A program made the position numbers and the translations under genes. From Firmicutes bacterium HGW-Firmicutes-2 (GTDB lineage Bacteria > Bacillota > Clostridia > Lachnospirales > Vallitaleaceae), in contig PGZV01000001.1 in NCBI GenBank assembly GCA_002841495.1, positions 62,001 through 126,000 on the forward strand: a stretch of DNA of 64,000 bases. Reading direction: 5' to 3'. The number at the start of each line of letters is the position of its first letter. Position 1 is the first letter of the stretch. This document shows positions 1-64,000 of the stretch, piece after piece. A model generated the notes under the pieces. The model was not told the DNA's origin. It searched no databases and saw only the letters and a list, made by a program, of their open reading frames with translations.

Positions 1-1368
1 ATGGTAAAAAACTATGTTATTGACACCAATGTTATGATACACGACCCTATGTTCATGTATAAGTTTTCAGACAACAATGTCATCATCCCAATTTTGTGCA
101 TAGAAGAACTAGATAATCTGAAAAAAAGAGATGGTTTGGTCGGATTTCATGCCAGACATGTCGCTAAAGAATTGCAAATATTAATGAGTAAAGGCAATAT
201 ATCAGAAGGCATCAAACTGGAAAATGGCGGTATCGTTAAAGTGGAGCAGAATTATTTAGATACAGATGTGCTCCCTAATGGTGTCGATCTTAGTAAGAAT
301 GATTCGAAAATAATTGCGGTGGTAAAAAATCTTCAAAACGCCAATCAAGATATCAAAACAATTCTAGTTACAAAAGATGTTTATATGCATATCAAGGCCA
401 GTTCTTTAGGTATTGAAGTGCAAGACTTCGAAAATGATAAGATTGACAATGACAAGATCTATACAGGGTATGTAGATGTAGAATGGCCATCAGAGATGAT
501 TGATGCAATCTATGCTGGTGGTTTTGTGCCGGAAGATTCTGTTAAAGAACTGTATTATCCGAATCAATTTCTGCATATTAAAAGCAGTAACCGTTCAGGC
601 CATGAGGTACTTGCTAGATTTGACGGACAAAAGATTGTCCCTCTAAAATATGTCAACGAAACGGCTTGGGGCTTGACCCCAATTAATAGAGAACAGAAGA
701 TGGCCTTTGAACTGCTGATGAATCCGGACATTCATTTTGTTACAATTACAGGTGGAGCAGGATCTGGTAAGACCATATTATCTACAGCAGCAGCACTTCA
801 GAACGTAATTGAGTCAAACCGATATAGAAAAATAGTTTTCGTAAGACCGGTTGTACCAGCAGGTGAAGACATTGGTTACTTGCCAGGTACAGAGGTTGAA
901 AAGCTTAAACCATGGATGGGTAGCTTTTATGATGCAATCGAGAACCTAACAGACTTAAAAGATTTGAATAAGGAGAGCCAAAAAGAACAACGATTTAACA
1001 GTCAGAAGCCAACGTTTACGGTGGATGATTTTATTGATCAGTATAGGCAAAGAGGCATTATTGAGACAAAAACCTTCACCTATATGCGAGGCAGAACTTT
1101 TACCAACTCTTTCATTATTGTTGACGAGGCACAAGAAATGACACCGCACTTAGCAAAGTTGATGCTTACAAGAGCAGGTCATAATTCTAAGTTCATATTT
1201 TTGGGAGACCCAAGTGATAATCAGATTGACAATCATTATGTGGATGCCAGATCCAATGGTTTGATTTATACTGTAGAGAAGATGAAGGCTTTTGGAATAA
1301 CGGGGCATGTGACACTAAAACGGGTTGAACGTAGTCCGCTGGCAGAAGTAGCAGAACGAAACATGTAA
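1..1368 (+). CDS. PhoH-family protein with N-terminal PIN domain (YlaK-like)
   Basis: Predicted cytoplasmic PIN nuclease plus PhoH-type P-loop ATPase, a family linked to RNA metabolism whose substrate here is unknown. The PIN domain covers about residues 4-140 and starts with the acidic motif VIDTNVMIHDP. The ATPase half has Walker A GGAGSGKT at about residues 251-258 and Walker B FIIVDEAQEM near 371-380. At 455 aa it has the usual length of PIN-PhoH proteins, and its N-terminus matches the family start, so the gene appears complete although it begins on the first base and its ribosome binding site lies outside the window. A hairpin terminator follows. Confidence 0.93.
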   Translation: MVKNYVIDTNVMIHDPMFMYKFSDNNVIIPILCIEELDNLKKRDGLVGFHARHVAKELQILMSKGNISEGIKLENGGIVKVEQNYLDTDVLPNGVDLSKNDSKIIAVVKNLQNANQDIKTILVTKDVYMHIKASSLGIEVQDFENDKIDNDKIYTGYVDVEWPSEMIDAIYAGGFVPEDSVKELYYPNQFLHIKSSNRSGHEVLARFDGQKIVPLKYVNETAWGLTPINREQKMAFELLMNPDIHFVTITGGAGSGKTILSTAAALQNVIESNRYRKIVFVRPVVPAGEDIGYLPGTEVEKLKPWMGSFYDAIENLTDLKDLNKESQKEQRFNSQKPTFTVDDFIDQYRQRGIIETKTFTYMRGRTFTNSFIIVDEAQEMTPHLAKLMLTRAGHNSKFIFLGDPSDNQIDNHYVDARSNGLIYTVEKMKAFGITGHVTLKRVERSPLAEVAERNM

Positions 1369-1410
1369 TTTTTCTATAAATATAATAAGTATGAGAGCTT
1401 AGATATAAGG

Positions 1411-1440
1411 AATGAAGCTGCCATTTGGTAGCTTCATTTT
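1411..1440 (+). terminator. Rho-independent terminator after the PhoH gene
   Basis: A perfect 12-bp stem (AATGAAGCTGCC / GGTAGCTTCATT) with a 4-nt loop is followed by a T-rich stretch. It lies about 45 nt after the PhoH stop codon. Confidence 0.85.
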
Positions 1441-1488
1441 ATATAACCTGAATATTACATTCAATCATATAGTAACTTCTGCAAAATA

Positions 1489-1497
1489 TGTTATAAT
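1489..1497 (+). promoter_or_regulatory. Extended -10 promoter for mtnN
   Basis: TGT-TATAAT is an extended -10 element about 50 nt before the nucleosidase start. No convincing -35 is seen at 17 bp, which fits an extended -10 promoter. Confidence 0.5.
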
Positions 1498-1547
1498 GAT
1501 AAGACAGGGCGTATAAAGTAAATTAATGAAATAAAGGAGGATTATTA

Positions 1548-2246
1548 ATGGAGATTATCGGCATTATTGGAGCTATGGAAGAAGAAGTACTGACGTTGAA
1601 AGAAAAAATGGAATTAAAGGAAGTGCGTTCCATAGCATCTCTTGAATTCTATGTTGGTTCAATGAGCGGTGCATCAGTTGTAGTCGTTAAAGGCGGTATA
1701 GGAAAAGTAAATTCTGCGGTTTGCACGCAGATCCTAATAGATTGTTTTCATGTGGATGCCATTATTAATACAGGCGTAGCAGGGGCTCTTAGTGATACGT
1801 TAAATATTGGTGATGTGGTTATATCAAGTGATACGATTCAACATGATATGGATGCAACCGGATTTGGGTATGCCCTTGGTGAGGTTCCAAGAATGGGGTG
1901 TATCGCGTATAAGGCAGACCCGCATTTGATTAAGATTGCAAAAAACGCGACGGATGTTCTAAGCTCTGCAACCAGTGTATATGTTGAACGGATTGTAAGT
2001 GGTGATGCGTTTATTTCTGATATCAAAAAAAAGAAATGGTTATTGGATAAATTCAATGCCTATTGCACAGAGATGGAAGGTGCCGCTGTGGCTCAAGCAT
2101 CCTATTTGAATAAGATTCCTTTTGTCATCATTCGCTCTATTTCTGACAAAGCAGATGATTCAGCAGAAGTGAATTTTAATGAATTCACACAGGTTGCAGC
2201 TTCCAATTCCTGTAAGATCATCATAAAAATGTTGGAGTTGATTTAA
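1548..2246 (+). CDS. mtnN: 5'-methylthioadenosine/S-adenosylhomocysteine nucleosidase
   Basis: Cytoplasmic enzyme that hydrolyses the glycosidic bond of MTA and SAH, feeding methionine salvage and methyl-cycle recycling. The start MEIIGIIGAMEEEV, the GDAFIS segment, the EMEGAAVAQ motif with the catalytic-region glutamate and the SISDKAD motif with the conserved aspartate are all present. The length of 232 aa is normal. A strong AAAGGAGG ribosome binding site precedes the ATG. The stop codon shares its last base with the start of the next small gene, which suggests translational coupling. Confidence 0.95.
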   Translation: MEIIGIIGAMEEEVLTLKEKMELKEVRSIASLEFYVGSMSGASVVVVKGGIGKVNSAVCTQILIDCFHVDAIINTGVAGALSDTLNIGDVVISSDTIQHDMDATGFGYALGEVPRMGCIAYKADPHLIKIAKNATDVLSSATSVYVERIVSGDAFISDIKKKKWLLDKFNAYCTEMEGAAVAQASYLNKIPFVIIRSISDKADDSAEVNFNEFTQVAASNSCKIIIKMLELI

Positions 2247-2434
2247 TGTCATCTAAGAAATCTGGTATAGTAAGACGTGTAAAAAAAACCATGAAGCATT
2301 TTAAACGCTTGAAAGTCACAAAAAAAATTTTTAAGATCCTAATCAAGATTATGAACATCGGATTATCGGGATATGAAGTATACAAAAAGCATTTTGAAAA
2401 ACAGATAAAAAAAAGAAAGACATCTCAGATATGA
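2246..2434 (+). CDS. Small basic hypothetical protein, coupled to mtnN
   Basis: A 62-aa protein very rich in lysine and arginine with one central hydrophobic stretch (KILIKIMNIGLSGYEVY). I do not recognise a family. Its ATG overlaps the mtnN stop by one base, and the terminator after it begins inside its last codons, so it is the second gene of a two-gene transcript. It could be a nucleic-acid-binding or membrane-surface peptide. The coupling supports real translation, but no motif supports a function. Confidence 0.55.
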   Translation: MSSKKSGIVRRVKKTMKHFKRLKVTKKIFKILIKIMNIGLSGYEVYKKHFEKQIKKRKTSQI

Positions 2435-2446
2435 GGTGTTTTTTTT
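2420..2446 (+). terminator. Terminator of the mtnN transcript
   Basis: ACATCTCA-GATA-TGAGGTGT forms an 8-bp hairpin with one G-U pair, followed directly by eight T residues. The stop codon of the small basic protein lies within the stem. Confidence 0.8.
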
Positions 2447-2502
2447 GTGTTTTTCTGCCTTTTTTGCATGATCAGTGGCCTAAAACGTAGGGGAACAAAT
2501 GT

Positions 2503-2531
2503 TTGCCATCTCTTCATTTTTTTGATATAAT
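2503..2531 (+). promoter_or_regulatory. Sigma-A promoter of the radical SAM/DNA-repair pair
   Basis: TTGCCA, a 17-bp spacer and TATAAT stand about 50 nt upstream of the radical SAM gene. The -10 is a full consensus match and the -35 matches at four of six positions. Confidence 0.6.
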
Positions 2532-2579
2532 GAAGTATAAGATGTAGTACAAAAAGTCAAGATAAAAGGGGGTGGCACG

Positions 2580-3815
2580 ATGCTGGAAAACAATATGATG
2601 GAAAGATTGGGCATATTAGCTGAATCAGCAAAATATGATGTCTCATGTGCGTCGAGTGGTGTGGAAAAGAAGAATACCGGCTCAATGGGTAATGCAGCTG
2701 CCTGTGGTATATGTCATACATGGTCGGCGGATGGGCGATGCGTTTCCCTCTTAAAAACCTTGATGAGCAACGACTGTGTTTATGACTGCGCTTATTGTAT
2801 CAATCGAAGCAGCAATGATATTGTCAGAACCAGTTTTACACCTGAAGAAATTGCCCAGATTACTATGGCGTTTTATCGAAGAAATTATATTGAAGGCTTA
2901 TTCTTAAGTTCTGCTGTAGAAATTAATCCTAATCATACAATGGAGAAAATTCTTAAGGTTTTGACATTGCTTCGTCATGAACATAGGTTTTCAGGTTATA
3001 TCCATGTGAAAGCTATACCGGGAGCGGATCAGATGCTGATTTACCAGGCAGGTCTTTTAGCTGATCGAATGAGTGTTAACATTGAGTTGCCCAGTGAATC
3101 CAGCTTAAAACTTCTAGCACCTCAAAAGCAATCCCAAAAGATATTTTTGCCTATGGCTCAGATTAGAGAAAGCATCATAAGAGCAAAGGAAGAAAAACGT
3201 CATTATATGTCCGCACCCAGCTTTGTACCGGCAGGTCAATCCACTCAGATGATTGTGGGTGCAACTCAGGATTCAGATAGAAGTATTTTGTTGACATCAG
3301 AAAAGCTCTATAAGACTTTCAATATGAAGCGAGTATATTATTCAGCTTATATGCCGGTAAACAAAGGCAAGAATCTTCCGGATATTTTGACAGCACCACC
3401 ATTAATCAGGGAACACAGACTATATCAAGCAGATTGGTTACTTAGATTCTATAGATTTTCTGCGGAGGAGATTCTGTCAGAAAAAGAGAGCAATTTCGAT
3501 TTGGATTATGATCCCAAATTTCATTGGGCGATTAATAACATGCATCTGTTCCCCATGGAGATTAATAAGGTAAGCTATTCAGATCTTTTGAGAATACCTG
3601 GTATAGGGCCGACGTCCGCAGGTAGAATCATTAAGCAACGGCATTTGATAAAGGTGGGTTTTGAAGATTTACCAAAAATGGGGGTGGTTGCAAAGCGGGC
3701 TCGATATTTCATTACCTGTGATGGCAAATTTTTTGGGATAAAAAGCTTTGATATAGCATCCATAAAAAATGCTGTTAATCCTATCCCCAAGCATACCCAA
3801 CTTTCATTTTTTTGA
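2580..3815 (+). CDS. Putative DNA modification/repair radical SAM protein (TIGR03916-like)
   Basis: A radical SAM enzyme of the uncharacterised family that co-occurs with uracil-DNA-glycosylase-like partners. The cluster motif is C-x3-C-x2-C in NDCVYDCAYCINR at about residues 60-72. Several further cysteines lie upstream (CASSG, CGICHTW). A helix-hairpin-helix element LLRIPGIGPTSAGRII near residues 337-352 suggests DNA binding. The length of 411 aa is typical. The next gene, four bases from overlap, encodes the standard partner, so the two probably act together. The reaction is unknown. An RBS AAAGGGGGTGG precedes the ATG. Confidence 0.85.
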   Translation: MLENNMMERLGILAESAKYDVSCASSGVEKKNTGSMGNAAACGICHTWSADGRCVSLLKTLMSNDCVYDCAYCINRSSNDIVRTSFTPEEIAQITMAFYRRNYIEGLFLSSAVEINPNHTMEKILKVLTLLRHEHRFSGYIHVKAIPGADQMLIYQAGLLADRMSVNIELPSESSLKLLAPQKQSQKIFLPMAQIRESIIRAKEEKRHYMSAPSFVPAGQSTQMIVGATQDSDRSILLTSEKLYKTFNMKRVYYSAYMPVNKGKNLPDILTAPPLIREHRLYQADWLLRFYRFSAEEILSEKESNFDLDYDPKFHWAINNMHLFPMEINKVSYSDLLRIPGIGPTSAGRIIKQRHLIKVGFEDLPKMGVVAKRARYFITCDGKFFGIKSFDIASIKNAVNPIPKHTQLSFF

Positions 3816-3823
3816 GGTGGAAT

Positions 3824-4573
3824 ATGATTTATTTATATGATGGTCAGTTTGACGGATTTTTAACCTGCATTTACCACCACTATTATGATGAAAAATGTGA
3901 TGGTATCTATGAAGAAAAAACATATGATCCTAAGCTCTTTGAGATTACGAGATTCATAAAAACGGATTCTGATAAATCAACAAAGGTGCATCAAGCCATG
4001 TTGGACCAGTTCTCTGAATACATGTATTTTAATATCTACCATACTTTCTTATCCAATATTTATGACAAAGATACCATGCTGCTAAACTGTCTGGAAATTG
4101 CATTTAAGCATGGTTTAGCCACAGATAGAATGCGTACACTAGATGCTATTTTCCAGGTGCTTAAGATTGGAAGACAAGTAGGTTTTGAGAAGCACAGATT
4201 TATGGGATTACTTAGATTTTCAGATTTAGGACATTATCTATATGCTCGATTTGAACCGGATCATAACATTATCAGCCTTCTTGGAGAACACTTTTCAGAT
4301 CGTTTTAGAGAAGAAAAGTTTATTATACATGATGTTAGAAGGGCCATAGCTATAATAGGACATAAAGGTCAATGGTTGGTTACGGACTTTAATCATATCG
4401 TAGATGACAATTTGTTAGATGAAGAGATTTTCTTTAGAAAGTTGTGGCAAACTTATTTTGATAAGATTGCCATTGAAGATCGAACCAATCTTAAGTTGCA
4501 ACAAAACTTCATACCAAAGAAGTATCGAAAGCATTTATTGGAGTTTGGAGCGAACACGAACAAGTCAATATAG
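3824..4573 (+). CDS. TIGR03915-family putative DNA repair protein (DUF4130)
   Basis: Partner of the upstream radical SAM protein. The sequence beginning MIYLYDGQFDGFLTCIYHHY and containing RFMGLLRF-DLGHYLYARFEPDHNI is characteristic of DUF4130. In other organisms this domain can be fused to a uracil-DNA glycosylase domain, which is absent in this 249-aa protein. I place the start at ATG 3824: GAGGTG lies 5-10 bases before it, while the longer reading from TTG 3812 overlaps the previous stop and has no binding site. Function in repair is inferred only from family association. Confidence 0.82.
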   Translation: MIYLYDGQFDGFLTCIYHHYYDEKCDGIYEEKTYDPKLFEITRFIKTDSDKSTKVHQAMLDQFSEYMYFNIYHTFLSNIYDKDTMLLNCLEIAFKHGLATDRMRTLDAIFQVLKIGRQVGFEKHRFMGLLRFSDLGHYLYARFEPDHNIISLLGEHFSDRFREEKFIIHDVRRAIAIIGHKGQWLVTDFNHIVDDNLLDEEIFFRKLWQTYFDKIAIEDRTNLKLQQNFIPKKYRKHLLEFGANTNKSI

Positions 4574-4593
4574 GGTATTTAAAGGAATTGAAC

Positions 4594-4628
4594 AAAAAAC
4601 AAGCACCTAAGACTTTCGTCTGGTGCTT
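4594..4628 (-). terminator. Terminator of the minus-strand response regulator gene
   Basis: Stem AAGCACC...GGTGCTT with an inner GAC/GTC pair. Read on the minus strand, a run of six T follows the stem, and the minus-strand gene ends about 120 nt before it. Read on the plus strand there is no T run, although it may still limit read-through from the DNA-repair pair. Confidence 0.6.
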
Positions 4629-4748
4629 ATAAAGGATGAGGGGGAGAGTATTTAATATGTAAGAGGTAACTAATTCTTACTCTCTTATAATAACGGATTA
4701 ATATGTATGTGGTATGTAAAAAATGTGAATCTTTTGTGAACTATAAAA

Positions 4749-6365
4749 TTATTTTATTACAATTCGATCTTTTCCGTCATATCGAAAGGTGGCAGGTGAC
4801 ATGTGGAAATGTTGCTTAAAAATGGCAATATAGTATTCTGGGTTAGAAAAACCGATTTTTTCTGATATAGAAGAGATAGATTCTGCGGTGTTTCTTAGTA
4901 ATTCTTTGGAGACGTTTAGCCGTATATCCATACAAAACTCGTAGAAAGTTTGCTTTTCTTTATTCATAATGATTTGCTCTAAATGATAAGGGGTTGTTCT
5001 TAAGAATTGAGCCGCTCGTCTGAGTGAGATTTTACTGGCATAATAAGTGTGAACATATCGATATAGCGCATCAAGGAGTTGCTCGTCAGATGTTTGTAAC
5101 CCTTTTAGCTGATACGCACATATCTTAGAGATGGCATCTTTAAGGTAGAGATGGGCTTGACTCAGATTGTTAAGGGTGTTAATCTCTCCTAGTCGGACAT
5201 AGGACTTAAAAAAATCCTCAATAGAAAGACCATTCTCCAAGGCGGTACGGTTGATAGCGACTAAGAGATCAATAATCATGATCTGATAATAATGCTCAGG
5301 TAGATGGTTGTCTACTTTGAGTGCTTCAAAAATCGTATCCAAGTAATTCAAGGAAGCCTTAAGATCACCATTAACGGTTGCATAGATCATCAACTGCTCT
5401 TTGTCTCTAGGATAAAAATACGCGATATCACCTTTTCCTGGGACATAATTGACATGAATAATAGAACCTTGACCTAAATAATGGCTGTTTCTTAAAGCTG
5501 CCTGTGCTTGATGGTAAGAAACACTGATGAACATAGGTCTGTGATAGGTTTTGCCAAGTCCCATGGTTACTCTAATGTTTTGCACAGAGGCTAGAAGCTC
5601 TTGTAGGTTATAGGCATGATTGAACAAATCATCTTCTCCCATTTCCGTAGTAAACACAAAAGAAAGTTCATCATATCGGTTGATGAAGACAAATCCGAGT
5701 TGGTTGCTCTCAATATAATCGGATACAATATTTAGAGCATTGAAGATTAGGAATTGTCTTTCCTCTTCGTCAAGTGCAAGCTGATAGGTTTTATAATGGT
5801 CAAGCTTAATTACACCCACAGTAAAGCTCTTATCGTAAGGAATTTTGAAATAATCCATTTGATTGAAAATGGTTAAATCGCTATCAATATGACCATGCAG
5901 GAGATTAATAAGAAAACGGTCCTTAAAAACATTGTGATGGCCTTCATAAGAAGCACGGACCATTTTTAAAGTATTACTTTTTTTGACATTCTCATCTATA
6001 ATTTGGCTCATATGAATGATGCTTTTAACCACATCATTACGCCGGATTGGCTTAAAAAGGAAGTCCATCCGTCCCTGAGCCATAACGTCCTTAGAACTGT
6101 TAAAGCGATTATAATCGGTGAAAAGAATCATATGTATAGTAGGGTATCTTTCGCTGTTATCTATAAAAAGCTGTAAGCCTGTTTTTTTTGGTAATACATC
6201 ATCGGCAACAATTAAATGAACTTCTGTCTTCTCAAGTAGGATTTCAGCTTGTTCAGCGCTGGTAACTTCGCCTATGATAGCAAAATCTTGTTTAGATTCC
6301 TGAAGAAAAAGTTTAATTTTTTCATGATTCGATTTTTGTTGATCAACAATCAGTACATTATACAT
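4749..6365 (-). CDS. AraC-type response regulator with atypical receiver (YesN-like)
   Basis: A 538-aa protein with a receiver domain at about 1-120, a long middle region and a C-terminal AraC-type double helix-turn-helix at about 435-535 (ISLRRAAQFLRTTPYHLEQI and IGFSNPEYYIAIFKQHF). The phospho-acceptor region VADDVLPKKTG and the KP of FLFKPIRR are present. The acidic pair near the N-terminus, usually VDDE or VDDQ, reads VDQQ, so one metal-binding acidic residue is replaced. No histidine kinase adjoins it, so its partner is unknown. A perfect AGGAGGTGA ribosome binding site precedes the ATG. Confidence 0.87.
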   Translation of the reverse strand: MYNVLIVDQQKSNHEKIKLFLQESKQDFAIIGEVTSAEQAEILLEKTEVHLIVADDVLPKKTGLQLFIDNSERYPTIHMILFTDYNRFNSSKDVMAQGRMDFLFKPIRRNDVVKSIIHMSQIIDENVKKSNTLKMVRASYEGHHNVFKDRFLINLLHGHIDSDLTIFNQMDYFKIPYDKSFTVGVIKLDHYKTYQLALDEEERQFLIFNALNIVSDYIESNQLGFVFINRYDELSFVFTTEMGEDDLFNHAYNLQELLASVQNIRVTMGLGKTYHRPMFISVSYHQAQAALRNSHYLGQGSIIHVNYVPGKGDIAYFYPRDKEQLMIYATVNGDLKASLNYLDTIFEALKVDNHLPEHYYQIMIIDLLVAINRTALENGLSIEDFFKSYVRLGEINTLNNLSQAHLYLKDAISKICAYQLKGLQTSDEQLLDALYRYVHTYYASKISLRRAAQFLRTTPYHLEQIIMNKEKQTFYEFCMDIRLNVSKELLRNTAESISSISEKIGFSNPEYYIAIFKQHFHMSPATFRYDGKDRIVIK

Positions 6366-6410
6366 AAGCTCACCTCCTTGTATTTATTATATCGGCATAT
6401 TAGCCAACCA

Positions 6411-6419
6411 TGTTATAAT
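6411..6419 (+). promoter_or_regulatory. Extended -10 promoter for tadA
   Basis: TGT-TATAAT lies about 40 nt before tadA and no clear -35 is seen. It lies in the divergent gap between the response regulator and tadA. Confidence 0.45.
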
Positions 6420-6459
6420 GTTTGAAAAGAAGCTACATCAATTAGAAAGAGTGTGTTGA

Positions 6460-6948
6460 ATGGAAAAGTGGATGGAAGAAGCCATTATAGAAGGTAAAAA
6501 AGCAGCAGAAATCATGGAAGTCCCTATTGGAGCCATTATTGTACATGACGGAAAAATTATAGGCAAGGGTTATAATCAGCGCAATTCAAAAAAATCTACT
6601 TTGGCCCATGCGGAGTTAATAGCCATAGAAGAAGCCAGTAAAATCATTGGTGACTGGCGTCTTGAAGGTTGTACCATGTATGTAACCGTGGAACCATGTC
6701 CAATGTGCGCAGGTGCTATTGTTCAGGCACGGTTGGATGAGGTGGTTATTGGTACAATGAACCCAAAAGCAGGATGTGCCGGTTCTATTTACAATCTTCT
6801 AGATGATTCCAGATTCAATCATCAAGTTAGGGTCGTAACTGGGGTGTGCCAAGAAGCTTGTGCTTCTATGATGTCTGAGTTTTTTAAGATGCTACGTGAA
6901 GAGAAAAAAATAGATAAATTAAATGAACAATTTACTGAAGAAATATAA
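6460..6948 (+). CDS. tadA: tRNA-specific adenosine deaminase
   Basis: Deaminates A34 to inosine in the tRNA-Arg(ACG) anticodon. The zinc and catalytic residues are His50 and Glu52 in AHAEL and Cys80 and Cys83 in EPCPMC. The length of 162 aa is normal. In B. subtilis and relatives this gene (yaaJ) lies next to the SRP RNA and dnaX. Here it is separated from them by an iron transporter operon. The ribosome binding site is weak. Confidence 0.95.
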   Translation: MEKWMEEAIIEGKKAAEIMEVPIGAIIVHDGKIIGKGYNQRNSKKSTLAHAELIAIEEASKIIGDWRLEGCTMYVTVEPCPMCAGAIVQARLDEVVIGTMNPKAGCAGSIYNLLDDSRFNHQVRVVTGVCQEACASMMSEFFKMLREEKKIDKLNEQFTEEI

Positions 6949-6978
6949 GTAAATAATCCTTATAGATAACCCTAAGTA

Positions 6979-7007
6979 TTGACATCTTTGGTGAAATACC
7001 GTATACT
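6979..7007 (+). promoter_or_regulatory. Sigma-A promoter of the ferric iron ABC operon
   Basis: Perfect TTGACA, a 17-bp spacer and TATACT. It starts only 30 nt after tadA, so the transporter has its own strong promoter. Confidence 0.85.
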
Positions 7008-7012
7008 CACTT

Positions 7013-7027
7013 TGATAATGACAATCA
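7013..7027 (+). promoter_or_regulatory. Fur box
   Basis: TGATAATGACAATCA matches the 7-1-7 Fur consensus TGATAATnATTATCA at 12 of the 14 specified positions. It starts 6 bases after the -10 element and so covers the transcription start, a good position for iron-dependent repression of the transporter operon. Confidence 0.8.
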
Positions 7028-7046
7028 CAATCAAAGGAGAATAAAA

Positions 7047-8114
7047 ATGCTTAGAAAAATAATACTAATAGCCCTAGGCTCACTATCTTTATTATTGTTA
7101 TTTGGCTGTAAAACTTCAGTTGTTATGGATAATGAGTCAGGTGAGACAGGTCAGTTGGTGATTTACTCTAATCGAAATGAACGTTTTGTTAAAGATCTAA
7201 TAGATCAATTTACGGAAGAAACCGGCATTCAAGTGGTAGCACTTCATGGTGCCAATGCTATGCAGCTCATCGAAGAGCGCAATAATGTACAAGCTGATAT
7301 TTTTATTTCCAATGACTTAGGTGCACTGGGCTATTTACATCAACAAGGCATTTTACAGGGCATACCAGTGAAAGGCATTGAAAATATTTTACCGGATTTC
7401 AAAGCGGATGATAATGCTTATTTTGCATTATCTGCCAGAGTTAGGGGATTCATTTATAATAAGGATCTTATAAAGGAAGATGAAATGCCAACGAGTATTG
7501 AAGATTTGTTTGACGCAAAATGGGCGGAAGTTCCGGGTGGTTATGCTATAACTAGAGGGGGTAACAGTGGCATGATTGGCCATGTATCAGCTTTGCGCTA
7601 TGCATGGGGTGATGAAAAAACCAGTGAATGGATTAAAGCCATTCGAACACATGCTTCCGGAATATATCAAGGTCATGGTGAGATTCGCCGAGCGGTTGGA
7701 GCAGGTGAACATACTTTTGGGTTGGTCAATAATTACTATTATCATCAACAACTATTAGAATCTGAAAATAATAATGTTGGGTTCATTTATTTGGATCAAG
7801 GTCAGGATGAAATCGGTATTATTGCGAATGCTGCAGGCTTAGGACTTGTGAAGAACGGCAAGAATCCTGTCTCATCAGAACTTTTTTTGCAGTGGATTGT
7901 GGAGCCTGTGAATCAAGCATTATTTGTGGGTGAATCTTTAGAGCTTTTAATTCATGGCCATGACGATATGTTGTATCCAAAAGAAGTAGCTGAAGTTATT
8001 GTCCCATTTAGTTCGCTAAAGATACAAGATATGCCAATGAAAGCATTAGGAGACTATTTTGAAGATACAAAAACGTTAATTGAATCATCAGGATTGGATT
8101 TGGATTTGAAATGA
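7047..8114 (+). CDS. Ferric iron ABC transporter, substrate-binding lipoprotein
   Basis: Extracytoplasmic Fe(III)-binding protein of the FbpA/FutA type. The signal peptide ends in a lipobox with Cys21 (LLLLFGC), so the protein is probably anchored to the outer face of the membrane. The mature part starts with the family pattern QLVIYSNRNERFVKDL and ends near residue 355. It carries the tyrosine-rich NNYYYHQQLL segment; tyrosines in this region bind iron in the family. It overlaps the permease gene by 4 bases. The Fur box upstream supports iron as the substrate. Confidence 0.87.
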   Translation: MLRKIILIALGSLSLLLLFGCKTSVVMDNESGETGQLVIYSNRNERFVKDLIDQFTEETGIQVVALHGANAMQLIEERNNVQADIFISNDLGALGYLHQQGILQGIPVKGIENILPDFKADDNAYFALSARVRGFIYNKDLIKEDEMPTSIEDLFDAKWAEVPGGYAITRGGNSGMIGHVSALRYAWGDEKTSEWIKAIRTHASGIYQGHGEIRRAVGAGEHTFGLVNNYYYHQQLLESENNNVGFIYLDQGQDEIGIIANAAGLGLVKNGKNPVSSELFLQWIVEPVNQALFVGESLELLIHGHDDMLYPKEVAEVIVPFSSLKIQDMPMKALGDYFEDTKTLIESSGLDLDLK

Positions 8115-9718
8115 TAAAAGTCATACAATTAAAGTGGCGCCAGCTATGGCATGGCGATTCACCGGGTTTTATACTTATGCTAATAAATAGTATGACAGGA
8201 TTTTTGACAGTCATTCCAATTTTCTATGTCATCATTCAGGCCATACAAGCTGGTTTAAGTCGATGGCAGCGTCTATTAGACAATAGAATACCGGATTTAT
8301 TAGGAAAAACACTAAGTTTGATGGTGGCGGTTACGATAATTGCTGTTGTACTTGGTGTATCCTTAGCATTTTTATTGGTTCGAACAGATTTACCCTTCAA
8401 AAAGCTTTTGAGTTGGTTAGTGGCTATACCCCTTGTGATACCGCCTTATGTAGGTGCTGTTGCCTATATCTTGGTCTTAGGGCCAAGTGGTTTTATAAAA
8501 CAGATCTGGGATCATTTGTCTGGCAATCAGGGTAGTCTATCCACATATCCTATAAATATTTTTAGCTTTTTAGGTGTAGCATTTGTTCTAGCTATGTTCA
8601 CTTATCCTTATGTTTATTTGCTTACGGTTAGTGCACTAAAAAAAATGAATCGAAACTTTGAAGAAGCAGCGGCTTCAATGGGCATGGGGGCAGGTAGGAC
8701 TTTTTTAAAAGTGACATTACCTTTACTTAGACCGGCTATTGGTTCCGGTGCCATTTTGGTTGCCTTATACGTTCTCTCTGATTTTGGTGCAGTATCCATG
8801 ATGCGGTATGTGACCTTTACAGCAGCAATATATTTTCAACGGGTTGGTTTTGATATGTCATCTGCTTCAGTTCTAAGCTTGGTGCTGGTTTTACTTACTT
8901 TATTATTACTTACATTTGATAGTGCAACGAAGCGGTCAAAGCATTATGTACAAACGGGTAACAGCTTTCGACGCCCAAATGTGATGGCTTTAGGGAGGTG
9001 GAAAGCATTGGCTCTGTTCTATGTGATTTTAATCGTATTAATAGGTGTTATTATTCCTGTAGTCATTTTAATACGTTGGTCTATAGTTGGAATTGTAAAT
9101 GGTGCATTAGATCAACGCTTTTTTAGATTTGCATGGAACAGTATGTCTGTTTCAAGCATAGCAGCTTTGGTTTGTATGGTGCTGGCCATGCCAATTGTTT
9201 ATATGAAGCTCAGATATCCTTCAATAATTAGTCGGACTTTGGATCGTATGGCTTATACAGGCTATGCACTACCAGGTATGATTATTGGCTTAGGATTTGT
9301 TGCTTTGTTTAATCAGTACGTACCTTGGCTCTATGGAACGGTGGTGGTCATTGTACTGGCTTTTGTGGTAAGGTTTTTACCCCAAGCTTTGCAGGCAGGC
9401 GAAGCGGCACTGACTCAAATCGGTCCTCAAATGGATGAAGCATCTCGGAGTTTGGGATATTCCCCTATGAAAACTTTATTTAAAGTTATTCTGCCCAATA
9501 TGTTACCTGGGATTTTATCGGGTGGTGCTTTGGTATTTGTTAGTGCGATGAAAGAATTACCGATTACTTTAATGCTCAGACCTCCGGGATTTGATACATT
9601 AGCGGTACGGGTTTATTTTGAAGCACAGGAAGCCGTTTATTATTTAGCGGCACCTGGGGCACTTATCATGATTCTTATTTCTATATTACCTTTAAACTAC
9701 ATGATTAATAAATATTAA
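8111..9718 (+). CDS. Ferric iron ABC transporter, two-domain permease
   Basis: A 535-aa fused permease of the FbpB/SfuB type containing two binding-protein-dependent transport modules. Each module has an EAA loop: EEAAASMGMGAG near residue 180 and DEASRSLGYSP near 440, which contact the ATPase. About 11-12 hydrophobic segments are visible. It overlaps the binding-protein gene by 4 bases and the ATPase follows after 11 bases, so the three genes form one operon. Confidence 0.9.
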   Translation: MIKVIQLKWRQLWHGDSPGFILMLINSMTGFLTVIPIFYVIIQAIQAGLSRWQRLLDNRIPDLLGKTLSLMVAVTIIAVVLGVSLAFLLVRTDLPFKKLLSWLVAIPLVIPPYVGAVAYILVLGPSGFIKQIWDHLSGNQGSLSTYPINIFSFLGVAFVLAMFTYPYVYLLTVSALKKMNRNFEEAAASMGMGAGRTFLKVTLPLLRPAIGSGAILVALYVLSDFGAVSMMRYVTFTAAIYFQRVGFDMSSASVLSLVLVLLTLLLLTFDSATKRSKHYVQTGNSFRRPNVMALGRWKALALFYVILIVLIGVIIPVVILIRWSIVGIVNGALDQRFFRFAWNSMSVSSIAALVCMVLAMPIVYMKLRYPSIISRTLDRMAYTGYALPGMIIGLGFVALFNQYVPWLYGTVVVIVLAFVVRFLPQALQAGEAALTQIGPQMDEASRSLGYSPMKTLFKVILPNMLPGILSGGALVFVSAMKELPITLMLRPPGFDTLAVRVYFEAQEAVYYLAAPGALIMILISILPLNYMINKY

Positions 9719-9729
9719 GTAGGTGCTTT

Positions 9730-10770
9730 ATGCAAGATATAATTATACATAATATGACGAAAACTTACCCGGGTAATTCAGAGCCGGCTCTAAAAAACTT
9801 TAATCTACATATTCAAGCAGGTACAATTGTCAGTTTACTGGGACCAAGTGGTTGTGGAAAATCGACAATATTAAGGTTGGTGGCTGGTTTTGAACGCGCC
9901 GATACCGGAACCATCCAATTGGGTGACACTGTTGTAAGTGATCGACACATTTGGACACCGGCAGAAAAGCGTGGTGTGGGTATGGTATTTCAAGACTATG
10001 CCTTATTTCCTCATCTGAATGTCTATCAAAATATTGGTTTTGGCTATAAAGGTACGGATTGTCACTCGAGAATTCAAGAAGTCATTGAACTGGTAAATTT
10101 GAAAGGTTTAGAAAATCGTTTTCCGAATGCTTTATCGGGAGGACAACAACAACGCGTGGCTTTAGCTAGAGCTTTAACCAGACGGCCGGTTGTGGTATTG
10201 ATGGACGAACCCTTTAGCAGCTTGGATGAAGAACTCCGAATGCAAATGCGTATTGAAATTAAGAGAATCATTAAAGAATCCGGGACAACGGCTATTTTTG
10301 TTACCCATGACCAGAAAGATGCTATAACCATTTCGGATCAAGTGGTGGTTATGGATCATGGCATGATTCAGCAAGTTGGAAGTCCACGAGACATCTACCA
10401 ATCACCTGAGAATCTATTTGTAGCCAACTTTGTAGGTCGGACCAATTTACTTCGAGGTGTGGTGCATCGTGAACGTGGTACAGTAGAGACTGTTATTGGA
10501 GAACTACCTATTGGCCATATTCATCATGATCATGGCGAAGCTAAAGTGCATGTATCATTAAGACCCGAAGGACTTTTCTTAGATCCTAATGGACCGATTA
10601 TAGGGTGTATTATTAATTATACGTATATGGGTTCTTCAATTGATGCAGAAATTCAAGTCAGAGGTACGGACCAGATATTATTGACCCATATGCATTCAGA
10701 TCAACCATTTCAAGTTGGCGATCTTGTACATTTTGATATTATGTCTGGGTATGTGTCCGTATTCACTTAG
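9730..10770 (+). CDS. Ferric iron ABC transporter, ATP-binding protein
   Basis: ATPase of the FbpC type powering the adjacent permease. Walker A GPSGCGKST, the signature LSGGQQQRVALARAL, Walker B VVVLMDEPFSSLD and the switch histidine in VTHD are all intact. The C-terminal roughly 100 residues form a TOBE-like region (VHVSLRPEGLFL). The length of 346 aa is usual for the family. It is the last gene of the Fur-box-preceded operon, and no clear terminator follows before the SRP RNA promoter. Confidence 0.9.
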   Translation: MQDIIIHNMTKTYPGNSEPALKNFNLHIQAGTIVSLLGPSGCGKSTILRLVAGFERADTGTIQLGDTVVSDRHIWTPAEKRGVGMVFQDYALFPHLNVYQNIGFGYKGTDCHSRIQEVIELVNLKGLENRFPNALSGGQQQRVALARALTRRPVVVLMDEPFSSLDEELRMQMRIEIKRIIKESGTTAIFVTHDQKDAITISDQVVVMDHGMIQQVGSPRDIYQSPENLFVANFVGRTNLLRGVVHRERGTVETVIGELPIGHIHHDHGEAKVHVSLRPEGLFLDPNGPIIGCIINYTYMGSSIDAEIQVRGTDQILLTHMHSDQPFQVGDLVHFDIMSGYVSVFT

Positions 10771-10802
10771 TGGTATTTTATCAATAAAATATAGTCAACA
10801 GG

Positions 10803-10831
10803 TTGACAGTAAGTTGAAAAACCGATATACT
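10803..10831 (+). promoter_or_regulatory. Sigma-A promoter of the SRP RNA gene
   Basis: Perfect TTGACA, a 17-bp spacer and TATACT. Transcription would start near 10838, giving a leader of about 40 nt before the mature RNA, similar to the processed precursor of the B. subtilis scRNA. Confidence 0.82.
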
Positions 10832-10878
10832 GATTTAGCGTTTAGAAATAAACATTGTAACATAATAAGCCAAAAAGT

Positions 10879-11144
10879 TTCCGTGCAGCTGGGGAGTTAG
10901 CGGTGCCCTGTACCTGCAATCCGCTATAGCAGGAGTGATATCAATCCGAGGGTCGAAGAATGTGGGGCCGCCCTTAAAAAGTGACGATGACGATCTGGTC
11001 TTACGCAATGAGAATCTGTGAACCGTGTCAGATCTTGACGGAAGCAGCACTAAGCAGAACATCTTGTGTGCCGTAAGGGTGCCGGATTTGAGTAAACTAG
11101 TAAGGTAACGCCTGTGTTTGAGATTCGAAGTGCGATGCACGGAA
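10879..11144 (+). ncRNA. ffs: Signal recognition particle RNA, large (Alu-containing) bacterial type
   Basis: The 5' part holds the Alu-domain signature (GGTGCCCTGTACCTGCAAT then CCGCT). The 3' part has the conserved SRP54-binding hairpin with GTCAGATCTTGACGGAAGCAG. The ends TTCCGTGCA (10879-10887) and TGCACGGAA (11136-11144) pair perfectly and define a mature RNA of about 266 nt, close to the 271-nt B. subtilis scRNA. A terminator follows. The neighbours tadA and dnaX agree with the usual locus. Confidence 0.95.
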
Positions 11145-11156
11145 TTTAATAAAAAT

Positions 11157-11190
11157 AAAAAGACTCGAGGCACAAGCCTCGAGTCTTTTT
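11157..11190 (+). terminator. Terminator of the SRP RNA gene
   Basis: An 11-bp perfect stem AGACTCGAGGC/GCCTCGAGTCT with an ACAA loop is followed by seven T and preceded by A residues, so it may stop transcription from both sides. The minus-strand EAL/HDOD gene ends about 45 nt further on. Confidence 0.9.
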
Positions 11191-11234
11191 TTGATTGAGT
11201 TGGGAAAGTTCTTTAATTTAGAACGACTTTCTTA

Positions 11235-12479
11235 TTACTTAAGAACCGTAGGTTCTACGTCTGGATAGATATGATTATATAAGTCATCTGCCCATTGAAT
11301 CGATGTTGCATAAATCTGAGGCAATGCATCCAGATGGATACCGGCTTTTTCCGCATAGCGATAAGCAATGTTGAAGTTACCTTTCTCATATCCTAGGACC
11401 AATCGATAAATGGGCGCATAAATAGTATCTTTACCAAAGAGTGTGATTTTTAGTTCTCTTTCAATTGGAAGAGGACCAACGGCATCCATCATATTTTTAT
11501 CCAATAGAACATCTAAAACGGAAAGTAAACCAATTAATTTCAAAGAGTCTGTATTTAACTTGGATTTACTGATATGACCGATTTCCTCCATCATTTTCAT
11601 ACGAACCATAGAGAGCTTAATAATCTCCGGAGTCTGTTCTCCTAACAAAGAATCCATAAGTGCAATATTGAGCCAACTCTTAAAGGATTGAACACCAACC
11701 ATGGCAAGAGCATGTTGTACAGACTGAATCTTATTCATAAAATAGTGGCTTGAATTAACCAATCGAAGAAGCTTGATGGTCAGATTAATATCTTCTTCTA
11801 TACGCTTGGAGATGACCTTAATATTGGGTTCACTTTCATTGGTTAGGTTTAAGATTTCGACATTATTTAAATTGGAGTGTTGTAATATTTTGCCTTCTGT
11901 TAACGTTGGTTTACAGAAATAATAGCCTTGAAAAAGTTCAAAACCCATCCTTTTAAGGGTTTCATAGCTATCATGGCTTTCAATATTTTTTGCTAGGAGT
12001 ATTTGAGTGGTCATGTGGAAACGCTTTACAATTCGTTTAAGGCTACTAGCGGTGTTTTTGGTAAGATCGACTTGAATGATATCGACCAGTTCAAGTAAAT
12101 TGTTATGTGGGTAAGTGTCAATATAACCGGCTAAAGAAATAAGATAACCATCATTCTTTAAGCCACTAATTTTATCTAAAAAAACCGAATCAGGTATTAT
12201 ATCCGAAGGAATCTGAATGATGGTCGTACTTTTGTTTAAGAGTAGAGGACTATCTTTAAGAACCAACTCTCGATCAAAATTAATAAAGGCAATATGGCCA
12301 CCCATTAAAGTATCCATTCCAACATCTAGGTAGCTGTTGAGTAGTAGGCGCGACGTGGCCTCGTCATACTCACTGTCCACGTTTTCAGGAGAGTTTAGAC
12401 TGCTTCTATAGATAATCTCATATCCAATCACCATTTGATTGCGATCAAATATGGGCTGTCTTGCTAAGTAAAAATTCAT
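11235..12479 (-). CDS. EAL/HDOD signalling protein (YuxH/CdgJ-like)
   Basis: A 414-aa cytoplasmic protein with a degenerate EAL domain at about 1-200 and an HDOD domain at about 205-400. It begins with the family pattern YLARQPIFDRNQ and has YEIIYR where active phosphodiesterases carry ELLxR-type metal ligands. The catalytic EAL residues are thus missing, and c-di-GMP hydrolysis is unlikely. HDOD proteins of this type often link c-di-GMP-related signals to motility or surface behaviour. It is inserted between the SRP RNA and dnaX in the opposite orientation. Confidence 0.87.
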   Translation of the reverse strand: MNFYLARQPIFDRNQMVIGYEIIYRSSLNSPENVDSEYDEATSRLLLNSYLDVGMDTLMGGHIAFINFDRELVLKDSPLLLNKSTTIIQIPSDIIPDSVFLDKISGLKNDGYLISLAGYIDTYPHNNLLELVDIIQVDLTKNTASSLKRIVKRFHMTTQILLAKNIESHDSYETLKRMGFELFQGYYFCKPTLTEGKILQHSNLNNVEILNLTNESEPNIKVISKRIEEDINLTIKLLRLVNSSHYFMNKIQSVQHALAMVGVQSFKSWLNIALMDSLLGEQTPEIIKLSMVRMKMMEEIGHISKSKLNTDSLKLIGLLSVLDVLLDKNMMDAVGPLPIERELKITLFGKDTIYAPIYRLVLGYEKGNFNIAYRYAEKAGIHLDALPQIYATSIQWADDLYNHIYPDVEPTVLK

Positions 12480-12502
12480 AATTTCACCACCTTATAGTTA
12501 TT

Positions 12503-12531
12503 ATTATACCAAAAAGATTTGAATGTGTAAG
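12503..12531 (-). promoter_or_regulatory. Promoter of the EAL/HDOD gene
   Basis: On the minus strand CTTACA, 17 bp, then TATAAT preceded by TGG (extended -10). It lies 24 nt from the start codon. Confidence 0.6.
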
Positions 12532-12651
12532 TTTTTTTTAAGCATACACATATTTAAAGTCATTTACTACGTAATGACCTACACCAGTGTCCCAACTTGT
12601 GGTAAAATAATAAAAGAGTAAGGACTTAGATACAGATAGGATGTGACTCAA

Positions 12652-14253
12652 ATGGCATATACGGCTTTATATAGAAAATGGCGTCCGAGAACGTTCAAAG
12701 ACTTGGTGGGGCAAGACCATATTGTAAAAACACTGACAAATCAAATCATGTCACAAAGGGTGACCCATGCCTATTTGTTGTGTGGTACCAGAGGAACGGG
12801 CAAAACATCAACTGCCAAAATATTTGCTCAGGCCATCAACTGTGAATCACCAATAGAGGGCAATCCATGTCATAGGTGTCCTTCTTGCATGGATATTGAG
12901 GAAAAGGGAAGTATGAACATCATGGAAATTGATGCAGCATCTAACAATGGTGTTGATAATATTAGAGATATTCGAGATGAGGTCAAGTATACACCTACAC
13001 TTGGAAAATACAAGGTCTATATTATTGATGAGGTTCATATGTTGTCAACAGGTGCTTTTAATGCTTTATTAAAAACATTGGAAGAACCTCCTAAGCATGT
13101 GATTTTTATTCTAGCTACAACCGAACCTCATAAGATACCGGCTACGGTACTTTCAAGATGTCAACGCTATGATTTTAAAAGAATCACCATAGAAACAATT
13201 ACCGGTGCACTTAAGTCCTATATGGTACAAGAAAACATAGTGATAGAGGAAAAAGCCATTAACTATATTGCTAAAGTGGCCAATGGTTCTATGCGTGACG
13301 CGCTCAGTATCCTTGACCAATGCATAGCATTTTATATTGGAGAAGATGTCACCCTTGAGAAAGTGTTGGATGTTCTGGGCGCTGTTGACCATGAAGTTTT
13401 TACCCAGCTAACAGATGCCCTCCTAGATCGAAATGCAAAAGCATGTATGGACATTGTAGAGAAAATTACCATGCAAGGAAGAGATGTTTTGCAGTTTATA
13501 CTGGACACTGTCAATCACCTTCGGAATCTTTTGGTGGTTAAAAGTGTAGACGAACCGGATGAGATATTGGATATGACCATGGATCAGATTCTCTTACTTA
13601 AGAAGCAAAGCCTACGATTTAAAGAAGAGACCATCCTTTACTATATCAAACAACTCTCTAACCTTGAAAACAAGATTAAATACATGTCAGGTGAGCGAAT
13701 CCTACTTGAAGTAGAGTTACTTAAGCTCTGTAATCCGGATATGGATGATTCAAATGAAGGACTAAGACATCGATTAACCTATCTTGAAGAAACAATAAAA
13801 AATGGTATGGTGGTTCAAGAAGCTTTACCGGAAAAGAAAACATCAAAAGAAATGCCTAAAAAATCTCAGCAAAAAGTAATTGACATAGAAGCTGTACCGG
13901 AAGATATAAAACAGGTTATTCACAACTGGAAGGGTGTGGTGGAACATACACATACTGTAACCAAAGCTTTTTTGAACAGTGCTTTTCCGATTAACTTAGA
14001 AGATGATGTGGTGTATATCGTTTGTGACAGCGAAATTGGAAAAAATCACTTGTCACAAGAAGAAAATATGGGTAAAATAGACCATGTGCTCAAGCAGATG
14101 TTTGATAAGAAATTCAACATCAAGGTTATAGATCAAGAAGACTACAATCAAATAACCCAGAGACAGATGAGCAAAGACGAAAGCTTAAAAGATGCTAAGA
14201 ACGTATATGAGCAGATCAAATCAAAGATAAACTTTGACATTGAGATTAGATAA
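12652..14253 (+). CDS. dnaX: DNA polymerase III subunit gamma/tau
   Basis: Clamp-loader ATPase of the replisome. The start MAYTALYRKWRPRTF is the conserved family N-terminus, so I use ATG 12652 (SD-like AGGATGTGA at 12638) rather than GTG 12643. Walker A GTRGTGKTS, the four-cysteine zinc module (CESPIEGNPCHRCPSC), the Walker B region IIDEVHMLS and the arginine finger LSRCQRYDF are present. The C-terminal tau-like part is short, as in many Clostridia. There is no clear programmed frameshift site. It is followed after 12 bases by ebfC. Confidence 0.96.
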   Translation: MAYTALYRKWRPRTFKDLVGQDHIVKTLTNQIMSQRVTHAYLLCGTRGTGKTSTAKIFAQAINCESPIEGNPCHRCPSCMDIEEKGSMNIMEIDAASNNGVDNIRDIRDEVKYTPTLGKYKVYIIDEVHMLSTGAFNALLKTLEEPPKHVIFILATTEPHKIPATVLSRCQRYDFKRITIETITGALKSYMVQENIVIEEKAINYIAKVANGSMRDALSILDQCIAFYIGEDVTLEKVLDVLGAVDHEVFTQLTDALLDRNAKACMDIVEKITMQGRDVLQFILDTVNHLRNLLVVKSVDEPDEILDMTMDQILLLKKQSLRFKEETILYYIKQLSNLENKIKYMSGERILLEVELLKLCNPDMDDSNEGLRHRLTYLEETIKNGMVVQEALPEKKTSKEMPKKSQQKVIDIEAVPEDIKQVIHNWKGVVEHTHTVTKAFLNSAFPINLEDDVVYIVCDSEIGKNHLSQEENMGKIDHVLKQMFDKKFNIKVIDQEDYNQITQRQMSKDESLKDAKNVYEQIKSKINFDIEIR

Positions 14254-14265
14254 GGAGGCAATAGT

Positions 14266-14616
14266 ATGGCAAAGCGTGGAGGATTTCCAGGTGCAGGTGC
14301 ACCGGGTAACATGAACAACCTTATGAAGCAGGCACAAAAAATGCAAAAGCAAATGGCAGAAATGCAGGAAAATTTAGACAAACAATTGTTTGAAGCAACA
14401 GCCGGTGGTGGTGTTGTAAAAGCTGAGGTTAATGGTAAAAAAGAACTGACGAAAGTCACCATTGACCCTGAGGCGGTTGACCCTGATGATGTTGAAATGC
14501 TAGAGGATTTGGTTGTTGCAGCGGTTAATGAAGCAATTCGAAAAGCCGAAGAAGCGGTAAGCGGTCAAATGTCTAAAATGACAGGTGGTATGAACTTGCC
14601 GGGTGGATTGTTCTAA
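14266..14616 (+). CDS. ebfC: YbaB/EbfC-family nucleoid-associated protein
   Basis: A small DNA-binding protein (116 aa) with the N-terminal Gly-rich and Met-rich tract ([20 protein letters not shown]) and the conserved core [20 protein letters not shown] and VVAAVNEAI. It lies between dnaX and recR as in most bacteria. GGAGG stands 7 nt before the ATG. Confidence 0.95.
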
Positions 14617-14649
14617 CAAGCAGTCGAAGGATGGTAGAAATGGATTATT

Positions 14650-15225
14650 TTGGTAATCATTGATGAGTTGTCAAAGCTTCCGGGAATAGGTAACAAGACG
14701 GCACAAAGACTGGCTTTTCATATTATAGGTATGCCGGAAGCATCGGCAGAGAATCTAGCGAAAGCTATTGTTCATGCCAAGCGTCATATCAAGTTTTGCA
14801 GTAAATGCTTTACATTAACAGACGATATATTATGCCCGATCTGTAAAAGTACCAATCGAGATCAAGAAACCATCATGGTGGTGGAAGCATCCAGAGATAT
14901 GGCGGCCTATGAAAAGACCAGACAATATAAAGGTCTATATCATGTGCTTCATGGTGCAATCTCACCTTTATTGAATGTGGGACCTAACGACATAAAGGTA
15001 CGAGAATTATTGTTGCGCCTTGAACCGGAAAATACCCAGGAAGTCATACTGGCCACCAACTCATCTGTAGAGGGTGAGGCAACGGCGGTATATCTGAGCA
15101 AGTTAATAAAACCTTCCGGTATTAAAGTCACACGTATAGCCAATGGCGTCCCGGTTGGTGGTGACCTAGAGTACGTGGATGAGATAACCCTCTCAAGAGC
15201 CTTGGAGGGAAGGGTGCTGCTTTAA
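14650..15225 (+). CDS. recR: Recombination mediator RecR, 5' end apparently frame-shifted
   Basis: RecFOR-pathway DNA-binding protein. The HhH motif [17 protein letters not shown], the zinc finger [16 protein letters not shown] and the Toprim domain are intact. The start is odd: the ATG at 14640, with SD-like AAGGATGG 5-12 bases before it, encodes MDYFGNH and then a stop, while the recR frame has no ATG and can open only at TTG 14650, too far from that SD. Typical RecR has about 15 residues before LPGIG; this frame has 8. A roughly 10-nt deletion or a sequencing error near 14655-14660 would explain it. The protein may still be made from TTG. Confidence 0.85.
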
Positions 15226-15246
15226 TTCACCATAATAATTGAAACT

Positions 15247-15277
15247 AAAAAAACCTTCTAAATTTAGAAGGTTTTTT
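15247..15277. terminator. Bidirectional terminator between recR and the zinc-ribbon gene
   Basis: A near-perfect palindrome AAAAAACCTTCTAAATTTAGAAGGTTTTTT has A runs and T runs on both sides. It can end the dnaX-ebfC-recR transcript and the opposing minus-strand operon. Confidence 0.88.
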
Positions 15278-15300
15278 GTTTGCTCAAATCCTATATAAAA

Positions 15301-16458
15301 CTAAACACCATTTTGCATGGCAAAATAGGCAATGATGAGGATAATGGTGAGCGTCAATAAAACTGCGCCGGCAATCTTCCAAGGACTTTTGGGGAAATCA
15401 CCATGAACCAAGCCGGTTTGGCCATTGACCATGAAATGGTATAATTTCGATTGGTACTGATAGCTGGAAAGCCAGATGGGTAACAGTATATGTTTATAAG
15501 TAATTGCGTTGTATGCAGTATCTACACTTAAGAATCTGACTTGATCGCCACCTATTTTTCTCGTAATTTCCGATTTTAGAGAATCATCAACAATTCTAAT
15601 GCCAAAAGTCCAACCATCTTCTAAAGAAATACTATAGCGTTCAGCAAAAAATCCGGACAAATACTCCGGCTTATAAGCCACCAATGCCGATAGATTAAAA
15701 GGTTCAATTTTCTTGAGCATGAGATCATCCACTTTATTGGAGGCTCTTATAAGTACATCATCAAAAAACCTGGGATAATCACCTGTAACGTGGGTCCAGC
15801 GTATCTTTCTCTCTTGATATGTCTGGGTTTTGCCGTCCACGACACGCGTTCGCGTTACATAATAATAGTCACCACGATCAGCTGTATAGTAAGAATAAGT
15901 TTGAGTATCATAAGTCCAATAAGGTACATATGTACCTAAGAGTTGATGATTATTGTACTCTTTTTTTAAGTCATTTGGTGCAAACCAACGTTTTGAGATC
16001 CATTGTTTGAATTTTTCCTCTGCGTCTTGTTGATCCACCTTAAAAGGTACTAAGTAGTGGGGTGGGATGGTTTTTTGTGTTTCATGTAATGAAATATATG
16101 AGGAGCCGCAATAATTACAGAATTTGGCTTGAGTGTGTGCTTCAAAAATAACCTCAGCACCACAATTTTTACATGAAAAGCTTTGAATCTCTGCCTCATC
16201 CCAAGTACTTAGGTCTTCCTTTAATGCGGACTCAAAACAAAGCTCAACTATTTGAGCATTTTCTGCCATAATATCACGAGTCGAGTCACAATGAGAACAT
16301 TTAAGATTAGCACCTTCAGGGTTATATTTCATCTTTCCCCCACATGAGGCACAAGGAATCATAAGTGATTCATCAAACTGTGCCTCTATGGTTTCTAGGA
16401 TTTCATCATCTTCACCGACGATATATTCTGTCAATTCCTTCTCTTGTATATCTTTCAT
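15301..16458 (-). CDS. TFIIB-type zinc-ribbon membrane protein (YdjG-like)
   Basis: A 385-aa protein with two N-terminal zinc ribbons: CASCGG...CSHC at about 36-57 and CKNCGA...CNYCGS at about 95-118. A large beta-rich middle follows (PYWTYDTQTYSYY, IRWTHVTGDYPRFFDDVLI), and there is one C-terminal membrane segment at about 362-381. It is probably tail-anchored with the ribbons in the cytoplasm. It follows the SPFH gene after 3 bases. This pairing resembles ydjG/ydjI of the B. subtilis pspA locus, a membrane-stress module, although no pspA gene is visible here. Confidence 0.78.
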   Translation of the reverse strand: MKDIQEKELTEYIVGEDDEILETIEAQFDESLMIPCASCGGKMKYNPEGANLKCSHCDSTRDIMAENAQIVELCFESALKEDLSTWDEAEIQSFSCKNCGAEVIFEAHTQAKFCNYCGSSYISLHETQKTIPPHYLVPFKVDQQDAEEKFKQWISKRWFAPNDLKKEYNNHQLLGTYVPYWTYDTQTYSYYTADRGDYYYVTRTRVVDGKTQTYQERKIRWTHVTGDYPRFFDDVLIRASNKVDDLMLKKIEPFNLSALVAYKPEYLSGFFAERYSISLEDGWTFGIRIVDDSLKSEITRKIGGDQVRFLSVDTAYNAITYKHILLPIWLSSYQYQSKLYHFMVNGQTGLVHGDFPKSPWKIAGAVLLTLTIILIIAYFAMQNGV

Positions 16459-16461
16459 GGC

Positions 16462-17607
16462 TTATTCCTGAGTTTTTTCGCCGCAATGTGGACAGAATTT
16501 AGTACCGGGTTGTACTTTTTCTCCACACTTAGCGCAATTGAATTCAAGGGTTTGGCTGGTACCACAGTCTACGCAAAATTTGGCACCCATTTCAAGTGTA
16601 TGACCGCAGGCAATACAAGTATTAACCAGCGAATTTCCGCATTCCGGACAGAATTTTGTACCTTTATTCACCTGAACATTACATTTTGGACAGTTGATTT
16701 TTGCCACAGTTTCAACTTGCTCCGAAGATTCCTTTGGAGACACAGGTGTTGACATAGCCTCTTTCATCATTTCTCCTATACCCATTCCGGCACCTAAACC
16801 GGCACCCATACTCGCCATACCACCGCCTGTATTTTGTGAAGCATCGCGAATGGCTTCGGCAGACTGGAACTTTATATATTGGTTAAGATCGCCAAGAGCG
16901 CCCATTTGTGTCCGTTTATCAATGGCTTGTTCAACAGATTCAGGAAGAGATAAGTTTTCAATAATAAAATCCGATATAGCAAGCCCGAATATTTCAAATC
17001 GCTCCATAATACGAGCCATTGCCATTTGACCGATTTCATCATACTGGGTTGAAAGATCCATAGCTGCAATTTGTGATTCTGCAATAACATCAGAAGTACT
17101 GGAAACAATAAGGCTTTTTAAATGTTCTGTAATTTTGTCCGCGGTGTAGAACCGATTGGATCCAAAAACTTCCTTTAAAAATACTACAGGATCTCCCACT
17201 CTAAAAGCATAGACACCAAAGCCACGTAATCTCAGCATACCGAAATCTTGATCACGCATCATAATAGGGTTGGTTGTGCCCCATTTTTGGTTGGTAAATT
17301 GCTTTGTATTAACAAAGTAGACATCTGTTTTAAAATGATTCTCAAACAAATGTTTCCAGTTGGACAAAGTTGTCAGTATAGGCATGGTATCTGTGACAAG
17401 TGAATATTTTCCGGGCTCATAAACATCAGCTATTTGACCTTCATATACAAAAATAGCGACTTGTGAAGGTCTTACGATTAATTGTGCCCCTTCTTTAATC
17501 TGTTGTTTTCCTTCAATTGGAAATTTGTAAACCATTGTATCTTGAGAAGCATCTTCCCAGTGAATGACCTCAATAAACTCCCCTTTTAAAAATTTAAATA
17601 ATCCCAT
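16462..17607 (-). CDS. SPFH-domain protein with C-terminal zinc ribbons (YdjI-like)
   Basis: A 381-aa protein with an SPFH/band-7-like region at about 15-220, a Gly/Ala/Met-rich linker near 275-300 (GMASMGAGLGAGMGIGEMM) and three zinc-ribbon pairs (CPKCN/CPECG, CIACG/CVDCG, CAKCG/CPHCG) up to the end. Relatives (YdjI) recruit PspA to the membrane under stress. It lies between the zinc-ribbon membrane protein and a DUF1444-like gene on the same strand. AAGGGG precedes the ATG. It may form a stress-responsive membrane scaffold; that is inferred from the family. Confidence 0.82.
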   Translation of the reverse strand: MGLFKFLKGEFIEVIHWEDASQDTMVYKFPIEGKQQIKEGAQLIVRPSQVAIFVYEGQIADVYEPGKYSLVTDTMPILTTLSNWKHLFENHFKTDVYFVNTKQFTNQKWGTTNPIMMRDQDFGMLRLRGFGVYAFRVGDPVVFLKEVFGSNRFYTADKITEHLKSLIVSSTSDVIAESQIAAMDLSTQYDEIGQMAMARIMERFEIFGLAISDFIIENLSLPESVEQAIDKRTQMGALGDLNQYIKFQSAEAIRDASQNTGGGMASMGAGLGAGMGIGEMMKEAMSTPVSPKESSEQVETVAKINCPKCNVQVNKGTKFCPECGNSLVNTCIACGHTLEMGAKFCVDCGTSQTLEFNCAKCGEKVQPGTKFCPHCGEKTQE

Positions 17608-17647
17608 TTTTCATTCCCCTTCTTAAAATAGATTTTTATATGATTGT

Positions 17648-18412
17648 TTATTTCACAATTTTTAGGATATCATTCATGTCATAATAGTAGAAAGTGTCCT
17701 TATCGTAACGGTAAAGTAACTCTGAAGTCCGAGGCAAGGGATCATCATGAATAATTTGTTTGAGCAACTCGGCTTCATTCGTACGATCTATAGAAAATAT
17801 AACTAAATCTGCATTAGGCATCGCGGTCAAAAAAGTATTGCCAAGCCTTGATTTTACTTGGTCAAGTAAATCATTTAGTCCTAATATGGAACCACTATAA
17901 TGGTTTCCATAAACCATGTAGACATCCAAATTTTCGTCAGGCTGTTCAAGTGTCCATTGAAGCTTTGCTAGGTTTTTATAAGCAGCTTCATGAATGCTTT
18001 TCATGCTTATATCTTTATCCTCATCCAGCAAGTGCTTTGTGAGAATTCTTTTACTGGTCCCTGTGTCTTGAACATAACATATATTAAGATTAAGGAAGTA
18101 AGAACGGTATAACCACTCAGGTGCATCGACAATGTCTTGTTGATTTTTAACGAGAGGGTAAATTTTGTCGAAATCAATTTTACCAACATCTGTATGTTCA
18201 AATTCGTTGATGGAGTCCAAAATCCGATTAAGTATATCAACATAATTATTATGGGTCTTGTAGTCTGAAAATAATTCCAATAGAGCAAGTTCAACAATAT
18301 AACCGACGCACAGGATCCGAATATGATTGCCGCTTTTATCTAATTGAGCATGTGTATGTGTAAGGCTTAAGTCTTCTAGGAGCTTAAGGGAGAAATTTTC
18401 CAAATTGAGCAT
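17648..18412 (-). CDS. DUF1444-like protein (YtpQ-related)
   Basis: A 254-aa predicted cytoplasmic protein. Its C-terminal half follows the DUF1444 pattern: HEAAYKNLAKLQWTL, then DVYMVYGNHYSGSIL, then GNTFLTAMPNADLVIFS. The function of the family is unknown. It is the first gene of a three-gene minus-strand operon with the SPFH and zinc-ribbon proteins, 40 bases upstream of the SPFH gene. A good ribosome binding site (AGGAGG) precedes the ATG. Confidence 0.65.
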   Translation of the reverse strand: MLNLENFSLKLLEDLSLTHTHAQLDKSGNHIRILCVGYIVELALLELFSDYKTHNNYVDILNRILDSINEFEHTDVGKIDFDKIYPLVKNQQDIVDAPEWLYRSYFLNLNICYVQDTGTSKRILTKHLLDEDKDISMKSIHEAAYKNLAKLQWTLEQPDENLDVYMVYGNHYSGSILGLNDLLDQVKSRLGNTFLTAMPNADLVIFSIDRTNEAELLKQIIHDDPLPRTSELLYRYDKDTFYYYDMNDILKIVK

Positions 18413-18445
18413 AACGACCTCCTATGTGGTGATTTTCTAATATAA

Positions 18446-18454
18446 ATTATAACA
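18446..18454 (-). promoter_or_regulatory. Extended -10 promoter of the SPFH operon
   Basis: On the minus strand TGT-TATAAT lies about 35 nt upstream of the DUF1444-like gene. No clear -35 is present. Confidence 0.5.
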
Positions 18455-18619
18455 TAAAATACCATCAAGAAAAGATGAATTTGGTTTGACTTATTGGCGT
18501 ACATGAAATCTCACTAAAGCTTATTAACGATAACTTAACTTTTTATTAGAAGAGCCTTCTATTATAATTAAATGGTGGTTTTATTCTATAGAGTATATAA
18601 ATGCCATGACGATCATTTC

Positions 18620-18679
18620 TTAATAAAGTTTGTAACCGACCTCAATAGGTGGTAAAATGTACTTAACAGTCTTTATTAA
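18620..18679 (+). other. Nested inverted repeat in the leader of the chemotaxis gene
   Basis: The 368-nt gap 18413-18781 holds the minus-strand promoter and, nearer the chemotaxis gene, this fold: TTAATAAAG (18620-18628) pairs with CTTTATTAA (18671-18679) and encloses ACCgACCT-CAAT-AGGTGGT (18635-18653). It matches no riboswitch class I know, including c-di-GMP-I and -II. I see no convincing promoter for the receptor in the rest of the gap. Confidence 0.4.
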
Positions 18680-18781
18680 TCTGAAATATCCTTTCACAGA
18701 CATCATTAAGTTCCCAGGTACATTCAAATAGTTGTTAATTAATCTCATTAAAACTGAAAATCCCGATGGAGGTGGCTCTTT

Positions 18782-20839
18782 ATGAAAAAGCACATATCAA
18801 TCAGAATCAAGATACTTGCTATATTTTTACCTATTATTATGGTTGTGGCCATAAGCATAGCAGCATCAAACATCATAGATTCACAAAAAGAAATCACAAC
18901 CCAAATTGGTGAGAAGGTGGACTATAATCTAAGATATCTAGTCGAGAGTATGGAGCATGAGTTTACATCCCATAGTCAAATCGCCAGATCTATTGGTAAC
19001 ATCTACGCGAGTTATGAAAGCGAGATGACAAAAGAGGATTATAGCAATGTGATAGAAAGTATATTGCCACTTAATCCAAACACACTAGGTTCGGGTTTGT
19101 GGCTTGAACCTTATACCTACAATGCGAGCACGCAATACTTTGGTCCTTATCTCTATAAGGACGGAGAGAGTATTGTCTATACGGAGGATTATGAAGGTTC
19201 GGAGTATGACTATCCATCTAATGATTGGTACTTAATAGGTAAAAATGCCGAGAACGGTATAGGGTGGACAGACCCATATTATGATGAACTTTCAGGAATT
19301 ACGATGATTACCACATCGGTTGCGATCGGTTCAGGTAACAATGTACTTGGCGTTGTATCCGCAGACTATGATTTGACGACCATACAAGAGTTGATTGATA
19401 GCGTTAGAATCGGTGAAAATGGTTTTGCCATGTTGTTGGATTCGCAGGGTAATATATTGGCACATCCTGTAAAAGAAAAACAAATGAATCTGAACATATC
19501 AGAGGACGAAGAACTGAAGCAGATGCAGGAAGCTTTAACCTCTAACGCTGAAGGTATGGAGATTGTTGATATAGGCGGTGAATCTAGTGAGGTCTATTTT
19601 ACAACTTTACCAAGTACCAGTTGGCAACTATTAATTAGTATACCTAGAAGTGAGCTCTATTTTGGTGTTCAGCAAATGATTCTAAGAACCCTACTCATCA
19701 CGGGTGGCATCCTGCTTTTATCCGGTATTTTGATCTATATTTTTAGTGAGATCTTTTTAACCCGTCCGATAATCAGGGCTTCTGCGTATTTGAATACGAT
19801 TGCTGATGGTGACTTTACGCAGGAAATCGATCAGAAATACTTATCTAGAAAAGATGAAATCGGATCCATCATTGGTGCTATTAACAGTATGAATATCTCT
19901 CTTAAAGATTTGATTAACAATATTAAACAAGAGTCTTATAGCATTAAAAAAGAAGTCGAGAAGGTTATGGGAAATGTCAATCACCTTAACAATAACTTGG
20001 AGGAAGTGGCATCTACAACGGAAGGTCTAGCAGCCAATATGGAAGAGACAGCAGCATCATCTCAGGAGATGTCAGCGACTTCTCAAGAGATTGAAAAAGC
20101 GGTTCAGTCTATAGCAGAACGTTCTCAGGATGGATCTATTGCTGCAAGTGAGATTAGTAAGCGGGCTGAGAAAACCAAGATAGGCGTCAATCTGGCTCAG
20201 AAAAAAACATCTGAGATTTTTGAAAGTACCAAGCATAGACTTGAACATGCGATTAACGAGTCCAAAGTCGTGGAACAGATTGACATATTGTCTGAATCTA
20301 TTATGCAGATAACGGAGCAGACTAATTTGTTAGCACTTAATGCAGCGATAGAAGCGGCAAGGGCAGGGGAGTCCGGTAGAGGTTTTTCCGTGGTTGCTGA
20401 TGAGATTAAGAAGTTGGCCGAACAATCTAAGAACACAGTACTTAAGATTCAAGACGTTACAGTGAAGGTGACAGGTTCTGTGGAGAATCTCTCTGGTAGT
20501 GCTCATGAACTACTAGAGTTCATGTCCGTTGATGTTAATAATGATTACAAATCTATGTTGGAAATTGCAGACCACTATAGTGAAGATGCCGGATTTGTAG
20601 ATGATTTGGTTACAGAGTTTAGTGCAACATCAGAAGAACTACTGGCTTCACTTCAAAGTGTATTGGACACCATTGATGGTGTGGCAGCAGCGGCTAATGA
20701 AGGTGCAGGTGGTACAGTTGCAATTGCCAATCGAATCAATGAGGCCAAAAACCAAGCTAAAGGTGTTCAAGATGAGATTAGTAACACGAAGAAAAATGCG
20801 GACAGTCTTGCTATAGAAGTAGATAAATTCCGAGTCTAG
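18782..20839 (+). CDS. Methyl-accepting chemotaxis protein with dCache sensor
   Basis: A 685-aa transmembrane chemoreceptor. A membrane segment at about 9-29 and another near 298-320 frame a large extracellular dCache domain with [10 protein letters not shown] and [26 protein letters not shown] domain (about 320-375) and a cytoplasmic signalling domain follow, with the hairpin tip [20 protein letters not shown] near 515. The ligand is unknown, though dCache domains commonly bind amino acids or other small molecules. GGAGGTGG lies about 8 nt before the ATG. It is a single-gene unit with its own terminator. Confidence 0.93.
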
Positions 20840-20890
20840 ATCATTGAGCTATTGTCAAGGTTTGGGATAACCATATGTTTAATGAATCAA

Positions 20891-20926
20891 AAATTCTCTA
20901 AGTGAAAAGCTTAGAGAATTTTTTTC
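20891..20926 (+). terminator. Terminator of the chemotaxis gene
   Basis: Stem AATTCTCTAAG/CTTAGAGAATT with a short loop is followed by a T run. Confidence 0.88.
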
Positions 20927-21003
20927 TTATAGCACATCTACCAAAGTATTTCTACGCTCTTGACGGACAAACCAGTCTAATCCACAGCGGATGAGAGGGG
21001 ACT

Positions 21004-21030
21004 TAAGTAATGGTTCATAGATGCCGATGA
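21004..21030 (+). promoter_or_regulatory. SigD (sigma-28) flagellar promoter of the FliK-like gene
   Basis: TAAG, exactly 15 bp, then GCCGATGA, against the consensus TAAA-N15-GCCGATAA (two mismatches). Transcription would start near 21037, about 20 nt before ATG 21057. This also argues against the GTG at 21036 as start codon. Confidence 0.72.
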
Positions 21031-21056
21031 AATAGGTGAAGAATGGAGATGGTAAA

Positions 21057-24000
21057 ATGACCCAGGGTATACAAATACGCATGGAAAATCAACCCAGTGT
21101 TGATTCGAATATAAGAGAAAACACCTATTCAAAAGGCATGGTGCTCAATGCTCAAGTGGTGAAGAAACAGGATGGTATGACAACCATCCTGTTAGATGAG
21201 CGCCTCATTGAGCTCAAAAGTCACATACCGGTTGTTGAAGCAATTGGTGAAGACATATCACTTGAAGTGACAAAAGTCAAAAAAGATAGTATAGAACTAA
21301 AATACTTACCACCTAATCACTTTGTAGATGATGCAGGTTCTATCCCCGACCCGTCTGGTAGAAAAAAATCTCTGGAGGTATCAAATGCCTATCCGAAGGC
21401 GTTGATTCGTGCAATCAAACCCCTTGATGTATCTGAAGAAAAAGAATTGTTTAAAATGGTAGAACAAGTTAAGTCGGACTTAAGTGAACTGGTGAATAAA
21501 ATGACCTCAGAAGATGTGAAAACCATGCTTCAACAAGAGCTGAACATTAATAAGTTGAGTATCAGTCTTATGACACAAGTGGTTCGTAACAATAAGGAAG
21601 CCATCTATAACCATGACCTTGATGCCATCAAAGATGCTATAAAAATAGAAGTGGATCATTATAAAGGCCAATATAAGGATGTGGATCAATTAGAAAGAAT
21701 TATTGGTCAACTTAGAGCCAGTGATATGCCTGTGAATAAGAAAAATCTGGATAAAATCAATGAAGTATTAGGACAGCTTAAGACGATTATAGCTCAATCC
21801 GATGCTAAAAGCGTTGCTTTAGTGAGTAATAAAGCGCCAACAACCATACAAGAAGCCTATAAAGCGATTCATACACCGTTACCACAGGTTACACATTTGG
21901 ATATGGGGCATGAAGACATGACGAAAATGGTTAAAGATTATCTGGAAAAAAATGACATAGAACCGACATCAAAAGCCATAGAAGTCACCAAAGATATGAT
22001 TTCTCGAAATATAGATATTACAAAAGACAAGATTGATTTTATGCTGAGTCCAAAGGAAAAAATGGCTGAGGTGGATATAGATGATACCTTAAAAAGTATC
22101 ATCCATCAGATGAAGCATAATCAACCAGCGGATCAGGTGGTTCTTAGTCCTTTGAACCGTTTGCATACGAATAATAAAGAGACAATTAAAGAGCAGAGCA
22201 TTTTGAATGTGGACGCTGTAGACTTAATCAATAAATTACATAAAATACAGGACTCACATATCTTATGGGTCACAAAAGAAGATACATCCATGACCTTAGA
22301 GGAACTTTTTAAAGTTCAAACGGTCAATAAAGAGGATTTGAAGCTAACTGAAAATCCGGAATTAAAAGTGATTCACCAAGCCATTAGTCATAAACGTCAT
22401 CTAGAAGAGATTCGACTTAAAATGTCAATAGAAGCAGCAGCAAAGTTAGAAGGTAAGGGCATAAAAATTACGACAGAGCCTTTGGAGAGAGTGGTAGAAG
22501 CCCTTAGAGATCATGAGCAGCAGATCTATCGAACTTTGGCTCAAGGCCACGAATGGGTACCAGGTGATAAAAACCTTGAAACTATAACAAGGACCATGGA
22601 TCAAGTGAGACAGGTGGATACTTTACCGGATTCGGTATTATTACGGCTTATAGGGCACCCTGCTATGACTCTAAATGAAGTAGCTACAGCGACTACCGTT
22701 GATGAAGATACAGCGTTCATATCAAAGCTTGATGTTGGTAAAAACCAGGCTCAGTCACAATCTGCCATAAGGCAATATGAAGAAAGTGGAACGAAGGTTA
22801 GAGCAGATCTGGGGGATAGGGTGGAAAAGACCTTTGATCAAATTGAGCCCATTCTAAAAGATCTTAATCTGGAAGTCACACCTAAAGCCATTGAAGCGGT
22901 ACAGATTCTTGCCAGAAATGAAATGCCTTTGACCATAGAAAATATTCTACAGATTCAGGTCATACAAAGTAAAGTCGAGACCATTACCACGCGCATGAAT
23001 CCACATATGGTTATATCCATGATTAAGTCGGGCATTACCCCATTAGACCTTGATATGGATGAAATGCTAGAATGGATGAGTCGTTTTGAAGAAGCTTTTG
23101 GAGAAACCGGCACGGAGAAAATCAGTCGTTTGATACTTGAGCTGGATGCATCCAAGACTTTGACGGCAGATGAACGGGAAAGCTTAATGGGTATCTACAG
23201 AACATTTGATACCGTGACACGTTCAAAAGGTGCTGCTACCGGTTTTTTGGTCAAAAATGGATTGCCTTTGACATTAGAACAACTTTTTGAAGCATCTAAG
23301 TTTATACAGAAGACCAAGGGTGTGAAATCGGCTATTGCAGCGGATATTGACGATGAGTTTGGCCGGACTACGGATGTGATACGACCTAAAGCCAGTATCA
23401 AAGAACAGGTCTTTACTGCGATTGAGAACATGGGTAGACGAGCGACCCATTCACTGGTGAATGCTTTAACAACCTTAGATAATATGGACATAGAACTATC
23501 AGAAGTGAATGTTTTAAGAAAAGAGCTTCTGGACCATCAAGTTAAGGATTTTATAACGACATTGAGTCAACCTAAGCTAGCTCAGACATTAGAAGACTTG
23601 AAGTTTCAAGACCATGAAAAAGTACCTCTAGAGAATCTAAAAAACCATATGGAGGGCATAAAAGAATCCACTCTAAAAGAGACCACCATTAAGGAACAGA
23701 CACAAATCATGAAGTATCTGGAGTTTACCAAAGAGCATCCGGAGATTGTCAAGACAATGATCAAAAACGAAATGCCCATAACACCCAGCCATTTAGAAAA
23801 GGCGATGACCCTAAATAAAGAGCCTTTTGAGCTCATGAATCGACTAAGGGATGTTATCAATGCCTTTGACAATGAGGATCAAAAAAGCCATATAGTAGAT
23901 CAGGTTAAAAGTGTCTCAGAAGGTCTACTAAAAGGTGAGAAGTCCATTGATGACTTGAAAAAGCTGATGACAGGCATAGAACAAGAACTTTTAGACGGGA

Positions 24001-24485
24001 AACAATCGATGGAGGCTAAAGATATTAAGAATATTCAAAGTGCAAGTTCAACCCTTAATCATACTCAAATGGTGCAAGTTAAGGACAATTATTACCAGAT
24101 TCCTATTATGATGGGTGGTGCAATCAGCCAGTTGAATCTCTATATTCTTGGTGATGATGCAGCAGATATAAGGGAAGATCTGGAAGGTATTAAGATTTTC
24201 ATGAGTTTTAAGACCCAACATATGGGCACGGTACAGGCTTTGATTGAGATTCAAAAAACGACGATGCAAATGAATATTCAATCATCCAATAAGGAAGACT
24301 TAGAACTGGTCAAGAGCTTTGAAAATGAGATTAAGCAGATGGTTGCTCAAACCAATTTTGGTTTTGGTGGCATCAGTTATAACAATTTTGTGACTGAAGA
24401 TCCCATAGTCGGTACACAAAAAAATGACATTGAAGGTACGAACAATAGAAAAACAGATGGATCTACATTTGAGATTCAGATATAG
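21057..24485 (+). CDS. Very large FliK-like flagellar protein (DUF6240 type)
   Basis: A 1142-aa, highly charged, mostly helical protein without signal peptide or membrane segment. The middle contains degenerate repeats of a pattern like 'N-x-MP-L/I-T-x-x-x-I/L-x-x' (NEMPLTIENI near 632, NGLPLTLEQL near 735, NEMPITPSHL near 905). The C-terminal roughly 100 residues (LNLYILGDD, FKTQHMGTVQALIEI, MQMNIQSSNKED) resemble the FliK hook-length-control C-domain. A SigD promoter lies in front, and the flagellin and fliS genes follow. The ATG 21057 is chosen for GGAG 8 nt upstream. Role as hook-length ruler or filament factor is inferred. Confidence 0.72.
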   Translation: MTQGIQIRMENQPSVDSNIRENTYSKGMVLNAQVVKKQDGMTTILLDERLIELKSHIPVVEAIGEDISLEVTKVKKDSIELKYLPPNHFVDDAGSIPDPSGRKKSLEVSNAYPKALIRAIKPLDVSEEKELFKMVEQVKSDLSELVNKMTSEDVKTMLQQELNINKLSISLMTQVVRNNKEAIYNHDLDAIKDAIKIEVDHYKGQYKDVDQLERIIGQLRASDMPVNKKNLDKINEVLGQLKTIIAQSDAKSVALVSNKAPTTIQEAYKAIHTPLPQVTHLDMGHEDMTKMVKDYLEKNDIEPTSKAIEVTKDMISRNIDITKDKIDFMLSPKEKMAEVDIDDTLKSIIHQMKHNQPADQVVLSPLNRLHTNNKETIKEQSILNVDAVDLINKLHKIQDSHILWVTKEDTSMTLEELFKVQTVNKEDLKLTENPELKVIHQAISHKRHLEEIRLKMSIEAAAKLEGKGIKITTEPLERVVEALRDHEQQIYRTLAQGHEWVPGDKNLETITRTMDQVRQVDTLPDSVLLRLIGHPAMTLNEVATATTVDEDTAFISKLDVGKNQAQSQSAIRQYEESGTKVRADLGDRVEKTFDQIEPILKDLNLEVTPKAIEAVQILARNEMPLTIENILQIQVIQSKVETITTRMNPHMVISMIKSGITPLDLDMDEMLEWMSRFEEAFGETGTEKISRLILELDASKTLTADERESLMGIYRTFDTVTRSKGAATGFLVKNGLPLTLEQLFEASKFIQKTKGVKSAIAADIDDEFGRTTDVIRPKASIKEQVFTAIENMGRRATHSLVNALTTLDNMDIELSEVNVLRKELLDHQVKDFITTLSQPKLAQTLEDLKFQDHEKVPLENLKNHMEGIKESTLKETTIKEQTQIMKYLEFTKEHPEIVKTMIKNEMPITPSHLEKAMTLNKEPFELMNRLRDVINAFDNEDQKSHIVDQVKSVSEGLLKGEKSIDDLKKLMTGIEQELLDGKQSMEAKDIKNIQSASSTLNHTQMVQVKDNYYQIPIMMGGAISQLNLYILGDDAADIREDLEGIKIFMSFKTQHMGTVQALIEIQKTTMQMNIQSSNKEDLELVKSFENEIKQMVAQTNFGFGGISYNNFVTEDPIVGTQKNDIEGTNNRKTDGSTFEIQI

Positions 24486-24497
24486 GAGTCAAATTTT

Positions 24498-24650
24498 ATG
24501 AAAGATAATCAGGCAGATACAAAGAAAATACCAAGAACTTTGCCATCACAAGTGGGTGAGATTGCAACTGGTCTTTCTGCCATCATTCAAAAGATGGATG
24601 AAGTTAAAGAAAAGGATATGAAAATAAGTTTAAAACAAGGTAAAAAGTGA
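24498..24650 (+). CDS. Small hypothetical protein between FliK-like and flagellin genes
   Basis: A 50-aa reading frame beginning MKDNQADTKKIPRTLPSQVG and ending in KISLKQGKK. It has an AGGAG site 10 nt before its ATG and follows the FliK-like gene after 12 bases, so it probably shares that SigD transcript. It is lysine-rich and soluble, with no signal peptide or family that I recognise. A role in flagellar assembly is suggested by context only. Confidence 0.55.
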   Translation: MKDNQADTKKIPRTLPSQVGEIATGLSAIIQKMDEVKEKDMKISLKQGKK

Positions 24651-24677
24651 TAAATCAACATATTTTTCATTTACAAC

Positions 24678-24704
24678 TAAAATAATTGAGAAATATGTCG
24701 ATAA
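24678..24704 (+). promoter_or_regulatory. SigD (sigma-28) promoter of the flagellin gene
   Basis: TAAA, exactly 15 bp, then GTCGATAA, one mismatch from the full consensus TAAA-N15-GCCGATAA. It gives a leader of about 100 nt before the flagellin ATG. Confidence 0.88.
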
Positions 24705-24813
24705 ACACTGTAGAAAACTAACGACGTGATGAATAATCATTGCCAAGGCAGAATCATCTTTAAGGAAAAAGAATGTCTGTCACAAAAATTTCAATCAGAG
24801 AGGTGTGTACACT

Positions 24814-26936
24814 ATGAGAATTAACCACAATATTCCTTCACTTCGTGCCCTGCACTGCATCAGCTAGATAAATCTAACAGCAAGCTCGACAAGACTTTAC
24901 AGAGATTATCATCTGGTCTTAGAATTAATAATGCAGCGGACGATGCGGCAGGTCTCGCAATCACTCAAAAAATGGACACGCAAGTAAGAGGATTGAAACA
25001 GGCGAATCGAAATGCCATGGACGGCATATCATTAATACAGACAGCAGAGGGTGCGTTAAATGAAGTGCACGCTATGCTGCAAAGAATAAGGGAATTGTCG
25101 GTTCAAGTTTCGAATGGTACTTACGATGCGCAAGACAGAAAAGCAGTACAAGATGAAGTCAGACAAATGCAAAACGAGATTGAAAGAATCTCATCATCCA
25201 TTGAGTTCAATCAAATGAAGCTCCTAAACGGTGATATCGACCGTAGAGCTTTTTCCACCAATGCTGATATCGCTGATATCGTATCTATGAGTGATACTGT
25301 AGAAGCTGGGGTCTATTCTTTTGAGGTATCCCAACTTGCCAGTGTGACAAAAGACACAGGTGGCATTGTTAACTTGTTTGACGGCAATGGGAAAGCTACT
25401 GTGGCAGGTACGATTAATATTAACGGTGAACAGGTAAAAATCAATGCAGGCGATACCAGTGAAGAGGTTTTCTCCAAGCTTAGAGATTTATCTTCAAGGG
25501 TAGATGTCAGCATCAGTATTGAACCGGTACCACCTTTTGGAAATGGTAAGGCTTTAAGTCTGTCCATGAACCAATTTGGTCCAAGAGAGCTGAATGTCAC
25601 AGGGGACTTGAGTCTTCTTAGAGCTCTTGGCCTAGATAATGAGCATTTTCAACCTAATACAGCCAATGTATTTGAAACGATGATCGATATTGGCGTCAAC
25701 ACAACAATAACCGCACCTGGCGGCAATGTTCTGATTAATGGTACAACCGTATCTTTAAGCAATGCAGATACCAATCAAAGCATATATGAGAAACTAAAAA
25801 CCGCCGGCATACCCGGTCTTGAGCTTTCCTATTCCAGTACTGGTGAATTGGTCATCTATTCTGCAAAGCCACTTGTTGTTGAACCGGCTAATGCAGCAGA
25901 GCCCAATGATGTTACCCTTGCTGGTGAACTAGGTGCTTTCGAAGTAGGTACAGTTGTAACAGGTATCGGAACTGCCGATCTTACGAAAAGTGTACCAGTG
26001 GATGCCATATCTACCGGTGCCGGCGATGATCTTACAGGCTTTTTATCCATCTATGTTAATGGTGCACCGGTGGCAACCGTTGATTTTAGTGCAGGTTTTG
26101 ACCTAGATATTGCTGCAGGAAGAGAAGATGTCCTAACGGCTCTTAATGCTCAAGCCTTGGCAAGTAATACTTATTTTGCATTTACAGACGATGTACCCAA
26201 CAAATTAGTGGCTTTCAATAAAGACGGTTTCGAAGTGACTTTAAAGCCGAATACAACATCAAATGCAGCGGATATTGCTACAGCTAAAAGCTTAGGTTTT
26301 GAAACGGGCAATATTACTCTTGAAAAAGGCTTTGGAAACTTAGGCCGTAACGTTCAGATTAATGGCTCCAGTATTGTCTTTGATAATCCGGCAACCACCA
26401 ATGTTATTGACGGCTTTCCGGCAGGAACAACTGTAACCACTGTAGGTCGTGATATCGTATTTGAATCTAATAATAACTTTGAGCTAAGGTTGGTATCAGG
26501 CGACGATATCGGTATGGTAACCATGAATCTACTTCAGACGGGACCTCTTGATTTACAGATTGGTGCCAACGAAGGTCAGTTTATGGAGATTAGGATTCAG
26601 AACTTATCACCAAGAGCCCTTGGTATAACCGATCTTAATTTATCCACTTCAGGTGGTGCCCAAGAAGCAATCGGCATTGTGGATACAGCCATTCAGACTA
26701 TTTCAACGGTAAGATCCAAGCTAGGTGCTTATCAGAACCGACTTGAGCATACCATAGCCAACTTAGAAGCGGCTTCAGAAAACATGACAGCATCTTTATC
26801 TAGAATTCTAGATGCAGATATGGCTTATGAGATGTCACAATTTACATTACAAAATATCATTCAACAAGCAGGAACCTCTATGCTTGCACAAGCCAATCAA
26901 AGGCCACAGTCATTACTACAACTCTTACAAGGTTAG
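24814..26936 (+). pseudogene. Flagellin with large central insert, frame broken by a 5-bp duplication
   Basis: The ATG 24814 opens MRINHNIPSLRAL, the canonical flagellin N-terminus, but the frame stops at TAG 24865. The bases CTGCA occur twice in tandem at 24850-24859. Removing one copy restores the expected RALHQLDKSNSKLDKTLQRL and joins the open frame to 26936, giving about 705 aa. The remaining 2.07 kb has no further stop. Canonical D0/D1 ends (LSSGLRINNAADDAAGLAI; ADMAYEMSQFTLQNIIQQAG) frame a central region with at least two hook-IN-like motifs (GTININGEQVKINAGDT; NVLINGTTVSLSNADT). Flagellins are usually 270-500 aa, so this one is large. The shift may be real, phase-variable or a sequencing error. 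A shortened protein could start at ATG 24972 but would lack the D0 helix. Confidence 0.85.
24850..24859 (+). repeat. Tandem CTGCA duplication at the flagellin frameshift
   Basis: Two exact copies of CTGCA lie back to back at codons 13-16 of the flagellin gene. The 5-nt unit changes the frame, and one copy would read through as normal flagellin. Confidence 0.85.
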
Positions 26937-26945
26937 GGTGATTAG

Positions 26946-27422
26946 ATGAATGCACAACATGCTAAAGAATTTCAAACCAGAATTGTCAACGCCAACCAAA
27001 ACGACTTGGTGGTCATCAACTATGAGATGCTGATTACAGAAATGGATGAAGCTATAGAAAAATTCGACCAAGACGATGAAAAAGGTTTTACCAACAGCAT
27101 GAACAGAGCAACACGGCTACTTAGAGAGCTAAGTGATAATCTGGACTTTCAATACGATATTTCTAGAGATTTGATGTCCCTGTATATTTTTGTGAACAAG
27201 CGTTTTATTGAAGCTTCCATTAAGAACAGTGTTCAACCTCTAGAATCGGCTAAAGATGTTTTGAATATGCTCTTATTAGGATGGCAACAAGCGGCCAAAG
27301 AAGAACAGAAAACAGCGCCACTGATTCAAAACGGTCAACAGGTTTATGCTGGGTTGACTTATGGTAAGAACAAGCTTAATGAGTCGGTTTATACAGAGAA
27401 TAGTAGAGGCTTTAAGGCATAG
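26946..27422 (+). CDS. fliS: Flagellar export chaperone FliS
   Basis: A cytoplasmic helical-bundle chaperone that binds the flagellin C-terminus before export. The 158-aa protein follows the FliS pattern: QTRIVNANQNDLVVINYEML, helices with ATRLLRELSDNLDF, and LYIFVNKRFIEASI. It begins 9 bases after the flagellin stop and so should be co-transcribed from the SigD promoter. The C-terminal tail (about residues 125-158) extends beyond the core. Confidence 0.85.
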   Translation: MNAQHAKEFQTRIVNANQNDLVVINYEMLITEMDEAIEKFDQDDEKGFTNSMNRATRLLRELSDNLDFQYDISRDLMSLYIFVNKRFIEASIKNSVQPLESAKDVLNMLLLGWQQAAKEEQKTAPLIQNGQQVYAGLTYGKNKLNESVYTENSRGFKA

Positions 27423-27426
27423 AGGT

Positions 27427-27604
27427 GGTCCTATGAAAACCCTTCCACAGTCTGTATGACTACGGCCTCCAGTTGGTGCGTCCTGCACCAAAAGTCGGCG
27501 GACAGCTCCTGCTGTCTTGCTTAAGTCACACAGGCTGTTCCAGGAACTTCATAGTCGAGTTTGGCGGTGGAGATAATTAAGGAAGGTCCTATGAAAACCC
27601 TTCC
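27427..27604. repeat. Structured noncoding element bounded by 20-bp direct repeats
   Basis: The gap 27423-27754 has no gene. GGTCCTATGAAAACCCTTCC occurs at 27427-27446 and again at 27585-27604. Between them are two compact perfect hairpins, TTGGTGC-GTCCT-GCACCAA (27473-27491) and GACAGC-TCCT-GCTGTC (27501-27516). The second direct repeat forms a further hairpin with GGAAGG at 27581. The loops carry TCCT on the plus strand, or AGGA on the minus strand. It could be the 3' untranslated region of fliS, a small RNA, or a mini-insertion. Confidence 0.5.
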
Positions 27605-27628
27605 GTAGTATGTATAAAATTTTATAAG

Positions 27629-27688
27629 CAGCAAGTATTCGTTTTGACCCTCGAGGGAAAGGTCGGAAATAAATACTTGCTGTTTTTG
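27629..27688 (+). terminator. Terminator downstream of the flagellin-fliS unit
   Basis: A long stem CAGCAAGTATT/AATACTTGCTG encloses a smaller GACC/GGTC hairpin and is followed by TTTTT. The minus strand has no T run, so it acts in the plus direction. Confidence 0.8.
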
Positions 27689-27754
27689 TGTTGAAATTAA
27701 AATACCATTAAATAAAGGGCAGGACCATGGCTATAATAATGCGTATGGGGTAAA

Positions 27755-28804
27755 ATGGTAGATGGATACAATAAATTTGACACTTTAACCAAGTATAGAG
27801 ATTTGAAAAGGGAGATTAAAATGAAGCCATATTATCAAGAAAGTATAGAACGTTTAATGAACAATTTTCTAATATTGGAAAAACCTTTTATGTGGGAGCA
27901 CAACTTATTGATTCACCTGGTAGCGCTTAGCTATACTATGAGTAAGAAGGATGTTGATGTAGACCAGATTAAAGGCATGAAAAAATACATAAAGACACGA
28001 TCGGGCGCTTTTTCACCTTATAGAGGTATGATGAACTTTACTGTGGCCGGACTTTTGTGCGCTCAGTATGATAACCCCGAAGACATATTTGATCAAATGT
28101 ATAGAAGACAACCGTTACTAAAAGAAGCAGGATTCAAACAAAGCAGTTACTTATGTACGGCAAGCTATGCACTTGAAAAAACACTTACTACTAATGATCA
28201 AGCAGTCCAGAGAATTGATAAAGCTATGGATATCTATAAGGATATGAAAGCCAATCATCCTTTCTTAACCAGTGGTGACGATTATGCTTTGGCCATATTG
28301 CTCTCAACTTCCGACCATGAAGTAGATGCCCTGGAGTCCTATTACCGAGCCTTAAGTGAAGTTGGTTTTACCAAAAGCAATGGGCTTCAGACACTCTCAC
28401 ATATACTGGCTTTTAGTACCATAAACATGAGAGATATGGTCGATCGATGTAGCTATCTTTTCCAAGTTATGAAAGAAAATAAGTTGAAGGTGACAACAGA
28501 ATATTATCCCGCCATCGGACTTGTAGCTCTATTGGATATGGATGAAAAAGTGTTGGGCGATGATTTTGTGGAAGTTGCTACTTGGCTTAAGAGCTTAAAG
28601 AAATACAAATGGTTGGGTAAGGGGATGAACATACTACTGGCTTCCGGAATCATTTCTGATTATTATATTCAATCAGCCAAGGAAAATGGATTGATTACCA
28701 CAACTTTAAGTGTATCTATAGAAACAATTATTGCTGCTCAGACAGCGGCTATGATTGCGTCCATCACTGCGGCTACTGCAGCTGCCAGTAGCGCATCCAG
28801 CTAA
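27755..28804 (+). CDS. DUF4003-family protein
   Basis: A predicted cytoplasmic helical protein of 349 aa resembling DUF4003, with FMWEHNLLIHLVALSYTM, YRGMMNFTVAGLLCAQYDNP and LCTASYALEKTL. The function is unknown in the family. The C-terminus ends in an Ala/Ser/Thr-rich low-complexity stretch. The start is uncertain: ATG 27755 has a weak GGGG site, while ATG 27821 (MKPYYQES) has AGGGAG 6-7 nt before it and may be the true start. It stands alone between the fliS terminator and the sigma factor gene. Confidence 0.72.
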   Translation: MVDGYNKFDTLTKYRDLKREIKMKPYYQESIERLMNNFLILEKPFMWEHNLLIHLVALSYTMSKKDVDVDQIKGMKKYIKTRSGAFSPYRGMMNFTVAGLLCAQYDNPEDIFDQMYRRQPLLKEAGFKQSSYLCTASYALEKTLTTNDQAVQRIDKAMDIYKDMKANHPFLTSGDDYALAILLSTSDHEVDALESYYRALSEVGFTKSNGLQTLSHILAFSTINMRDMVDRCSYLFQVMKENKLKVTTEYYPAIGLVALLDMDEKVLGDDFVEVATWLKSLKKYKWLGKGMNILLASGIISDYYIQSAKENGLITTTLSVSIETIIAAQTAAMIASITAATAAASSASS

Positions 28805-28865
28805 AATATTTTAAGATGCAATAAAATAGACGCATAAGACGTTAATAGTACATAAGGAGAATAAC

Positions 28866-29459
28866 ATGCTATTGTTTACCTTTGTTGTGGATGACGAGGC
28901 TTCTAAGTCAACCACTTATAAAAAACTAAATATTGACGAAGGACTCTTTAGCCGTATTGGTATGTCTGATATGGAGGCTTTTGAAGAACTGTATCAGATA
29001 ACAGAAAGGTCACTCTACGCCTATGCATTGTCTTTAACAAAAAACCACGAGGTAGCTTTGGACCTAATTCAAGAGACTTATGTTAAGGTTCTGTCAGCGG
29101 CTCATTTGTATAAACCCATGGGTAAACCGTTGGCTTGGCTGTTTACGATAACCAAGAACTTGTATTTGAGCCAACTCAGAAAAGATAAGCGCATTATTTA
29201 TATGGAAGATCGTCAGCTTAGTAATGACAGTCGTTTTTCTTATATATCAGATCCGGAAGATAAAATGGTACTGGAAGTGGCGCTTAAAGAACTAACCAGT
29301 GAAGAAAGTCAGATTGTCCTGTTACATGCAGTTACCGGTATGAAGCATAAAGAGATTGCTAGCAATCTAGGTCTAGGACTTTCAACAACACTTTCTAAGT
29401 ACCATAGGGCCATAAAAAAATTGAGAACACAGCTGGAAAAAAAGGAGGGTGCACGATGA
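28866..29459 (+). CDS. ECF-type RNA polymerase sigma factor
   Basis: A 197-aa sigma-70-family factor of group IV. Region 2 (AFEELYQITERSLYAYALSL, ALDLIQETYVKVL, KPLAWLFTITKNLYLSQLR) is at about 40-115, and region 4 (LTSEESQIVLLHAVTGMKHK, IASNLGLGLSTTLSKYHRAI) at about 140-190. It overlaps the next gene by 4 bases (ATGA). That gene encodes a transmembrane RsgI-like protein, the expected anti-sigma factor. AAGGAG precedes the ATG. No promoter recognised by the factor itself could be identified. Confidence 0.88.
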   Translation: MLLFTFVVDDEASKSTTYKKLNIDEGLFSRIGMSDMEAFEELYQITERSLYAYALSLTKNHEVALDLIQETYVKVLSAAHLYKPMGKPLAWLFTITKNLYLSQLRKDKRIIYMEDRQLSNDSRFSYISDPEDKMVLEVALKELTSEESQIVLLHAVTGMKHKEIASNLGLGLSTTLSKYHRAIKKLRTQLEKKEGAR

Positions 29460-30349
29460 ATGAAAAAAATATTTTAAAGCATTTATCAAGTAGTCTCGAA
29501 CAAGCACCCATTCAGCTACTTGAAACCATAAAAGCAAAGCCAATAACCAAACAGCTCAAGCATGATAATATTACCAGACAAAAAAAGCTAATACCACCCA
29601 TTGGTTATATGACAGCCATAGCGTCGGTTGTATTTTTTGTCGTACTTTTTAATATTCAGCTCCAATTTAGAACCATTGACAGTACGGTCTATCTGGATAT
29701 TAACCCAAGTATACAGATAGATACCAACAGACAGGATAAAGTCATAGGTATGACAGCTCTAAATGCAAAGACCCATACACTTATTGGGGATTATAGTTAT
29801 AAAGGAAAATCATTGAATCAAGTGACCACTGACCTTGTAGACAAGTTGATATTGACAGGCTACATCACAAAATCAGATAATATGCTGTTGGTCTCAGTTT
29901 ATAATGACAATAAGGATAAGGCCAATCTTCAAAAGCAGCAGATTAAAGATGTAATCATCAATCATCTAGCGGACGACAGTATTCATCCAATTGTTTTGAC
30001 TCAGGCGATTGACCGAAGTAACACCATTGCAGACATGGCCAAGGCTTATGGCATATCAGAAGGAAAAATGACATTTATTCGGAATCTGATGATACTATCT
30101 CCTGAATTAAATGTAGACAACTTGGTAGGGCTATCATTAAATCAACTGTTAAGTCTGGCAAAATATATGGAACTTGATTTGAGCCCAGTAATTGATAAAC
30201 AAGAGCTTGATCGTATTGAGCTACCGTATAGTATTATCGATGGTACTAATGATGATATAGACGATGACGACGACGATGATAACGATGATGATGACGATGA
30301 TGATAACGACGATGATAACGATGATGATGATGATGTCAACATGGATTAA
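29456..30349 (+). CDS. RsgI-like transmembrane anti-sigma factor with acidic tail
   Basis: A 297-aa membrane protein. Residues 1-48 are cytoplasmic and would hold the sigma factor, 49-69 cross the membrane, and the extracellular part opens with VYLDINPSIQI. In RsgI proteins the Asn-Pro bond of this motif, here residues 83-84, is self-cleaved in a SEA-like domain. The rest is an alpha/beta region to about 265 and then a tail of almost only Asp and Asn (about 268-297). Translational coupling to the sigma gene supports an anti-sigma role. The signal sensed is unknown; the acidic tail suggests cation binding. Confidence 0.8.
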   Translation: MNEKNILKHLSSSLEQAPIQLLETIKAKPITKQLKHDNITRQKKLIPPIGYMTAIASVVFFVVLFNIQLQFRTIDSTVYLDINPSIQIDTNRQDKVIGMTALNAKTHTLIGDYSYKGKSLNQVTTDLVDKLILTGYITKSDNMLLVSVYNDNKDKANLQKQQIKDVIINHLADDSIHPIVLTQAIDRSNTIADMAKAYGISEGKMTFIRNLMILSPELNVDNLVGLSLNQLLSLAKYMELDLSPVIDKQELDRIELPYSIIDGTNDDIDDDDDDDNDDDDDDDNDDDNDDDDDVNMD

Positions 30350-30360
30350 ATGAATTTTAA

Positions 30361-30397
30361 AAAATATGACTTTTTTTATAAAGTCATATTTTTTTGC
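30361..30397 (+). terminator. Terminator after the sigma/anti-sigma pair
   Basis: Stem AATATGACTTT/AAAGTCATATT with an A run before and T7 after. It would separate the pair from the poly-Asp PepSY gene, or attenuate expression of that gene. Confidence 0.85.
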
Positions 30398-30469
30398 AAT
30401 AAATGAGGACCCTTGTGCATTAACCTGTTAGATGAAACTATAACAGAATTTAAAACAGGAGGTAATATT

Positions 30470-31537
<1,068 letters not shown>

Positions 31538-31640
31538 GATAACGCGCACCATTGGAAGTTGGTAACAGGGGATACCGAATTATAATCTGTAAGTTGTTAT
31601 AATATTAACAAATAAGATTATACAAAGATGAGGTGAACTC

Positions 31641-32018
31641 ATGCCATTAAGAATCGAAATATTTGCAGCATCAAAGGATCGGTTACAAAAAGCGAGTTGT
31701 AGTACCTGTGTACTTAAGTGTGCTTCAAGAGATTTAGTAGAACTAACTCCTGAGTCTCTAAGGCGTCAGCTTGAGTCAACTTTTGGTGATGATATAATTG
31801 TTGAACTAAATGCTTATGATACTGGCAATCCATCTATGATTCTAGATAGAATGAATCAGATTTATGAAGACAATGGCATTAAACGTAAGCTTAATCCGGT
31901 GCTTATAAAACCGCTTATGTCAAGAATATGGCCTTCAATCGTGGTGGATGGGAAAATAGTATCTGAAGGGACACTACTTGATTTAAATCAGATTAGAAGT
32001 CATATTGACAACTTATGA
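31641..32018 (+). CDS. Hypothetical protein with CxxC motif, possibly thioredoxin-like
   Basis: A 125-aa cytoplasmic protein. An early CSTC motif (residues 20-23) plus a nearby cysteine (VLKC) and the end segment WPSIVVDGKIVSEGTL, similar to the cis-Pro region of glutaredoxin-like folds, suggest a redox or metal-binding role. I cannot assign a family. It stands alone, with GAGGTG before the ATG and a terminator after it, and lies near other redox-cysteine genes. Confidence 0.55.
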   Translation: MPLRIEIFAASKDRLQKASCSTCVLKCASRDLVELTPESLRRQLESTFGDDIIVELNAYDTGNPSMILDRMNQIYEDNGIKRKLNPVLIKPLMSRIWPSIVVDGKIVSEGTLLDLNQIRSHIDNL

Positions 32019-32044
32019 TCTCACAATTAAGAGCTCAAATATAG

Positions 32045-32086
32045 AAAGACCCAAGGATGATCACAATGAAATCCTTGGGTCTTTTA
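32045..32086. terminator. Terminator between the CxxC and C_GCAxxG_C_C genes
   Basis: A 14-bp perfect stem AAAGACCCAAGGAT/ATCCTTGGGTCTTT with T residues after it on the plus strand and A/T-rich flanks for the convergent minus-strand gene. Confidence 0.85.
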
Positions 32087-32089
32087 TCT

Positions 32090-32542
32090 TTATTTTTTAC
32101 CGGATTCTCGGAGTATGATTTTGGCAACTTCTTCAGCAACCTCACCTGTAAAGGAGATGCATTGATCCATATGCTTGCGGGAACCAAGTCGCATACCTTT
32201 GGTTAGAACCCTACAGCATAAAGTTTTATGTTTTTTTCTAAAGGTCTCATGTAGTTCATTGGCCAATTTCATGGTCTTCACAACTTTTTTATCTTTGGCC
32301 TCCGTACGTCCGAAAACCAGTCCTAAGGTCATGATGCCACCTACTACGGCGCCACAACTACAACCTGAGTTACCCATGCCAACTGGGAAACCGGAGGCAG
32401 CAGCGATGATATCATCGGATATGGAAAGCTGGAACTCATCTTTGATGGTCTTTACAATGGCCTCGGAGCAATAAAAATCACCATTTCTATAATAGTTTTC
32501 TGCTGTTGTGCGGACTTTATCTAGATCTATTTGTGTGTTCAT
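32090..32542 (-). CDS. C_GCAxxG_C_C family redox-type protein
   Basis: A 150-aa protein of the TIGR01909 family, which is defined by spaced cysteines. Here the central motif is GCSCGAVVGGIM at about 60-71, preceded by YCSEAIVKTI, and the downstream cysteines are CCRVLT and QC. The family is proposed to bind a metal or act in redox chemistry; the role is unproven. It is transcribed divergently from the CcdA-MsrAB operon across an inverted-repeat-rich gap. Confidence 0.83.
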   Translation of the reverse strand: MNTQIDLDKVRTTAENYYRNGDFYCSEAIVKTIKDEFQLSISDDIIAAASGFPVGMGNSGCSCGAVVGGIMTLGLVFGRTEAKDKKVVKTMKLANELHETFRKKHKTLCCRVLTKGMRLGSRKHMDQCISFTGEVAEEVAKIILRESGKK

Positions 32543-32587
32543 ATAGGTCTCCTTAGTTTTTCTGTTATTTACTATATGGTTAAGGTG

Positions 32588-32686
32588 TCAAAACTATGTA
32601 GTTAAGCTTTCACATACAATATATAGTTACGAATGTATCAACGTAATCTATATATTGTATGTGAATTTAGTGAAACTTAGTTTTGA
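32588..32686. repeat. Large inverted repeat in the divergent promoter gap
   Basis: Inner arms are a perfect 18-bp inverted repeat, TTCACATACAATATATAG (32609-32626) and its complement (32648-32665), around a 21-nt loop. Outer arms TCAAAACTA (32588-32596) and TAGTTTTGA (32678-32686) pair as well. No T run follows, so it is not a terminator. It may be an operator or the remnant of a small palindromic element. Confidence 0.7.
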
Positions 32687-32737
32687 TTTACCTGATGTAT
32701 TTATGAAGTTATCTAAGAAAGTGATGAACCAAATACA

Positions 32738-32766
32738 TTGTATGATAATGATTATCATTATATAAT
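32738..32766 (+). promoter_or_regulatory. Promoter with embedded Fur box for the CcdA-MsrAB operon
   Basis: TTGTAT, 17 bp, TATAAT form a sigma-A promoter. The spacer region contains TGATAATGATTATCA (32743-32757), a perfect match to the Fur 7-1-7 consensus TGATAATnATTATCA. Fur or a relative such as PerR bound there would block RNA polymerase. Confidence 0.87.
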
Positions 32767-32799
32767 AGACTTAAGCTACACGAGAAAAGAGGTGAGACC

Positions 32800-33525
32800 A
32801 TGGCAGCTGAATCATTATTTATGAGTACGGTCTTTGTTGCAGGACTTCTATCATTTTTTGCACCTTGTATTTTACCAATATTACCGGTCTATGTATCACG
32901 TCTTTCAGCTGATTTAGTTGGGGGAGCAAGCACAAGTAAGCACATAGGAGCCTTAACCATTCATCCTATGTTGATTCTTAAAACATTTATTTTTGTTGTC
33001 GGAATATCGACCAGCTTTATCCTGTTGGGGTTTGGTGCGGGAAGCTTAGGTTCACTTATAAATTCCACCTGGTTTATTAGAATATGTGGCGCTATAGTTA
33101 TACTGCTGGGTATTCATCAAACAGGACTCATACACTTTAAAACTCTTGAGCGCGAAAGTAAGCTAAGACTTAAAGCCAGTGAAAATGCAGGTATCCTTGG
33201 GACATATCTACTGGGTTTTACTTTTAGCTTTGGATGGACACCTTGTATCGGACCGGTACTTGGTGCTGTAATGGCACTGTCAGCAAGTAGAGGCCAAGCT
33301 GCATATGGTGGCTGGTTGATGTTTATATATGCCCTTGGTTTAATGATTCCTTTTATGATATTGGCTTTATTTTCTGATTTACTTCTGGTCCCAATGAAGA
33401 AGTTAAATAAACACATGGGAAAAATAAAAGTTGCCGGTGGTATCATCATCATAATAATGGGTATTGTACTTATGACAGATCAGCTTAATTACATAACAGT
33501 ATTATATGAAACTAAGATTAGATAA
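32800..33525 (+). CDS. CcdA-type thiol electron transporter
   Basis: A 241-aa membrane protein with about six membrane segments. It passes reducing power from cytoplasmic thioredoxin to extracellular thiol proteins. The two active-site cysteines are in FFAPCILPILP (segment 1) and WTPCIGPVLG (segment 4). It is the first gene of an operon with a TlpA-like lipoprotein and an MsrAB lipoprotein, the same set that repairs surface methionines in Streptococcus pneumoniae. A GAGGTG site precedes the ATG. Confidence 0.9.
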   Translation: MAAESLFMSTVFVAGLLSFFAPCILPILPVYVSRLSADLVGGASTSKHIGALTIHPMLILKTFIFVVGISTSFILLGFGAGSLGSLINSTWFIRICGAIVILLGIHQTGLIHFKTLERESKLRLKASENAGILGTYLLGFTFSFGWTPCIGPVLGAVMALSASRGQAAYGGWLMFIYALGLMIPFMILALFSDLLLVPMKKLNKHMGKIKVAGGIIIIIMGIVLMTDQLNYITVLYETKIR

Positions 33526-33565
33526 ATAATTTATGAATAGTATATCTAAAGAAAGGAGTCATAAT

Positions 33566-34213
33566 ATGAAAAAAATATTAATAGTAATTGGTCTTTTAAT
33601 GATGATGACTTTAATCGCTGTAGGTTGTCGTAAGCCTCAGATGGAGTCTGAAACCACAATAGAAGAAGAGGTGATGAATGAAGAAGATGTAATGGATGAA
33701 GAGAACATGATGGATGAAGAAGATGTAATGGACGAAGAGAACATGATGGACCAAGAAGATATGATGAATGAAGAAGAGAGTATGAAGAATGAAGGCAATC
33801 AAGCACCGACTTTTACCTTGATGGATACGGATGGCCAGACTTTATCACTTGAAGCATTAAAAGGAGAAAAAGTATATGTGAAGTTCTGGGCTTCATGGTG
33901 TTCCATATGCCTTTCTGGTATGGATGAACTGGATGATCTAAGTGGAAGGTCTGAAGGATACAGGGTCATAACGATTGTATCACCGGGTTACAAAAACGAG
34001 AAAGAATTAGAAGCCTTCAAGCTCTGGTACGAAGGGCTGGATACTGAAAATATAATTGTGTTACTAGATGAAGACGGTGTGTATGCAAGAAAATATGGTG
34101 TTCGTGCTTACCCAACATCTGCATATATTGGATCAGACGGTGTATTGGTCAAAGTTCTACCCGGTCATGTAAATGAAGCAACTATTAATGAAAGCTTTAG
34201 AAATATATTTTAG
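33566..34213 (+). CDS. TlpA/ResA-like thioredoxin lipoprotein with Met-rich acidic repeat
   Basis: An extracellular thiol-disulfide protein of 215 aa. The signal peptide ends in lipobox IAVGC (Cys21). A linker at about 36-73 has ten methionines among Glu/Asp/Asn in 12-residue repeats. The thioredoxin fold follows, with the WASWCSIC active site (Cys112, Cys115) and a cis-Pro-like segment AYPTSAYIG. It probably carries electrons from CcdA to MsrAB. The start is ATG 33566 with AAGGAG 7 nt upstream; ATG 33533 would add 11 residues before the signal peptide and lacks a binding site. Confidence 0.87.
33683..33790 (+). repeat. 36-bp tandem repeats encoding the Met-rich linker
   Basis: Three in-frame 36-bp units start at 33683, 33719 and 33755. 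The first two differ by only a few bases and the third is diverged. Each encodes a 12-residue block of the type [12 protein letters not shown]. Confidence 0.8.
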
Positions 34214-34226
34214 AGGAGGCATGGAT

Positions 34227-35381
34227 ATGATGATTACAAAAGTAATCGTACTGATACTGACATTATTGCTGATTTTTACAGCATGTAGTGGCACAACGGT
34301 CAATAAAGTTAATACAATGAAAAGTGCCGGTCAAGAAGACGGCTCATCAGAGGGTATCATTGAAGGTACAGTATCTTCTAAATTGGTGCCGCCACCGGAT
34401 AGTCCATTTCCCGCTAATCCTAACCTAGATGTTGAATTTGATATGGATCAGTTGGATGAGATGTGGCTTGCAGGAGGTTGTTTCTGGGGTGTAGAGGCAT
34501 ATATGGCACGTATATATGGCGTCTATGATGTTACGTCCGGTTATGCCAATGGCGACACAGAAAACCCAAGTTATAAAGATGTACTTGACGGGTCAGGACA
34601 TGCAGAAACGGTACATGTTACTTATGACACCAGCAAAGTTTCTCTAGAAGAGCTGTTAGACGCCTTTTTCAGGGTAATCGATCCTACATCTCTCAACAAA
34701 CAAGGTAATGATATAGGTGCATCCTATAGAAGTGGTGTTTATTATACCAAAGAAGAAGACCTTGGTGTTATAACGACCGTAATCGAGAGAGAACAGGGAC
34801 GTTATACAGAACCCATCGTAACAGAAGTATTGCCACTTAATGGCTACTATCTAGCAGAGACATATCATCAGGATTATTTGGAAAAGAATCCTGACGGTTA
34901 TTGTCACATTGATTTTGATGAATTGGAGACGAATACTATGAATTATGAAAAACCGACAGAAGAGGAGATTAAAGCCATGCTTACACCTTTACAATACAAA
35001 GTAACACAAGAAAACGGAACCGAGCCTGCATATGACAATATATACTGGGATAACCATGATGCCGGTATTTATGTAGATATCGTCACTGGTGAGCCTCTAT
35101 TTTCATCAGCAGCAAAATACGAATCCGGTACCGGTTGGCCAAGCTTTTTTGTACCTATATCAGGGGAGGCTGTTACGTTTAAAGAAGACAATACCCTATT
35201 CACCAAAAGGGTGGATGTGAGAAGTACCATTGGTGATAGTCACCTTGGACATGTATTTCCGGATGGTCCGGCAGATAAAGGCGGCTTGAGATATTGCTTA
35301 AACAGTGCAGCGCTACGTTTTGTGCCCTATGAGAAAATGGAAGAAGAAGGTTACGCTGACTATATGAATATGGTAAAATAA
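34227..35381 (+). CDS. msrAB: Methionine sulfoxide reductase MsrA-MsrB fusion lipoprotein
   Basis: A 384-aa surface lipoprotein (lipobox IFTAC, Cys20) that reduces both S and R epimers of methionine sulfoxide in extracytoplasmic proteins. MsrA has the catalytic GGCFWG near Cys85. MsrB has the catalytic [11 protein letters not shown] near Cys357. The MsrB zinc CxxC pairs are absent (GEPLF in place of CGxPLF), as in some subtypes. The start ATG 34227 is chosen for GGAGG 7 nt upstream; 34221 and 34230 are alternatives in the same frame. The gene lies 13 bases after the redoxin gene. Confidence 0.92.
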
Positions 35382-35442
35382 AACCATAATATAAAAGCTT
35401 AATATACAAAAGCATATATATAAAAGCAGATAGGGTGAGGGT

Positions 35443-36207
35443 ATGAAGTTATTGATTGTGGATGATGAACCGATTATTCGAATGGGAATAAAAAAATTAG
35501 TAGATCTTAAGGCCATGGGCATCACAGAAGTGCTAGAGGCTACCAATGGTGAAACCGGTCTTGAGATCTTTATTAATGAATTACCGGATATTGTTCTTGC
35601 AGACATCAATATGCCTAGAATGAATGGTCTTGAGTTTGCAGAACGTATTAAACTTATGAGTCCAACGGTCAAGATTGCCATCATTACCGGCTATGATTAT
35701 TTTGAATATGCAAGACAAGGGATTAAAGTGGGTGTTGATGATTATATCCTAAAACCTGTGTCCAAAAAAGATATAGAGCAGCTCCTTGAAAAGCTGGTTG
35801 AACGGGTCAAGAGCAGTCAGAAGAATAAAGCTGTCATAGGTCTTGTTTTGCGGCTAGAAAAAGACAATGAGATTAATGATGAGACAGGCTATAGAGAACA
35901 GATTATGGTATTAATGGAACGGCATATGAACAAAGCAGACTTCTCTTTAAGGTTCCTCGCAGATGAGTTAGGCCTTAGTATGGGGTATCTGAGTGGGCTT
36001 TTTAGGAAGATATTTGGAATAACGTTTAAAGAGTATGTTTTAACCAAAAGATTGGACCAAGCCAAGCTTTTATTACTGAGTAGCCAGATGAAAAACTATG
36101 AAATCAGTGAAGCTGTAGGTATGACTGATCCTAATTATTTTAGTGCGGCTTTTAAAAAGAGATTTGGTTATAGTCCTAATCAGTATAGAGAGAAAGTAAG
36201 GGATTAG
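35443..36207 (+). CDS. AraC-type response regulator (YesN-like)
   Basis: A 254-aa regulator with a receiver domain at 1-120 (VDDE, phospho-acceptor ADINMPRMNG, YILKPVSKKD) and a C-terminal AraC helix-turn-helix at about 150-254 (LRFLADELGLSMGYLSGLFRK; VGMTDPNYFSAAFKKRFG). It is coupled to the kinase gene 1 base downstream. Regulated genes probably include nearby transport or signalling genes, but no operator is recognised. Confidence 0.9.
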   Translation: MKLLIVDDEPIIRMGIKKLVDLKAMGITEVLEATNGETGLEIFINELPDIVLADINMPRMNGLEFAERIKLMSPTVKIAIITGYDYFEYARQGIKVGVDDYILKPVSKKDIEQLLEKLVERVKSSQKNKAVIGLVLRLEKDNEINDETGYREQIMVLMERHMNKADFSLRFLADELGLSMGYLSGLFRKIFGITFKEYVLTKRLDQAKLLLLSSQMKNYEISEAVGMTDPNYFSAAFKKRFGYSPNQYREKVRD

Positions 36208-36208
36208 T

Positions 36209-37969
36209 ATGTTGAAGCATCATTTTTTTAAAAGACTTCAAGTACAAATTGCATTTTTTTATTTTATAGCCAGTCTGGTAACGGTTGTTCTGATTGGCTT
36301 TATTTTGTATTACAGCATATCCGGTATTGTACTGAATGAGACGTTAAAAAGTACAAGGATGGCTGTAGATAAGAGCGGAAGTGCTATAGAAGCCTATATT
36401 GACAAAATGAAAGATTTGACTAAGATTATTGCAGAGAACCCTTCAACCATAAGGTATCTTTCTGTTCAAAACTCTTTACCTCATGAGGCGCAGGATATTA
36501 ACCGTCTGATAGATACAGTTAGAGAAGGTGATTTATCCATTCAATCCATTATTGTTGTAGGTAAAGAAGGTCAGCTGATTTCTAACGAATCTAGCCTAGA
36601 TATGAGTATGTCAGATGATATGATGAAAGAACTTTGGTATCTATCTGCTATTGATTCAGGGACCATGCCAACCCTTACATCTGCTAGGATGCAAGGATTT
36701 GACATGGATAAGATGAACTGGGTAATTTCATTAAGTAGGGAAATAAAAGATCGTAATGGAGAGAATTTAGGCGTTTTAGTTATTGATTTTAAGTATAGTG
36801 TTATCGAGGACTATTTAAAAGACATTAATCTAGGTGTGGAAGGTTATGCCTTTATTTTAAATAGCCAGCACGAAGTGGTCTATCATGAAGATACGACTTT
36901 TTTTGAAGATGAAAACAGAAAAAAAGATTTAGTTGAGATAAGCGCTATGACGCAAGGCTATGATCAAGAGATGAATCGACTCATTTATCAATATAACTTA
37001 AAAAACTCAGACTGGACCCTTGTGGGATTAGCATCTCTAGATGGTCTATCAGCGATAAGGCAGCAGTTAATTGAAACCATTTTTCTGGTGGGCTTAGTAG
37101 GTCTTGGCATATTGGTTATTAGTGCCACATTTATCGCCGGTCGGATTACCAACCCTATTAAAAAACTTGAAGGGGCCATGAGTGATATTGAGGAAGGATT
37201 AAAAGCGATTGTCATAGACGAACATGGTTGTTATGAAGCCCAAAGCTTAGCAAAACATTATAATGATATGATTGTAAAAATCAAAGCTTTAATGACCGAC
37301 ATCGCTCAACAAGAAAAATCTATAAGATCCTATGAACTGAATGTCCTTCATAGTCAAATTAACCCACATTTCCTATATAATACCTTAGATACCATTGTTT
37401 GGATGGGTGAGTTTGGGGATGGGGATAAAGTGGTGGAGATTACGAAGGCCTTGGCAAGGTTTTTTAGATTATCGTTAAGTGGTGGAAGTGAAACAACGAC
37501 CATATCAGGCGAGGTTGATCATGTACGACAATACCTCTTTATTCAGAAGGAACGCTACGGCAACCAGCTAAGTTATACAATATACGAGGAAGAAGGGCTT
37601 TCAGATATTGTCATACCCAAGATTATTCTGCAGCCCATTGTTGAAAATGCTATCTATCACGGTATAAGAAAACAAGACACCTCCGGCCATATTGACATAC
37701 GTGTTTTTAGAGAAGGAGAAGACATTATACTAGAAGTCCAAGATAATGGGTGTGGTTTTGATACAAGTAATCCCCAAAAATCTATGAAACCGCAAGAAGT
37801 CAAGTTGGGTGGCGTAGGTATTCAAAATGTGGATCAGAGGATTAAGCTCTATTATGGTAAGGATTACGGTTTAACCATAACATCAGACATGGGTCAAGGT
37901 ACACTTGTTCACATCCGAATTAGCAAAACACTTGGAGAAGATGGTTTAGTAGATAAGTTTAGTACATAA
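36209..37969 (+). CDS. Cache-domain sensor histidine kinase (YesM-like)
   Basis: A 586-aa membrane kinase paired with the upstream response regulator. Membrane segments at about 12-34 and 292-313 enclose an extracellular Cache region, with HAMP following at about 315-365. The His_kinase domain contains HSQINPHFLYNTLD and the ATPase domain has PIVENAIYHGIRK and DNGCGFD. The ligand is unknown; many homologues sense sugars or other small solutes with a binding protein. It is the second gene of the pair. Confidence 0.9.
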   Translation: MLKHHFFKRLQVQIAFFYFIASLVTVVLIGFILYYSISGIVLNETLKSTRMAVDKSGSAIEAYIDKMKDLTKIIAENPSTIRYLSVQNSLPHEAQDINRLIDTVREGDLSIQSIIVVGKEGQLISNESSLDMSMSDDMMKELWYLSAIDSGTMPTLTSARMQGFDMDKMNWVISLSREIKDRNGENLGVLVIDFKYSVIEDYLKDINLGVEGYAFILNSQHEVVYHEDTTFFEDENRKKDLVEISAMTQGYDQEMNRLIYQYNLKNSDWTLVGLASLDGLSAIRQQLIETIFLVGLVGLGILVISATFIAGRITNPIKKLEGAMSDIEEGLKAIVIDEHGCYEAQSLAKHYNDMIVKIKALMTDIAQQEKSIRSYELNVLHSQINPHFLYNTLDTIVWMGEFGDGDKVVEITKALARFFRLSLSGGSETTTISGEVDHVRQYLFIQKERYGNQLSYTIYEEEGLSDIVIPKIILQPIVENAIYHGIRKQDTSGHIDIRVFREGEDIILEVQDNGCGFDTSNPQKSMKPQEVKLGGVGIQNVDQRIKLYYGKDYGLTITSDMGQGTLVHIRISKTLGEDGLVDKFST

Positions 37970-37999
37970 GCATATTTTTATATAAATCAACAAAAAAAA

Positions 38000-38008
38000 T
38001 GGTATAAT
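38000..38008 (+). promoter_or_regulatory. Extended -10 promoter of the Cache diguanylate cyclase gene
   Basis: TGG-TATAAT lies about 55 nt upstream of the cyclase start. It suggests a transcript separate from the kinase pair. Confidence 0.5.
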
Positions 38009-38063
38009 ATTAAAAACTACATCAATAAGGTACTAACATTTGACGTAAAGAGGGAGACGACTC

Positions 38064-39851
38064 ATGAAATTACCATTTTCAAATAGGAAGCAATCTATAA
38101 GAGGGGATTTACTCCGACCTTTTATAATAAGTTTTTTATGCACCATGGTCTTGATGGCGGGTATGTTGATCATACAAAGTCAAAAAATGGTGGACCAAGT
38201 TTTGAATGAACTTCAAGGTGAAATGTTGACCATGTTAGATAGAGAACTCGACACACGCTTAGGCGAAGCCATGCGGTTAAGTCGTATATCTCATGATGCT
38301 ATGAAAAACAATATACTTAATATCCAAGATCAGCAAAACAGAGAACGTTTTTTTGCCATGATGGTTCAGAATTATCCGAATGTTACAATGTCCTTTGTTG
38401 GATTGCCAAATGGTGAATTTTACGGTGCCAGACGTAATAGTGACGGTAGTATCGATATCGGTCGTAACAATGCCTCCACTTCGGGGCATTCAGAATATTA
38501 TCGTATTGATGAATATGGAAGTGCAGATAGCTTAACTCAAGTATTTGAGAATTTTGATCCTAGGATAAGACCATGGTATACAAGTGCAGAGGCTTCTGAA
38601 AGTCTGGTATTTAGCTCGATATACAGCCATTTTTTATTTAAGGAGCCGACGATTACCGCAAGTCTTTCCTATTTTGAAGCGGAAGAACTGGTGGGTGTTT
38701 TTGGTGTTGATTTATTATTAACATGGTTAGGTGAATCTCTTAGAGAGCTCCCTATTGGAAACAATGGCCTGGTTTTTATAGTTGATAAGAATGAACAACT
38801 TGTAGCAACTACAACAGAAGATGAGATCTTTAGATTAGTAGATGACAAATCAGTAAATGTATCTATTCATGATGTTGACAATTCCGTGATTAACTCGATC
38901 TTATCAGCAAATCAACCATATAATGGAGATTTAATCATTAACAACAAACCCTATATGGTAGCCAAAATGAATTATATATATGAAAACCTGGATTGGGATA
39001 TTTATATCGCACTCATGAAAGATGATTTTCTTGAAGACTTAAAAATCACATTAGCATGGACCCTTGTACTGGTAGCCTTCATTACGGCATTGTTTATAGC
39101 AGGCACAGTCGTCATCGTCAAACGTATTGTTGACCCGATTATCAAGCTTAATGATGCAACTAAAAAACTAGAGCAAGGCATTTATGTCGAATTGGATATG
39201 GATCATCATAAAAATGAGATCTATGAATTAAATAATAGCTTTAATAGTATGGGACAACAAATCATACATCATCTGGAAATCCTTGAAGAAGAAGTAGCTG
39301 CGCGTACAAAAGAACTTGAGGAGAAGAATCAAAAACTAAAGGACCTATCCTATACGGATCAACTCCTTCATATTGGTAATCGTAGGCGATTTGATGAGAG
39401 TGGCAGCTTTATGTTAGAGCTGGCCAATCGTAGTGCCTTATCATTTACCATCATGATGCTTGATATTGATGACTTTAAGGTTTTCAATGATACTTATGGA
39501 CATGTAGAAGGTGACAACTGCCTGATTACAATTGCTGCATCTATGCATGACAGTCTTAATAGAAAAACAGACCTATTGGCCCGTTATGGTGGTGAAGAGT
39601 TTGTTGTAGCAATTACACATCTGACGAAGGAACAAGCCGTAGAAAGGGCAGAGCACATAAGGAAAGCGATAGAAGACTTAAAGATAAAAAATATAAACAC
39701 CGAAACAGGGTTTATCACCGTGAGTGTTGGTATTGCCTATGTAGCAGAGCATCAGGATCTGACCCTTGAAGATCTGGTTATAGCTGCAGACCAGGCTATG
39801 TACACAGCAAAAGTAAGCGGAAAAAATAGATGTGAGATAAAGGTACTCTAG
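38064..39851 (+). CDS. Cache-HAMP diguanylate cyclase
   Basis: A 595-aa membrane enzyme predicted to make c-di-GMP from two GTP. A membrane segment at about 17-35 and another near 333-354 flank an extracellular Cache domain (NFDPRIRPWYTSA). HAMP, a short coiled coil and a GGDEF domain (about 425-595) follow. The active site is RYGGEEF. The inhibitory I-site RKTD lies exactly five residues before it, so product feedback is likely retained. No EAL domain is present. Confidence 0.92.
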   Translation: MKLPFSNRKQSIRGDLLRPFIISFLCTMVLMAGMLIIQSQKMVDQVLNELQGEMLTMLDRELDTRLGEAMRLSRISHDAMKNNILNIQDQQNRERFFAMMVQNYPNVTMSFVGLPNGEFYGARRNSDGSIDIGRNNASTSGHSEYYRIDEYGSADSLTQVFENFDPRIRPWYTSAEASESLVFSSIYSHFLFKEPTITASLSYFEAEELVGVFGVDLLLTWLGESLRELPIGNNGLVFIVDKNEQLVATTTEDEIFRLVDDKSVNVSIHDVDNSVINSILSANQPYNGDLIINNKPYMVAKMNYIYENLDWDIYIALMKDDFLEDLKITLAWTLVLVAFITALFIAGTVVIVKRIVDPIIKLNDATKKLEQGIYVELDMDHHKNEIYELNNSFNSMGQQIIHHLEILEEEVAARTKELEEKNQKLKDLSYTDQLLHIGNRRRFDESGSFMLELANRSALSFTIMMLDIDDFKVFNDTYGHVEGDNCLITIAASMHDSLNRKTDLLARYGGEEFVVAITHLTKEQAVERAEHIRKAIEDLKIKNINTETGFITVSVGIAYVAEHQDLTLEDLVIAADQAMYTAKVSGKNRCEIKVL

Positions 39852-39877
39852 ATGCTTTTAAGATTTTTAGATAGATA

Positions 39878-41116
39878 TTAGATTGTACTGAGTTTCACTT
39901 TGAAAGTTGTAGATACACCTTCTATGGAAGAAACGGAAATCTTACCATTATGTTGGTCGATGATGGACTTTGCTATTGCTAGACCAAGGCCATATCCGCC
40001 ACTGGACCTTGTCCTTGATGAATCTACACGGTAAAAACGATCGAAAATCCTATCCATATGTTCTTTGGGTATACCTTCGCCGGTATTGGTGACAGTGAAG
40101 ACAGCATGTTGATTGTGTCGTTCTAAGTTAAGCTGAATGGTGCCTTTTTCAGAAGTATATTTAATAGCATTATCCAGTAGTATCATGATGACTTGAACGA
40201 TTTGTTGGTGATTACCATAGATTTTTATAGAGGACTCAAGCTGATGTTTCAGCTTGAGTCCTTTTTCATAGAGAATGGCTTCCATAGATAAAAGTGTACT
40301 TTCAATCATTTTACTTAGGTCAAAAACGTCGAAAATCTGTTTTGGATTAGACTGGTCCATTTGAGTTAGAAACAGTAAGTCATGAATTAGAAGATCCATT
40401 CTTTGGGTCTCGGATTGTATATGTTTAAGCCATTTCATTTCATCAACTATGGTTGATGCTTGGTTGTCAATGAGTACATCAACATTTGTGTTGATAATTG
40501 CGAGTGGGGTTTTCAGTTCGTGAGACGCATCACCAACGAACTGCTTTTGTTTTTCATAGGCCTCTTTTACAGGAAGTATGGAGCGGTCCGTTAGAAAGCG
40601 ACTGATGAGGAAGATGAAAAATAGCATAATGAATGCCGCAACCAAAAAAGTGTAGATTAATCTAGTAAGTACTGCATATTGACTGGTGACATCTAAAAAA
40701 ACCAATTTGTAACCGACATTGTTGGGCATCACCAAATAAGCCCATTTACTACCATCAAATTCTATGACTTTTGAGGGATGTTCTTTTAATAACGCCTTTA
40801 TAGCTGTATCATAAAAAGTATTTTCAGCCTCAAAAAAACTGATGGTACGAAGTAATTGCCATTGATCGTTAACAAAAAGAACAAAGGACAGGGAGCGATG
40901 CTGCTCTAAGTTAGAGGGTCCGGGCCGAGTAGATTCGGAAGAAGGACGATTATTGCCAAATTCTTGAAAATCAGCAACTCGATGGAGCTCCATATCAATA
41001 CGGTTCCTAACATCATTATAAGTGAAGATGAAAATAGCAAAAAAGCCACTGACCATCAAAATGGTAATGATGAGAAGGTTCATTAAGATGAGTCTACTTC
41101 TTAGTTTTTCAAACAT
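39878..41116 (-). CDS. Sensor histidine kinase of an OmpR-type system
   Basis: A 412-aa membrane kinase with membrane segments at about 11-31 and 152-172, an extracellular region between them, HisKA at about 190-250 (VGDASHELKTPLAII) and a HATPase domain with DNAIKYT, NTGEGIP and GYGLGLAIAKS. There is no clear HAMP. It begins 1 base from the response regulator gene, its partner. Both are divergent from the polyphosphate/CotH operon. Confidence 0.9.
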   Translation of the reverse strand: MFEKLRSRLILMNLLIITILMVSGFFAIFIFTYNDVRNRIDMELHRVADFQEFGNNRPSSESTRPGPSNLEQHRSLSFVLFVNDQWQLLRTISFFEAENTFYDTAIKALLKEHPSKVIEFDGSKWAYLVMPNNVGYKLVFLDVTSQYAVLTRLIYTFLVAAFIMLFFIFLISRFLTDRSILPVKEAYEKQKQFVGDASHELKTPLAIINTNVDVLIDNQASTIVDEMKWLKHIQSETQRMDLLIHDLLFLTQMDQSNPKQIFDVFDLSKMIESTLLSMEAILYEKGLKLKHQLESSIKIYGNHQQIVQVIMILLDNAIKYTSEKGTIQLNLERHNQHAVFTVTNTGEGIPKEHMDRIFDRFYRVDSSRTRSSGGYGLGLAIAKSIIDQHNGKISVSSIEGVSTTFKVKLSTI

Positions 41117-41791
41117 TTAATGCACCTCCAAAGTATAACCGACACCCCGCAAAGTATGAATAGATACAGTTGAACCAACAAAAATCAGTTTTTTTCTTAA
41201 AAAAGAGATGTAGACCTCAACATGGTTGTGCTCAGCATCCGTATCAAACCCCCAAAGTTTTTCCAAAATGCTTTCCTTAGAAGTCACCATGCCTTTCCTA
41301 AGAATTAGGAATTCGAGAAGCTGATATTCCCTTAAGGTCATTTTGACTTCACTCTGGTCTTTGGTGAGTTTAAGGGTGTTTGGATCCAACTTGAGATCAC
41401 CATATGTCAGACCATGATCCATAGGAATCTCACCTTTTCTCCGAGATAAGACACGTATTCTGGCGAGAAGCTCTTCAGAGGCAAAAGGTTTGATAAGATA
41501 ATCATCGGCACCGCTATCGAGACCTTCAACACGCTGAGAAACCTCACCACGAGCTGTAAGAAGGAGTACAGGTGTATGCATACCTTCTTTTCTTAGATGT
41601 TTAAGAACGGTCAATCCATCCATTTTAGGCAACATGATATCCAGTAAGATGACATCGTATATTTGACTTAAACAATAGTCTAGACCGGCTTCTCCATCAT
41701 GGACCATGTCAACGGAATAATTGTTTTTCTTAAGAATATGAAGGAGTGCCTCAGCAAGAGATACTTCATCCTCAATAATCAGAATGCGCAT
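41117..41791 (-). CDS. OmpR-family response regulator
   Basis: A 224-aa regulator with receiver (IEDE, phospho-acceptor VILLDIMLPKMDG, lysine in YLIKPF) and a C-terminal winged helix (MTLREYQLLEFLI, ESILEKLWGFDTD, IHTLRGVGYTLE). It is transcribed with the kinase downstream. The divergent promoter gap holds AAGGTT direct repeats with 11-nt period on both strands, typical of sites for this protein family, so it probably controls itself and the polyphosphate/CotH genes. Confidence 0.93.
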   Translation of the reverse strand: MRILIIEDEVSLAEALLHILKKNNYSVDMVHDGEAGLDYCLSQIYDVILLDIMLPKMDGLTVLKHLRKEGMHTPVLLLTARGEVSQRVEGLDSGADDYLIKPFASEELLARIRVLSRRKGEIPMDHGLTYGDLKLDPNTLKLTKDQSEVKMTLREYQLLEFLILRKGMVTSKESILEKLWGFDTDAEHNHVEVYISFLRKKLIFVGSTVSIHTLRGVGYTLEVH

Positions 41792-41864
41792 GATGGTTTT
41801 CCTCTTCTTTCATATGAAATATAAGCGCTTAACTTTCACTTAGTATATCATATTTTAGAATACA

Positions 41865-41919
41865 AACCTTGAATCAACCTTAAAATCTATAGAAAGTAGG
41901 TTAAGGTTAGGTTAAGGTT
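41865..41919. promoter_or_regulatory. Two-armed OmpR-type operator in the divergent gap
   Basis: AACCTT occurs at 41865 and 41876 (11-nt period). TTAAGGT occurs at 41901 and 41912 (11-nt period). The two 19-nt arms, 41865-41883 and 41901-41919, are inverted copies differing only in the central 5 bases, with 17 nt between them. Head-to-tail repeats with 11-nt spacing are the usual target of OmpR-family dimers. Confidence 0.72.
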
Positions 41920-41960
41920 TTTGTTTTAGAATGGGTTCATAACATGAAAGGAGAGATGAA

Positions 41961-42650
41961 ATGCATAATCGAAAATACCGTCATGAGTTAAAACATCCTA
42001 TTAATGAATTTGATGTCATAGGGTTGATAACAAGACTAAGCCATGTAGCAAAGCCGGATAGTCATGGCGACTCAGAAGGCACCTACCAAGTCAGGACCCT
42101 TTACTTTGATAATCTCTATGATAAGGCTTTGATGGAAAAGGTCAATGGCGTCCCTTCAAGGGAAAAATTCAGAATAAGATACTATGGTGAGGATTTGTCC
42201 CTCATAAAACTAGAAAAAAAGAGTAAGTATAGGGGTCTTTGTCACAAAACATCAGCACCCTTAACCCAGGATCAGTGTCAGAACCTACTTAAAGGGAACC
42301 TGGATTTTTTAATGGAAAGTTCTATGGATTTACATAGAGAGCTATATGCAAAGATGCGTAGTCAGCAACTAACCCCTAAAAGCATTGTGGATTACACCAG
42401 AAGGGCTTTCACATATTCGGCAGGGAATGTTCGTATTACCATAGACCGTAATATTAGAGGCAGCGATCAGGTACAGAAATTTTTAGATCCGACGTTTAAC
42501 GGAAAAGCCATCATTCATGACATCATTCTAGAGGTCAAGTATGATCATTTTTTACCACATATTATGGCATCAGCAACACAGATGCCCAACAGACAAGCAG
42601 TGGCTTTTTCAAAATACGCCACGTGCAGAACTAAAGGAGAATATATATGA
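41961..42650 (+). CDS. VTC-domain polyphosphate polymerase
   Basis: A 229-aa cytoplasmic protein of the VTC/CYTH tunnel type that in eukaryotes makes polyphosphate from ATP. The basic residues of the active tunnel are seen in YRHELKHPI, VRTLYFDN, KFRIRYYG, IKLEKKSKYRG and VRITIDRNI. It overlaps the DUF4956 gene by 4 bases. In bacteria this gene commonly lies with DUF4956 and CotH genes, as here. Whether it makes polyphosphate or another phosphopolymer is untested. Confidence 0.87.
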   Translation: MHNRKYRHELKHPINEFDVIGLITRLSHVAKPDSHGDSEGTYQVRTLYFDNLYDKALMEKVNGVPSREKFRIRYYGEDLSLIKLEKKSKYRGLCHKTSAPLTQDQCQNLLKGNLDFLMESSMDLHRELYAKMRSQQLTPKSIVDYTRRAFTYSAGNVRITIDRNIRGSDQVQKFLDPTFNGKAIIHDIILEVKYDHFLPHIMASATQMPNRQAVAFSKYATCRTKGEYI

Positions 42651-43315
42651 CATTTCAAGATGTTTTTAAAAGTAGTTTTTTAGAAAAGGCAGCAACGTTT
42701 TCACTTATGGATGTAGCGCTTGCTATGGTGGTATCTCTATGCTTAGGCCTCATTATTTTTTATGTGTATAAGATGACGTTTACAGGTGTTATGTACTCAG
42801 CCTCTTTTGGGGTATCCCTTATAGCCATGACCTTAATTACTACTCTTATCATTCTAGCTGTTACATCAAATATTATTTTATCCCTTGGTATGGTAGGCGC
42901 CTTATCTATTGTACGATTCAGAACGGCCGTCAAGGAATCACTGGATATTGCTTTTTTATTCTGGTCTATTTCAGTTGGTATTGTTACAGGTGCCGGTCTT
43001 ATTCCACTTGGCATCATTGGTTCCATATTCATCGGTATTGTACTGTTGATCTTTGTAAATCGGAAAGGCGCGGACGCACCTTATTTAATCGTTGTCAATT
43101 GTTTGGAAGACATGGCAGAAACAGAAGTCTTATCTCTTATTAAATCTAAAACTAAGAAGCATTTGATGAAAGCAAAAACGGTATCCAGAAATGGTATTGA
43201 GTTAACTGTAGAAGTACGGTTACTAGATATGAACGCCAGTCTGGTCAATGAACTGTTGTTAATTAACAACGTAGAAAACGCTATATTGGTGAGTTACAAC
43301 GGTGAATATTTATAG
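42647..43315 (+). CDS. DUF4956 membrane protein
   Basis: A 222-aa membrane protein with about four membrane segments in its N-terminal two thirds and the conserved LGMVGALSIVRFRTAVKES at about 85-103. The C-terminal roughly 75 residues are a soluble alpha/beta domain. The function is unknown, but it regularly occurs between VTC-type polymerase and CotH genes and may act as a membrane partner or exporter for their product. It overlaps the polymerase gene by 4 bases and lies 15 bases before the CotH gene. Confidence 0.86.
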   Translation: MTFQDVFKSSFLEKAATFSLMDVALAMVVSLCLGLIIFYVYKMTFTGVMYSASFGVSLIAMTLITTLIILAVTSNIILSLGMVGALSIVRFRTAVKESLDIAFLFWSISVGIVTGAGLIPLGIIGSIFIGIVLLIFVNRKGADAPYLIVVNCLEDMAETEVLSLIKSKTKKHLMKAKTVSRNGIELTVEVRLLDMNASLVNELLLINNVENAILVSYNGEYL

Positions 43316-43330
43316 AAGGGAGGCAATTTT

Positions 43331-44956
43331 GTGATCAAAAGTAAATACATACACTGGGTTGTCATGATGGCCACTGTAGTGGTCCTTGGCATAAGTACAT
43401 TATTGATCGGTTATGCTTCTGATACTACAGTTACCGAAGGTATGACCATGGGTTATTCCAATTTTATTTTTAACGGTGACGTCATTAGTCTAAATATCAT
43501 TGCCGACCCAATAGCATGGTCAACAATGCTTGAAAATGCGACGGCAGAAACTTATATCATGGTCGATGTGGTGATTAACGGAAAAGAAATAAAAAATGTA
43601 GGGATACGCCCAAAAGGCAATTCAAGTCTATCACAAGTGGCTAGGGATGATACCACAGATAGATTTAGTTTTAGGATAAAGTTTGATCAGTATATTAAAG
43701 GTCAAACGTTTATGGGCCTAGATGCTATGGTCATCAATAACATGATTGGTGATAACAGCTATATGAAAGAATACTTGTCTTATGACATCATGGCGTATAT
43801 GGAAGTGGAGACGCCTTTGTACGGCTTCACAGATGTTTTTGTCAATGGTGAGGCATGGGGTTTTTACCTGGCAATAGAATTATACGATGATAGCTATCAA
43901 AGCCGAGTATATGGAAATACAAGTGGCAATCTATATAATGTTAAATCCATGGACATAGGTGGTAATCAGATGGATGCCAATCAAGCCCAAAGGCCTCAAG
44001 GTGATGTATTTTCGAGTGATCCTGCTGCCTTTATGAATCCGGATATGCTGAATGCACGAACTAGAGAGGGGGTAGCTTTAGATGGCTTTAAACCGGAAAG
44101 AGGTGAAGCAGTTGAAGGAAGAGAAGGCATAGTAGGAAGAGGAGGCATGGGTATGGGTAATCGGGGGAACACCGGTGGTGATCTTCAATATTCAGATGAT
44201 TTGATTACCAGCTATGCTGCAATATTTGAAAATGGTGTTGGAAAAATTGGAGAAAGCGATCAGAAAAAGGTCATAGAAGCATTGAAGCATCTGAATGAAG
44301 GCGAGGTACTAGAAGCATATTGGGACGTAGATGCCATCTTAAGATATATGGCTGCTCATACAGTGGTGGTGAATCTGGATAGTTATAGTTCTAATATGGC
44401 ACAAAACTTCTATCTATACGAAAAAGACGGGGTGCTAACTATTTTACCTTGGGACTATAATTTAGCTTTTGGCGGGTTTTCATCCAACAGTATGACAGAG
44501 GTTGTTAATTTCCCAATAGACACACCGGTTAGTGGCGTAACCATGGAAGAACGTCCTCTCTTTAATATCTTATTAAGCCAAGAAGCTTATAAAGCAACCT
44601 ATCATGAATACTTAAATGCGATTGTTTCAGATTACTTTCAAGAAGATCAATGGGCAAAGAAGATTGAAACACTTGATCAGCTAATTGGCGCTTATGTAGA
44701 AAAGGACCCGACTGCTTTTTGTACCTATGAGGCATATAAAAAGGCAATAGATACACTAACGACTCTAGGGACGCTTCGAAGTGAAAGTATCCTTGGACAG
44801 CTTGAAGGCACGATTCCATCAACCAATGAAACTCAGGAAACTGCAAAAGAGAAATTGATACAGGCAGATACTTTATCTTTGGAAGATCTAGGAAGTATGG
44901 GTGGTGGTAGAAATTCAGGTAAAATGGCAATATTTGACCAAGTGGAAATGGATTGA
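43331..44956 (+). CDS. CotH-family secreted protein kinase-like protein
   Basis: A 541-aa exported protein with an N-terminal signal or anchor (about 6-28) and CotH motifs: VGIRPKGNSSL, a short segment DNSYMKEYLSYDIM, VFVNGEAWGFYLAIE and the metal-binding ILPWDYNLAFGG. A Gly/Arg/Met-rich insert lies at about 255-285. CotH proteins are atypical kinases that phosphorylate spore-coat or surface proteins. The gene uses a GTG start with GGGAGG about 7 nt upstream. Substrate unknown; the secreted proteins encoded nearby are candidates (inference). Confidence 0.87.
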   Translation: MIKSKYIHWVVMMATVVVLGISTLLIGYASDTTVTEGMTMGYSNFIFNGDVISLNIIADPIAWSTMLENATAETYIMVDVVINGKEIKNVGIRPKGNSSLSQVARDDTTDRFSFRIKFDQYIKGQTFMGLDAMVINNMIGDNSYMKEYLSYDIMAYMEVETPLYGFTDVFVNGEAWGFYLAIELYDDSYQSRVYGNTSGNLYNVKSMDIGGNQMDANQAQRPQGDVFSSDPAAFMNPDMLNARTREGVALDGFKPERGEAVEGREGIVGRGGMGMGNRGNTGGDLQYSDDLITSYAAIFENGVGKIGESDQKKVIEALKHLNEGEVLEAYWDVDAILRYMAAHTVVVNLDSYSSNMAQNFYLYEKDGVLTILPWDYNLAFGGFSSNSMTEVVNFPIDTPVSGVTMEERPLFNILLSQEAYKATYHEYLNAIVSDYFQEDQWAKKIETLDQLIGAYVEKDPTAFCTYEAYKKAIDTLTTLGTLRSESILGQLEGTIPSTNETQETAKEKLIQADTLSLEDLGSMGGGRNSGKMAIFDQVEMD

Positions 44957-44961
44957 CGTAA

Positions 44962-45645
44962 TTACTCTATTTTATAACCATAGCCCCATACCGTAATAAT
45001 ATCCATTTCACTGGAAGCTGCAGCCAGTTTTTTTCGTAAACGCTTGATGACATCATCCACTAAACGACCCTCACCATCATATTCATATCCCCAGACTTTT
45101 TCCAGAATGTGATTTCGGCTAAAAGCCATAAGCGGGTTTTCCATGAAGAGACACAGGATATCAAACTCTTTAACGGTTAAGTTAAGATCTGTATCATTGA
45201 CTTTGACATAACGGTTAAGTACAGATAAGGTGATGTTTTTTATGACCATAAGCTCTCTACTGTGATGCCCATTAGTAGGATTATTATCCAGCCTTCTGAA
45301 AATATTTTTGATTCTGGCTAATAATTCTCTTGGGCTAAAGGGCTTAGGTAAATAATCATCAGCGCCAACCTCGAGTCCGATGATGCGATCCATTTCTTCA
45401 CCTCTTGCCGATATGAAGATAATCGGAATATCATAGGACTTACGGATTTTTTTACACAGTTCGATACCATCAATGCCGGGCATCATAATATCTAAGATAA
45501 TTAAGTCAGGAGACAGTCGGTTTATTTCTGATAGAACATGAGTAGGATCAGAAAAATCCGTCACCTTATAGTCCTCTTTTTCAAGATATTTTTTTATGAG
45601 AAGACGAATTTCTTTGTCGTCATCAACGGTAAATATATGTTTCAT
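44962..45645 (-). CDS. OmpR-family response regulator
   Basis: A 227-aa regulator with receiver (VDDDKEI, phospho-acceptor LIILDIMMPGIDG, lysine in YLPKPF) and a winged-helix domain (LNLTVKEFDILCLFM, ITVWGYGYKIE). It ends 5 bases from the convergent CotH gene. Its probable partner kinase is at 46708 on the other strand, with a secreted protein gene between, an unusual split arrangement. Confidence 0.92.
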   Translation of the reverse strand: MKHIFTVDDDKEIRLLIKKYLEKEDYKVTDFSDPTHVLSEINRLSPDLIILDIMMPGIDGIELCKKIRKSYDIPIIFISARGEEMDRIIGLEVGADDYLPKPFSPRELLARIKNIFRRLDNNPTNGHHSRELMVIKNITLSVLNRYVKVNDTDLNLTVKEFDILCLFMENPLMAFSRNHILEKVWGYEYDGEGRLVDDVIKRLRKKLAAASSEMDIITVWGYGYKIE

Positions 45646-45759
45646 AATCGAACCTCCCTGTAGCGTATATTATATCAGAATACTCATTAGCACCGTGTAT
45701 TATTGGTAATGTTTCACTACTAACTATAATAACCCTTTTTACATTCAGTCACAACAAAT

Positions 45760-45776
45760 CATACACATTTCATACA
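45760..45776. promoter_or_regulatory. Candidate OmpR-type binding repeats upstream of the secreted protein
   Basis: CATACA at 45760 and 45771 are direct repeats with 11-nt period, and a third weaker TACATC follows. They lie in the divergent gap between the response regulator gene (44962-45645) and the secreted protein gene. This spacing fits binding by that regulator. Confidence 0.5.
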
Positions 45777-45845
45777 TTTATACATCTGTTTTACCTACTT
45801 ATAAGTGTAAACTGAATACATCAATAAAGACAAGGAGTGATACAA

Positions 45846-46601
45846 ATGAAAAAATTAGTGGTACTATTAACCATCTTACTCATGGTAAATTCAAGCCTCG
45901 TGGTCAATGCAAGTGGTCAAAGAGGTGGTAATCCAAACATGAACCAGGGTCAAAACAGAAGTACGAATGCTTTCATGGGAGAAACCGTAAAAAGCAAAGA
46001 AAATGCCACCGCTCGGCACGACAATTTCTTTGAGAAACGCGAAGAAAATCAAGTCAGAAGATTAGATCAAGCGGCAACCAGATGGGAAGCTCGTTTGGAA
46101 AAGCGTGAAGCTGTCATCACCAAACATCTTGAAGTCATACAGTTATATGCACCTGAGTTACTGGCAGATTATGAAGTAGCTTTCGAAGAGCATGAAGGTG
46201 TTCATACCGAATTGATGGAGGCTAGAACCGCTATTGCAAAAGACTATATGGATGAAACTAACGCAGGTCTTGAAGCACTTAAGGCTGAGATTGAAGAAAA
46301 GCTAGAAGCGGAAGAAATCACCATCAAAGAAGCCAGAGAAATGATTAGAACCTATATGCTTGAAAGAAAAGAAGGATTTAAAGCTTTATTTGATCAATTC
46401 CAAGAAGCCATAGCCGATGAAAAAGCAGCTTACGAAATATTAAAAGCTGAAGCGGATGTTCTTAAAACTGAGCTTAGAGCTGCTATAGAAGCAGAAGATG
46501 CCGACCTATGTAACACTTTGCTTACACAACTCTATGATTATTTATTGGCACACATTGAATTTGATCAATTCAAACTAGACACCTTAAACGATATATTCTA
46601 A
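45846..46601 (+). CDS. Secreted helical (coiled-coil) protein
   Basis: A 251-aa exported protein with signal peptide at about 1-23 (cut near VNA-S), a Gly/Asn/Gln-rich stretch (GQRGGNPNMNQGQNRS), then long charged helices from about residue 50 to the end. I do not recognise the family. The arrangement next to a kinase and response regulator recalls extracytoplasmic helical modulators such as Spy or CpxP, without clear homology. The start ATG 45846 has AAGGAG 8 nt upstream; GTG 45837 is less likely. Confidence 0.62.
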   Translation: MKKLVVLLTILLMVNSSLVVNASGQRGGNPNMNQGQNRSTNAFMGETVKSKENATARHDNFFEKREENQVRRLDQAATRWEARLEKREAVITKHLEVIQLYAPELLADYEVAFEEHEGVHTELMEARTAIAKDYMDETNAGLEALKAEIEEKLEAEEITIKEAREMIRTYMLERKEGFKALFDQFQEAIADEKAAYEILKAEADVLKTELRAAIEAEDADLCNTLLTQLYDYLLAHIEFDQFKLDTLNDIF

Positions 46602-46609
46602 AAATAATT

Positions 46610-46643
46610 AGCATCTGTGAAGCAAAAACTGTTCACAGATGCT
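46610..46643 (+). other. Intercistronic hairpin between the secreted protein and kinase genes
   Basis: A perfect 12-bp stem AGCATCTGTGAA/TTCACAGATGCT with a 10-nt loop. It has no T run, so it may reduce rather than end transcription, or stabilise the upstream message. Confidence 0.6.
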
Positions 46644-46707
46644 ATAATAAATTCAATGATAAGAATAGCAGACCTTAAACATATATAACCCTACTAGGAG
46701 GCTAACG

Positions 46708-48129
46708 TTGAATAAGAGTATTTTTTCCAGACTTCTGACTACGAATTTGATCATATTCATTGGCCTGATTCTCATTTTGACCGGCACCCTTACTCTGTTG
46801 TATTCAAACCAAGTCTATCAACAGGAAGAGCAACGTCTTAGGGAAATTACTCAAAAAACGGAAAGCCTTTATTTAGATAGCACAAAAGGTAAAATTGAAG
46901 CATTGAAGCTTCAAGACTATATGGATGCCATGGCTTATGTGTCCAAATCAAAGCTTTATATTCTAAACATAAACGAAAATAATATACAAGACCTTAGAGA
47001 TTTGGATTTTGCCAACAGTGATCTGGACAACTATCTATATGAAGATCTAAACATTATTCTAGAAGGCAATGAGGTTTTTAGAAAAAGTACCTATACGGCG
47101 ACTTTTGATACCCAGATGATCTTCTATGGACGTCCGATTCATAAAGATGGTCATATTGAAGGTGTGATTGTTATATTCACACCCATCAGCACTGTTGTGA
47201 AAAATATCCGAGTCATGCTCTTAGTCATTGGCTCAGTATCCGTATTCTTCATAGCTATAGTTAGTGGGGTATTGTATATCAGTGCAAAAAAAATGACGAA
47301 GCCTATCGAAGATATCAGTAACAGTGCACTGGCGATTGCCAATGGAGATATTCTTGAAGATCTAAATAAAACGGATTATCAAGAGCTGAATGCATTAATT
47401 GATTCTTTTAATTATATGAAATCAGAACTTAATCGGATAGATGAGGATAAAAAAACATTTATAGGTACCATATCTCATGAAATAAAAACGCCGTTAACCG
47501 TCATCACAGGTTATCTAGAAGCCATTCATGACGGATTGTTGGATAAGGATGAGCTGAATGAATCTTTAGAAATTATTTATAAAGAATCCAAACGCCTTAC
47601 GGTTCTAACCAAAGATATTGTGACCAAAACCAAAAATAAGGATATGGAGTTTTATTTGAACCCTTCATTTTTTAAGCTTAAACCAATATTGGAAGAAATC
47701 ATTCAACTTGCAAAAGTGAACACTAAAAAGAACATACAGTTTATATTGAGTTGTGAGGATCATATAACCCTCTATGCAGATCAAGAAAAGGTACAACAAA
47801 TACTCTCCAACTTAATTAGTAATGCCATTAAATACTCAAACGACTTGGTGCATATCAATATAAGGGGCTATGTAGAAAATGAACAACTTTGCATATGTGT
47901 TGAGGACGATGGTTTAGGTATCAAAAAAGATGAATTGGACAAAGTTTTTCAAAAATATTATAGAATAAAAAATACCGCTACTAGGCAAGAAGGTAGTGGT
48001 CTAGGTCTTAGTATTGTCAAGAAACTCGTTGCGTTACATCATGGCACCATTGATATTACAAGTACCTATAAAAAAGGCACAACAGTAACTGTGAAGTTGC
48101 CACCCTTAAGGCAGGAGGTCAAAGGATGA
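46708..48129 (+). CDS. HAMP-domain sensor histidine kinase
   Basis: A 473-aa membrane kinase. Membrane segments at about 10-31 and 170-192 enclose an extracellular sensor of about 140 residues, followed by HAMP, HisKA (TISHEIKTPLTVITGYLEAI) and HATPase motifs (SNAIKYS, DDGLGI, GSGLGLSIVKKL). It starts with TTG after AGGAGG. It overlaps the following lipoprotein gene by 4 bases. The probable partner is the regulator at 44962. Confidence 0.88.
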   Translation: MNKSIFSRLLTTNLIIFIGLILILTGTLTLLYSNQVYQQEEQRLREITQKTESLYLDSTKGKIEALKLQDYMDAMAYVSKSKLYILNINENNIQDLRDLDFANSDLDNYLYEDLNIILEGNEVFRKSTYTATFDTQMIFYGRPIHKDGHIEGVIVIFTPISTVVKNIRVMLLVIGSVSVFFIAIVSGVLYISAKKMTKPIEDISNSALAIANGDILEDLNKTDYQELNALIDSFNYMKSELNRIDEDKKTFIGTISHEIKTPLTVITGYLEAIHDGLLDKDELNESLEIIYKESKRLTVLTKDIVTKTKNKDMEFYLNPSFFKLKPILEEIIQLAKVNTKKNIQFILSCEDHITLYADQEKVQQILSNLISNAIKYSNDLVHINIRGYVENEQLCICVEDDGLGIKKDELDKVFQKYYRIKNTATRQEGSGLGLSIVKKLVALHHGTIDITSTYKKGTTVTVKLPPLRQEVKG

Positions 48130-48596
48130 AAAAAAGCATAGTATGTCTGTTGGTGGGACTTGTGATCACCATGCTTCTTGTGGTTGGATGCAGGGAACGA
48201 CAAGTTACAAAAGTCATAGATGTAACAACAAATGGTTTGACTGGTGAAGAGGTCACAGGAAAAGACCAGAAGGAATCAGAAACAATAGAGCCGAAAGAAG
48301 TAACGTCAACATCAGAAGTTGAAGCAATCACACAATATGAATCAGTAGATAATAGTAAAGAGCCAGAAACACCGTCAGAAAAGGTATTGGAGGTAGAGGA
48401 GTCTATTGAAGAAGTGATAGATGAAAAAATAGAAACTGTTATTGTAGCTAAGTCCGAAAATCTGGAAGATATTGATGAACGGGCATTAATGCTGAAAGAG
48501 CTAGATGAATTGCTAGAGGATGTTCTAACAACACTGGATGCAGTAGAAGATGATGATATATCCAATGACAATATGTTTGATGAAGGAGGCGATTGA
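48126..48596 (+). CDS. Acidic lipoprotein, hypothetical
   Basis: A 156-aa protein with a lipoprotein signal (LLVVGC, Cys22) followed by a Glu/Thr/Ser-rich, low-complexity acidic region to the end. No domain is recognised. It is translationally coupled to the kinase gene, so it may be a surface accessory of that sensor. The Ser/Thr-rich tail could be a CotH kinase substrate, an untested guess. Confidence 0.62.
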   Translation: MKKSIVCLLVGLVITMLLVVGCRERQVTKVIDVTTNGLTGEEVTGKDQKESETIEPKEVTSTSEVEAITQYESVDNSKEPETPSEKVLEVEESIEEVIDEKIETVIVAKSENLEDIDERALMLKELDELLEDVLTTLDAVEDDDISNDNMFDEGGD

Positions 48597-48597
48597 T

Positions 48598-49110
48598 ATG
48601 AGAAAAATGATGATGATGATGATCATGGTTATGTTAATCTCAAGCACGACAATCGTTGCACAAAATCAACTAAGACCAAGAGAAAACCGAATTCGATCAG
48701 CGGTTGTCATGACCTCAAGAGATGTAGGCCGAAGTCGTATTATGGTCAGGGATGGTATTAAAGTTTCTAGGGAGAAGACATTCGTTGTGCAGCAACAGCT
48801 TAAACGCCTTCAATCTAATCTAGATGACTTAACACCTGAACAGTTGATGCTTATCAAAAAATCCATTGAAGAAATCAGAACTTATCAACAGGGTTCAGAT
48901 GCTTATCTAGGTAGAATTGTCGCTTATGACAACAGGATTAGAAAAGCCAGGGAAGATAAGGATTATGAGACTTTGATTCAAGTATATAATGAGATTTTGG
49001 TTTTGCAAAAACATAGAATTGAAAGACTAGATCATTATAATAATTTAATGGATCGTTTGATAAAAAGTTTATCGAATATAGGAGGGTCAGATGGCGATAT
49101 TACTTCGTAA
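48598..49110 (+). CDS. Secreted small helical protein
   Basis: A 170-aa protein with a Met-rich signal peptide (RKMMMMMIMVMLISSTTIVA) and a mature helical, basic part (QQLKRLQSNLDDLTPEQLML; RIERLDHYNNLMDRLIKSL). I do not recognise a family. The start ATG 48598 has AGGAGG 8 nt upstream; earlier codons overlap the previous gene. It overlaps the epimerase gene by 20 bases. It is the second secreted helical protein of the cluster. Confidence 0.6.
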   Translation: MRKMMMMMIMVMLISSTTIVAQNQLRPRENRIRSAVVMTSRDVGRSRIMVRDGIKVSREKTFVVQQQLKRLQSNLDDLTPEQLMLIKKSIEEIRTYQQGSDAYLGRIVAYDNRIRKAREDKDYETLIQVYNEILVLQKHRIERLDHYNNLMDRLIKSLSNIGGSDGDITS

Positions 49111-49966
49111 TGAGACTTTAAGAGTAGAAATATCAGAGCAAGGTGGGGAGCTTATAAGTGTTGTGAGTTGTGATGATAACATGGAATTCATATGGACTGG
49201 GGATTCCGATTATTGGGGTCGTCATGCGCCTGTTTTGTTTCCTATTGTGGGGAAAGTCAAAGACAACCAATATAGAATAGGTGATAAAAGCTATAAGCTT
49301 GGCCAACATGGATTTGCAAGAGATAGGATTTTTGAGGTGTTAGAAAAAGGGGATAGTAAAGTAATCTTGTTCTTAAAATGGGATGAAACATCTTTAGAAA
49401 TATACCCTTATAAATTCAATCTGAAGATGATTTATGAACTAAAGGACTCAAGTCTAAAAATCAGCTATATCGTGGAAAATCTGGATGAACAAACCGTCTA
49501 CTTTTCAATTGGCGCTCATCCTGGGTTCAACTGTCCCTTATTGCCGGGAGAAGTGATGGAAGACTATTATTTTGAATTTGATCAAGATGAGACGTGTCCT
49601 GTGCTACCCATTAATGATGAAGGTTACATGCTTCATGATAAAATACCTTTTTTGAATTCAGAGAAAAAGATACCTTTAAGTCCTAAGCTTTTTCATCGAG
49701 ATGCCCTTATTTTTAAAGACCTTAGTTCTAGGAAAATCAGTCTGAAAAGCAACAAGAATGACCATATTATTACCATGGATTTTAAAGGATTTCCTTTATT
49801 AGGTCTGTGGTCAAAGCCAACCGGTGCACCTTTTGTCTGTATTGAGCCATGGTTTGGTCACTGCGACTATGAAGATTTTATCGGTGATTTTAGAGATAAA
49901 TCCGGTATAGTTGCTCTAAGTAAGGATAAAAGTTTTGATTGTTCTTACAGCATCGATTTTTCTTAG
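49091..49966 (+). CDS. Aldose 1-epimerase family protein (LacX-like)
   Basis: A 291-aa cytoplasmic sugar mutarotase of the aldose-epimerase fold. The conserved segments LRVEISEQGGELISV, WGRHAPVLFPIVGKVKDN, GQHGFARDRIF and SIGAHPGFNCP, with the catalytic-region histidines, are visible, plus a late glutamate in CIEPWFGHCDY. It overlaps the preceding secreted-protein gene, so it may share that transcript. It also lies just before the sugar PTS cluster. The substrate is not known. Confidence 0.85.
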   Translation: MAILLRNETLRVEISEQGGELISVVSCDDNMEFIWTGDSDYWGRHAPVLFPIVGKVKDNQYRIGDKSYKLGQHGFARDRIFEVLEKGDSKVILFLKWDETSLEIYPYKFNLKMIYELKDSSLKISYIVENLDEQTVYFSIGAHPGFNCPLLPGEVMEDYYFEFDQDETCPVLPINDEGYMLHDKIPFLNSEKKIPLSPKLFHRDALIFKDLSSRKISLKSNKNDHIITMDFKGFPLLGLWSKPTGAPFVCIEPWFGHCDYEDFIGDFRDKSGIVALSKDKSFDCSYSIDFS

Positions 49967-49996
49967 TTGACAATATTAGAAGGGCCATGCTAAGAT
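49967..49996 (+). promoter_or_regulatory. Sigma-A promoter of the HPr gene
   Basis: TTGACA, 18 bp, TAAGAT, directly after the epimerase stop codon. A promoter of the same layout (TTGACA-N18-TAGGAT) precedes the antiterminator gene. Confidence 0.6.
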
Positions 49997-50008
49997 AAAT
50001 CCATAGAA

Positions 50009-50064
50009 GGCGTGTTACTGTTTAATCAGGCATAAACCAAATCCACTTTGGTTTATGCCTTTTA
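50009..50064 (+). promoter_or_regulatory. RAT antiterminator/terminator switch 1, upstream of HPr
   Basis: The ribonucleic antiterminator sequence GGCGTGTTACTG...AGGCATAAACC (50009-50038) shares bases with the terminator stem GGCATAAACCAAA/TTTGGTTTATGCC plus TTTT (50029-50063). The two folds exclude each other, as in bgl/sac/glcT systems where a BglG-type protein stabilises the RAT. Confidence 0.85.
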
Positions 50065-50108
50065 TGATAGGGCTAAAGCATCAAAACCATATGTTGAACC
50101 ACCCACTT

Positions 50109-50176
50109 GGCGTGTTACTGATTTCTTCAGGCATGAGCCACCAATCTTTAGGATTGTCAGGCTTATGCCTTTCATA
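50109..50176 (+). promoter_or_regulatory. RAT antiterminator/terminator switch 2, upstream of HPr
   Basis: A second RAT, GGCGTGTTACTG...AGGCATGAGCC (50109-50139), overlaps a terminator stem AGGCATGAGCC/GGCTTATGCCT with an inner CAATC/GATTG pair. Its T run is poor. Two switches in tandem precede the HPr gene. Confidence 0.78.
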
Positions 50177-50255
50177 TCATATCTGGACCTAATAACCTGA
50201 TACCGGGAATTTCGAATCTAAGGAAAATGATGCCAAGGAAAAGGAGAAATGAGTT

Positions 50256-50528
50256 ATGATTGAAAAAAGATTTATATTAGAAGCAGAAGAAGGTTTACAT
50301 GCAAGACCGGCAAGTATGTTGGCAAAAGCTACAATGAAATACAAATGCGACATTAAGCTCTATAAAGGGAGCGATAAAACCAACGTCTTTCAACCTAAAA
50401 GTATTCTTTCTTTGATGAGTGTGGGTGCCGGAAAAGGCGAACATCTGACTTTTGTTGCAGATGGTGAAGACGAAGGGGAAGCAATGGCTAGCATTACGGG
50501 ATTATTTGCTTCTAACTTCAAAGGATAG
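50256..50528 (+). CDS. ptsH: Phosphocarrier protein HPr
   Basis: A 90-aa PTS phosphocarrier that moves phosphate from enzyme I to EIIA. The active histidine is in EGLHARPAS (position 16 here), and the regulatory serine is in PKSILSLMS (about 48). Enzyme I is not encoded in the window. HPr normally lies with ptsI; here it stands alone behind two RAT switches next to the N-acetylglucosamine PTS, so it may be a dedicated or substrate-induced HPr. An AAGGAG site precedes the ATG. Confidence 0.93.
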   Translation: MIEKRFILEAEEGLHARPASMLAKATMKYKCDIKLYKGSDKTNVFQPKSILSLMSVGAGKGEHLTFVADGEDEGEAMASITGLFASNFKG

Positions 50529-50591
50529 TATAAACCTTCGTTATGTTGCACAAGTAAATATACCGTTAGAAGCTTTTTTTGGTAAAAACTA

Positions 50592-50621
50592 TTGACAGAT
50601 ATTATAATACCGTGATAGGAT
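50592..50621 (+). promoter_or_regulatory. Sigma-A promoter of the antiterminator gene
   Basis: TTGACA, 18 bp, TAGGAT, followed by GATAAAT-like bases as in the HPr promoter. It begins the transcript that enters RAT switch 3. Confidence 0.55.
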
Positions 50622-50641
50622 AAATGCATACAAAGCAATAA

Positions 50642-50700
50642 GGTGTGTTACTGTTTGATCAGGCATAAACCAAAAGTAGTAATTTTGGCTTATGCCTTTT
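50642..50700 (+). promoter_or_regulatory. RAT antiterminator/terminator switch 3, upstream of the antiterminator gene
   Basis: RAT GGTGTGTTACTG...AGGCATAAACC (50642-50671) overlaps the terminator stem AGGCATAAACCAAAA/TTTTGGCTTATGCCT followed by TTTT. This lets the antiterminator control its own gene. Confidence 0.85.
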
Positions 50701-50713
50701 AAGTTGGTGAACT

Positions 50714-51556
50714 ATGAAATGTGAAATACTAAAAATTATGAATAACAATGTCATATGGGTTCTGGATGCCAAAAACAAGGCTGAAACCGTACTAATCGGC
50801 AAAGGTATTGGTTTTGGTGTTAAGCCGGGGCAGCAAGTTGAGATACCTCAGGATGCCATTGATAAGGTCTTTATTACCTACGATCAGAAGACAATGAAGG
50901 ATTATATTGCCTTAGCTGAAAGCATTGATTCTAATATTATGGAAGTCTGTACGGAGATTATTATTTATGCAGAAGAGAAGTTGGGTAAATTAAGCCACCG
51001 TGTTTATCCGGTACTGACAGACCACATCGCCTTCGCAATTGAGCGGTTAAAAAGTCAGATGGTGATACAGAATCCATTTTTAATGGAAATTAAAGGCATT
51101 TATCAAGATGAGTTTGAGATTGGACTCAGGGCACAAAGTATGATTCTTAAAAAAATTGGCATTGATATTACAGAAGATGAAGTCGGTTTCATAGCCCTCC
51201 ATCTTAATGCTGCAAGGGAGAACAAAGAAGTCAAAGAAATCATGAAAAACACAAGGCTGATTAAGACCGTTATTGACAATATTGAAGCGGCTCTAGATTA
51301 CAAAGTGGACATGGATTCTTTTACGTATCAACGACTGGTGAGTCATATCAAAGGCAGCATTGAACGGGCTAGACTAGGACAAACGATTAAGAACCCTTTA
51401 CTGGAAAGCATTAAGGTTGAATTTGCTAACTCTTACGGGATAGCAGCAAAGATTAGAACAACCGTTGAAAGGGAGCTATCGATTAAGATATCCGATGATG
51501 AAGTCGGATACATGGCCATACATATTGCAAGAATAAGTAATAAAGCAGAGTTGTAA
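50714..51556 (+). CDS. BglG/GlcT-type transcriptional antiterminator
   Basis: A 280-aa RNA-binding regulator. Residues 1-57 are the co-antiterminator RNA-binding domain (MKCEILKIMNNNVIWVLD, LIGKGIGFGVKPGQ). Two PRD domains follow with histidine-containing segments LSHRVYPVLTDHIAFAI, GFIALHLNAA, YQRLVSHIKG and GYMAIHIAR, which HPr and EII phosphorylate to switch the protein off or on. Four RAT sites around it (50009, 50109, 50642, 51576) are its likely targets. Its substrate signal is probably N-acetylglucosamine via the downstream EII. Confidence 0.92.
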   Translation: MKCEILKIMNNNVIWVLDAKNKAETVLIGKGIGFGVKPGQQVEIPQDAIDKVFITYDQKTMKDYIALAESIDSNIMEVCTEIIIYAEEKLGKLSHRVYPVLTDHIAFAIERLKSQMVIQNPFLMEIKGIYQDEFEIGLRAQSMILKKIGIDITEDEVGFIALHLNAARENKEVKEIMKNTRLIKTVIDNIEAALDYKVDMDSFTYQRLVSHIKGSIERARLGQTIKNPLLESIKVEFANSYGIAAKIRTTVERELSIKISDDEVGYMAIHIARISNKAEL

Positions 51557-51575
51557 CCATATAAAATATATAATA

Positions 51576-51646
51576 GCGTGTTACTGAGAAAATCAGGCAT
51601 AAGCTAATTCAATCATTATGATTGGTTAGTTTATGCTTTTTTTTAT
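51576..51646 (+). promoter_or_regulatory. RAT antiterminator/terminator switch 4, upstream of the GlcNAc PTS
   Basis: RAT GCGTGTTACTG...AGGCATAAGC (51576-51604) overlaps terminator stem GCATAAGCTAA/TTAGTTTATGC with inner CAATC/GATTG, followed by eight T. No separate -35/-10 pair is evident, so the switch probably acts on read-through from the antiterminator gene. Confidence 0.85.
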
Positions 51647-51718
51647 AAACAGGTTAAAGCCCAGCAATTATTTAAGCTTTAACCAAGACATATTTCAAAT
51701 TATGAAGGAGGAAGATTT

Positions 51719-53119
51719 ATGTTTACAAATGTTTTCGGAAAGTTCCAAAAGTTAGGGAAGGCGCTAATGACACCAATTGCAGTTCTACCGATTGCAGCCA
51801 TATCGCTTAGACTTGGTGCGGGGGTCCCAGGTATTGAGGGTATGTTTGCAGATGTTATTCTAAAAGCAGGTGCCGGTGTATTTGATAACTTGGCAATCTT
51901 GTTTGCCATTGGTATCGCATTTGGTTTAGCAAAAGGTAATCATGGTGCAGCTGCACTTGCAGGTGCTGTCGGTTACTATGTTACAACGAATGTTTATACC
52001 GTCATTAATCCGGATGTTAATGCCGGCGTATTTGTAGGTATTGTGGTAGGTATTATGGCAGGGATGTTGTATAATAAGTTTCATGACATTCAATTGCCTG
52101 AATTTCTAGGATTTTTTGGAGGCAAACGTTTTGTCCCTATTATCACGTCTGTTGCATCCATCTTTTTAGGTTTGGTGTTTGGTTATGTATGGCCGTTTAT
52201 ACAAAACGGTTTAGATACTTTCGGTAACTTAATTGTTACTTCCGGTGCTATAGGACAATTTTTATATGGTTTCCTAAATAGACTATTGATTCCTACTGGT
52301 TTGCACCATGTTTTAAATACAATTTTCTGGTTCACACATGGCGAGTTTACCAATGCAGCAGGGGAAGTCATTCGAGGCGACTTGTTCCGTTTCTTAGCAG
52401 GAGACTCAACAGCGGGTGTATTTATGACAGGTTTCTTCCCAGTTATGATGTTTGGTTTACCTGCAGCAGCTCTGGCTATGTACACAACAGCTAAAAAAGA
52501 GTACAAAACATCTGTTGGTGGCGCACTTTTTAGTGTGGCTTTAACAGCTTTTCTAACAGGGATTACAGAACCGATAGAATTTATGTTTCTATTTTTGGCA
52601 CCTGGTTTGTATTTTATTCATGCTGTGCTCACAGGTGTTGCGTTGGTTATTACCAACATGTTGGGTATTTTACACGGATTCGGATTCTCAGCAGGCCTTT
52701 TTGACTATGTCATTAACTTCAACTTAGCCACTAAGCCGGTATTGTTAATCTTTGTAGGGTTAGGCTTTGGCGTGGTCTACTATCTGATCTTTGTTTTTGC
52801 TATTAAAAAGTTCGATCTATCAACACCGGGCCGTGTAGATGAATCCGGTGAAGGTGTTGCTGAACTCATTGAGGAAAAAGGATTGTCCGGATTAGCAGCT
52901 GAATATCTTAATGCCATTGGTGGTAAAGGCAATGTGGTAGAAGTAGATGCTTGTATTACCAGACTAAGACTAACACTGAAAGACAGTAGCATTGTATCTG
53001 AAGATATGGTTAAAACACTTGGTGCATCCGGAGTTATTCGACCTAACAATAAGAACGTACAAATTGTCGTAGGAACCAAAGCAGAAATTATAGCAGACGA
53101 AATGAAAAGACTGTTATAA
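51719..53119 (+). CDS. nagE: PTS N-acetylglucosamine-type EIICB component
   Basis: A 466-aa membrane permease of the glucose/N-acetylglucosamine PTS. The EIIC domain spans about 1-375, with multiple membrane segments and the conserved MTPIAVLPIAAISLRLG, GLHHVLNTIFWF and TGITEPIEF. The EIIB domain is at about 390-466 with the phospho-cysteine in VDACITRLR. EIIA is a separate gene 72 bases downstream. N-acetylglucosamine is the likely sugar because nagA and nagB follow. RAT switch 4 controls it. Confidence 0.9.
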   Translation: MFTNVFGKFQKLGKALMTPIAVLPIAAISLRLGAGVPGIEGMFADVILKAGAGVFDNLAILFAIGIAFGLAKGNHGAAALAGAVGYYVTTNVYTVINPDVNAGVFVGIVVGIMAGMLYNKFHDIQLPEFLGFFGGKRFVPIITSVASIFLGLVFGYVWPFIQNGLDTFGNLIVTSGAIGQFLYGFLNRLLIPTGLHHVLNTIFWFTHGEFTNAAGEVIRGDLFRFLAGDSTAGVFMTGFFPVMMFGLPAAALAMYTTAKKEYKTSVGGALFSVALTAFLTGITEPIEFMFLFLAPGLYFIHAVLTGVALVITNMLGILHGFGFSAGLFDYVINFNLATKPVLLIFVGLGFGVVYYLIFVFAIKKFDLSTPGRVDESGEGVAELIEEKGLSGLAAEYLNAIGGKGNVVEVDACITRLRLTLKDSSIVSEDMVKTLGASGVIRPNNKNVQIVVGTKAEIIADEMKRLL

Positions 53120-53138
53120 TAAAAGAACAATAATAATG

Positions 53139-53168
53139 GGCTTGAAGTAGGATAGCCTACTTCAAGCC
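53139..53168 (+). other. Intercistronic hairpin between nagE and the EIIA gene
   Basis: A perfect 13-bp stem GGCTTGAAGTAGG/CCTACTTCAAGCC with an ATAG loop and no T run. It may tune message stability or stoichiometry within the operon. Confidence 0.65.
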
Positions 53169-53191
53169 ATATTAATAAAAGGAGAACGAGC

Positions 53192-53662
53192 ATGTTTCAA
53201 TTTATGAAGAAGAAAATAGAACTATTTGCACCGGCAAAATGTCAAGTTATACCGATCCATGAAGTGGAGGATGCGGTTTTTTCTCAAAAAGTGGTAGGTG
53301 ACGGATGTGCCATCCTTCCTTATGAGGACATGATTTGTTCGCCTGTTAATGGAGAAGTAACCCTTGTTTTTAGAACCAATCATGCCATAGGCATCAAAAG
53401 CGAGGAAGGTATTGAGTTGCTGATTCACATTGGTATCGACACTGTTGAACTTAAGGGTGAAGGCTTTGAAAACCAGGTGAAATTAGGCGATCAAGTCAAA
53501 ATCGGAACACCTCTTAGTAAGATCAATAGAGCTTTTATCAAAGACCAAGGGAAAAGTCTACAGACCCCAATAGTGATTACCAACGATTATCATGTTGTAC
53601 AGGTCGAAAAAGGTGAAAAAAATGTAGGTGCACTTATGATGAAGGTTGTTAAAAACAATTAA
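53192..53662 (+). CDS. PTS glucose-family EIIA component
   Basis: A 156-aa cytoplasmic EIIA(Glc)-type domain passing phosphate from HPr to the EIIB of the neighbouring permease. The active histidine is in LLIHIGIDTVEL; the conserved KVVGDGCAILP and ICSPVNGEV segments are present. Length matches free-standing EIIA(Glc). A GGAG site precedes the ATG. Confidence 0.92.
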   Translation: MFQFMKKKIELFAPAKCQVIPIHEVEDAVFSQKVVGDGCAILPYEDMICSPVNGEVTLVFRTNHAIGIKSEEGIELLIHIGIDTVELKGEGFENQVKLGDQVKIGTPLSKINRAFIKDQGKSLQTPIVITNDYHVVQVEKGEKNVGALMMKVVKNN

Positions 53663-53758
53663 GTAGCAATTTGTGAAAATTCGGCCATATAGGTCTTATG
53701 AAAGATTCTATAGTACATACAGAGGATTAAGATTTGGAACATAGAAAGAAGGTATAAC

Positions 53759-54895
53759 ATGAAAGGTATTAAGGGTGGACTTCTATACCACCAAGATAAA
53801 TTTATTGAAGATTATGTGGTATTATTTGAAGATGAAATTACCTTGATTGCCCATAGCAATCAAATCAATCATAGAGAAGATGTGGATTGGGTAGATGCAG
53901 CAGGTCATTATGTCATACCGGGACTCATCGATGTTCATATTCATGGGTACAAAGGCCACGACGTTATGGACGGGGATGAAGCAGGTCTAAGAGCCATAGC
54001 AAAGGGTATAGCAGAAAATGGTGTGACCTCCTTTTTGCCTACAACGATGACCATGGAAACAGAGCATATTATACAGGCCATAGAAAATGTCGAAAAGGTG
54101 ATGGTTCAGACCTATGATGGCGCCCAGATTCTAGGTGTTCATATGGAAGGTCCTTTTATAAGTAAGGCTTATAAAGGCGCTCAATCTGAAAAAGCCATCT
54201 GCCTACCGAATCAGGCATTGGTAGAAAAATATAAAGATATAATTAAGGTCATAACCATGGCACCGGAACTTGAAGGATCAAAAGCATTTATAGAAGCCTT
54301 TGGTTCAGACATAAATATATCCCTTGGTCATACAGGTGCAACATATGAACAGGCGGCTGAAGCCATACGATCAGGTGCAAAGAGTGTAACCCATTTATTT
54401 AATGCCATGACAGGTTTACATCATAGAGCACCGGGTGTTGTAGGTGCTGCATTTGCTACGGATTGTTTTTGTGAGCTTATAGCTGATGAGATTCATGTTC
54501 ATCCAAGCTTATTTCAAGTCATCGCAAAGATCAAAGGTTTGGAAAAACTATTATTGGTGACAGATTGTATGTGTGGTGGTGGATTGCCGGAAGGCAGTTA
54601 TGAACTTGGCGGTCAACAGGTAAGTGTTAAGGATGGGAGTTGCACACTCAGCGACGGTACTTTGGCAGGGAGTGTTCTTAAGCTCAATGAAGCCCTTTGT
54701 AATTTTGATGCGAATGTGAACGAAGAACTTGAGAAGTTGATACCTTTGGTTACCCTCAATCAAGCCACCTATCTGGGTATATCGGATCGTAAGGGCAGCA
54801 TTGATGTAGGCAAAGATGCAGATTTGGTCATCATGGACCGAGATTTCTCTATACAGTCAACCTTTGTGAAAGGAAGAAAAGTTTATGAAATATAG
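53759..54895 (+). CDS. nagA: N-acetylglucosamine-6-phosphate deacetylase
   Basis: Cytoplasmic amidohydrolase that removes acetate from GlcNAc-6-phosphate. Metal and substrate motifs DVHIHGYKGHDVMD, GHTGATYEQA, THLFNAMTGLHHRAPG and VTDCMC are present; the catalytic aspartate in VTD is intact. The length of 378 aa is normal. nagB overlaps its end by 11 bases. It provides the second step after the PTS. Confidence 0.94.
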   Translation: MKGIKGGLLYHQDKFIEDYVVLFEDEITLIAHSNQINHREDVDWVDAAGHYVIPGLIDVHIHGYKGHDVMDGDEAGLRAIAKGIAENGVTSFLPTTMTMETEHIIQAIENVEKVMVQTYDGAQILGVHMEGPFISKAYKGAQSEKAICLPNQALVEKYKDIIKVITMAPELEGSKAFIEAFGSDINISLGHTGATYEQAAEAIRSGAKSVTHLFNAMTGLHHRAPGVVGAAFATDCFCELIADEIHVHPSLFQVIAKIKGLEKLLLVTDCMCGGGLPEGSYELGGQQVSVKDGSCTLSDGTLAGSVLKLNEALCNFDANVNEELEKLIPLVTLNQATYLGISDRKGSIDVGKDADLVIMDRDFSIQSTFVKGRKVYEI

Positions 54896-55646
54896 ACATA
54901 AAGGTATGTCCATTCTTATAACCGAAGGTTACGAAGAAATGAGTAAAAAAGCCGCACTTATGGTCGCAGCTCAAGTAACCATTCGTCCGAGCAGTGTTCT
55001 AGGACTGGCCACAGGATCTACACCGGAAGGTATGTATAAAGAGCTGGTAGCGATGTACAAGCAGGGTGAAATTGACTTTTCAGAAGTAAAGACCTTCAAT
55101 CTTGATGAGTATTATCCTATTGAGGATCATAACCCTCAGAGTTATGCCTACTATATGCGAAAAAATCTATTTGATCATATCAATATCAACCCTTTGCAGG
55201 TCCATATCCCAAATGGAACGGCTAGGGACGTTGAAACGTCCTGTGAGGATTATGACAAAATGATCGATTCAGCAGGTGGCATTGATCTTCAGGTGTTGGG
55301 TATCGGTAATAACGGTCACATTGGGTTTAACGAACCGGATGTACACTTTGAAGCAGGAACCCACTTGGTCGAATTAGATGAAGAGACCATTGAAGCCAAT
55401 GCTAGATTCTTTAATACCATAGAAGAAGTACCCAAGCGTGCCATCAGTATGGGTATTAGGACCATCATGCACTCCAAAAAAATTGTCTTGTTGGCAAGTG
55501 GTGCCAGTAAAGGTAAGGTTATTAAGGAGATGCTCTTTGGTGAAGTAACACCCAATCTGCCGGCATCCATCCTGCTACTACATAATGATGTGACCCTCAT
55601 ACTTGACCGGGAAGCATCCGCCTATATTACTGATTTTCTAAACTAA
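54885..55646 (+). CDS. nagB: Glucosamine-6-phosphate deaminase
   Basis: Cytoplasmic enzyme converting glucosamine-6-phosphate to fructose-6-phosphate and ammonia. The motifs LATGSTPEGMY, FNLDEYY and GIGNNGHIGFNEP are intact. Reading from ATG 54885 gives 253 aa with AGGAAG 8 nt upstream inside nagA. The family N-terminus fits ATG 54906 (MSILITEGYEEM) better but has a poor binding site, so the first seven residues are uncertain. Confidence 0.94.
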   Translation: MKYRHKGMSILITEGYEEMSKKAALMVAAQVTIRPSSVLGLATGSTPEGMYKELVAMYKQGEIDFSEVKTFNLDEYYPIEDHNPQSYAYYMRKNLFDHININPLQVHIPNGTARDVETSCEDYDKMIDSAGGIDLQVLGIGNNGHIGFNEPDVHFEAGTHLVELDEETIEANARFFNTIEEVPKRAISMGIRTIMHSKKIVLLASGASKGKVIKEMLFGEVTPNLPASILLLHNDVTLILDREASAYITDFLN

Positions 55647-55795
55647 AAAGTAGGCCATAAGACTGTATTCAATCCATAATCCTTATGCTAGTATGAGTAT
55701 GTGAGCCTAGTGGTGACAAGAAGATAGATAGACTTGTTTCTATTTGAATTAAGAGGTTCAATAATAATCTTAGTGGAAAGAGGAGGATTAAGAGT

Positions 55796-56365
55796 ATGAA
55801 AAAATGGTTGTACGTGTTGCTGGGTTTGATTGTGGTAAGTGCATTTGTTGGTTGCTCTAAGCCAAGAGCCAAAGAGACGGTTGAAGAAGTAGAGTCTTCA
55901 CCTGTAGCTGAGGAAGTCTCGGCGCCGATAGATGTGGCAACAGAGGCGGAAGTATCGAATCAAAATGTTGAGATTATTACGGTAACACCGGAGGGATGGA
56001 GTCCTGTAGAAGGTTCTTTGATACCTGTTCAGTATGTAAAGAACACGGCAAGTTATATGATTAAGGAAGAAGGTTTTCGAGGTGCAACTTTGGATGAGGT
56101 TGTTGAAGAAGCTTTAACAGCTTATAAAAATGCCTTTGACAACCTTCAACTTGTAGGTGAAGTAGAACCGATTACCATTGACGGTATAGAGGCTCGAAAG
56201 CTTACTTTTACCTGTGAGATGAGTCAAATGGAAATGAAATTTCTTTTTGTCTATCTTTTTGTGGAAGGGAAGGTCTATGCCATTACATTTGGTGATTTGG
56301 CAGAAACCTTTGATGAATTGTCAGCAGATTATGAAACCATATTAGGTCAGATTGAATTTGATTAA
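55796..56365 (+). CDS. Lipoprotein, hypothetical
   Basis: A 189-aa surface lipoprotein with lipobox (VGC, Cys19), a Glu/Val/Ala-rich spacer to about residue 55, then a compact alpha/beta domain (ITVTPEGWSPVEGSLIPVQY; FAYLFVEGKVYAITFG-like end). The domain recalls small PsbP-like or DUF-type lipoproteins, but I cannot assign it. AGGAGG precedes the ATG. It stands alone before a terminator. Confidence 0.6.
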   Translation: MKKWLYVLLGLIVVSAFVGCSKPRAKETVEEVESSPVAEEVSAPIDVATEAEVSNQNVEIITVTPEGWSPVEGSLIPVQYVKNTASYMIKEEGFRGATLDEVVEEALTAYKNAFDNLQLVGEVEPITIDGIEARKLTFTCEMSQMEMKFLFVYLFVEGKVYAITFGDLAETFDELSADYETILGQIEFD

Positions 56366-56387
56366 CCCCAAGATAATCAATAAAAAG

Positions 56388-56475
56388 AAGCATTGACTTG
56401 AGGTGACCCCCATAAGTTAGACTAAGAAATCTAAATCATGGGGGGGTCACCTCAAATAAGTCAGTGCTTTTTTTA
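56388..56475 (+). terminator. Terminator whose loop carries an IS-end-like inverted repeat
   Basis: Outer stem AAGCATTGACTT/AAGTCAGTGCTT (56388-56399 and 56458-56469) is followed by seven T. Its loop is filled by the 54-bp inverted-repeat sequence 56400-56453, making an unusually tall hairpin. Confidence 0.78.
56400..56453. mobile_element. Putative minimal IS3-like end remnant (MITE-like)
   Basis: GAGGTGACCCCC at the left and GGGGGGTCACCTC at the right are inverted, and the left end continues as ATAAGTTAGAC, like the terminal repeats of IS3-family elements. Only about 30 bp lie between, with no transposase, so it can only be a remnant or tiny non-autonomous element. Confidence 0.5.
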
Positions 56476-56513
56476 TACTCAACAGTCTTCCTGTTACGAA
56501 CCAATATGGGTTC

Positions 56514-56840
56514 TTATACGATGAACTCGTCTCGAATGGGTGTGAATACATCGAGTATAGCGCCGTCTTCTAGAGCGACAACACCATGAACGACACCGGG
56601 GTTTGCCAAATATGAATCACCGGCTTCAACAAGAGTGGTCTCGCCGCCACATGTTAGTTCGAATTTACCGGATAAGATGTATCCAACTTGGTCGTGTATC
56701 TCATGGCTGTGAGGGTCGCCAATACCACCTTTTTTGAAATCAAATCGAATCATCATCATTTTATCGTTATGTACCATCAAAGTACGTGTTACAAGATCGC
56801 TTAAAACCGTTACTTTAGCATCATTTTCCTTAATTACCAT
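56514..56840 (-). CDS. Cupin-domain protein
   Basis: A 108-aa single-domain cupin with the two metal-binding motifs: GDPHSHEIHDQVGYILSGKF and the later NPGVVHGVVAL. Such proteins bind a metal and act as small isomerases, dioxygenases or ligand sensors; the substrate is unknown. The start is placed at the inner ATG (MVIKEND), which has AAGGAG 6 nt upstream; a longer frame adds 24 residues without support. It stands alone on the minus strand. Confidence 0.78.
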   Translation of the reverse strand: MVIKENDAKVTVLSDLVTRTLMVHNDKMMMIRFDFKKGGIGDPHSHEIHDQVGYILSGKFELTCGGETTLVEAGDSYLANPGVVHGVVALEDGAILDVFTPIRDEFIV

Positions 56841-57056
56841 AGTATCTCCTTTATCTCTTTTACACTTAGGCTTGATTTTGAGTTCAGGTTTTCTAGAAAT
56901 TAATTTTATCACTAATCGTACGAAGCGTCTATGAAAAAAGAAATGAGTATAATAAATTGATGTATAATAGAATATAGGTGGGCTGATTTTATAGGAACTT
57001 AAATCTTATAATTTCGTCCAATAGTATAGAAAAACAATTACAAGAGGAGGCATAAC

Positions 57057-58097
57057 ATGAAAAAAAGATCAAGAATTTTAGCTTTTTTTATGGTAGTGGT
57101 ACTTATGGGGTCTTTTGGTTTTGACACGCATGGTGCAACTATTTTTAAAGATATTGAGGGTCTAAAGGAAAGAGAGGCCATTATTTATCTTCACAGTAAA
57201 GGTTATGTAAATGGTGTAGGAAATGAATTGTTTGCACCCAATGCAACCATTACAACAGCCCAAGCAGTTCAGCTTATGGTGAACTTTATGGAACTAAATC
57301 TAAACGATGTCCGATTTATCAAGGCACCGTTAGCTACGGACTATTTTGATAAAGCCAATAACAGTGCCTGGTATAAAGATGCGTTTATCATTACTGGGGT
57401 AAAGAATCCGGTCTTTCCTAGTAATATAAATCCGAATCAACCTATGACCACAGAGGCATTTATTCATTACTTGATACTAACACTAGAGCTACAATATGAT
57501 TTACCTATGATTAAGGTACTACCGCAAAGTATAAACGATAATCAAGCAATCAATCCCAGTTACTCAGGGGCTATACAAAGAGCCTTGTACTATGGGATTG
57601 TAACATTGGATCAACAAGGAAATATTCATCCCAATCGTTTAATTACCAGAGCTAGAGCAGCGGAGTTGGTTAAAAACGTTATGGACTACAATGATGCCCG
57701 TGAACGTAGCATTGAAAATACATTGAAGTTTGAAGCTACCCTTGAAAATATACCAAGAGATGATGGCTATGGTATGCAGTTTAGACTGACCAATGTATCC
57801 AATAAAGATGTGTTACTGACTTATAGCTCAGGACAAAAATACGACTATAAGGTTTATGACCCTAATGGAAAGATGATATATCAATGGTCAAAAGATAAAT
57901 TCTTTACAATGGCTTTAGTGGATCAAGTCGTAAAAAGTGGTGCCTTTATAACATTTGATGAGGTTTGGACCTATGTAAATGATGAAGGTGTGAAGGTGCC
58001 GGACGGTGTTTATAAGATAGTTTTTGAGACGATGTTTAACTATGAGGATGCATTTATGACTTTAAGCGATACAATCTATATAGACCACAAAAAATAA
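57057..58097 (+). CDS. SLH-domain protein with C-terminal BsuPI domain
   Basis: A 346-aa exported protein. A signal peptide (about 1-27) is followed by SLH-type repeats (EAIIYLHSKGYVNGVGNELF, ATITTAQAVQLMV, LITRARAAELVKN) at about 30-215, which anchor proteins to secondary cell-wall polymers. The C-terminus (about 225-346) resembles the BsuPI domain, an intracellular proteinase inhibitor fold (GMQFRLTNVSNKDVLLTY, VPDGVYKIVFE). A protease-inhibitor or wall-structural role is possible. Confidence 0.8.
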   Translation: MKKRSRILAFFMVVVLMGSFGFDTHGATIFKDIEGLKEREAIIYLHSKGYVNGVGNELFAPNATITTAQAVQLMVNFMELNLNDVRFIKAPLATDYFDKANNSAWYKDAFIITGVKNPVFPSNINPNQPMTTEAFIHYLILTLELQYDLPMIKVLPQSINDNQAINPSYSGAIQRALYYGIVTLDQQGNIHPNRLITRARAAELVKNVMDYNDARERSIENTLKFEATLENIPRDDGYGMQFRLTNVSNKDVLLTYSSGQKYDYKVYDPNGKMIYQWSKDKFFTMALVDQVVKSGAFITFDEVWTYVNDEGVKVPDGVYKIVFETMFNYEDAFMTLSDTIYIDHKK

Positions 58098-58130
58098 ATC
58101 ATAATAGATCCTATTCATACAATAAATCAG

Positions 58131-58176
58131 AAAGCACCACCTGATGTTAGATCTAACATTTGGTGGTGCTTTTTAT
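58131..58176 (+). terminator. Terminator after the SLH/BsuPI gene
   Basis: Stem AAAGCACCACC/GGTGGTGCTTT with an inner palindromic loop (TGTTAGATCTAACA) and a T run. Confidence 0.88.
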
Positions 58177-58283
58177 CAGAATATAGGACTACAAAAGAAT
58201 GGTAAATTAAGACTATATGTTGTAAAATTATAGGCAGAATACATGTTTTTCAATGCTCAAACACACTAGGAAAAGGAATTTAT

Positions 58284-60122
58284 ATGAAAAAGAGATATGC
58301 AATTGTATGCATGATAATCGTCATCATGGCTTTGTCTCTTGGGAATCAAAAACTTGTAAATAGATCATTAGCCTATGCTCCAGTGGCAGAAAATGGCATA
58401 ATGGATTTGAGTGAATGGGATTTCTTAAAAGACGGTCCTGTAGAATTGCGTGGAGAATGGACCTTTTATTTCAACACATTCTTAACCCATGAGGATTTTG
58501 CCAAAGGGGTAGATGTTGATTCACATAGGATAAGCATACCCAGTACGATTAAATCCATGAATGAGAAGAAACCATTTGAAGAGAATACATTTTATGGCAC
58601 TTTAAGATTGGTCATCCATTTACCTAAGACGTATGATACCTACGGGTTAAGAAGTGAGATTGTTTTAACTGCATATGAGCTCTATGTGAATGGCCGGATG
58701 GAAGGAATGGTTGGTAAAATAGGTTCGGACCCAGCATCTGGTTATCCAAGATATAAAGTCATGAACAGTTTTTTTAATGTAGAAAATAATACCTTAGAAA
58801 TAATCTACCACACTTCAGATTTTCACTTTGAGGACTGTGCCATCATAGCCCCGACGTTTGGTTTAGCTAATCAGATTGCTTATATGGGCGAAATAGGACT
58901 TGCCCGAGATCTCTTTCTATTTGGCATACTTTTAATTATGGGGATCTATCACTTGAGTTTATACTGGATGCGTAAGAAGGATGCTTCACCTTTGTATTTT
59001 GGTTTGTTTTGTTTATTGTTTGCGACGCGTATGCTTTTGGTCGGTGAACGGTTTATACCAAATAGGTTAGATATAGATGTTATGATCTATGTAAGGGTTG
59101 CATATATTTCTGTATTTTTGGGATTCTCAACCCTCTGCGGCTTTGTTTACCATACGGTTTACGGCTTATTTCCCAAGGCGTTTCTTAAGCTTGCATGGTA
59201 CATGGGTGGCATCGCCAGTTTTTTAACTTTGTTTTTACAGACTAAAAGCATATCGGTTTTGTTGATACTATATTTTACAATCGGCTTCACCATGCTCATA
59301 TACTCTATGATTAAGCTTGTTATAGGAATAAAAAATCAATATAAGTATGCTGCCGGATTGCTTTTTGGCTTTGTTATTTTGTCGGCTACTTTTGTCAATG
59401 ATTTCATTTATGAATTGACACTTTCAAACAGTCCTTCTATGATTCCGCTAGGGATTACGGTATTTGTTTTCACCCAAGCGTATATCATTGCCTCCAAATT
59501 TTCCTCAGCTTTTTCTTTAGCAGAGCATTTATCTATTGAAAAAGAGTCCATGCTATTAGAGTTAAAACATGTCAATAACAATCTAGAGAGTATTGTGGAA
59601 AAAAGGACACAGGATTTACAGAGTGCATTGGACGAAATGGCCTCTATGTCTAGAACAGATGATTTGACCAAATTACCTAATCGACGTTCGATTATAAGTG
59701 ACTTAGAAGAAGTGGTCAAACAGGGGAAAAAGTACTTCATTGGTCTCATAGATGTGGACAACTTTAAAACTATTAATGATAGTTATGGGCATAAGGCTGG
59801 TGATAGGGTATTAATTGCCATGTCAGAGGCCATGAAAACCTATGTGGGAAGTGAAGGTATGATTGGCCGTTGGGGTGGCGAGGAGTTTTTGTTGGTAATG
59901 TATGAGGATAAATTAGAAGAGGCCATGAGATTTGCCAATGGTCTAAGGGAGCATATTGCCGGCTTAATGTTTGAAGCGATTGATGTTGGCATAACCATTA
60001 CCATAGGGATCAGTGTTTGTGATGATCGCTTATCCTTAGATCATTGTATCAATCAGGCGGATGAAGCGTTGTATCTTGGCAAGAGAAATGGCAGAAATCA
60101 ATGTCGGCAGGCAAAAAGATAG
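58284..60122 (+). CDS. 7TMR-DISM diguanylate cyclase
   Basis: A 612-aa membrane cyclase. A signal segment (about 5-24) is followed by an extracellular jelly-roll-like DISM domain (LSEWDFLKDGPVELRGEW) at about 40-200, seven membrane segments at about 208-410, a coiled coil, and GGDEF at about 450-612 with active site RWGGEEF. The I-site RxxD expected five residues before is absent (GSEG), so product feedback is probably missing, unlike the cyclase at 38064. Its ligand may be a carbohydrate. Confidence 0.9.
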   Translation: MKKRYAIVCMIIVIMALSLGNQKLVNRSLAYAPVAENGIMDLSEWDFLKDGPVELRGEWTFYFNTFLTHEDFAKGVDVDSHRISIPSTIKSMNEKKPFEENTFYGTLRLVIHLPKTYDTYGLRSEIVLTAYELYVNGRMEGMVGKIGSDPASGYPRYKVMNSFFNVENNTLEIIYHTSDFHFEDCAIIAPTFGLANQIAYMGEIGLARDLFLFGILLIMGIYHLSLYWMRKKDASPLYFGLFCLLFATRMLLVGERFIPNRLDIDVMIYVRVAYISVFLGFSTLCGFVYHTVYGLFPKAFLKLAWYMGGIASFLTLFLQTKSISVLLILYFTIGFTMLIYSMIKLVIGIKNQYKYAAGLLFGFVILSATFVNDFIYELTLSNSPSMIPLGITVFVFTQAYIIASKFSSAFSLAEHLSIEKESMLLELKHVNNNLESIVEKRTQDLQSALDEMASMSRTDDLTKLPNRRSIISDLEEVVKQGKKYFIGLIDVDNFKTINDSYGHKAGDRVLIAMSEAMKTYVGSEGMIGRWGGEEFLLVMYEDKLEEAMRFANGLREHIAGLMFEAIDVGITITIGISVCDDRLSLDHCINQADEALYLGKRNGRNQCRQAKR

Positions 60123-60274
60123 GTGATTGTTAGGATCAGAACGTTTACTGTAGACACCGGCACTAACTGGTAGTATAATTTCTCCATTAGAGTTGAAGGT
60201 TATAGATGTGATGTTTATAAATGAAAATGGCAAAAAAGAGAGGCTCTAGGTTGGTATACTGGAGGTTATAGAAG

Positions 60275-60838
60275 ATGAAATATGTGATTAGAAACATACG
60301 AACTGAAGAAACCGGGCTGCTTGAGGATTTCTTATATGAAGCGATTTTTCAAAAAGACAAAAAGAACCCTGTACCAAGAAAAGCTATATTTGATCCGTCT
60401 TTGAAGATATTTTTTGAAGCCTTTGGTAGAAAGGATGATCATTGTCTTATAGCAGAAGTTGATGACAAGGTCGTCGGTGCGGTGTGGACACGAATATTTC
60501 CGGATAAGAATCAAGGGTTTGCAAAGATGGAAGAAACACCTGAGCTTGCAATCTCATTGTATAAGCCTTTTAGAAAAAAGGGCATTGGTAAAGCACTCAT
60601 GGAGCAGATGTTAAAGTTATTAGATTCTGAAGGATATGAAAAAGTAGCGTTGTCGGTGCAAAAAGAAAACCCGGCAATAAGGCTTTATGAAAGACTAAGC
60701 TTTGAAATCGTTAAGGAATTAGATGAGGAATACTTGATGGTCTATTACTTTGATAAGGACCCAATGAATCTAAAGGATAAAGAAGTCGAAGCCTCAGAGG
60801 ACATTGACTTTATTAAGGCTATGCAGGCTGATTTATAG
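60275..60838 (+). CDS. GNAT-family acetyltransferase
   Basis: A 187-aa cytoplasmic N-acetyltransferase. The acetyl-CoA-binding motif is RKKGIGKALMEQML at about 107-120, followed by a conserved VALSVQKENPAIRLYERLSF. The substrate is unknown. An acidic C-terminal tail (about 163-187) extends beyond the domain. It is a single gene with its own terminator. Confidence 0.85.
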   Translation: MKYVIRNIRTEETGLLEDFLYEAIFQKDKKNPVPRKAIFDPSLKIFFEAFGRKDDHCLIAEVDDKVVGAVWTRIFPDKNQGFAKMEETPELAISLYKPFRKKGIGKALMEQMLKLLDSEGYEKVALSVQKENPAIRLYERLSFEIVKELDEEYLMVYYFDKDPMNLKDKEVEASEDIDFIKAMQADL

Positions 60839-60880
60839 AAAACTGTAATGCATTAGGATCTATAAAGTATAAAGTTGGTA

Positions 60881-60924
60881 AACTAAAAGGAAGTCAGTAA
60901 AATCTGACTTCCTTTTAGTTTTTC
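60881..60924 (+). terminator. Terminator after the GNAT gene
   Basis: A perfect 17-bp stem AACTAAAAGGAAGTCAG/CTGACTTCCTTTTAGTT, loop TAAAAT, then TTT. It may also work on the opposite strand for the convergent lipoprotein gene. Confidence 0.88.
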
Positions 60925-60976
60925 AACTTAGAAGGTTGGACATAGCTATAATCAATATGATACCAAGGAGATATGG

Positions 60977-61783
60977 TTATTCAGTCTCTGTGGTTTCATC
61001 GTTGATGTCATCAAAAAAGTTACCGTTATAATCTTGAACCACCAGTTGGTTTCCATAGTCTTTTGAGTAACGTATGATTTGGTAAGGATAGGATAAAGCT
61101 TGTGTGACCATATCATCTTTACTTGGTATCGTTTCGTTCACAGTGATATATACCTGGCCATTGGCTTCAACCATATCCGATACAAATATATCATAACCAC
61201 CGGTGTTTTTTTCACCGGAACCGATATAAACATAGTTATAATTGTCATCTTCGCGTATAAGCCCAAAGCCTCTTAGAGATTTAATGAATTCAATACTAGA
61301 TTCTTCCTCTGCAACAACTTCAAACTCGATTTTTTCGCCTTCAATGGTTGCCTTACCAGGTGACAGGACCATGGTGACGGTCTTGGCATAAGCCTGTACA
61401 GGATAAGATTCTGCAACAGGTCCTTCGAACTTGACTTTCACAGTCATGCCAACAAGGAGGTCTTCTTTTATCGCTTCTTGTTGATCGGCATAGACCTTAG
61501 TTTGATCATCAATGCGTATACTTGCTTTGTCATAATTGGTATCTGGGGTGAGGTCACCTTCGACGAGGATGCTGATTTGTTCATTTGTAACATCCAAAGA
61601 AGTTATGGTGCCTACGATGTCATAAGTTTTCTCAAGTGGATCCTCGGTTGGAGGTGTTTGTCCGTTTTCGACTTCATCTCCTGTATCTGGATTGGTGGGA
61701 TCATTGATATCTGTTGATGGTTTACATCCGTATAAGAGAAAAACCATTGCAAATACAGACATGATTATAATAAATTTTTTCAT
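60977..61783 (-). CDS. Lipoprotein, hypothetical
   Basis: A 268-aa surface lipoprotein with lipobox (YGC, Cys20), a Thr/Pro/Asp/Glu-rich spacer (NDPTNPDTGDEVENGQT), then a beta-rich first part (about 50-145, repeated V-x-V strands; ITSLDVTNEQISILVEGD) and a second domain with YNYVYIGSGEKNTGGYDIFV. The latter recalls PrcB-like or protease-inhibitor-type surface domains, but I am not sure. A GGAG site precedes the ATG. Confidence 0.65.
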   Translation of the reverse strand: MKKFIIIMSVFAMVFLLYGCKPSTDINDPTNPDTGDEVENGQTPPTEDPLEKTYDIVGTITSLDVTNEQISILVEGDLTPDTNYDKASIRIDDQTKVYADQQEAIKEDLLVGMTVKVKFEGPVAESYPVQAYAKTVTMVLSPGKATIEGEKIEFEVVAEEESSIEFIKSLRGFGLIREDDNYNYVYIGSGEKNTGGYDIFVSDMVEANGQVYITVNETIPSKDDMVTQALSYPYQIIRYSKDYGNQLVVQDYNGNFFDDINDETTETE

Positions 61784-62046
61784 AGAATACGCTCCTTTTT
61801 CTGATTTGTTATATGATGTCAGGGACCTGATGTTCTCACTTATACTTTTGACGTTTTAGGATGCAAAAAGTTGCCTTATATAGATATAATAATCTTAAAC
61901 AGATGGATTATGGACGATTGAGTAGAATTCAGAATGACAAGTCACAGGTAACAATGGTACAATAATAATAGTAATTATCGAGTACCTTTTAGGGATAGTG
62001 GGGTGTTCCTTTTACTTGGATAATCAAAATCAAATAGGGGGTAATT

Positions 62047-63546
62047 ATGGACTTTATACTAAAGAAAGCAAATTTCTATGCACTTATTTTATCTTTTTCT
62101 CTGTACTTCTTACTCTTGGTAGGGTTTATCATTGAGTATCTTAAAGGAAACAGAAGTCTTACAATGATCATTTTTCTATTTGCATTGTTATTGGTGACTT
62201 ATGGTACATCCATAGGCATCTACATAAAAAACAAAGGATCTGTACTTATTCGGTATGTGTTGGCGGTAAGTTTTCTAATACCCTACGGCATCTCTATTAT
62301 AAGCAGTACTTCAATGGTTACCTTTACATTTATATTGCCTATTTTTGTTATTGCTTTTATGTTTTTTGATCGGAAGCTCATAGCGCTTCTAGCCGTAGTG
62401 AGTGCCATTCTAAGTATTCTCTTCGTGGTGCGAGCCGTAAACCTGAACTTACACAATGGTAATACAACCAGTTTGGTTGTTATGATTATCGTTATGCTTG
62501 GTTTTATCATAGCCGGTTCGATGGTCGGAACAGTGAACCATCAGATGGTTCGAGACATCAATATTTTCTTAGATAATGAGCACAAGAATATGGACATTAA
62601 GCAAGGCATTGCCAATCATCTGGAGGAAATCATGGCAACCTTGACAAAAACAGCCAATGAGTTGGCCGATAACAGTCAAAAGTCATCAAGAGTCGCAGAT
62701 GAAATAGCCATTACCATCGGTGAAATAGCCATCGGTGCCGGTGAGCAAGCTAAGGATACGATAGAGGGCGCAGGTGTTATTGAAGATCTAGGACGCAATA
62801 TTGAGAAAGAGCAAACAAATACAATTGACCTAAAAAAAGCTACAGATCAAATAAACAGTTTGAAAGATGACGGCATCATAATCCTAAAGGATTTAACCGA
62901 AAAAACCAGAATGAGTGCTGAAGCCACCAAACATATAAGTGAAACAATTATACAGACCAATGACAGTGCACAAGAGATTGCAAATGCCAGTGATATGATT
63001 AAAAATATTGCCAATCAAACAAATCTTTTAGCATTAAATGCAGCCATAGAAGCGGCAAGAGCCGGAGAATCCGGTAAAGGATTTGCTGTTGTAGCAGATG
63101 AGATCCGAAAACTTGCAGAACAATCCGACGGTTTCACAGAAGATATTGCTAGGATTATCAACCACTTAATAGAGAAAACTTCAGGAGCCGTCAAGACGGT
63201 TGAAGCTCTAGCGGAAGCCGTGGCATTGCAAAACACCTCCGTTGATCAGACCAACCAAGTGTACGAAGGCATCTCAATGGCCATAGATAATATGAAGGGC
63301 GACATCTCGGAAATGATTTTTTCTTGTCAAGCAATGGTGGACCGTAAGAATGAAATTATAGGCACAATAGATAGTTTGTCCGCGATATCTGAGGAAAATG
63401 CAGCCGGTACAGAAGAAGTATCAGCCTCCATTCAAGAGCAAACCGCATCTATTGAAATTATAGCCAATATAAGCCAAGAATTGGTGAAGGTAACGGAAGA
63501 AATGGCATCTACAATCATAGGCTTTAAATCGCCTATTAACCAATAG
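62047..63546 (+). CDS. Methyl-accepting chemotaxis protein with six-segment membrane sensor
   Basis: A 499-aa chemoreceptor. Residues 1-165 hold about six membrane segments and no large extracellular domain, so sensing is likely in the membrane or cytoplasm. There is no HAMP. The signalling domain covers about 190-495 with the tip [20 protein letters not shown] near 321-340. AGGGGG precedes the ATG. It is a single gene with terminator. Confidence 0.9.
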
Positions 63547-63595
63547 AAAATGTTAGTAAAGTAGAGTCGAATATTTAGAACAAAAATAAAACCAG

Positions 63596-63648
63596 CTTTT
63601 CTATATAAATAGCCTACATCGACTATTTATATAGAAAAGTTTTTTTAT
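63596..63648 (+). terminator. Terminator after the second chemotaxis gene
   Basis: A perfect 17-bp stem CTTTTCTATATAAATAG/CTATTTATATAGAAAAG with a 10-nt loop, then T8. Confidence 0.9.
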
Positions 63649-63650
63649 TC

Positions 63651-63791
63651 TCAAGGAGCGTGTCCAGCAAAGCTGGCCACTTGAAAGTCATACTTTAGTA
63701 TTCAGCCTAGAAGCATGGCAGAATACCTCAAAGACCTTTCCTGTCGAACCGTTCAGAAATATGAGCAGGGCTCATAACGAAGCGAAGCTTC
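63651..63791. repeat. Row of hairpins in the noncoding end of the window
   Basis: From 63650 to the end no gene is convincing. Four inverted repeats follow one another: TCAAG-gagc-GTGtCCAGC/GCTGGcCACTTGA (63651-63684), GTATTC/GAATAC (63699-63726), TATGAGC-AGG-GCTCATA (63760-63776) and GAAGC-GAA-GCTTC (63779-63791). This could be an intergenic repeat or a structured RNA. A 60-aa frame on the minus strand in this area has no binding site. Confidence 0.45.
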
Positions 63792-63960
63792 TTTTCTTGT
63801 AGAACCACCATCTGCAATATAGAAAACTTGTTTTTGTATTAAAAAGACATTACATTGTCCTATTGGTAAAAAAGAGTACCAAAAAATTCGGAAGTATTCG
63901 AATTCTATATGAATAGCTGTTTTATAACATCTCATAAACGTTTTTTGCAGGCTCCATTTA

Positions 63961-63969
63961 TGGTATAAT
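63961..63969 (+). promoter_or_regulatory. Extended -10 promoter for a gene beyond the window
   Basis: TGG-TATAAT lies 30 nt before the end of the window. The gene it serves is not included. Confidence 0.45.
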
Positions 63970-64000
63970 TTATCTATTAGAGATAGAATACCTTTTAAGC

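Follow-up and report, generated by a model that had tools for sequence, protein, structure and literature searches.

Bacterial VTC proteins, DUF4956 proteins and exported CotH proteins are widespread, and their joint role is unassigned; in the available text of the account that places the three families together next to Pel loci, the association is reported without a demonstrated function (PMC7112168). A locus in the window (the whole 64-kb stretch of DNA analysed here) raises the question of whether genes of these families form a single surface-phosphorylation system, as the original prediction held, together with the neighbouring genes for regulators, secreted helical proteins and a lipoprotein. 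The features concerned are the following:

39878..41116, minus strand: HK1, sensor histidine kinase (Pfam HisKA and HATPase_c); module A
41117..41791, minus strand: RR1, OmpR-type response regulator (Pfam Response_reg and Trans_reg_C); module A
41898..41919, plus strand: perfect 11-bp tandem, AGGTTAAGGTT twice, some 42 bp upstream of the VTC start and a candidate operator for RR1 (from the sequence)
41961..42650, plus strand: VTC-domain protein, candidate polyphosphate polymerase (Pfam PF09359, E 1.7e-38); module A
42647..43315, plus strand: DUF4956, MgtC-like membrane protein with a C-terminal ACT-like domain (Pfam PF16316, E 6.3e-9); module A
43331..44956, plus strand: CotH, N-terminally anchored kinase-like arm (Pfam PF08757, E 2e-62); module A
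44962..45645, minus strand: RR2, OmpR-type regulator (Pfam); module B
45837..46601, plus strand: helical protein A, with a signal-like N-terminus (predicted all-helical model); module B
46708..48129, plus strand: HK2, sensor histidine kinase (Pfam); module B
48126..48596, plus strand: acidic lipoprotein (no Pfam match; lipobox-like LVVGC by eye); module B
48598..49110, plus strand: helical protein B (start moved from 48550); module B

VTC, DUF4956 and CotH do lie in a row, but the tight overlapping operon proposed for them is reduced to a single overlap of 4 bp between VTC and DUF4956, and 15 bp separate the DUF4956 stop from the CotH start. Both of the proposed OmpR-type systems are present, although the RR1/HK1 pair (39878-41791, minus strand) falls outside the stretch 41961-49110 to which it had been assigned, and is divergent from the VTC-DUF4956-CotH operon. 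The description of the secreted proteins was borne out: helical proteins A and B have signal-like N-termini and long predicted helices, and Thr, Ser and acidic residues are abundant in the lipoprotein, which carries the lipobox-like motif. For helical protein B the start at 48598 is more likely than that at 48550, going by an internal Met that precedes the signal-like stretch. Scans for promoters and terminators gave results near chance level, and three RNA/tRNA scans of the 64-kb window returned one SRP RNA and no tRNA.

Comparison with related genomes indicates that the proposed set is almost certainly two separate, abutting modules: module A (39878-44956), with HK1-RR1, VTC, DUF4956 and CotH, and module B (44962-49110), with RR2, helical protein A, HK2, the lipoprotein and helical protein B. 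In the same-genus genome G001, exactly module A is missing, as one block of 5.1 kb, and the module B genes are present; the genes that flank module A abut there, RR2 lying next to a GGDEF gene. Two further relatives carry module B genes without VTC or DUF4956. In G001, G002, G008 and G013 an HK2 orthologue separates the gene for helical protein A from that for the lipoprotein, and relatives of the lipoprotein lie within the module B loci of the same genomes. Among the 22 family genomes, helical protein A occurs in eight, four of them without VTC, and helical protein B in six, three of them without VTC; VTC is found in 4/8 genomes with helical protein A versus 7/14 without it. In G002 contigs end on both sides of the module A site, and the alignment of the RR2 tail reaches about ten bases inside the block of the window. 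The difference in module A may be either an insertion into G000 and G003 or a loss elsewhere. The adjacency of RR2 and helical protein A is not seen in G001 because the two genes are on different contigs there.

Since module B occurs without VTC and DUF4956, and G001 is without block A, the helical proteins, the lipoprotein, RR2 and HK2 are almost certainly not members of the CotH system. One surface-phosphorylation system of all eleven genes, with CotH modifying the helical proteins and the lipoprotein, would fit the adjacency of the genes in the window and in G003, the Thr-, Ser- and acid-rich composition of the lipoprotein, and the location near cotH of the genes for the B. subtilis CotH substrates CotB and CotG (available text of PMC7821199). 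Against it stand the separability of the two modules and the distribution of VTC with respect to helical protein A; moreover, helical protein A contains only 2.0% Ser, and the intergenic stretch between RR2 and helical protein A has no copy of the tandem proposed for RR1. We consider such a system highly improbable, and none of the results points to phosphorylation of the neighbouring secreted proteins by CotH. Nor is the larger set (RR2, HK2, lipoprotein and helical proteins with the core) general, as the lipoprotein and both helical proteins have relatives close to the core in only 2 of 101 VTC loci, the window and the same-genus G003. Adjacency alone gives no ground for reading neighbouring helical proteins as CotH substrates.

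Module B, a distinct two-component module, encodes secreted helical proteins and a lipoprotein of its own. It resembles CpxRA with CpxP in that a secreted helical protein is divergent from an OmpR-type regulator; however, in module B the helical gene separates the kinase gene from the regulator gene, and the match of helical protein A to the LTXXQ profile (E 0.077, 14.2 bits) is below the cut-off of 24.3. The predicted model of helical protein A, confident and all-helical from about residue 65 on, had no solved-structure match at E 0.001, and no CpxP or Spy was among the PDB matches of its profile, so that a CpxP/Spy origin of this protein gains no support.

The three-gene core is, by sequence comparison, a real and widespread unit. 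Of the 101 loci, which were chosen by VTC, 99 have a DUF4956 gene no more than 2.5 kb from VTC and 95 have a CotH or Cthe_2159 arm, so that the association of VTC and DUF4956 with a third gene is far beyond chance; the one-strand order VTC-DUF4956-arm is kept in 88 of the 95 arm-bearing loci. As for the exceptions, no DUF4956 gene was found at locus L058, and at L120 it is more than 2.5 kb from VTC, the genes being arranged as DUF4956, Cthe_2159, VTC. DUF4956 adjoins VTC in 29 of 30 short loci (a set that includes the window and partly overlaps the 101), and both genes are found in the same 11, and missing from the same 11, of the 22 family genomes. No ORF at the 101 loci matched two core profiles, as a fusion of core genes would.

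VTC is the sole Pfam match of the window protein, which has 229 residues; ORF lengths range from 221 to 387 residues, most relatives having 221-260. The VTC profile finds Vtc4 structures (2.6e-15), and residues E9, K11, R71, R73, E85, K87, K96, R147, R158, E191 and K193 are identical in 99/99 ORFs of 215-320 residues. By comparison with Vtc4, these are taken to be tunnel-lining residues. The protein is a probable polymerase, which would make polyphosphate from ATP. As PPK1 is encoded in 22/22 family genomes, VTC is not needed for bulk polyphosphate storage; the same count rules out VTC as the sole polyphosphate enzyme. The eukaryotic VTC complex (Vtc1/3/4) has in common with this locus a triphosphate-tunnel polymerase domain and a membrane partner; in the window, however, neither an SPX domain nor the eukaryotic VTC membrane domain was found in the polymerase by Pfam, the constant partner is a separate MgtC-like protein, and an outside arm is added.

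That partner, DUF4956, is modelled as five long helices and a C-terminal ferredoxin/ACT-like domain, and so would resemble the MgtC/SapB family in having predicted membrane helices and then an ACT-like domain. The sequence match, on the other hand, is weak (NCBIfam model PRK09977, E 6e-6, 26 bits), far under the family cut-off of 214, and DUF4956 is VTC-linked in nearly all loci studied. The C-terminal domain matches MgtC (2lqj) at Z 10.1, a score that many ferredoxin-like folds share, and it alone fills the list of structural matches, with none for the membrane part. Because of this, and because confidence in the model is low over residues 71-100 (pLDDT about 69), export through DUF4956 is a tentative suggestion that rests on architecture and linkage. 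The likeness to MgtC also bears on a reading in terms of phosphate or ion homeostasis at the membrane, in which DUF4956 would be an MgtC-like regulator, VTC would bind or make polyphosphate that signals locally and is not exported, and the arms would be adhesins. Cthe_2159-like folds and fungal CotH are named among adhesins in the available parts of the literature, but the MgtC-like C-terminal fold is common, many unrelated proteins scoring equally, and the conservation of catalytic aspartates in CotH arms (see below) is unexpected for a mere adhesin; we regard homeostasis as rather unlikely.

The third gene varies in type. Counted with domain-limited profiles over the 101 loci, it is CotH in 65, Cthe_2159 in 30 and neither in six, and a Pfam check of 40 of the 96 arms gave the same assignments (20 and 20); the count leaves out two further matches at L127, a CotH gene and a second Cthe_2159 gene on the opposite strand. 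Both families lie near the core at L127, where the operon arm is Cthe_2159. A first CotH count of 89/101 was discarded, its profile having been contaminated by Cthe_2159 arms because the two arm types share an N-terminal anchor. An anchor profile made from Cthe_2159 arms only, searched against 4728 ORF N-termini at E 1e-3, found 25/30 Cthe_2159 arms and 35/66 CotH arms and, beyond those, a single arm cut by a contig end. The window CotH anchor does not match this profile; it has a modest match to the CotH-anchor profile (E 8.7e-4, with the window and G003 left out of the profile). Arm type changes six times on a tree of VTC plus DUF4956, some branches of which are weak (support 0.2-0.6), versus a mean of 25 and a minimum of 19 in shuffled data. 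Since Cthe_2159 replaces CotH in 30/101 loci, the role common to all VTC-DUF4956 pairs cannot be the phosphorylation of proteins. With the pair near-invariant and the anchored arm exchangeable, the fixed part (making the polymer and handling it at the membrane) would be distinct from the variable part, the activity outside.

Hydrophobic N-termini were found in 66/66 CotH and 30/30 Cthe_2159 arms versus 211/596 other genes, and in 1/100 VTC and 0/52 RR proteins. Because the window protein has one as well, its CotH site is likely to be extracytoplasmic. The window protein has a fold match to the Bacillus CotH spore-coat kinase (5jd9, 9.3e-8), and both catalytic aspartates align, D350 being kept in 60/61 and D375 in 61/61 aligned arms. 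Bacillus CotH is not known to have a signal peptide; the window CotH, in contrast, has an N-terminal membrane anchor, and its gene belongs to a VTC-DUF4956 operon and is not beside spore-coat genes. D350 would be the equivalent of D228 of B. subtilis CotH, the D228Q form of which is inactive according to the available text of PMC7821199. Whether CotH acts as a kinase outside the cell is, on these grounds, evenly balanced. Even for the spore coat, that text treats where CotH obtains its ATP as an unanswered question (PMC7821199).

The proposal that the neighbourhood extends beyond the three core genes holds for a regulator/kinase pair, which is enriched, OmpR-type regulators recurring next to the core, but not for the module B genes. 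A regulator and a kinase lie within 2.6 kb upstream of VTC at 17/63 loci versus 5/63 in an equally wide window farther upstream, and of the 67 loci whose flank is long enough, 42 lack such a pair within the counted windows. The first 180 residues of HK1 match kinases at eight other VTC loci and in G003 (E <= 0.003), and RR1 belongs to a clade of 16 rows (support 97/94), all from VTC loci, as is every row of that tree by design. The motif TTAAG-N6-TTAAG or its complement is found upstream of VTC in 7/16 RR1-clade loci versus 6/85 others, and is absent from that position in the remaining 9/16; a looser form of the pattern occurs once elsewhere in the 64-kb window, 0.37 being expected. Control by RR1 through the tandem, as a candidate operator, is somewhat more probable than its absence.

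From what can be read in the sequences themselves (the gene content, the module split, the near-invariant pair, the arm exchange, the shared anchor and the conserved catalytic residues), our preferred reading, tentative as a whole, is that of a regulated membrane machine that makes and handles polyphosphate and bears an exchangeable outside arm. HK1 would sense an outside signal and RR1 would turn on VTC-DUF4956-CotH via the 11-bp tandem; VTC, as a soluble triphosphate-tunnel domain, would make polyphosphate from ATP in the cytosol; and DUF4956, with its ACT-like domain cytosolic by analogy with MgtC, would hold or pass the polymer at the membrane, replacing as a separate protein the membrane part of the eukaryotic complex. 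The third gene would supply a membrane anchor joined either to a kinase domain of the CotH type or to a binding domain of the Cthe_2159 type, the window CotH being at the cell surface and probably phosphorylating envelope or matrix targets. Counting against this reading, an exported CotH sits where ATP is scarce, and the VTC ORFs, going by their lengths and by Pfam on the window protein, are without the SPX domain and membrane part of their eukaryotic counterpart. In a more specific version, which we think quite improbable, VTC-DUF4956 would be a synthesis-export machine presenting the growing polymer to the arm, which the conserved anchor would keep, as a plug-in part, inside the same membrane complex; Cthe_2159 would tether or organise surface polyphosphate, and CotH would use it as phosphoryl donor. 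Polyphosphate as donor, if true, would explain an exported kinase working without ATP, and the operon offers a direct test case both for a dedicated machine for surface polyphosphate and for such a kinase.

The Pel loci bear on a different role, that of a matrix accessory, in which VTC, DUF4956 and the arm would regulate or decorate an exopolysaccharide (e.g. Pel) without polyphosphate export, the arm binding or phosphorylating the matrix or the synthesis machinery. In the available text of the Pel account, the neighbours of pelDEADAFG in streptococci, clostridia and bifidobacteria include cotH and the genes for a poly-phosphate polymerase and DUF4956, and regulation through phosphorylation is suggested (PMC7112168). 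In addition, Cthe_2159 is a carbohydrate-binding family going by its Pfam name, and SigI-/RsgI-like genes precede VTC in 5/101 loci, all on one tree branch. However, this role leaves the near-invariance of the polymerase domain unexplained, and no polysaccharide synthase was found in the 10 of 19 recurrent neighbour clusters to which Pfam gave an identity, or among the 25 of 47 window families listed; we think it unlikely. The Gram-positive Pel accessory genes (cotH/poly-phosphate polymerase/DUF4956/DUF4832) bring these three families together in a single contiguous cluster in that text (PMC7112168), whereas no Pel gene or DUF4832 was found around the window operon by Pfam (25/47 window families listed), the genes at 35443-55646 not being pel genes. 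The Cthe_2159 exchange, the shared anchor, the two-component partner and the tandem go beyond the Pel-locus account as available (PMC7112168).

Among the same 10 of 19 clusters there was no secreted substrate recurrent beside CotH. The one exception was a small Pro/Gln-rich membrane protein, present at three loci.

Ten genes lie within 39878-49110 of the window, and all had originally been predicted to form one surface-phosphorylation system, with CotH modifying the secreted proteins encoded beside it. They are listed here with their neighbours (HK, sensor histidine kinase; RR, OmpR-type response regulator):

35443-39851, upstream of HK1: AraC-type response regulator, Cache histidine kinase, GGDEF protein
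39878-41791, minus strand: HK1 and RR1
41961-44956, plus strand: VTC, DUF4956 and CotH
44962-45645, minus strand: RR2
45837-49110, plus strand: helical protein A, HK2, acidic lipoprotein, helical protein B
50256-55646, by Pfam: HPr, PRD/CAT antiterminator, PTS EIICB and EIIA, amidohydrolase (NagA-like), glucosamine-6-phosphate isomerase

Hereafter, HK1-RR1 with VTC, DUF4956 and CotH are module A, and RR2 through helical protein B module B. CotH is present as one gene in the source genome. The core was described as a tight operon with overlapping genes; VTC and DUF4956 do share 4 bp, but CotH starts 15 bp downstream, without overlap. Judged by Pfam, the genes at 50256-55646 look like an ordinary amino-sugar uptake set.

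The predicted association of the three core genes is borne out, in a wider form, by 101 loci, comprising 20 stretches from relatives, 80 loci of named genomes and the window; the 80 are the best-scoring of at least 578 stretches confirmed in a VTC profile search, so that the sample is biased towards close VTCs. DUF4956 begins no more than 2.5 kb from VTC in 99 of the 101, and the third gene, here called the arm, is CotH in 65, a member of the carbohydrate-binding family Cthe_2159 in 30 and neither in six (two, L090 and L102, are interrupted by contig ends, and L047 carries a YetF/DUF421 gene). As L038 has two CotH genes, the arms total 96 (66 CotH and 30 Cthe_2159); a Pfam check of 40, picked as 20 per type, returned 20 CotH and 20 Cthe_2159. 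No operon with both arm types was found among the 101 loci; in L127, genes of both families lie nearby on the opposite strand. The same-strand order VTC-DUF4956-arm is found in 88 of the 95 loci having an arm, with median intergenic gaps of 23 and 13 bp. Since a binding domain stands in for the kinase in 30 of the 101 loci, phosphorylation appears to be one use of the machine and not its core. Three of the 101 loci (L066:9298-9834, L054 and L056) also encode a small Pro/Gln-rich membrane protein, placed either between DUF4956 and CotH or next to them.

Many arms of both types share an N-terminus, in which an MSTHKxIDxIC-like segment is followed by a membrane helix and then LFMNGExLGI. Anchor profiles were searched in the N-termini of 4728 ORFs of these loci. 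The profile built from Cthe_2159 arms alone matched 25/30 Cthe_2159 arms, 35/66 CotH arms, the contig-cut arm of L102 and no other ORF at E 1e-3; the reverse profile matched 24/30 and 55/66, respectively. The window CotH carries a diverged anchor, which gave no match to the Cthe_2159 profile and E 8.7e-4 to a CotH profile built without the window and G003 (a genome of the same genus), for which the next non-arm ORF stood at 0.19. The N-terminus is hydrophobic in 66/66 CotH and 30/30 Cthe_2159 arms, against 211/596 other genes. On a VTC+DUF4956 tree (FastTree; 94 loci with a typed arm; weak support on some branches), arm type requires six parsimony changes, against a mean of 25 and a minimum of 19 in 500 label shuffles; arms thus track descent, yet have been exchanged several times. 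A literature search, with most subscription papers and preprints outside its scope, gave nothing on Cthe_2159 exchange or a shared anchor.

We propose a device that would make a polymer inside the cell, handle it at the membrane and act outside through the exchangeable arm. VTC likely has polymerase activity, judged from its residues: its charged columns are kept in 99/99. Its profile retrieves yeast Vtc4 structures. PPK1 is present in 22/22 family genomes. DUF4956 may export the polymer. Modelling gives it five long helices plus an ACT-like domain, R90, F91 and R92 are invariant in 96/96, and the top Foldseek match is the MgtC C-terminal domain (2lqj, E 3.3e-3), which ties with many ferredoxin-like folds in VIA. 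CotH might in turn use the polymer. Its Asp350 (60/61 aligned arms) and Asp375 (61/61) align with the solved CotH 5jd9, and we infer that D350 is the equivalent of Bacillus D228, the D228Q form of that CotH being inactive according to PMC7821199. In PMC7112168, cotH, poly-phosphate polymerase, DUF4956 and DUF4832 adjoin pel operons, and regulation by phosphorylation is suggested there. PMC2879425 and PMC11677781 describe a Clostridium perfringens locus whose listed genes include VTC-type and CotH members; the 226- and 222-residue "tubulin/FtsZ GTPase" proteins following VTC genes in the PMC2879425 table are, from position and size, probably DUF4956. The available sections of PMC6848847, PMC10434189 and PMC10657179 hold nothing further on the function of these genes.

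A regulator and kinase are encoded no more than 2.6 kb upstream of VTC in 17/63 loci, against 5/63 for an equal-width interval farther upstream, a count that takes in the window and G003, both with another system there. Counting either side gives 25/67, against 3/71 for a distal downstream control (2.1 kb). In a tree whose rows all come from VTC loci, the RR1 clade (16 rows, support 97/94) holds 12 CotH loci, three Cthe_2159 loci (L050, L104, L112) and the armless L047; other core-adjacent regulators fall in separate clades (e.g., L036/L040/L043/L044 and L033/L052/L053/L113/L131). The N-terminal half of HK1 matches kinases of eight further loci, every one in the RR1 clade. Of the 16 RR1-clade loci, seven have TTAAG-N6-TTAAG or its complement upstream of VTC, against an expected 0.02 when the letters are shuffled; outside the clade, 6/85 have it. 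W (the window) and L034 are a close pair, as are L105 and L109. The window form is a perfect 11-bp tandem, a spacing usual for OmpR-type sites; over the 64 kb, its exact 19-mer has a single occurrence against an expected 0.04, and the loose TTAAG pattern has two against 0.37. Five of the 101 loci, all on one tree branch, have SigI- and RsgI-like genes ahead of VTC.

Co-occurrence beyond the core thus extends to a regulator/kinase pair upstream, but not to A, the lipoprotein and B, which lie near the core only in the window and G003 among the 101 loci. Across 22 mutually related family genomes, VTC and DUF4956 are both present in the same 11 and both missing from the other 11, G007 adding one marginal DUF4956 match. 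Helical protein A occurs in eight, four of which have VTC, as do 7/14 genomes without A; B occurs in six, all with A and three without VTC. RR2, A, HK2, lipoprotein and B are collinear in G013, as in the window, and G008 (L152:8745-14684) has the set with two A copies, one adjoining RR2 and the other before HK2, with three genes between. In G002, module-B genes and a different VTC operon occupy separate contigs; weaker A relatives in G006 and G007 sit outside any module-B-like set. G001, also of the window's genus, gave no match in VTC or DUF4956 searches; for G008 and G013, too, absence of the core was judged by these two genes. In G001 the RR2 orthologue abuts the GGDEF gene found ahead of HK1 in the window, which forms the left boundary of the empty site; the left flank aligns to window 39853 and the right resumes at 44961, so that the missing 5.1 kb comprises HK1-RR1-VTC-DUF4956-CotH. 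The prediction that RR2, HK2, the lipoprotein and the helical proteins form one set with the core therefore fails, as module B occurs without VTC, module A is missing as a block from G001, and the two meet in only 2/101 loci.

The helical protein A model is all-helical, and a structure search with it gave no match. By eye, the Gly/Asn/Arg-rich start of A (45837-46601) resembles an insert in CotH (43331-44956). Outside 35443-55646, the window also encodes flagellin, FliS and chemotaxis proteins, an RsgI-like anti-sigma domain in 2/32 scanned proteins and a large bacterial SRP RNA (10881-11142, 170.8 bits).
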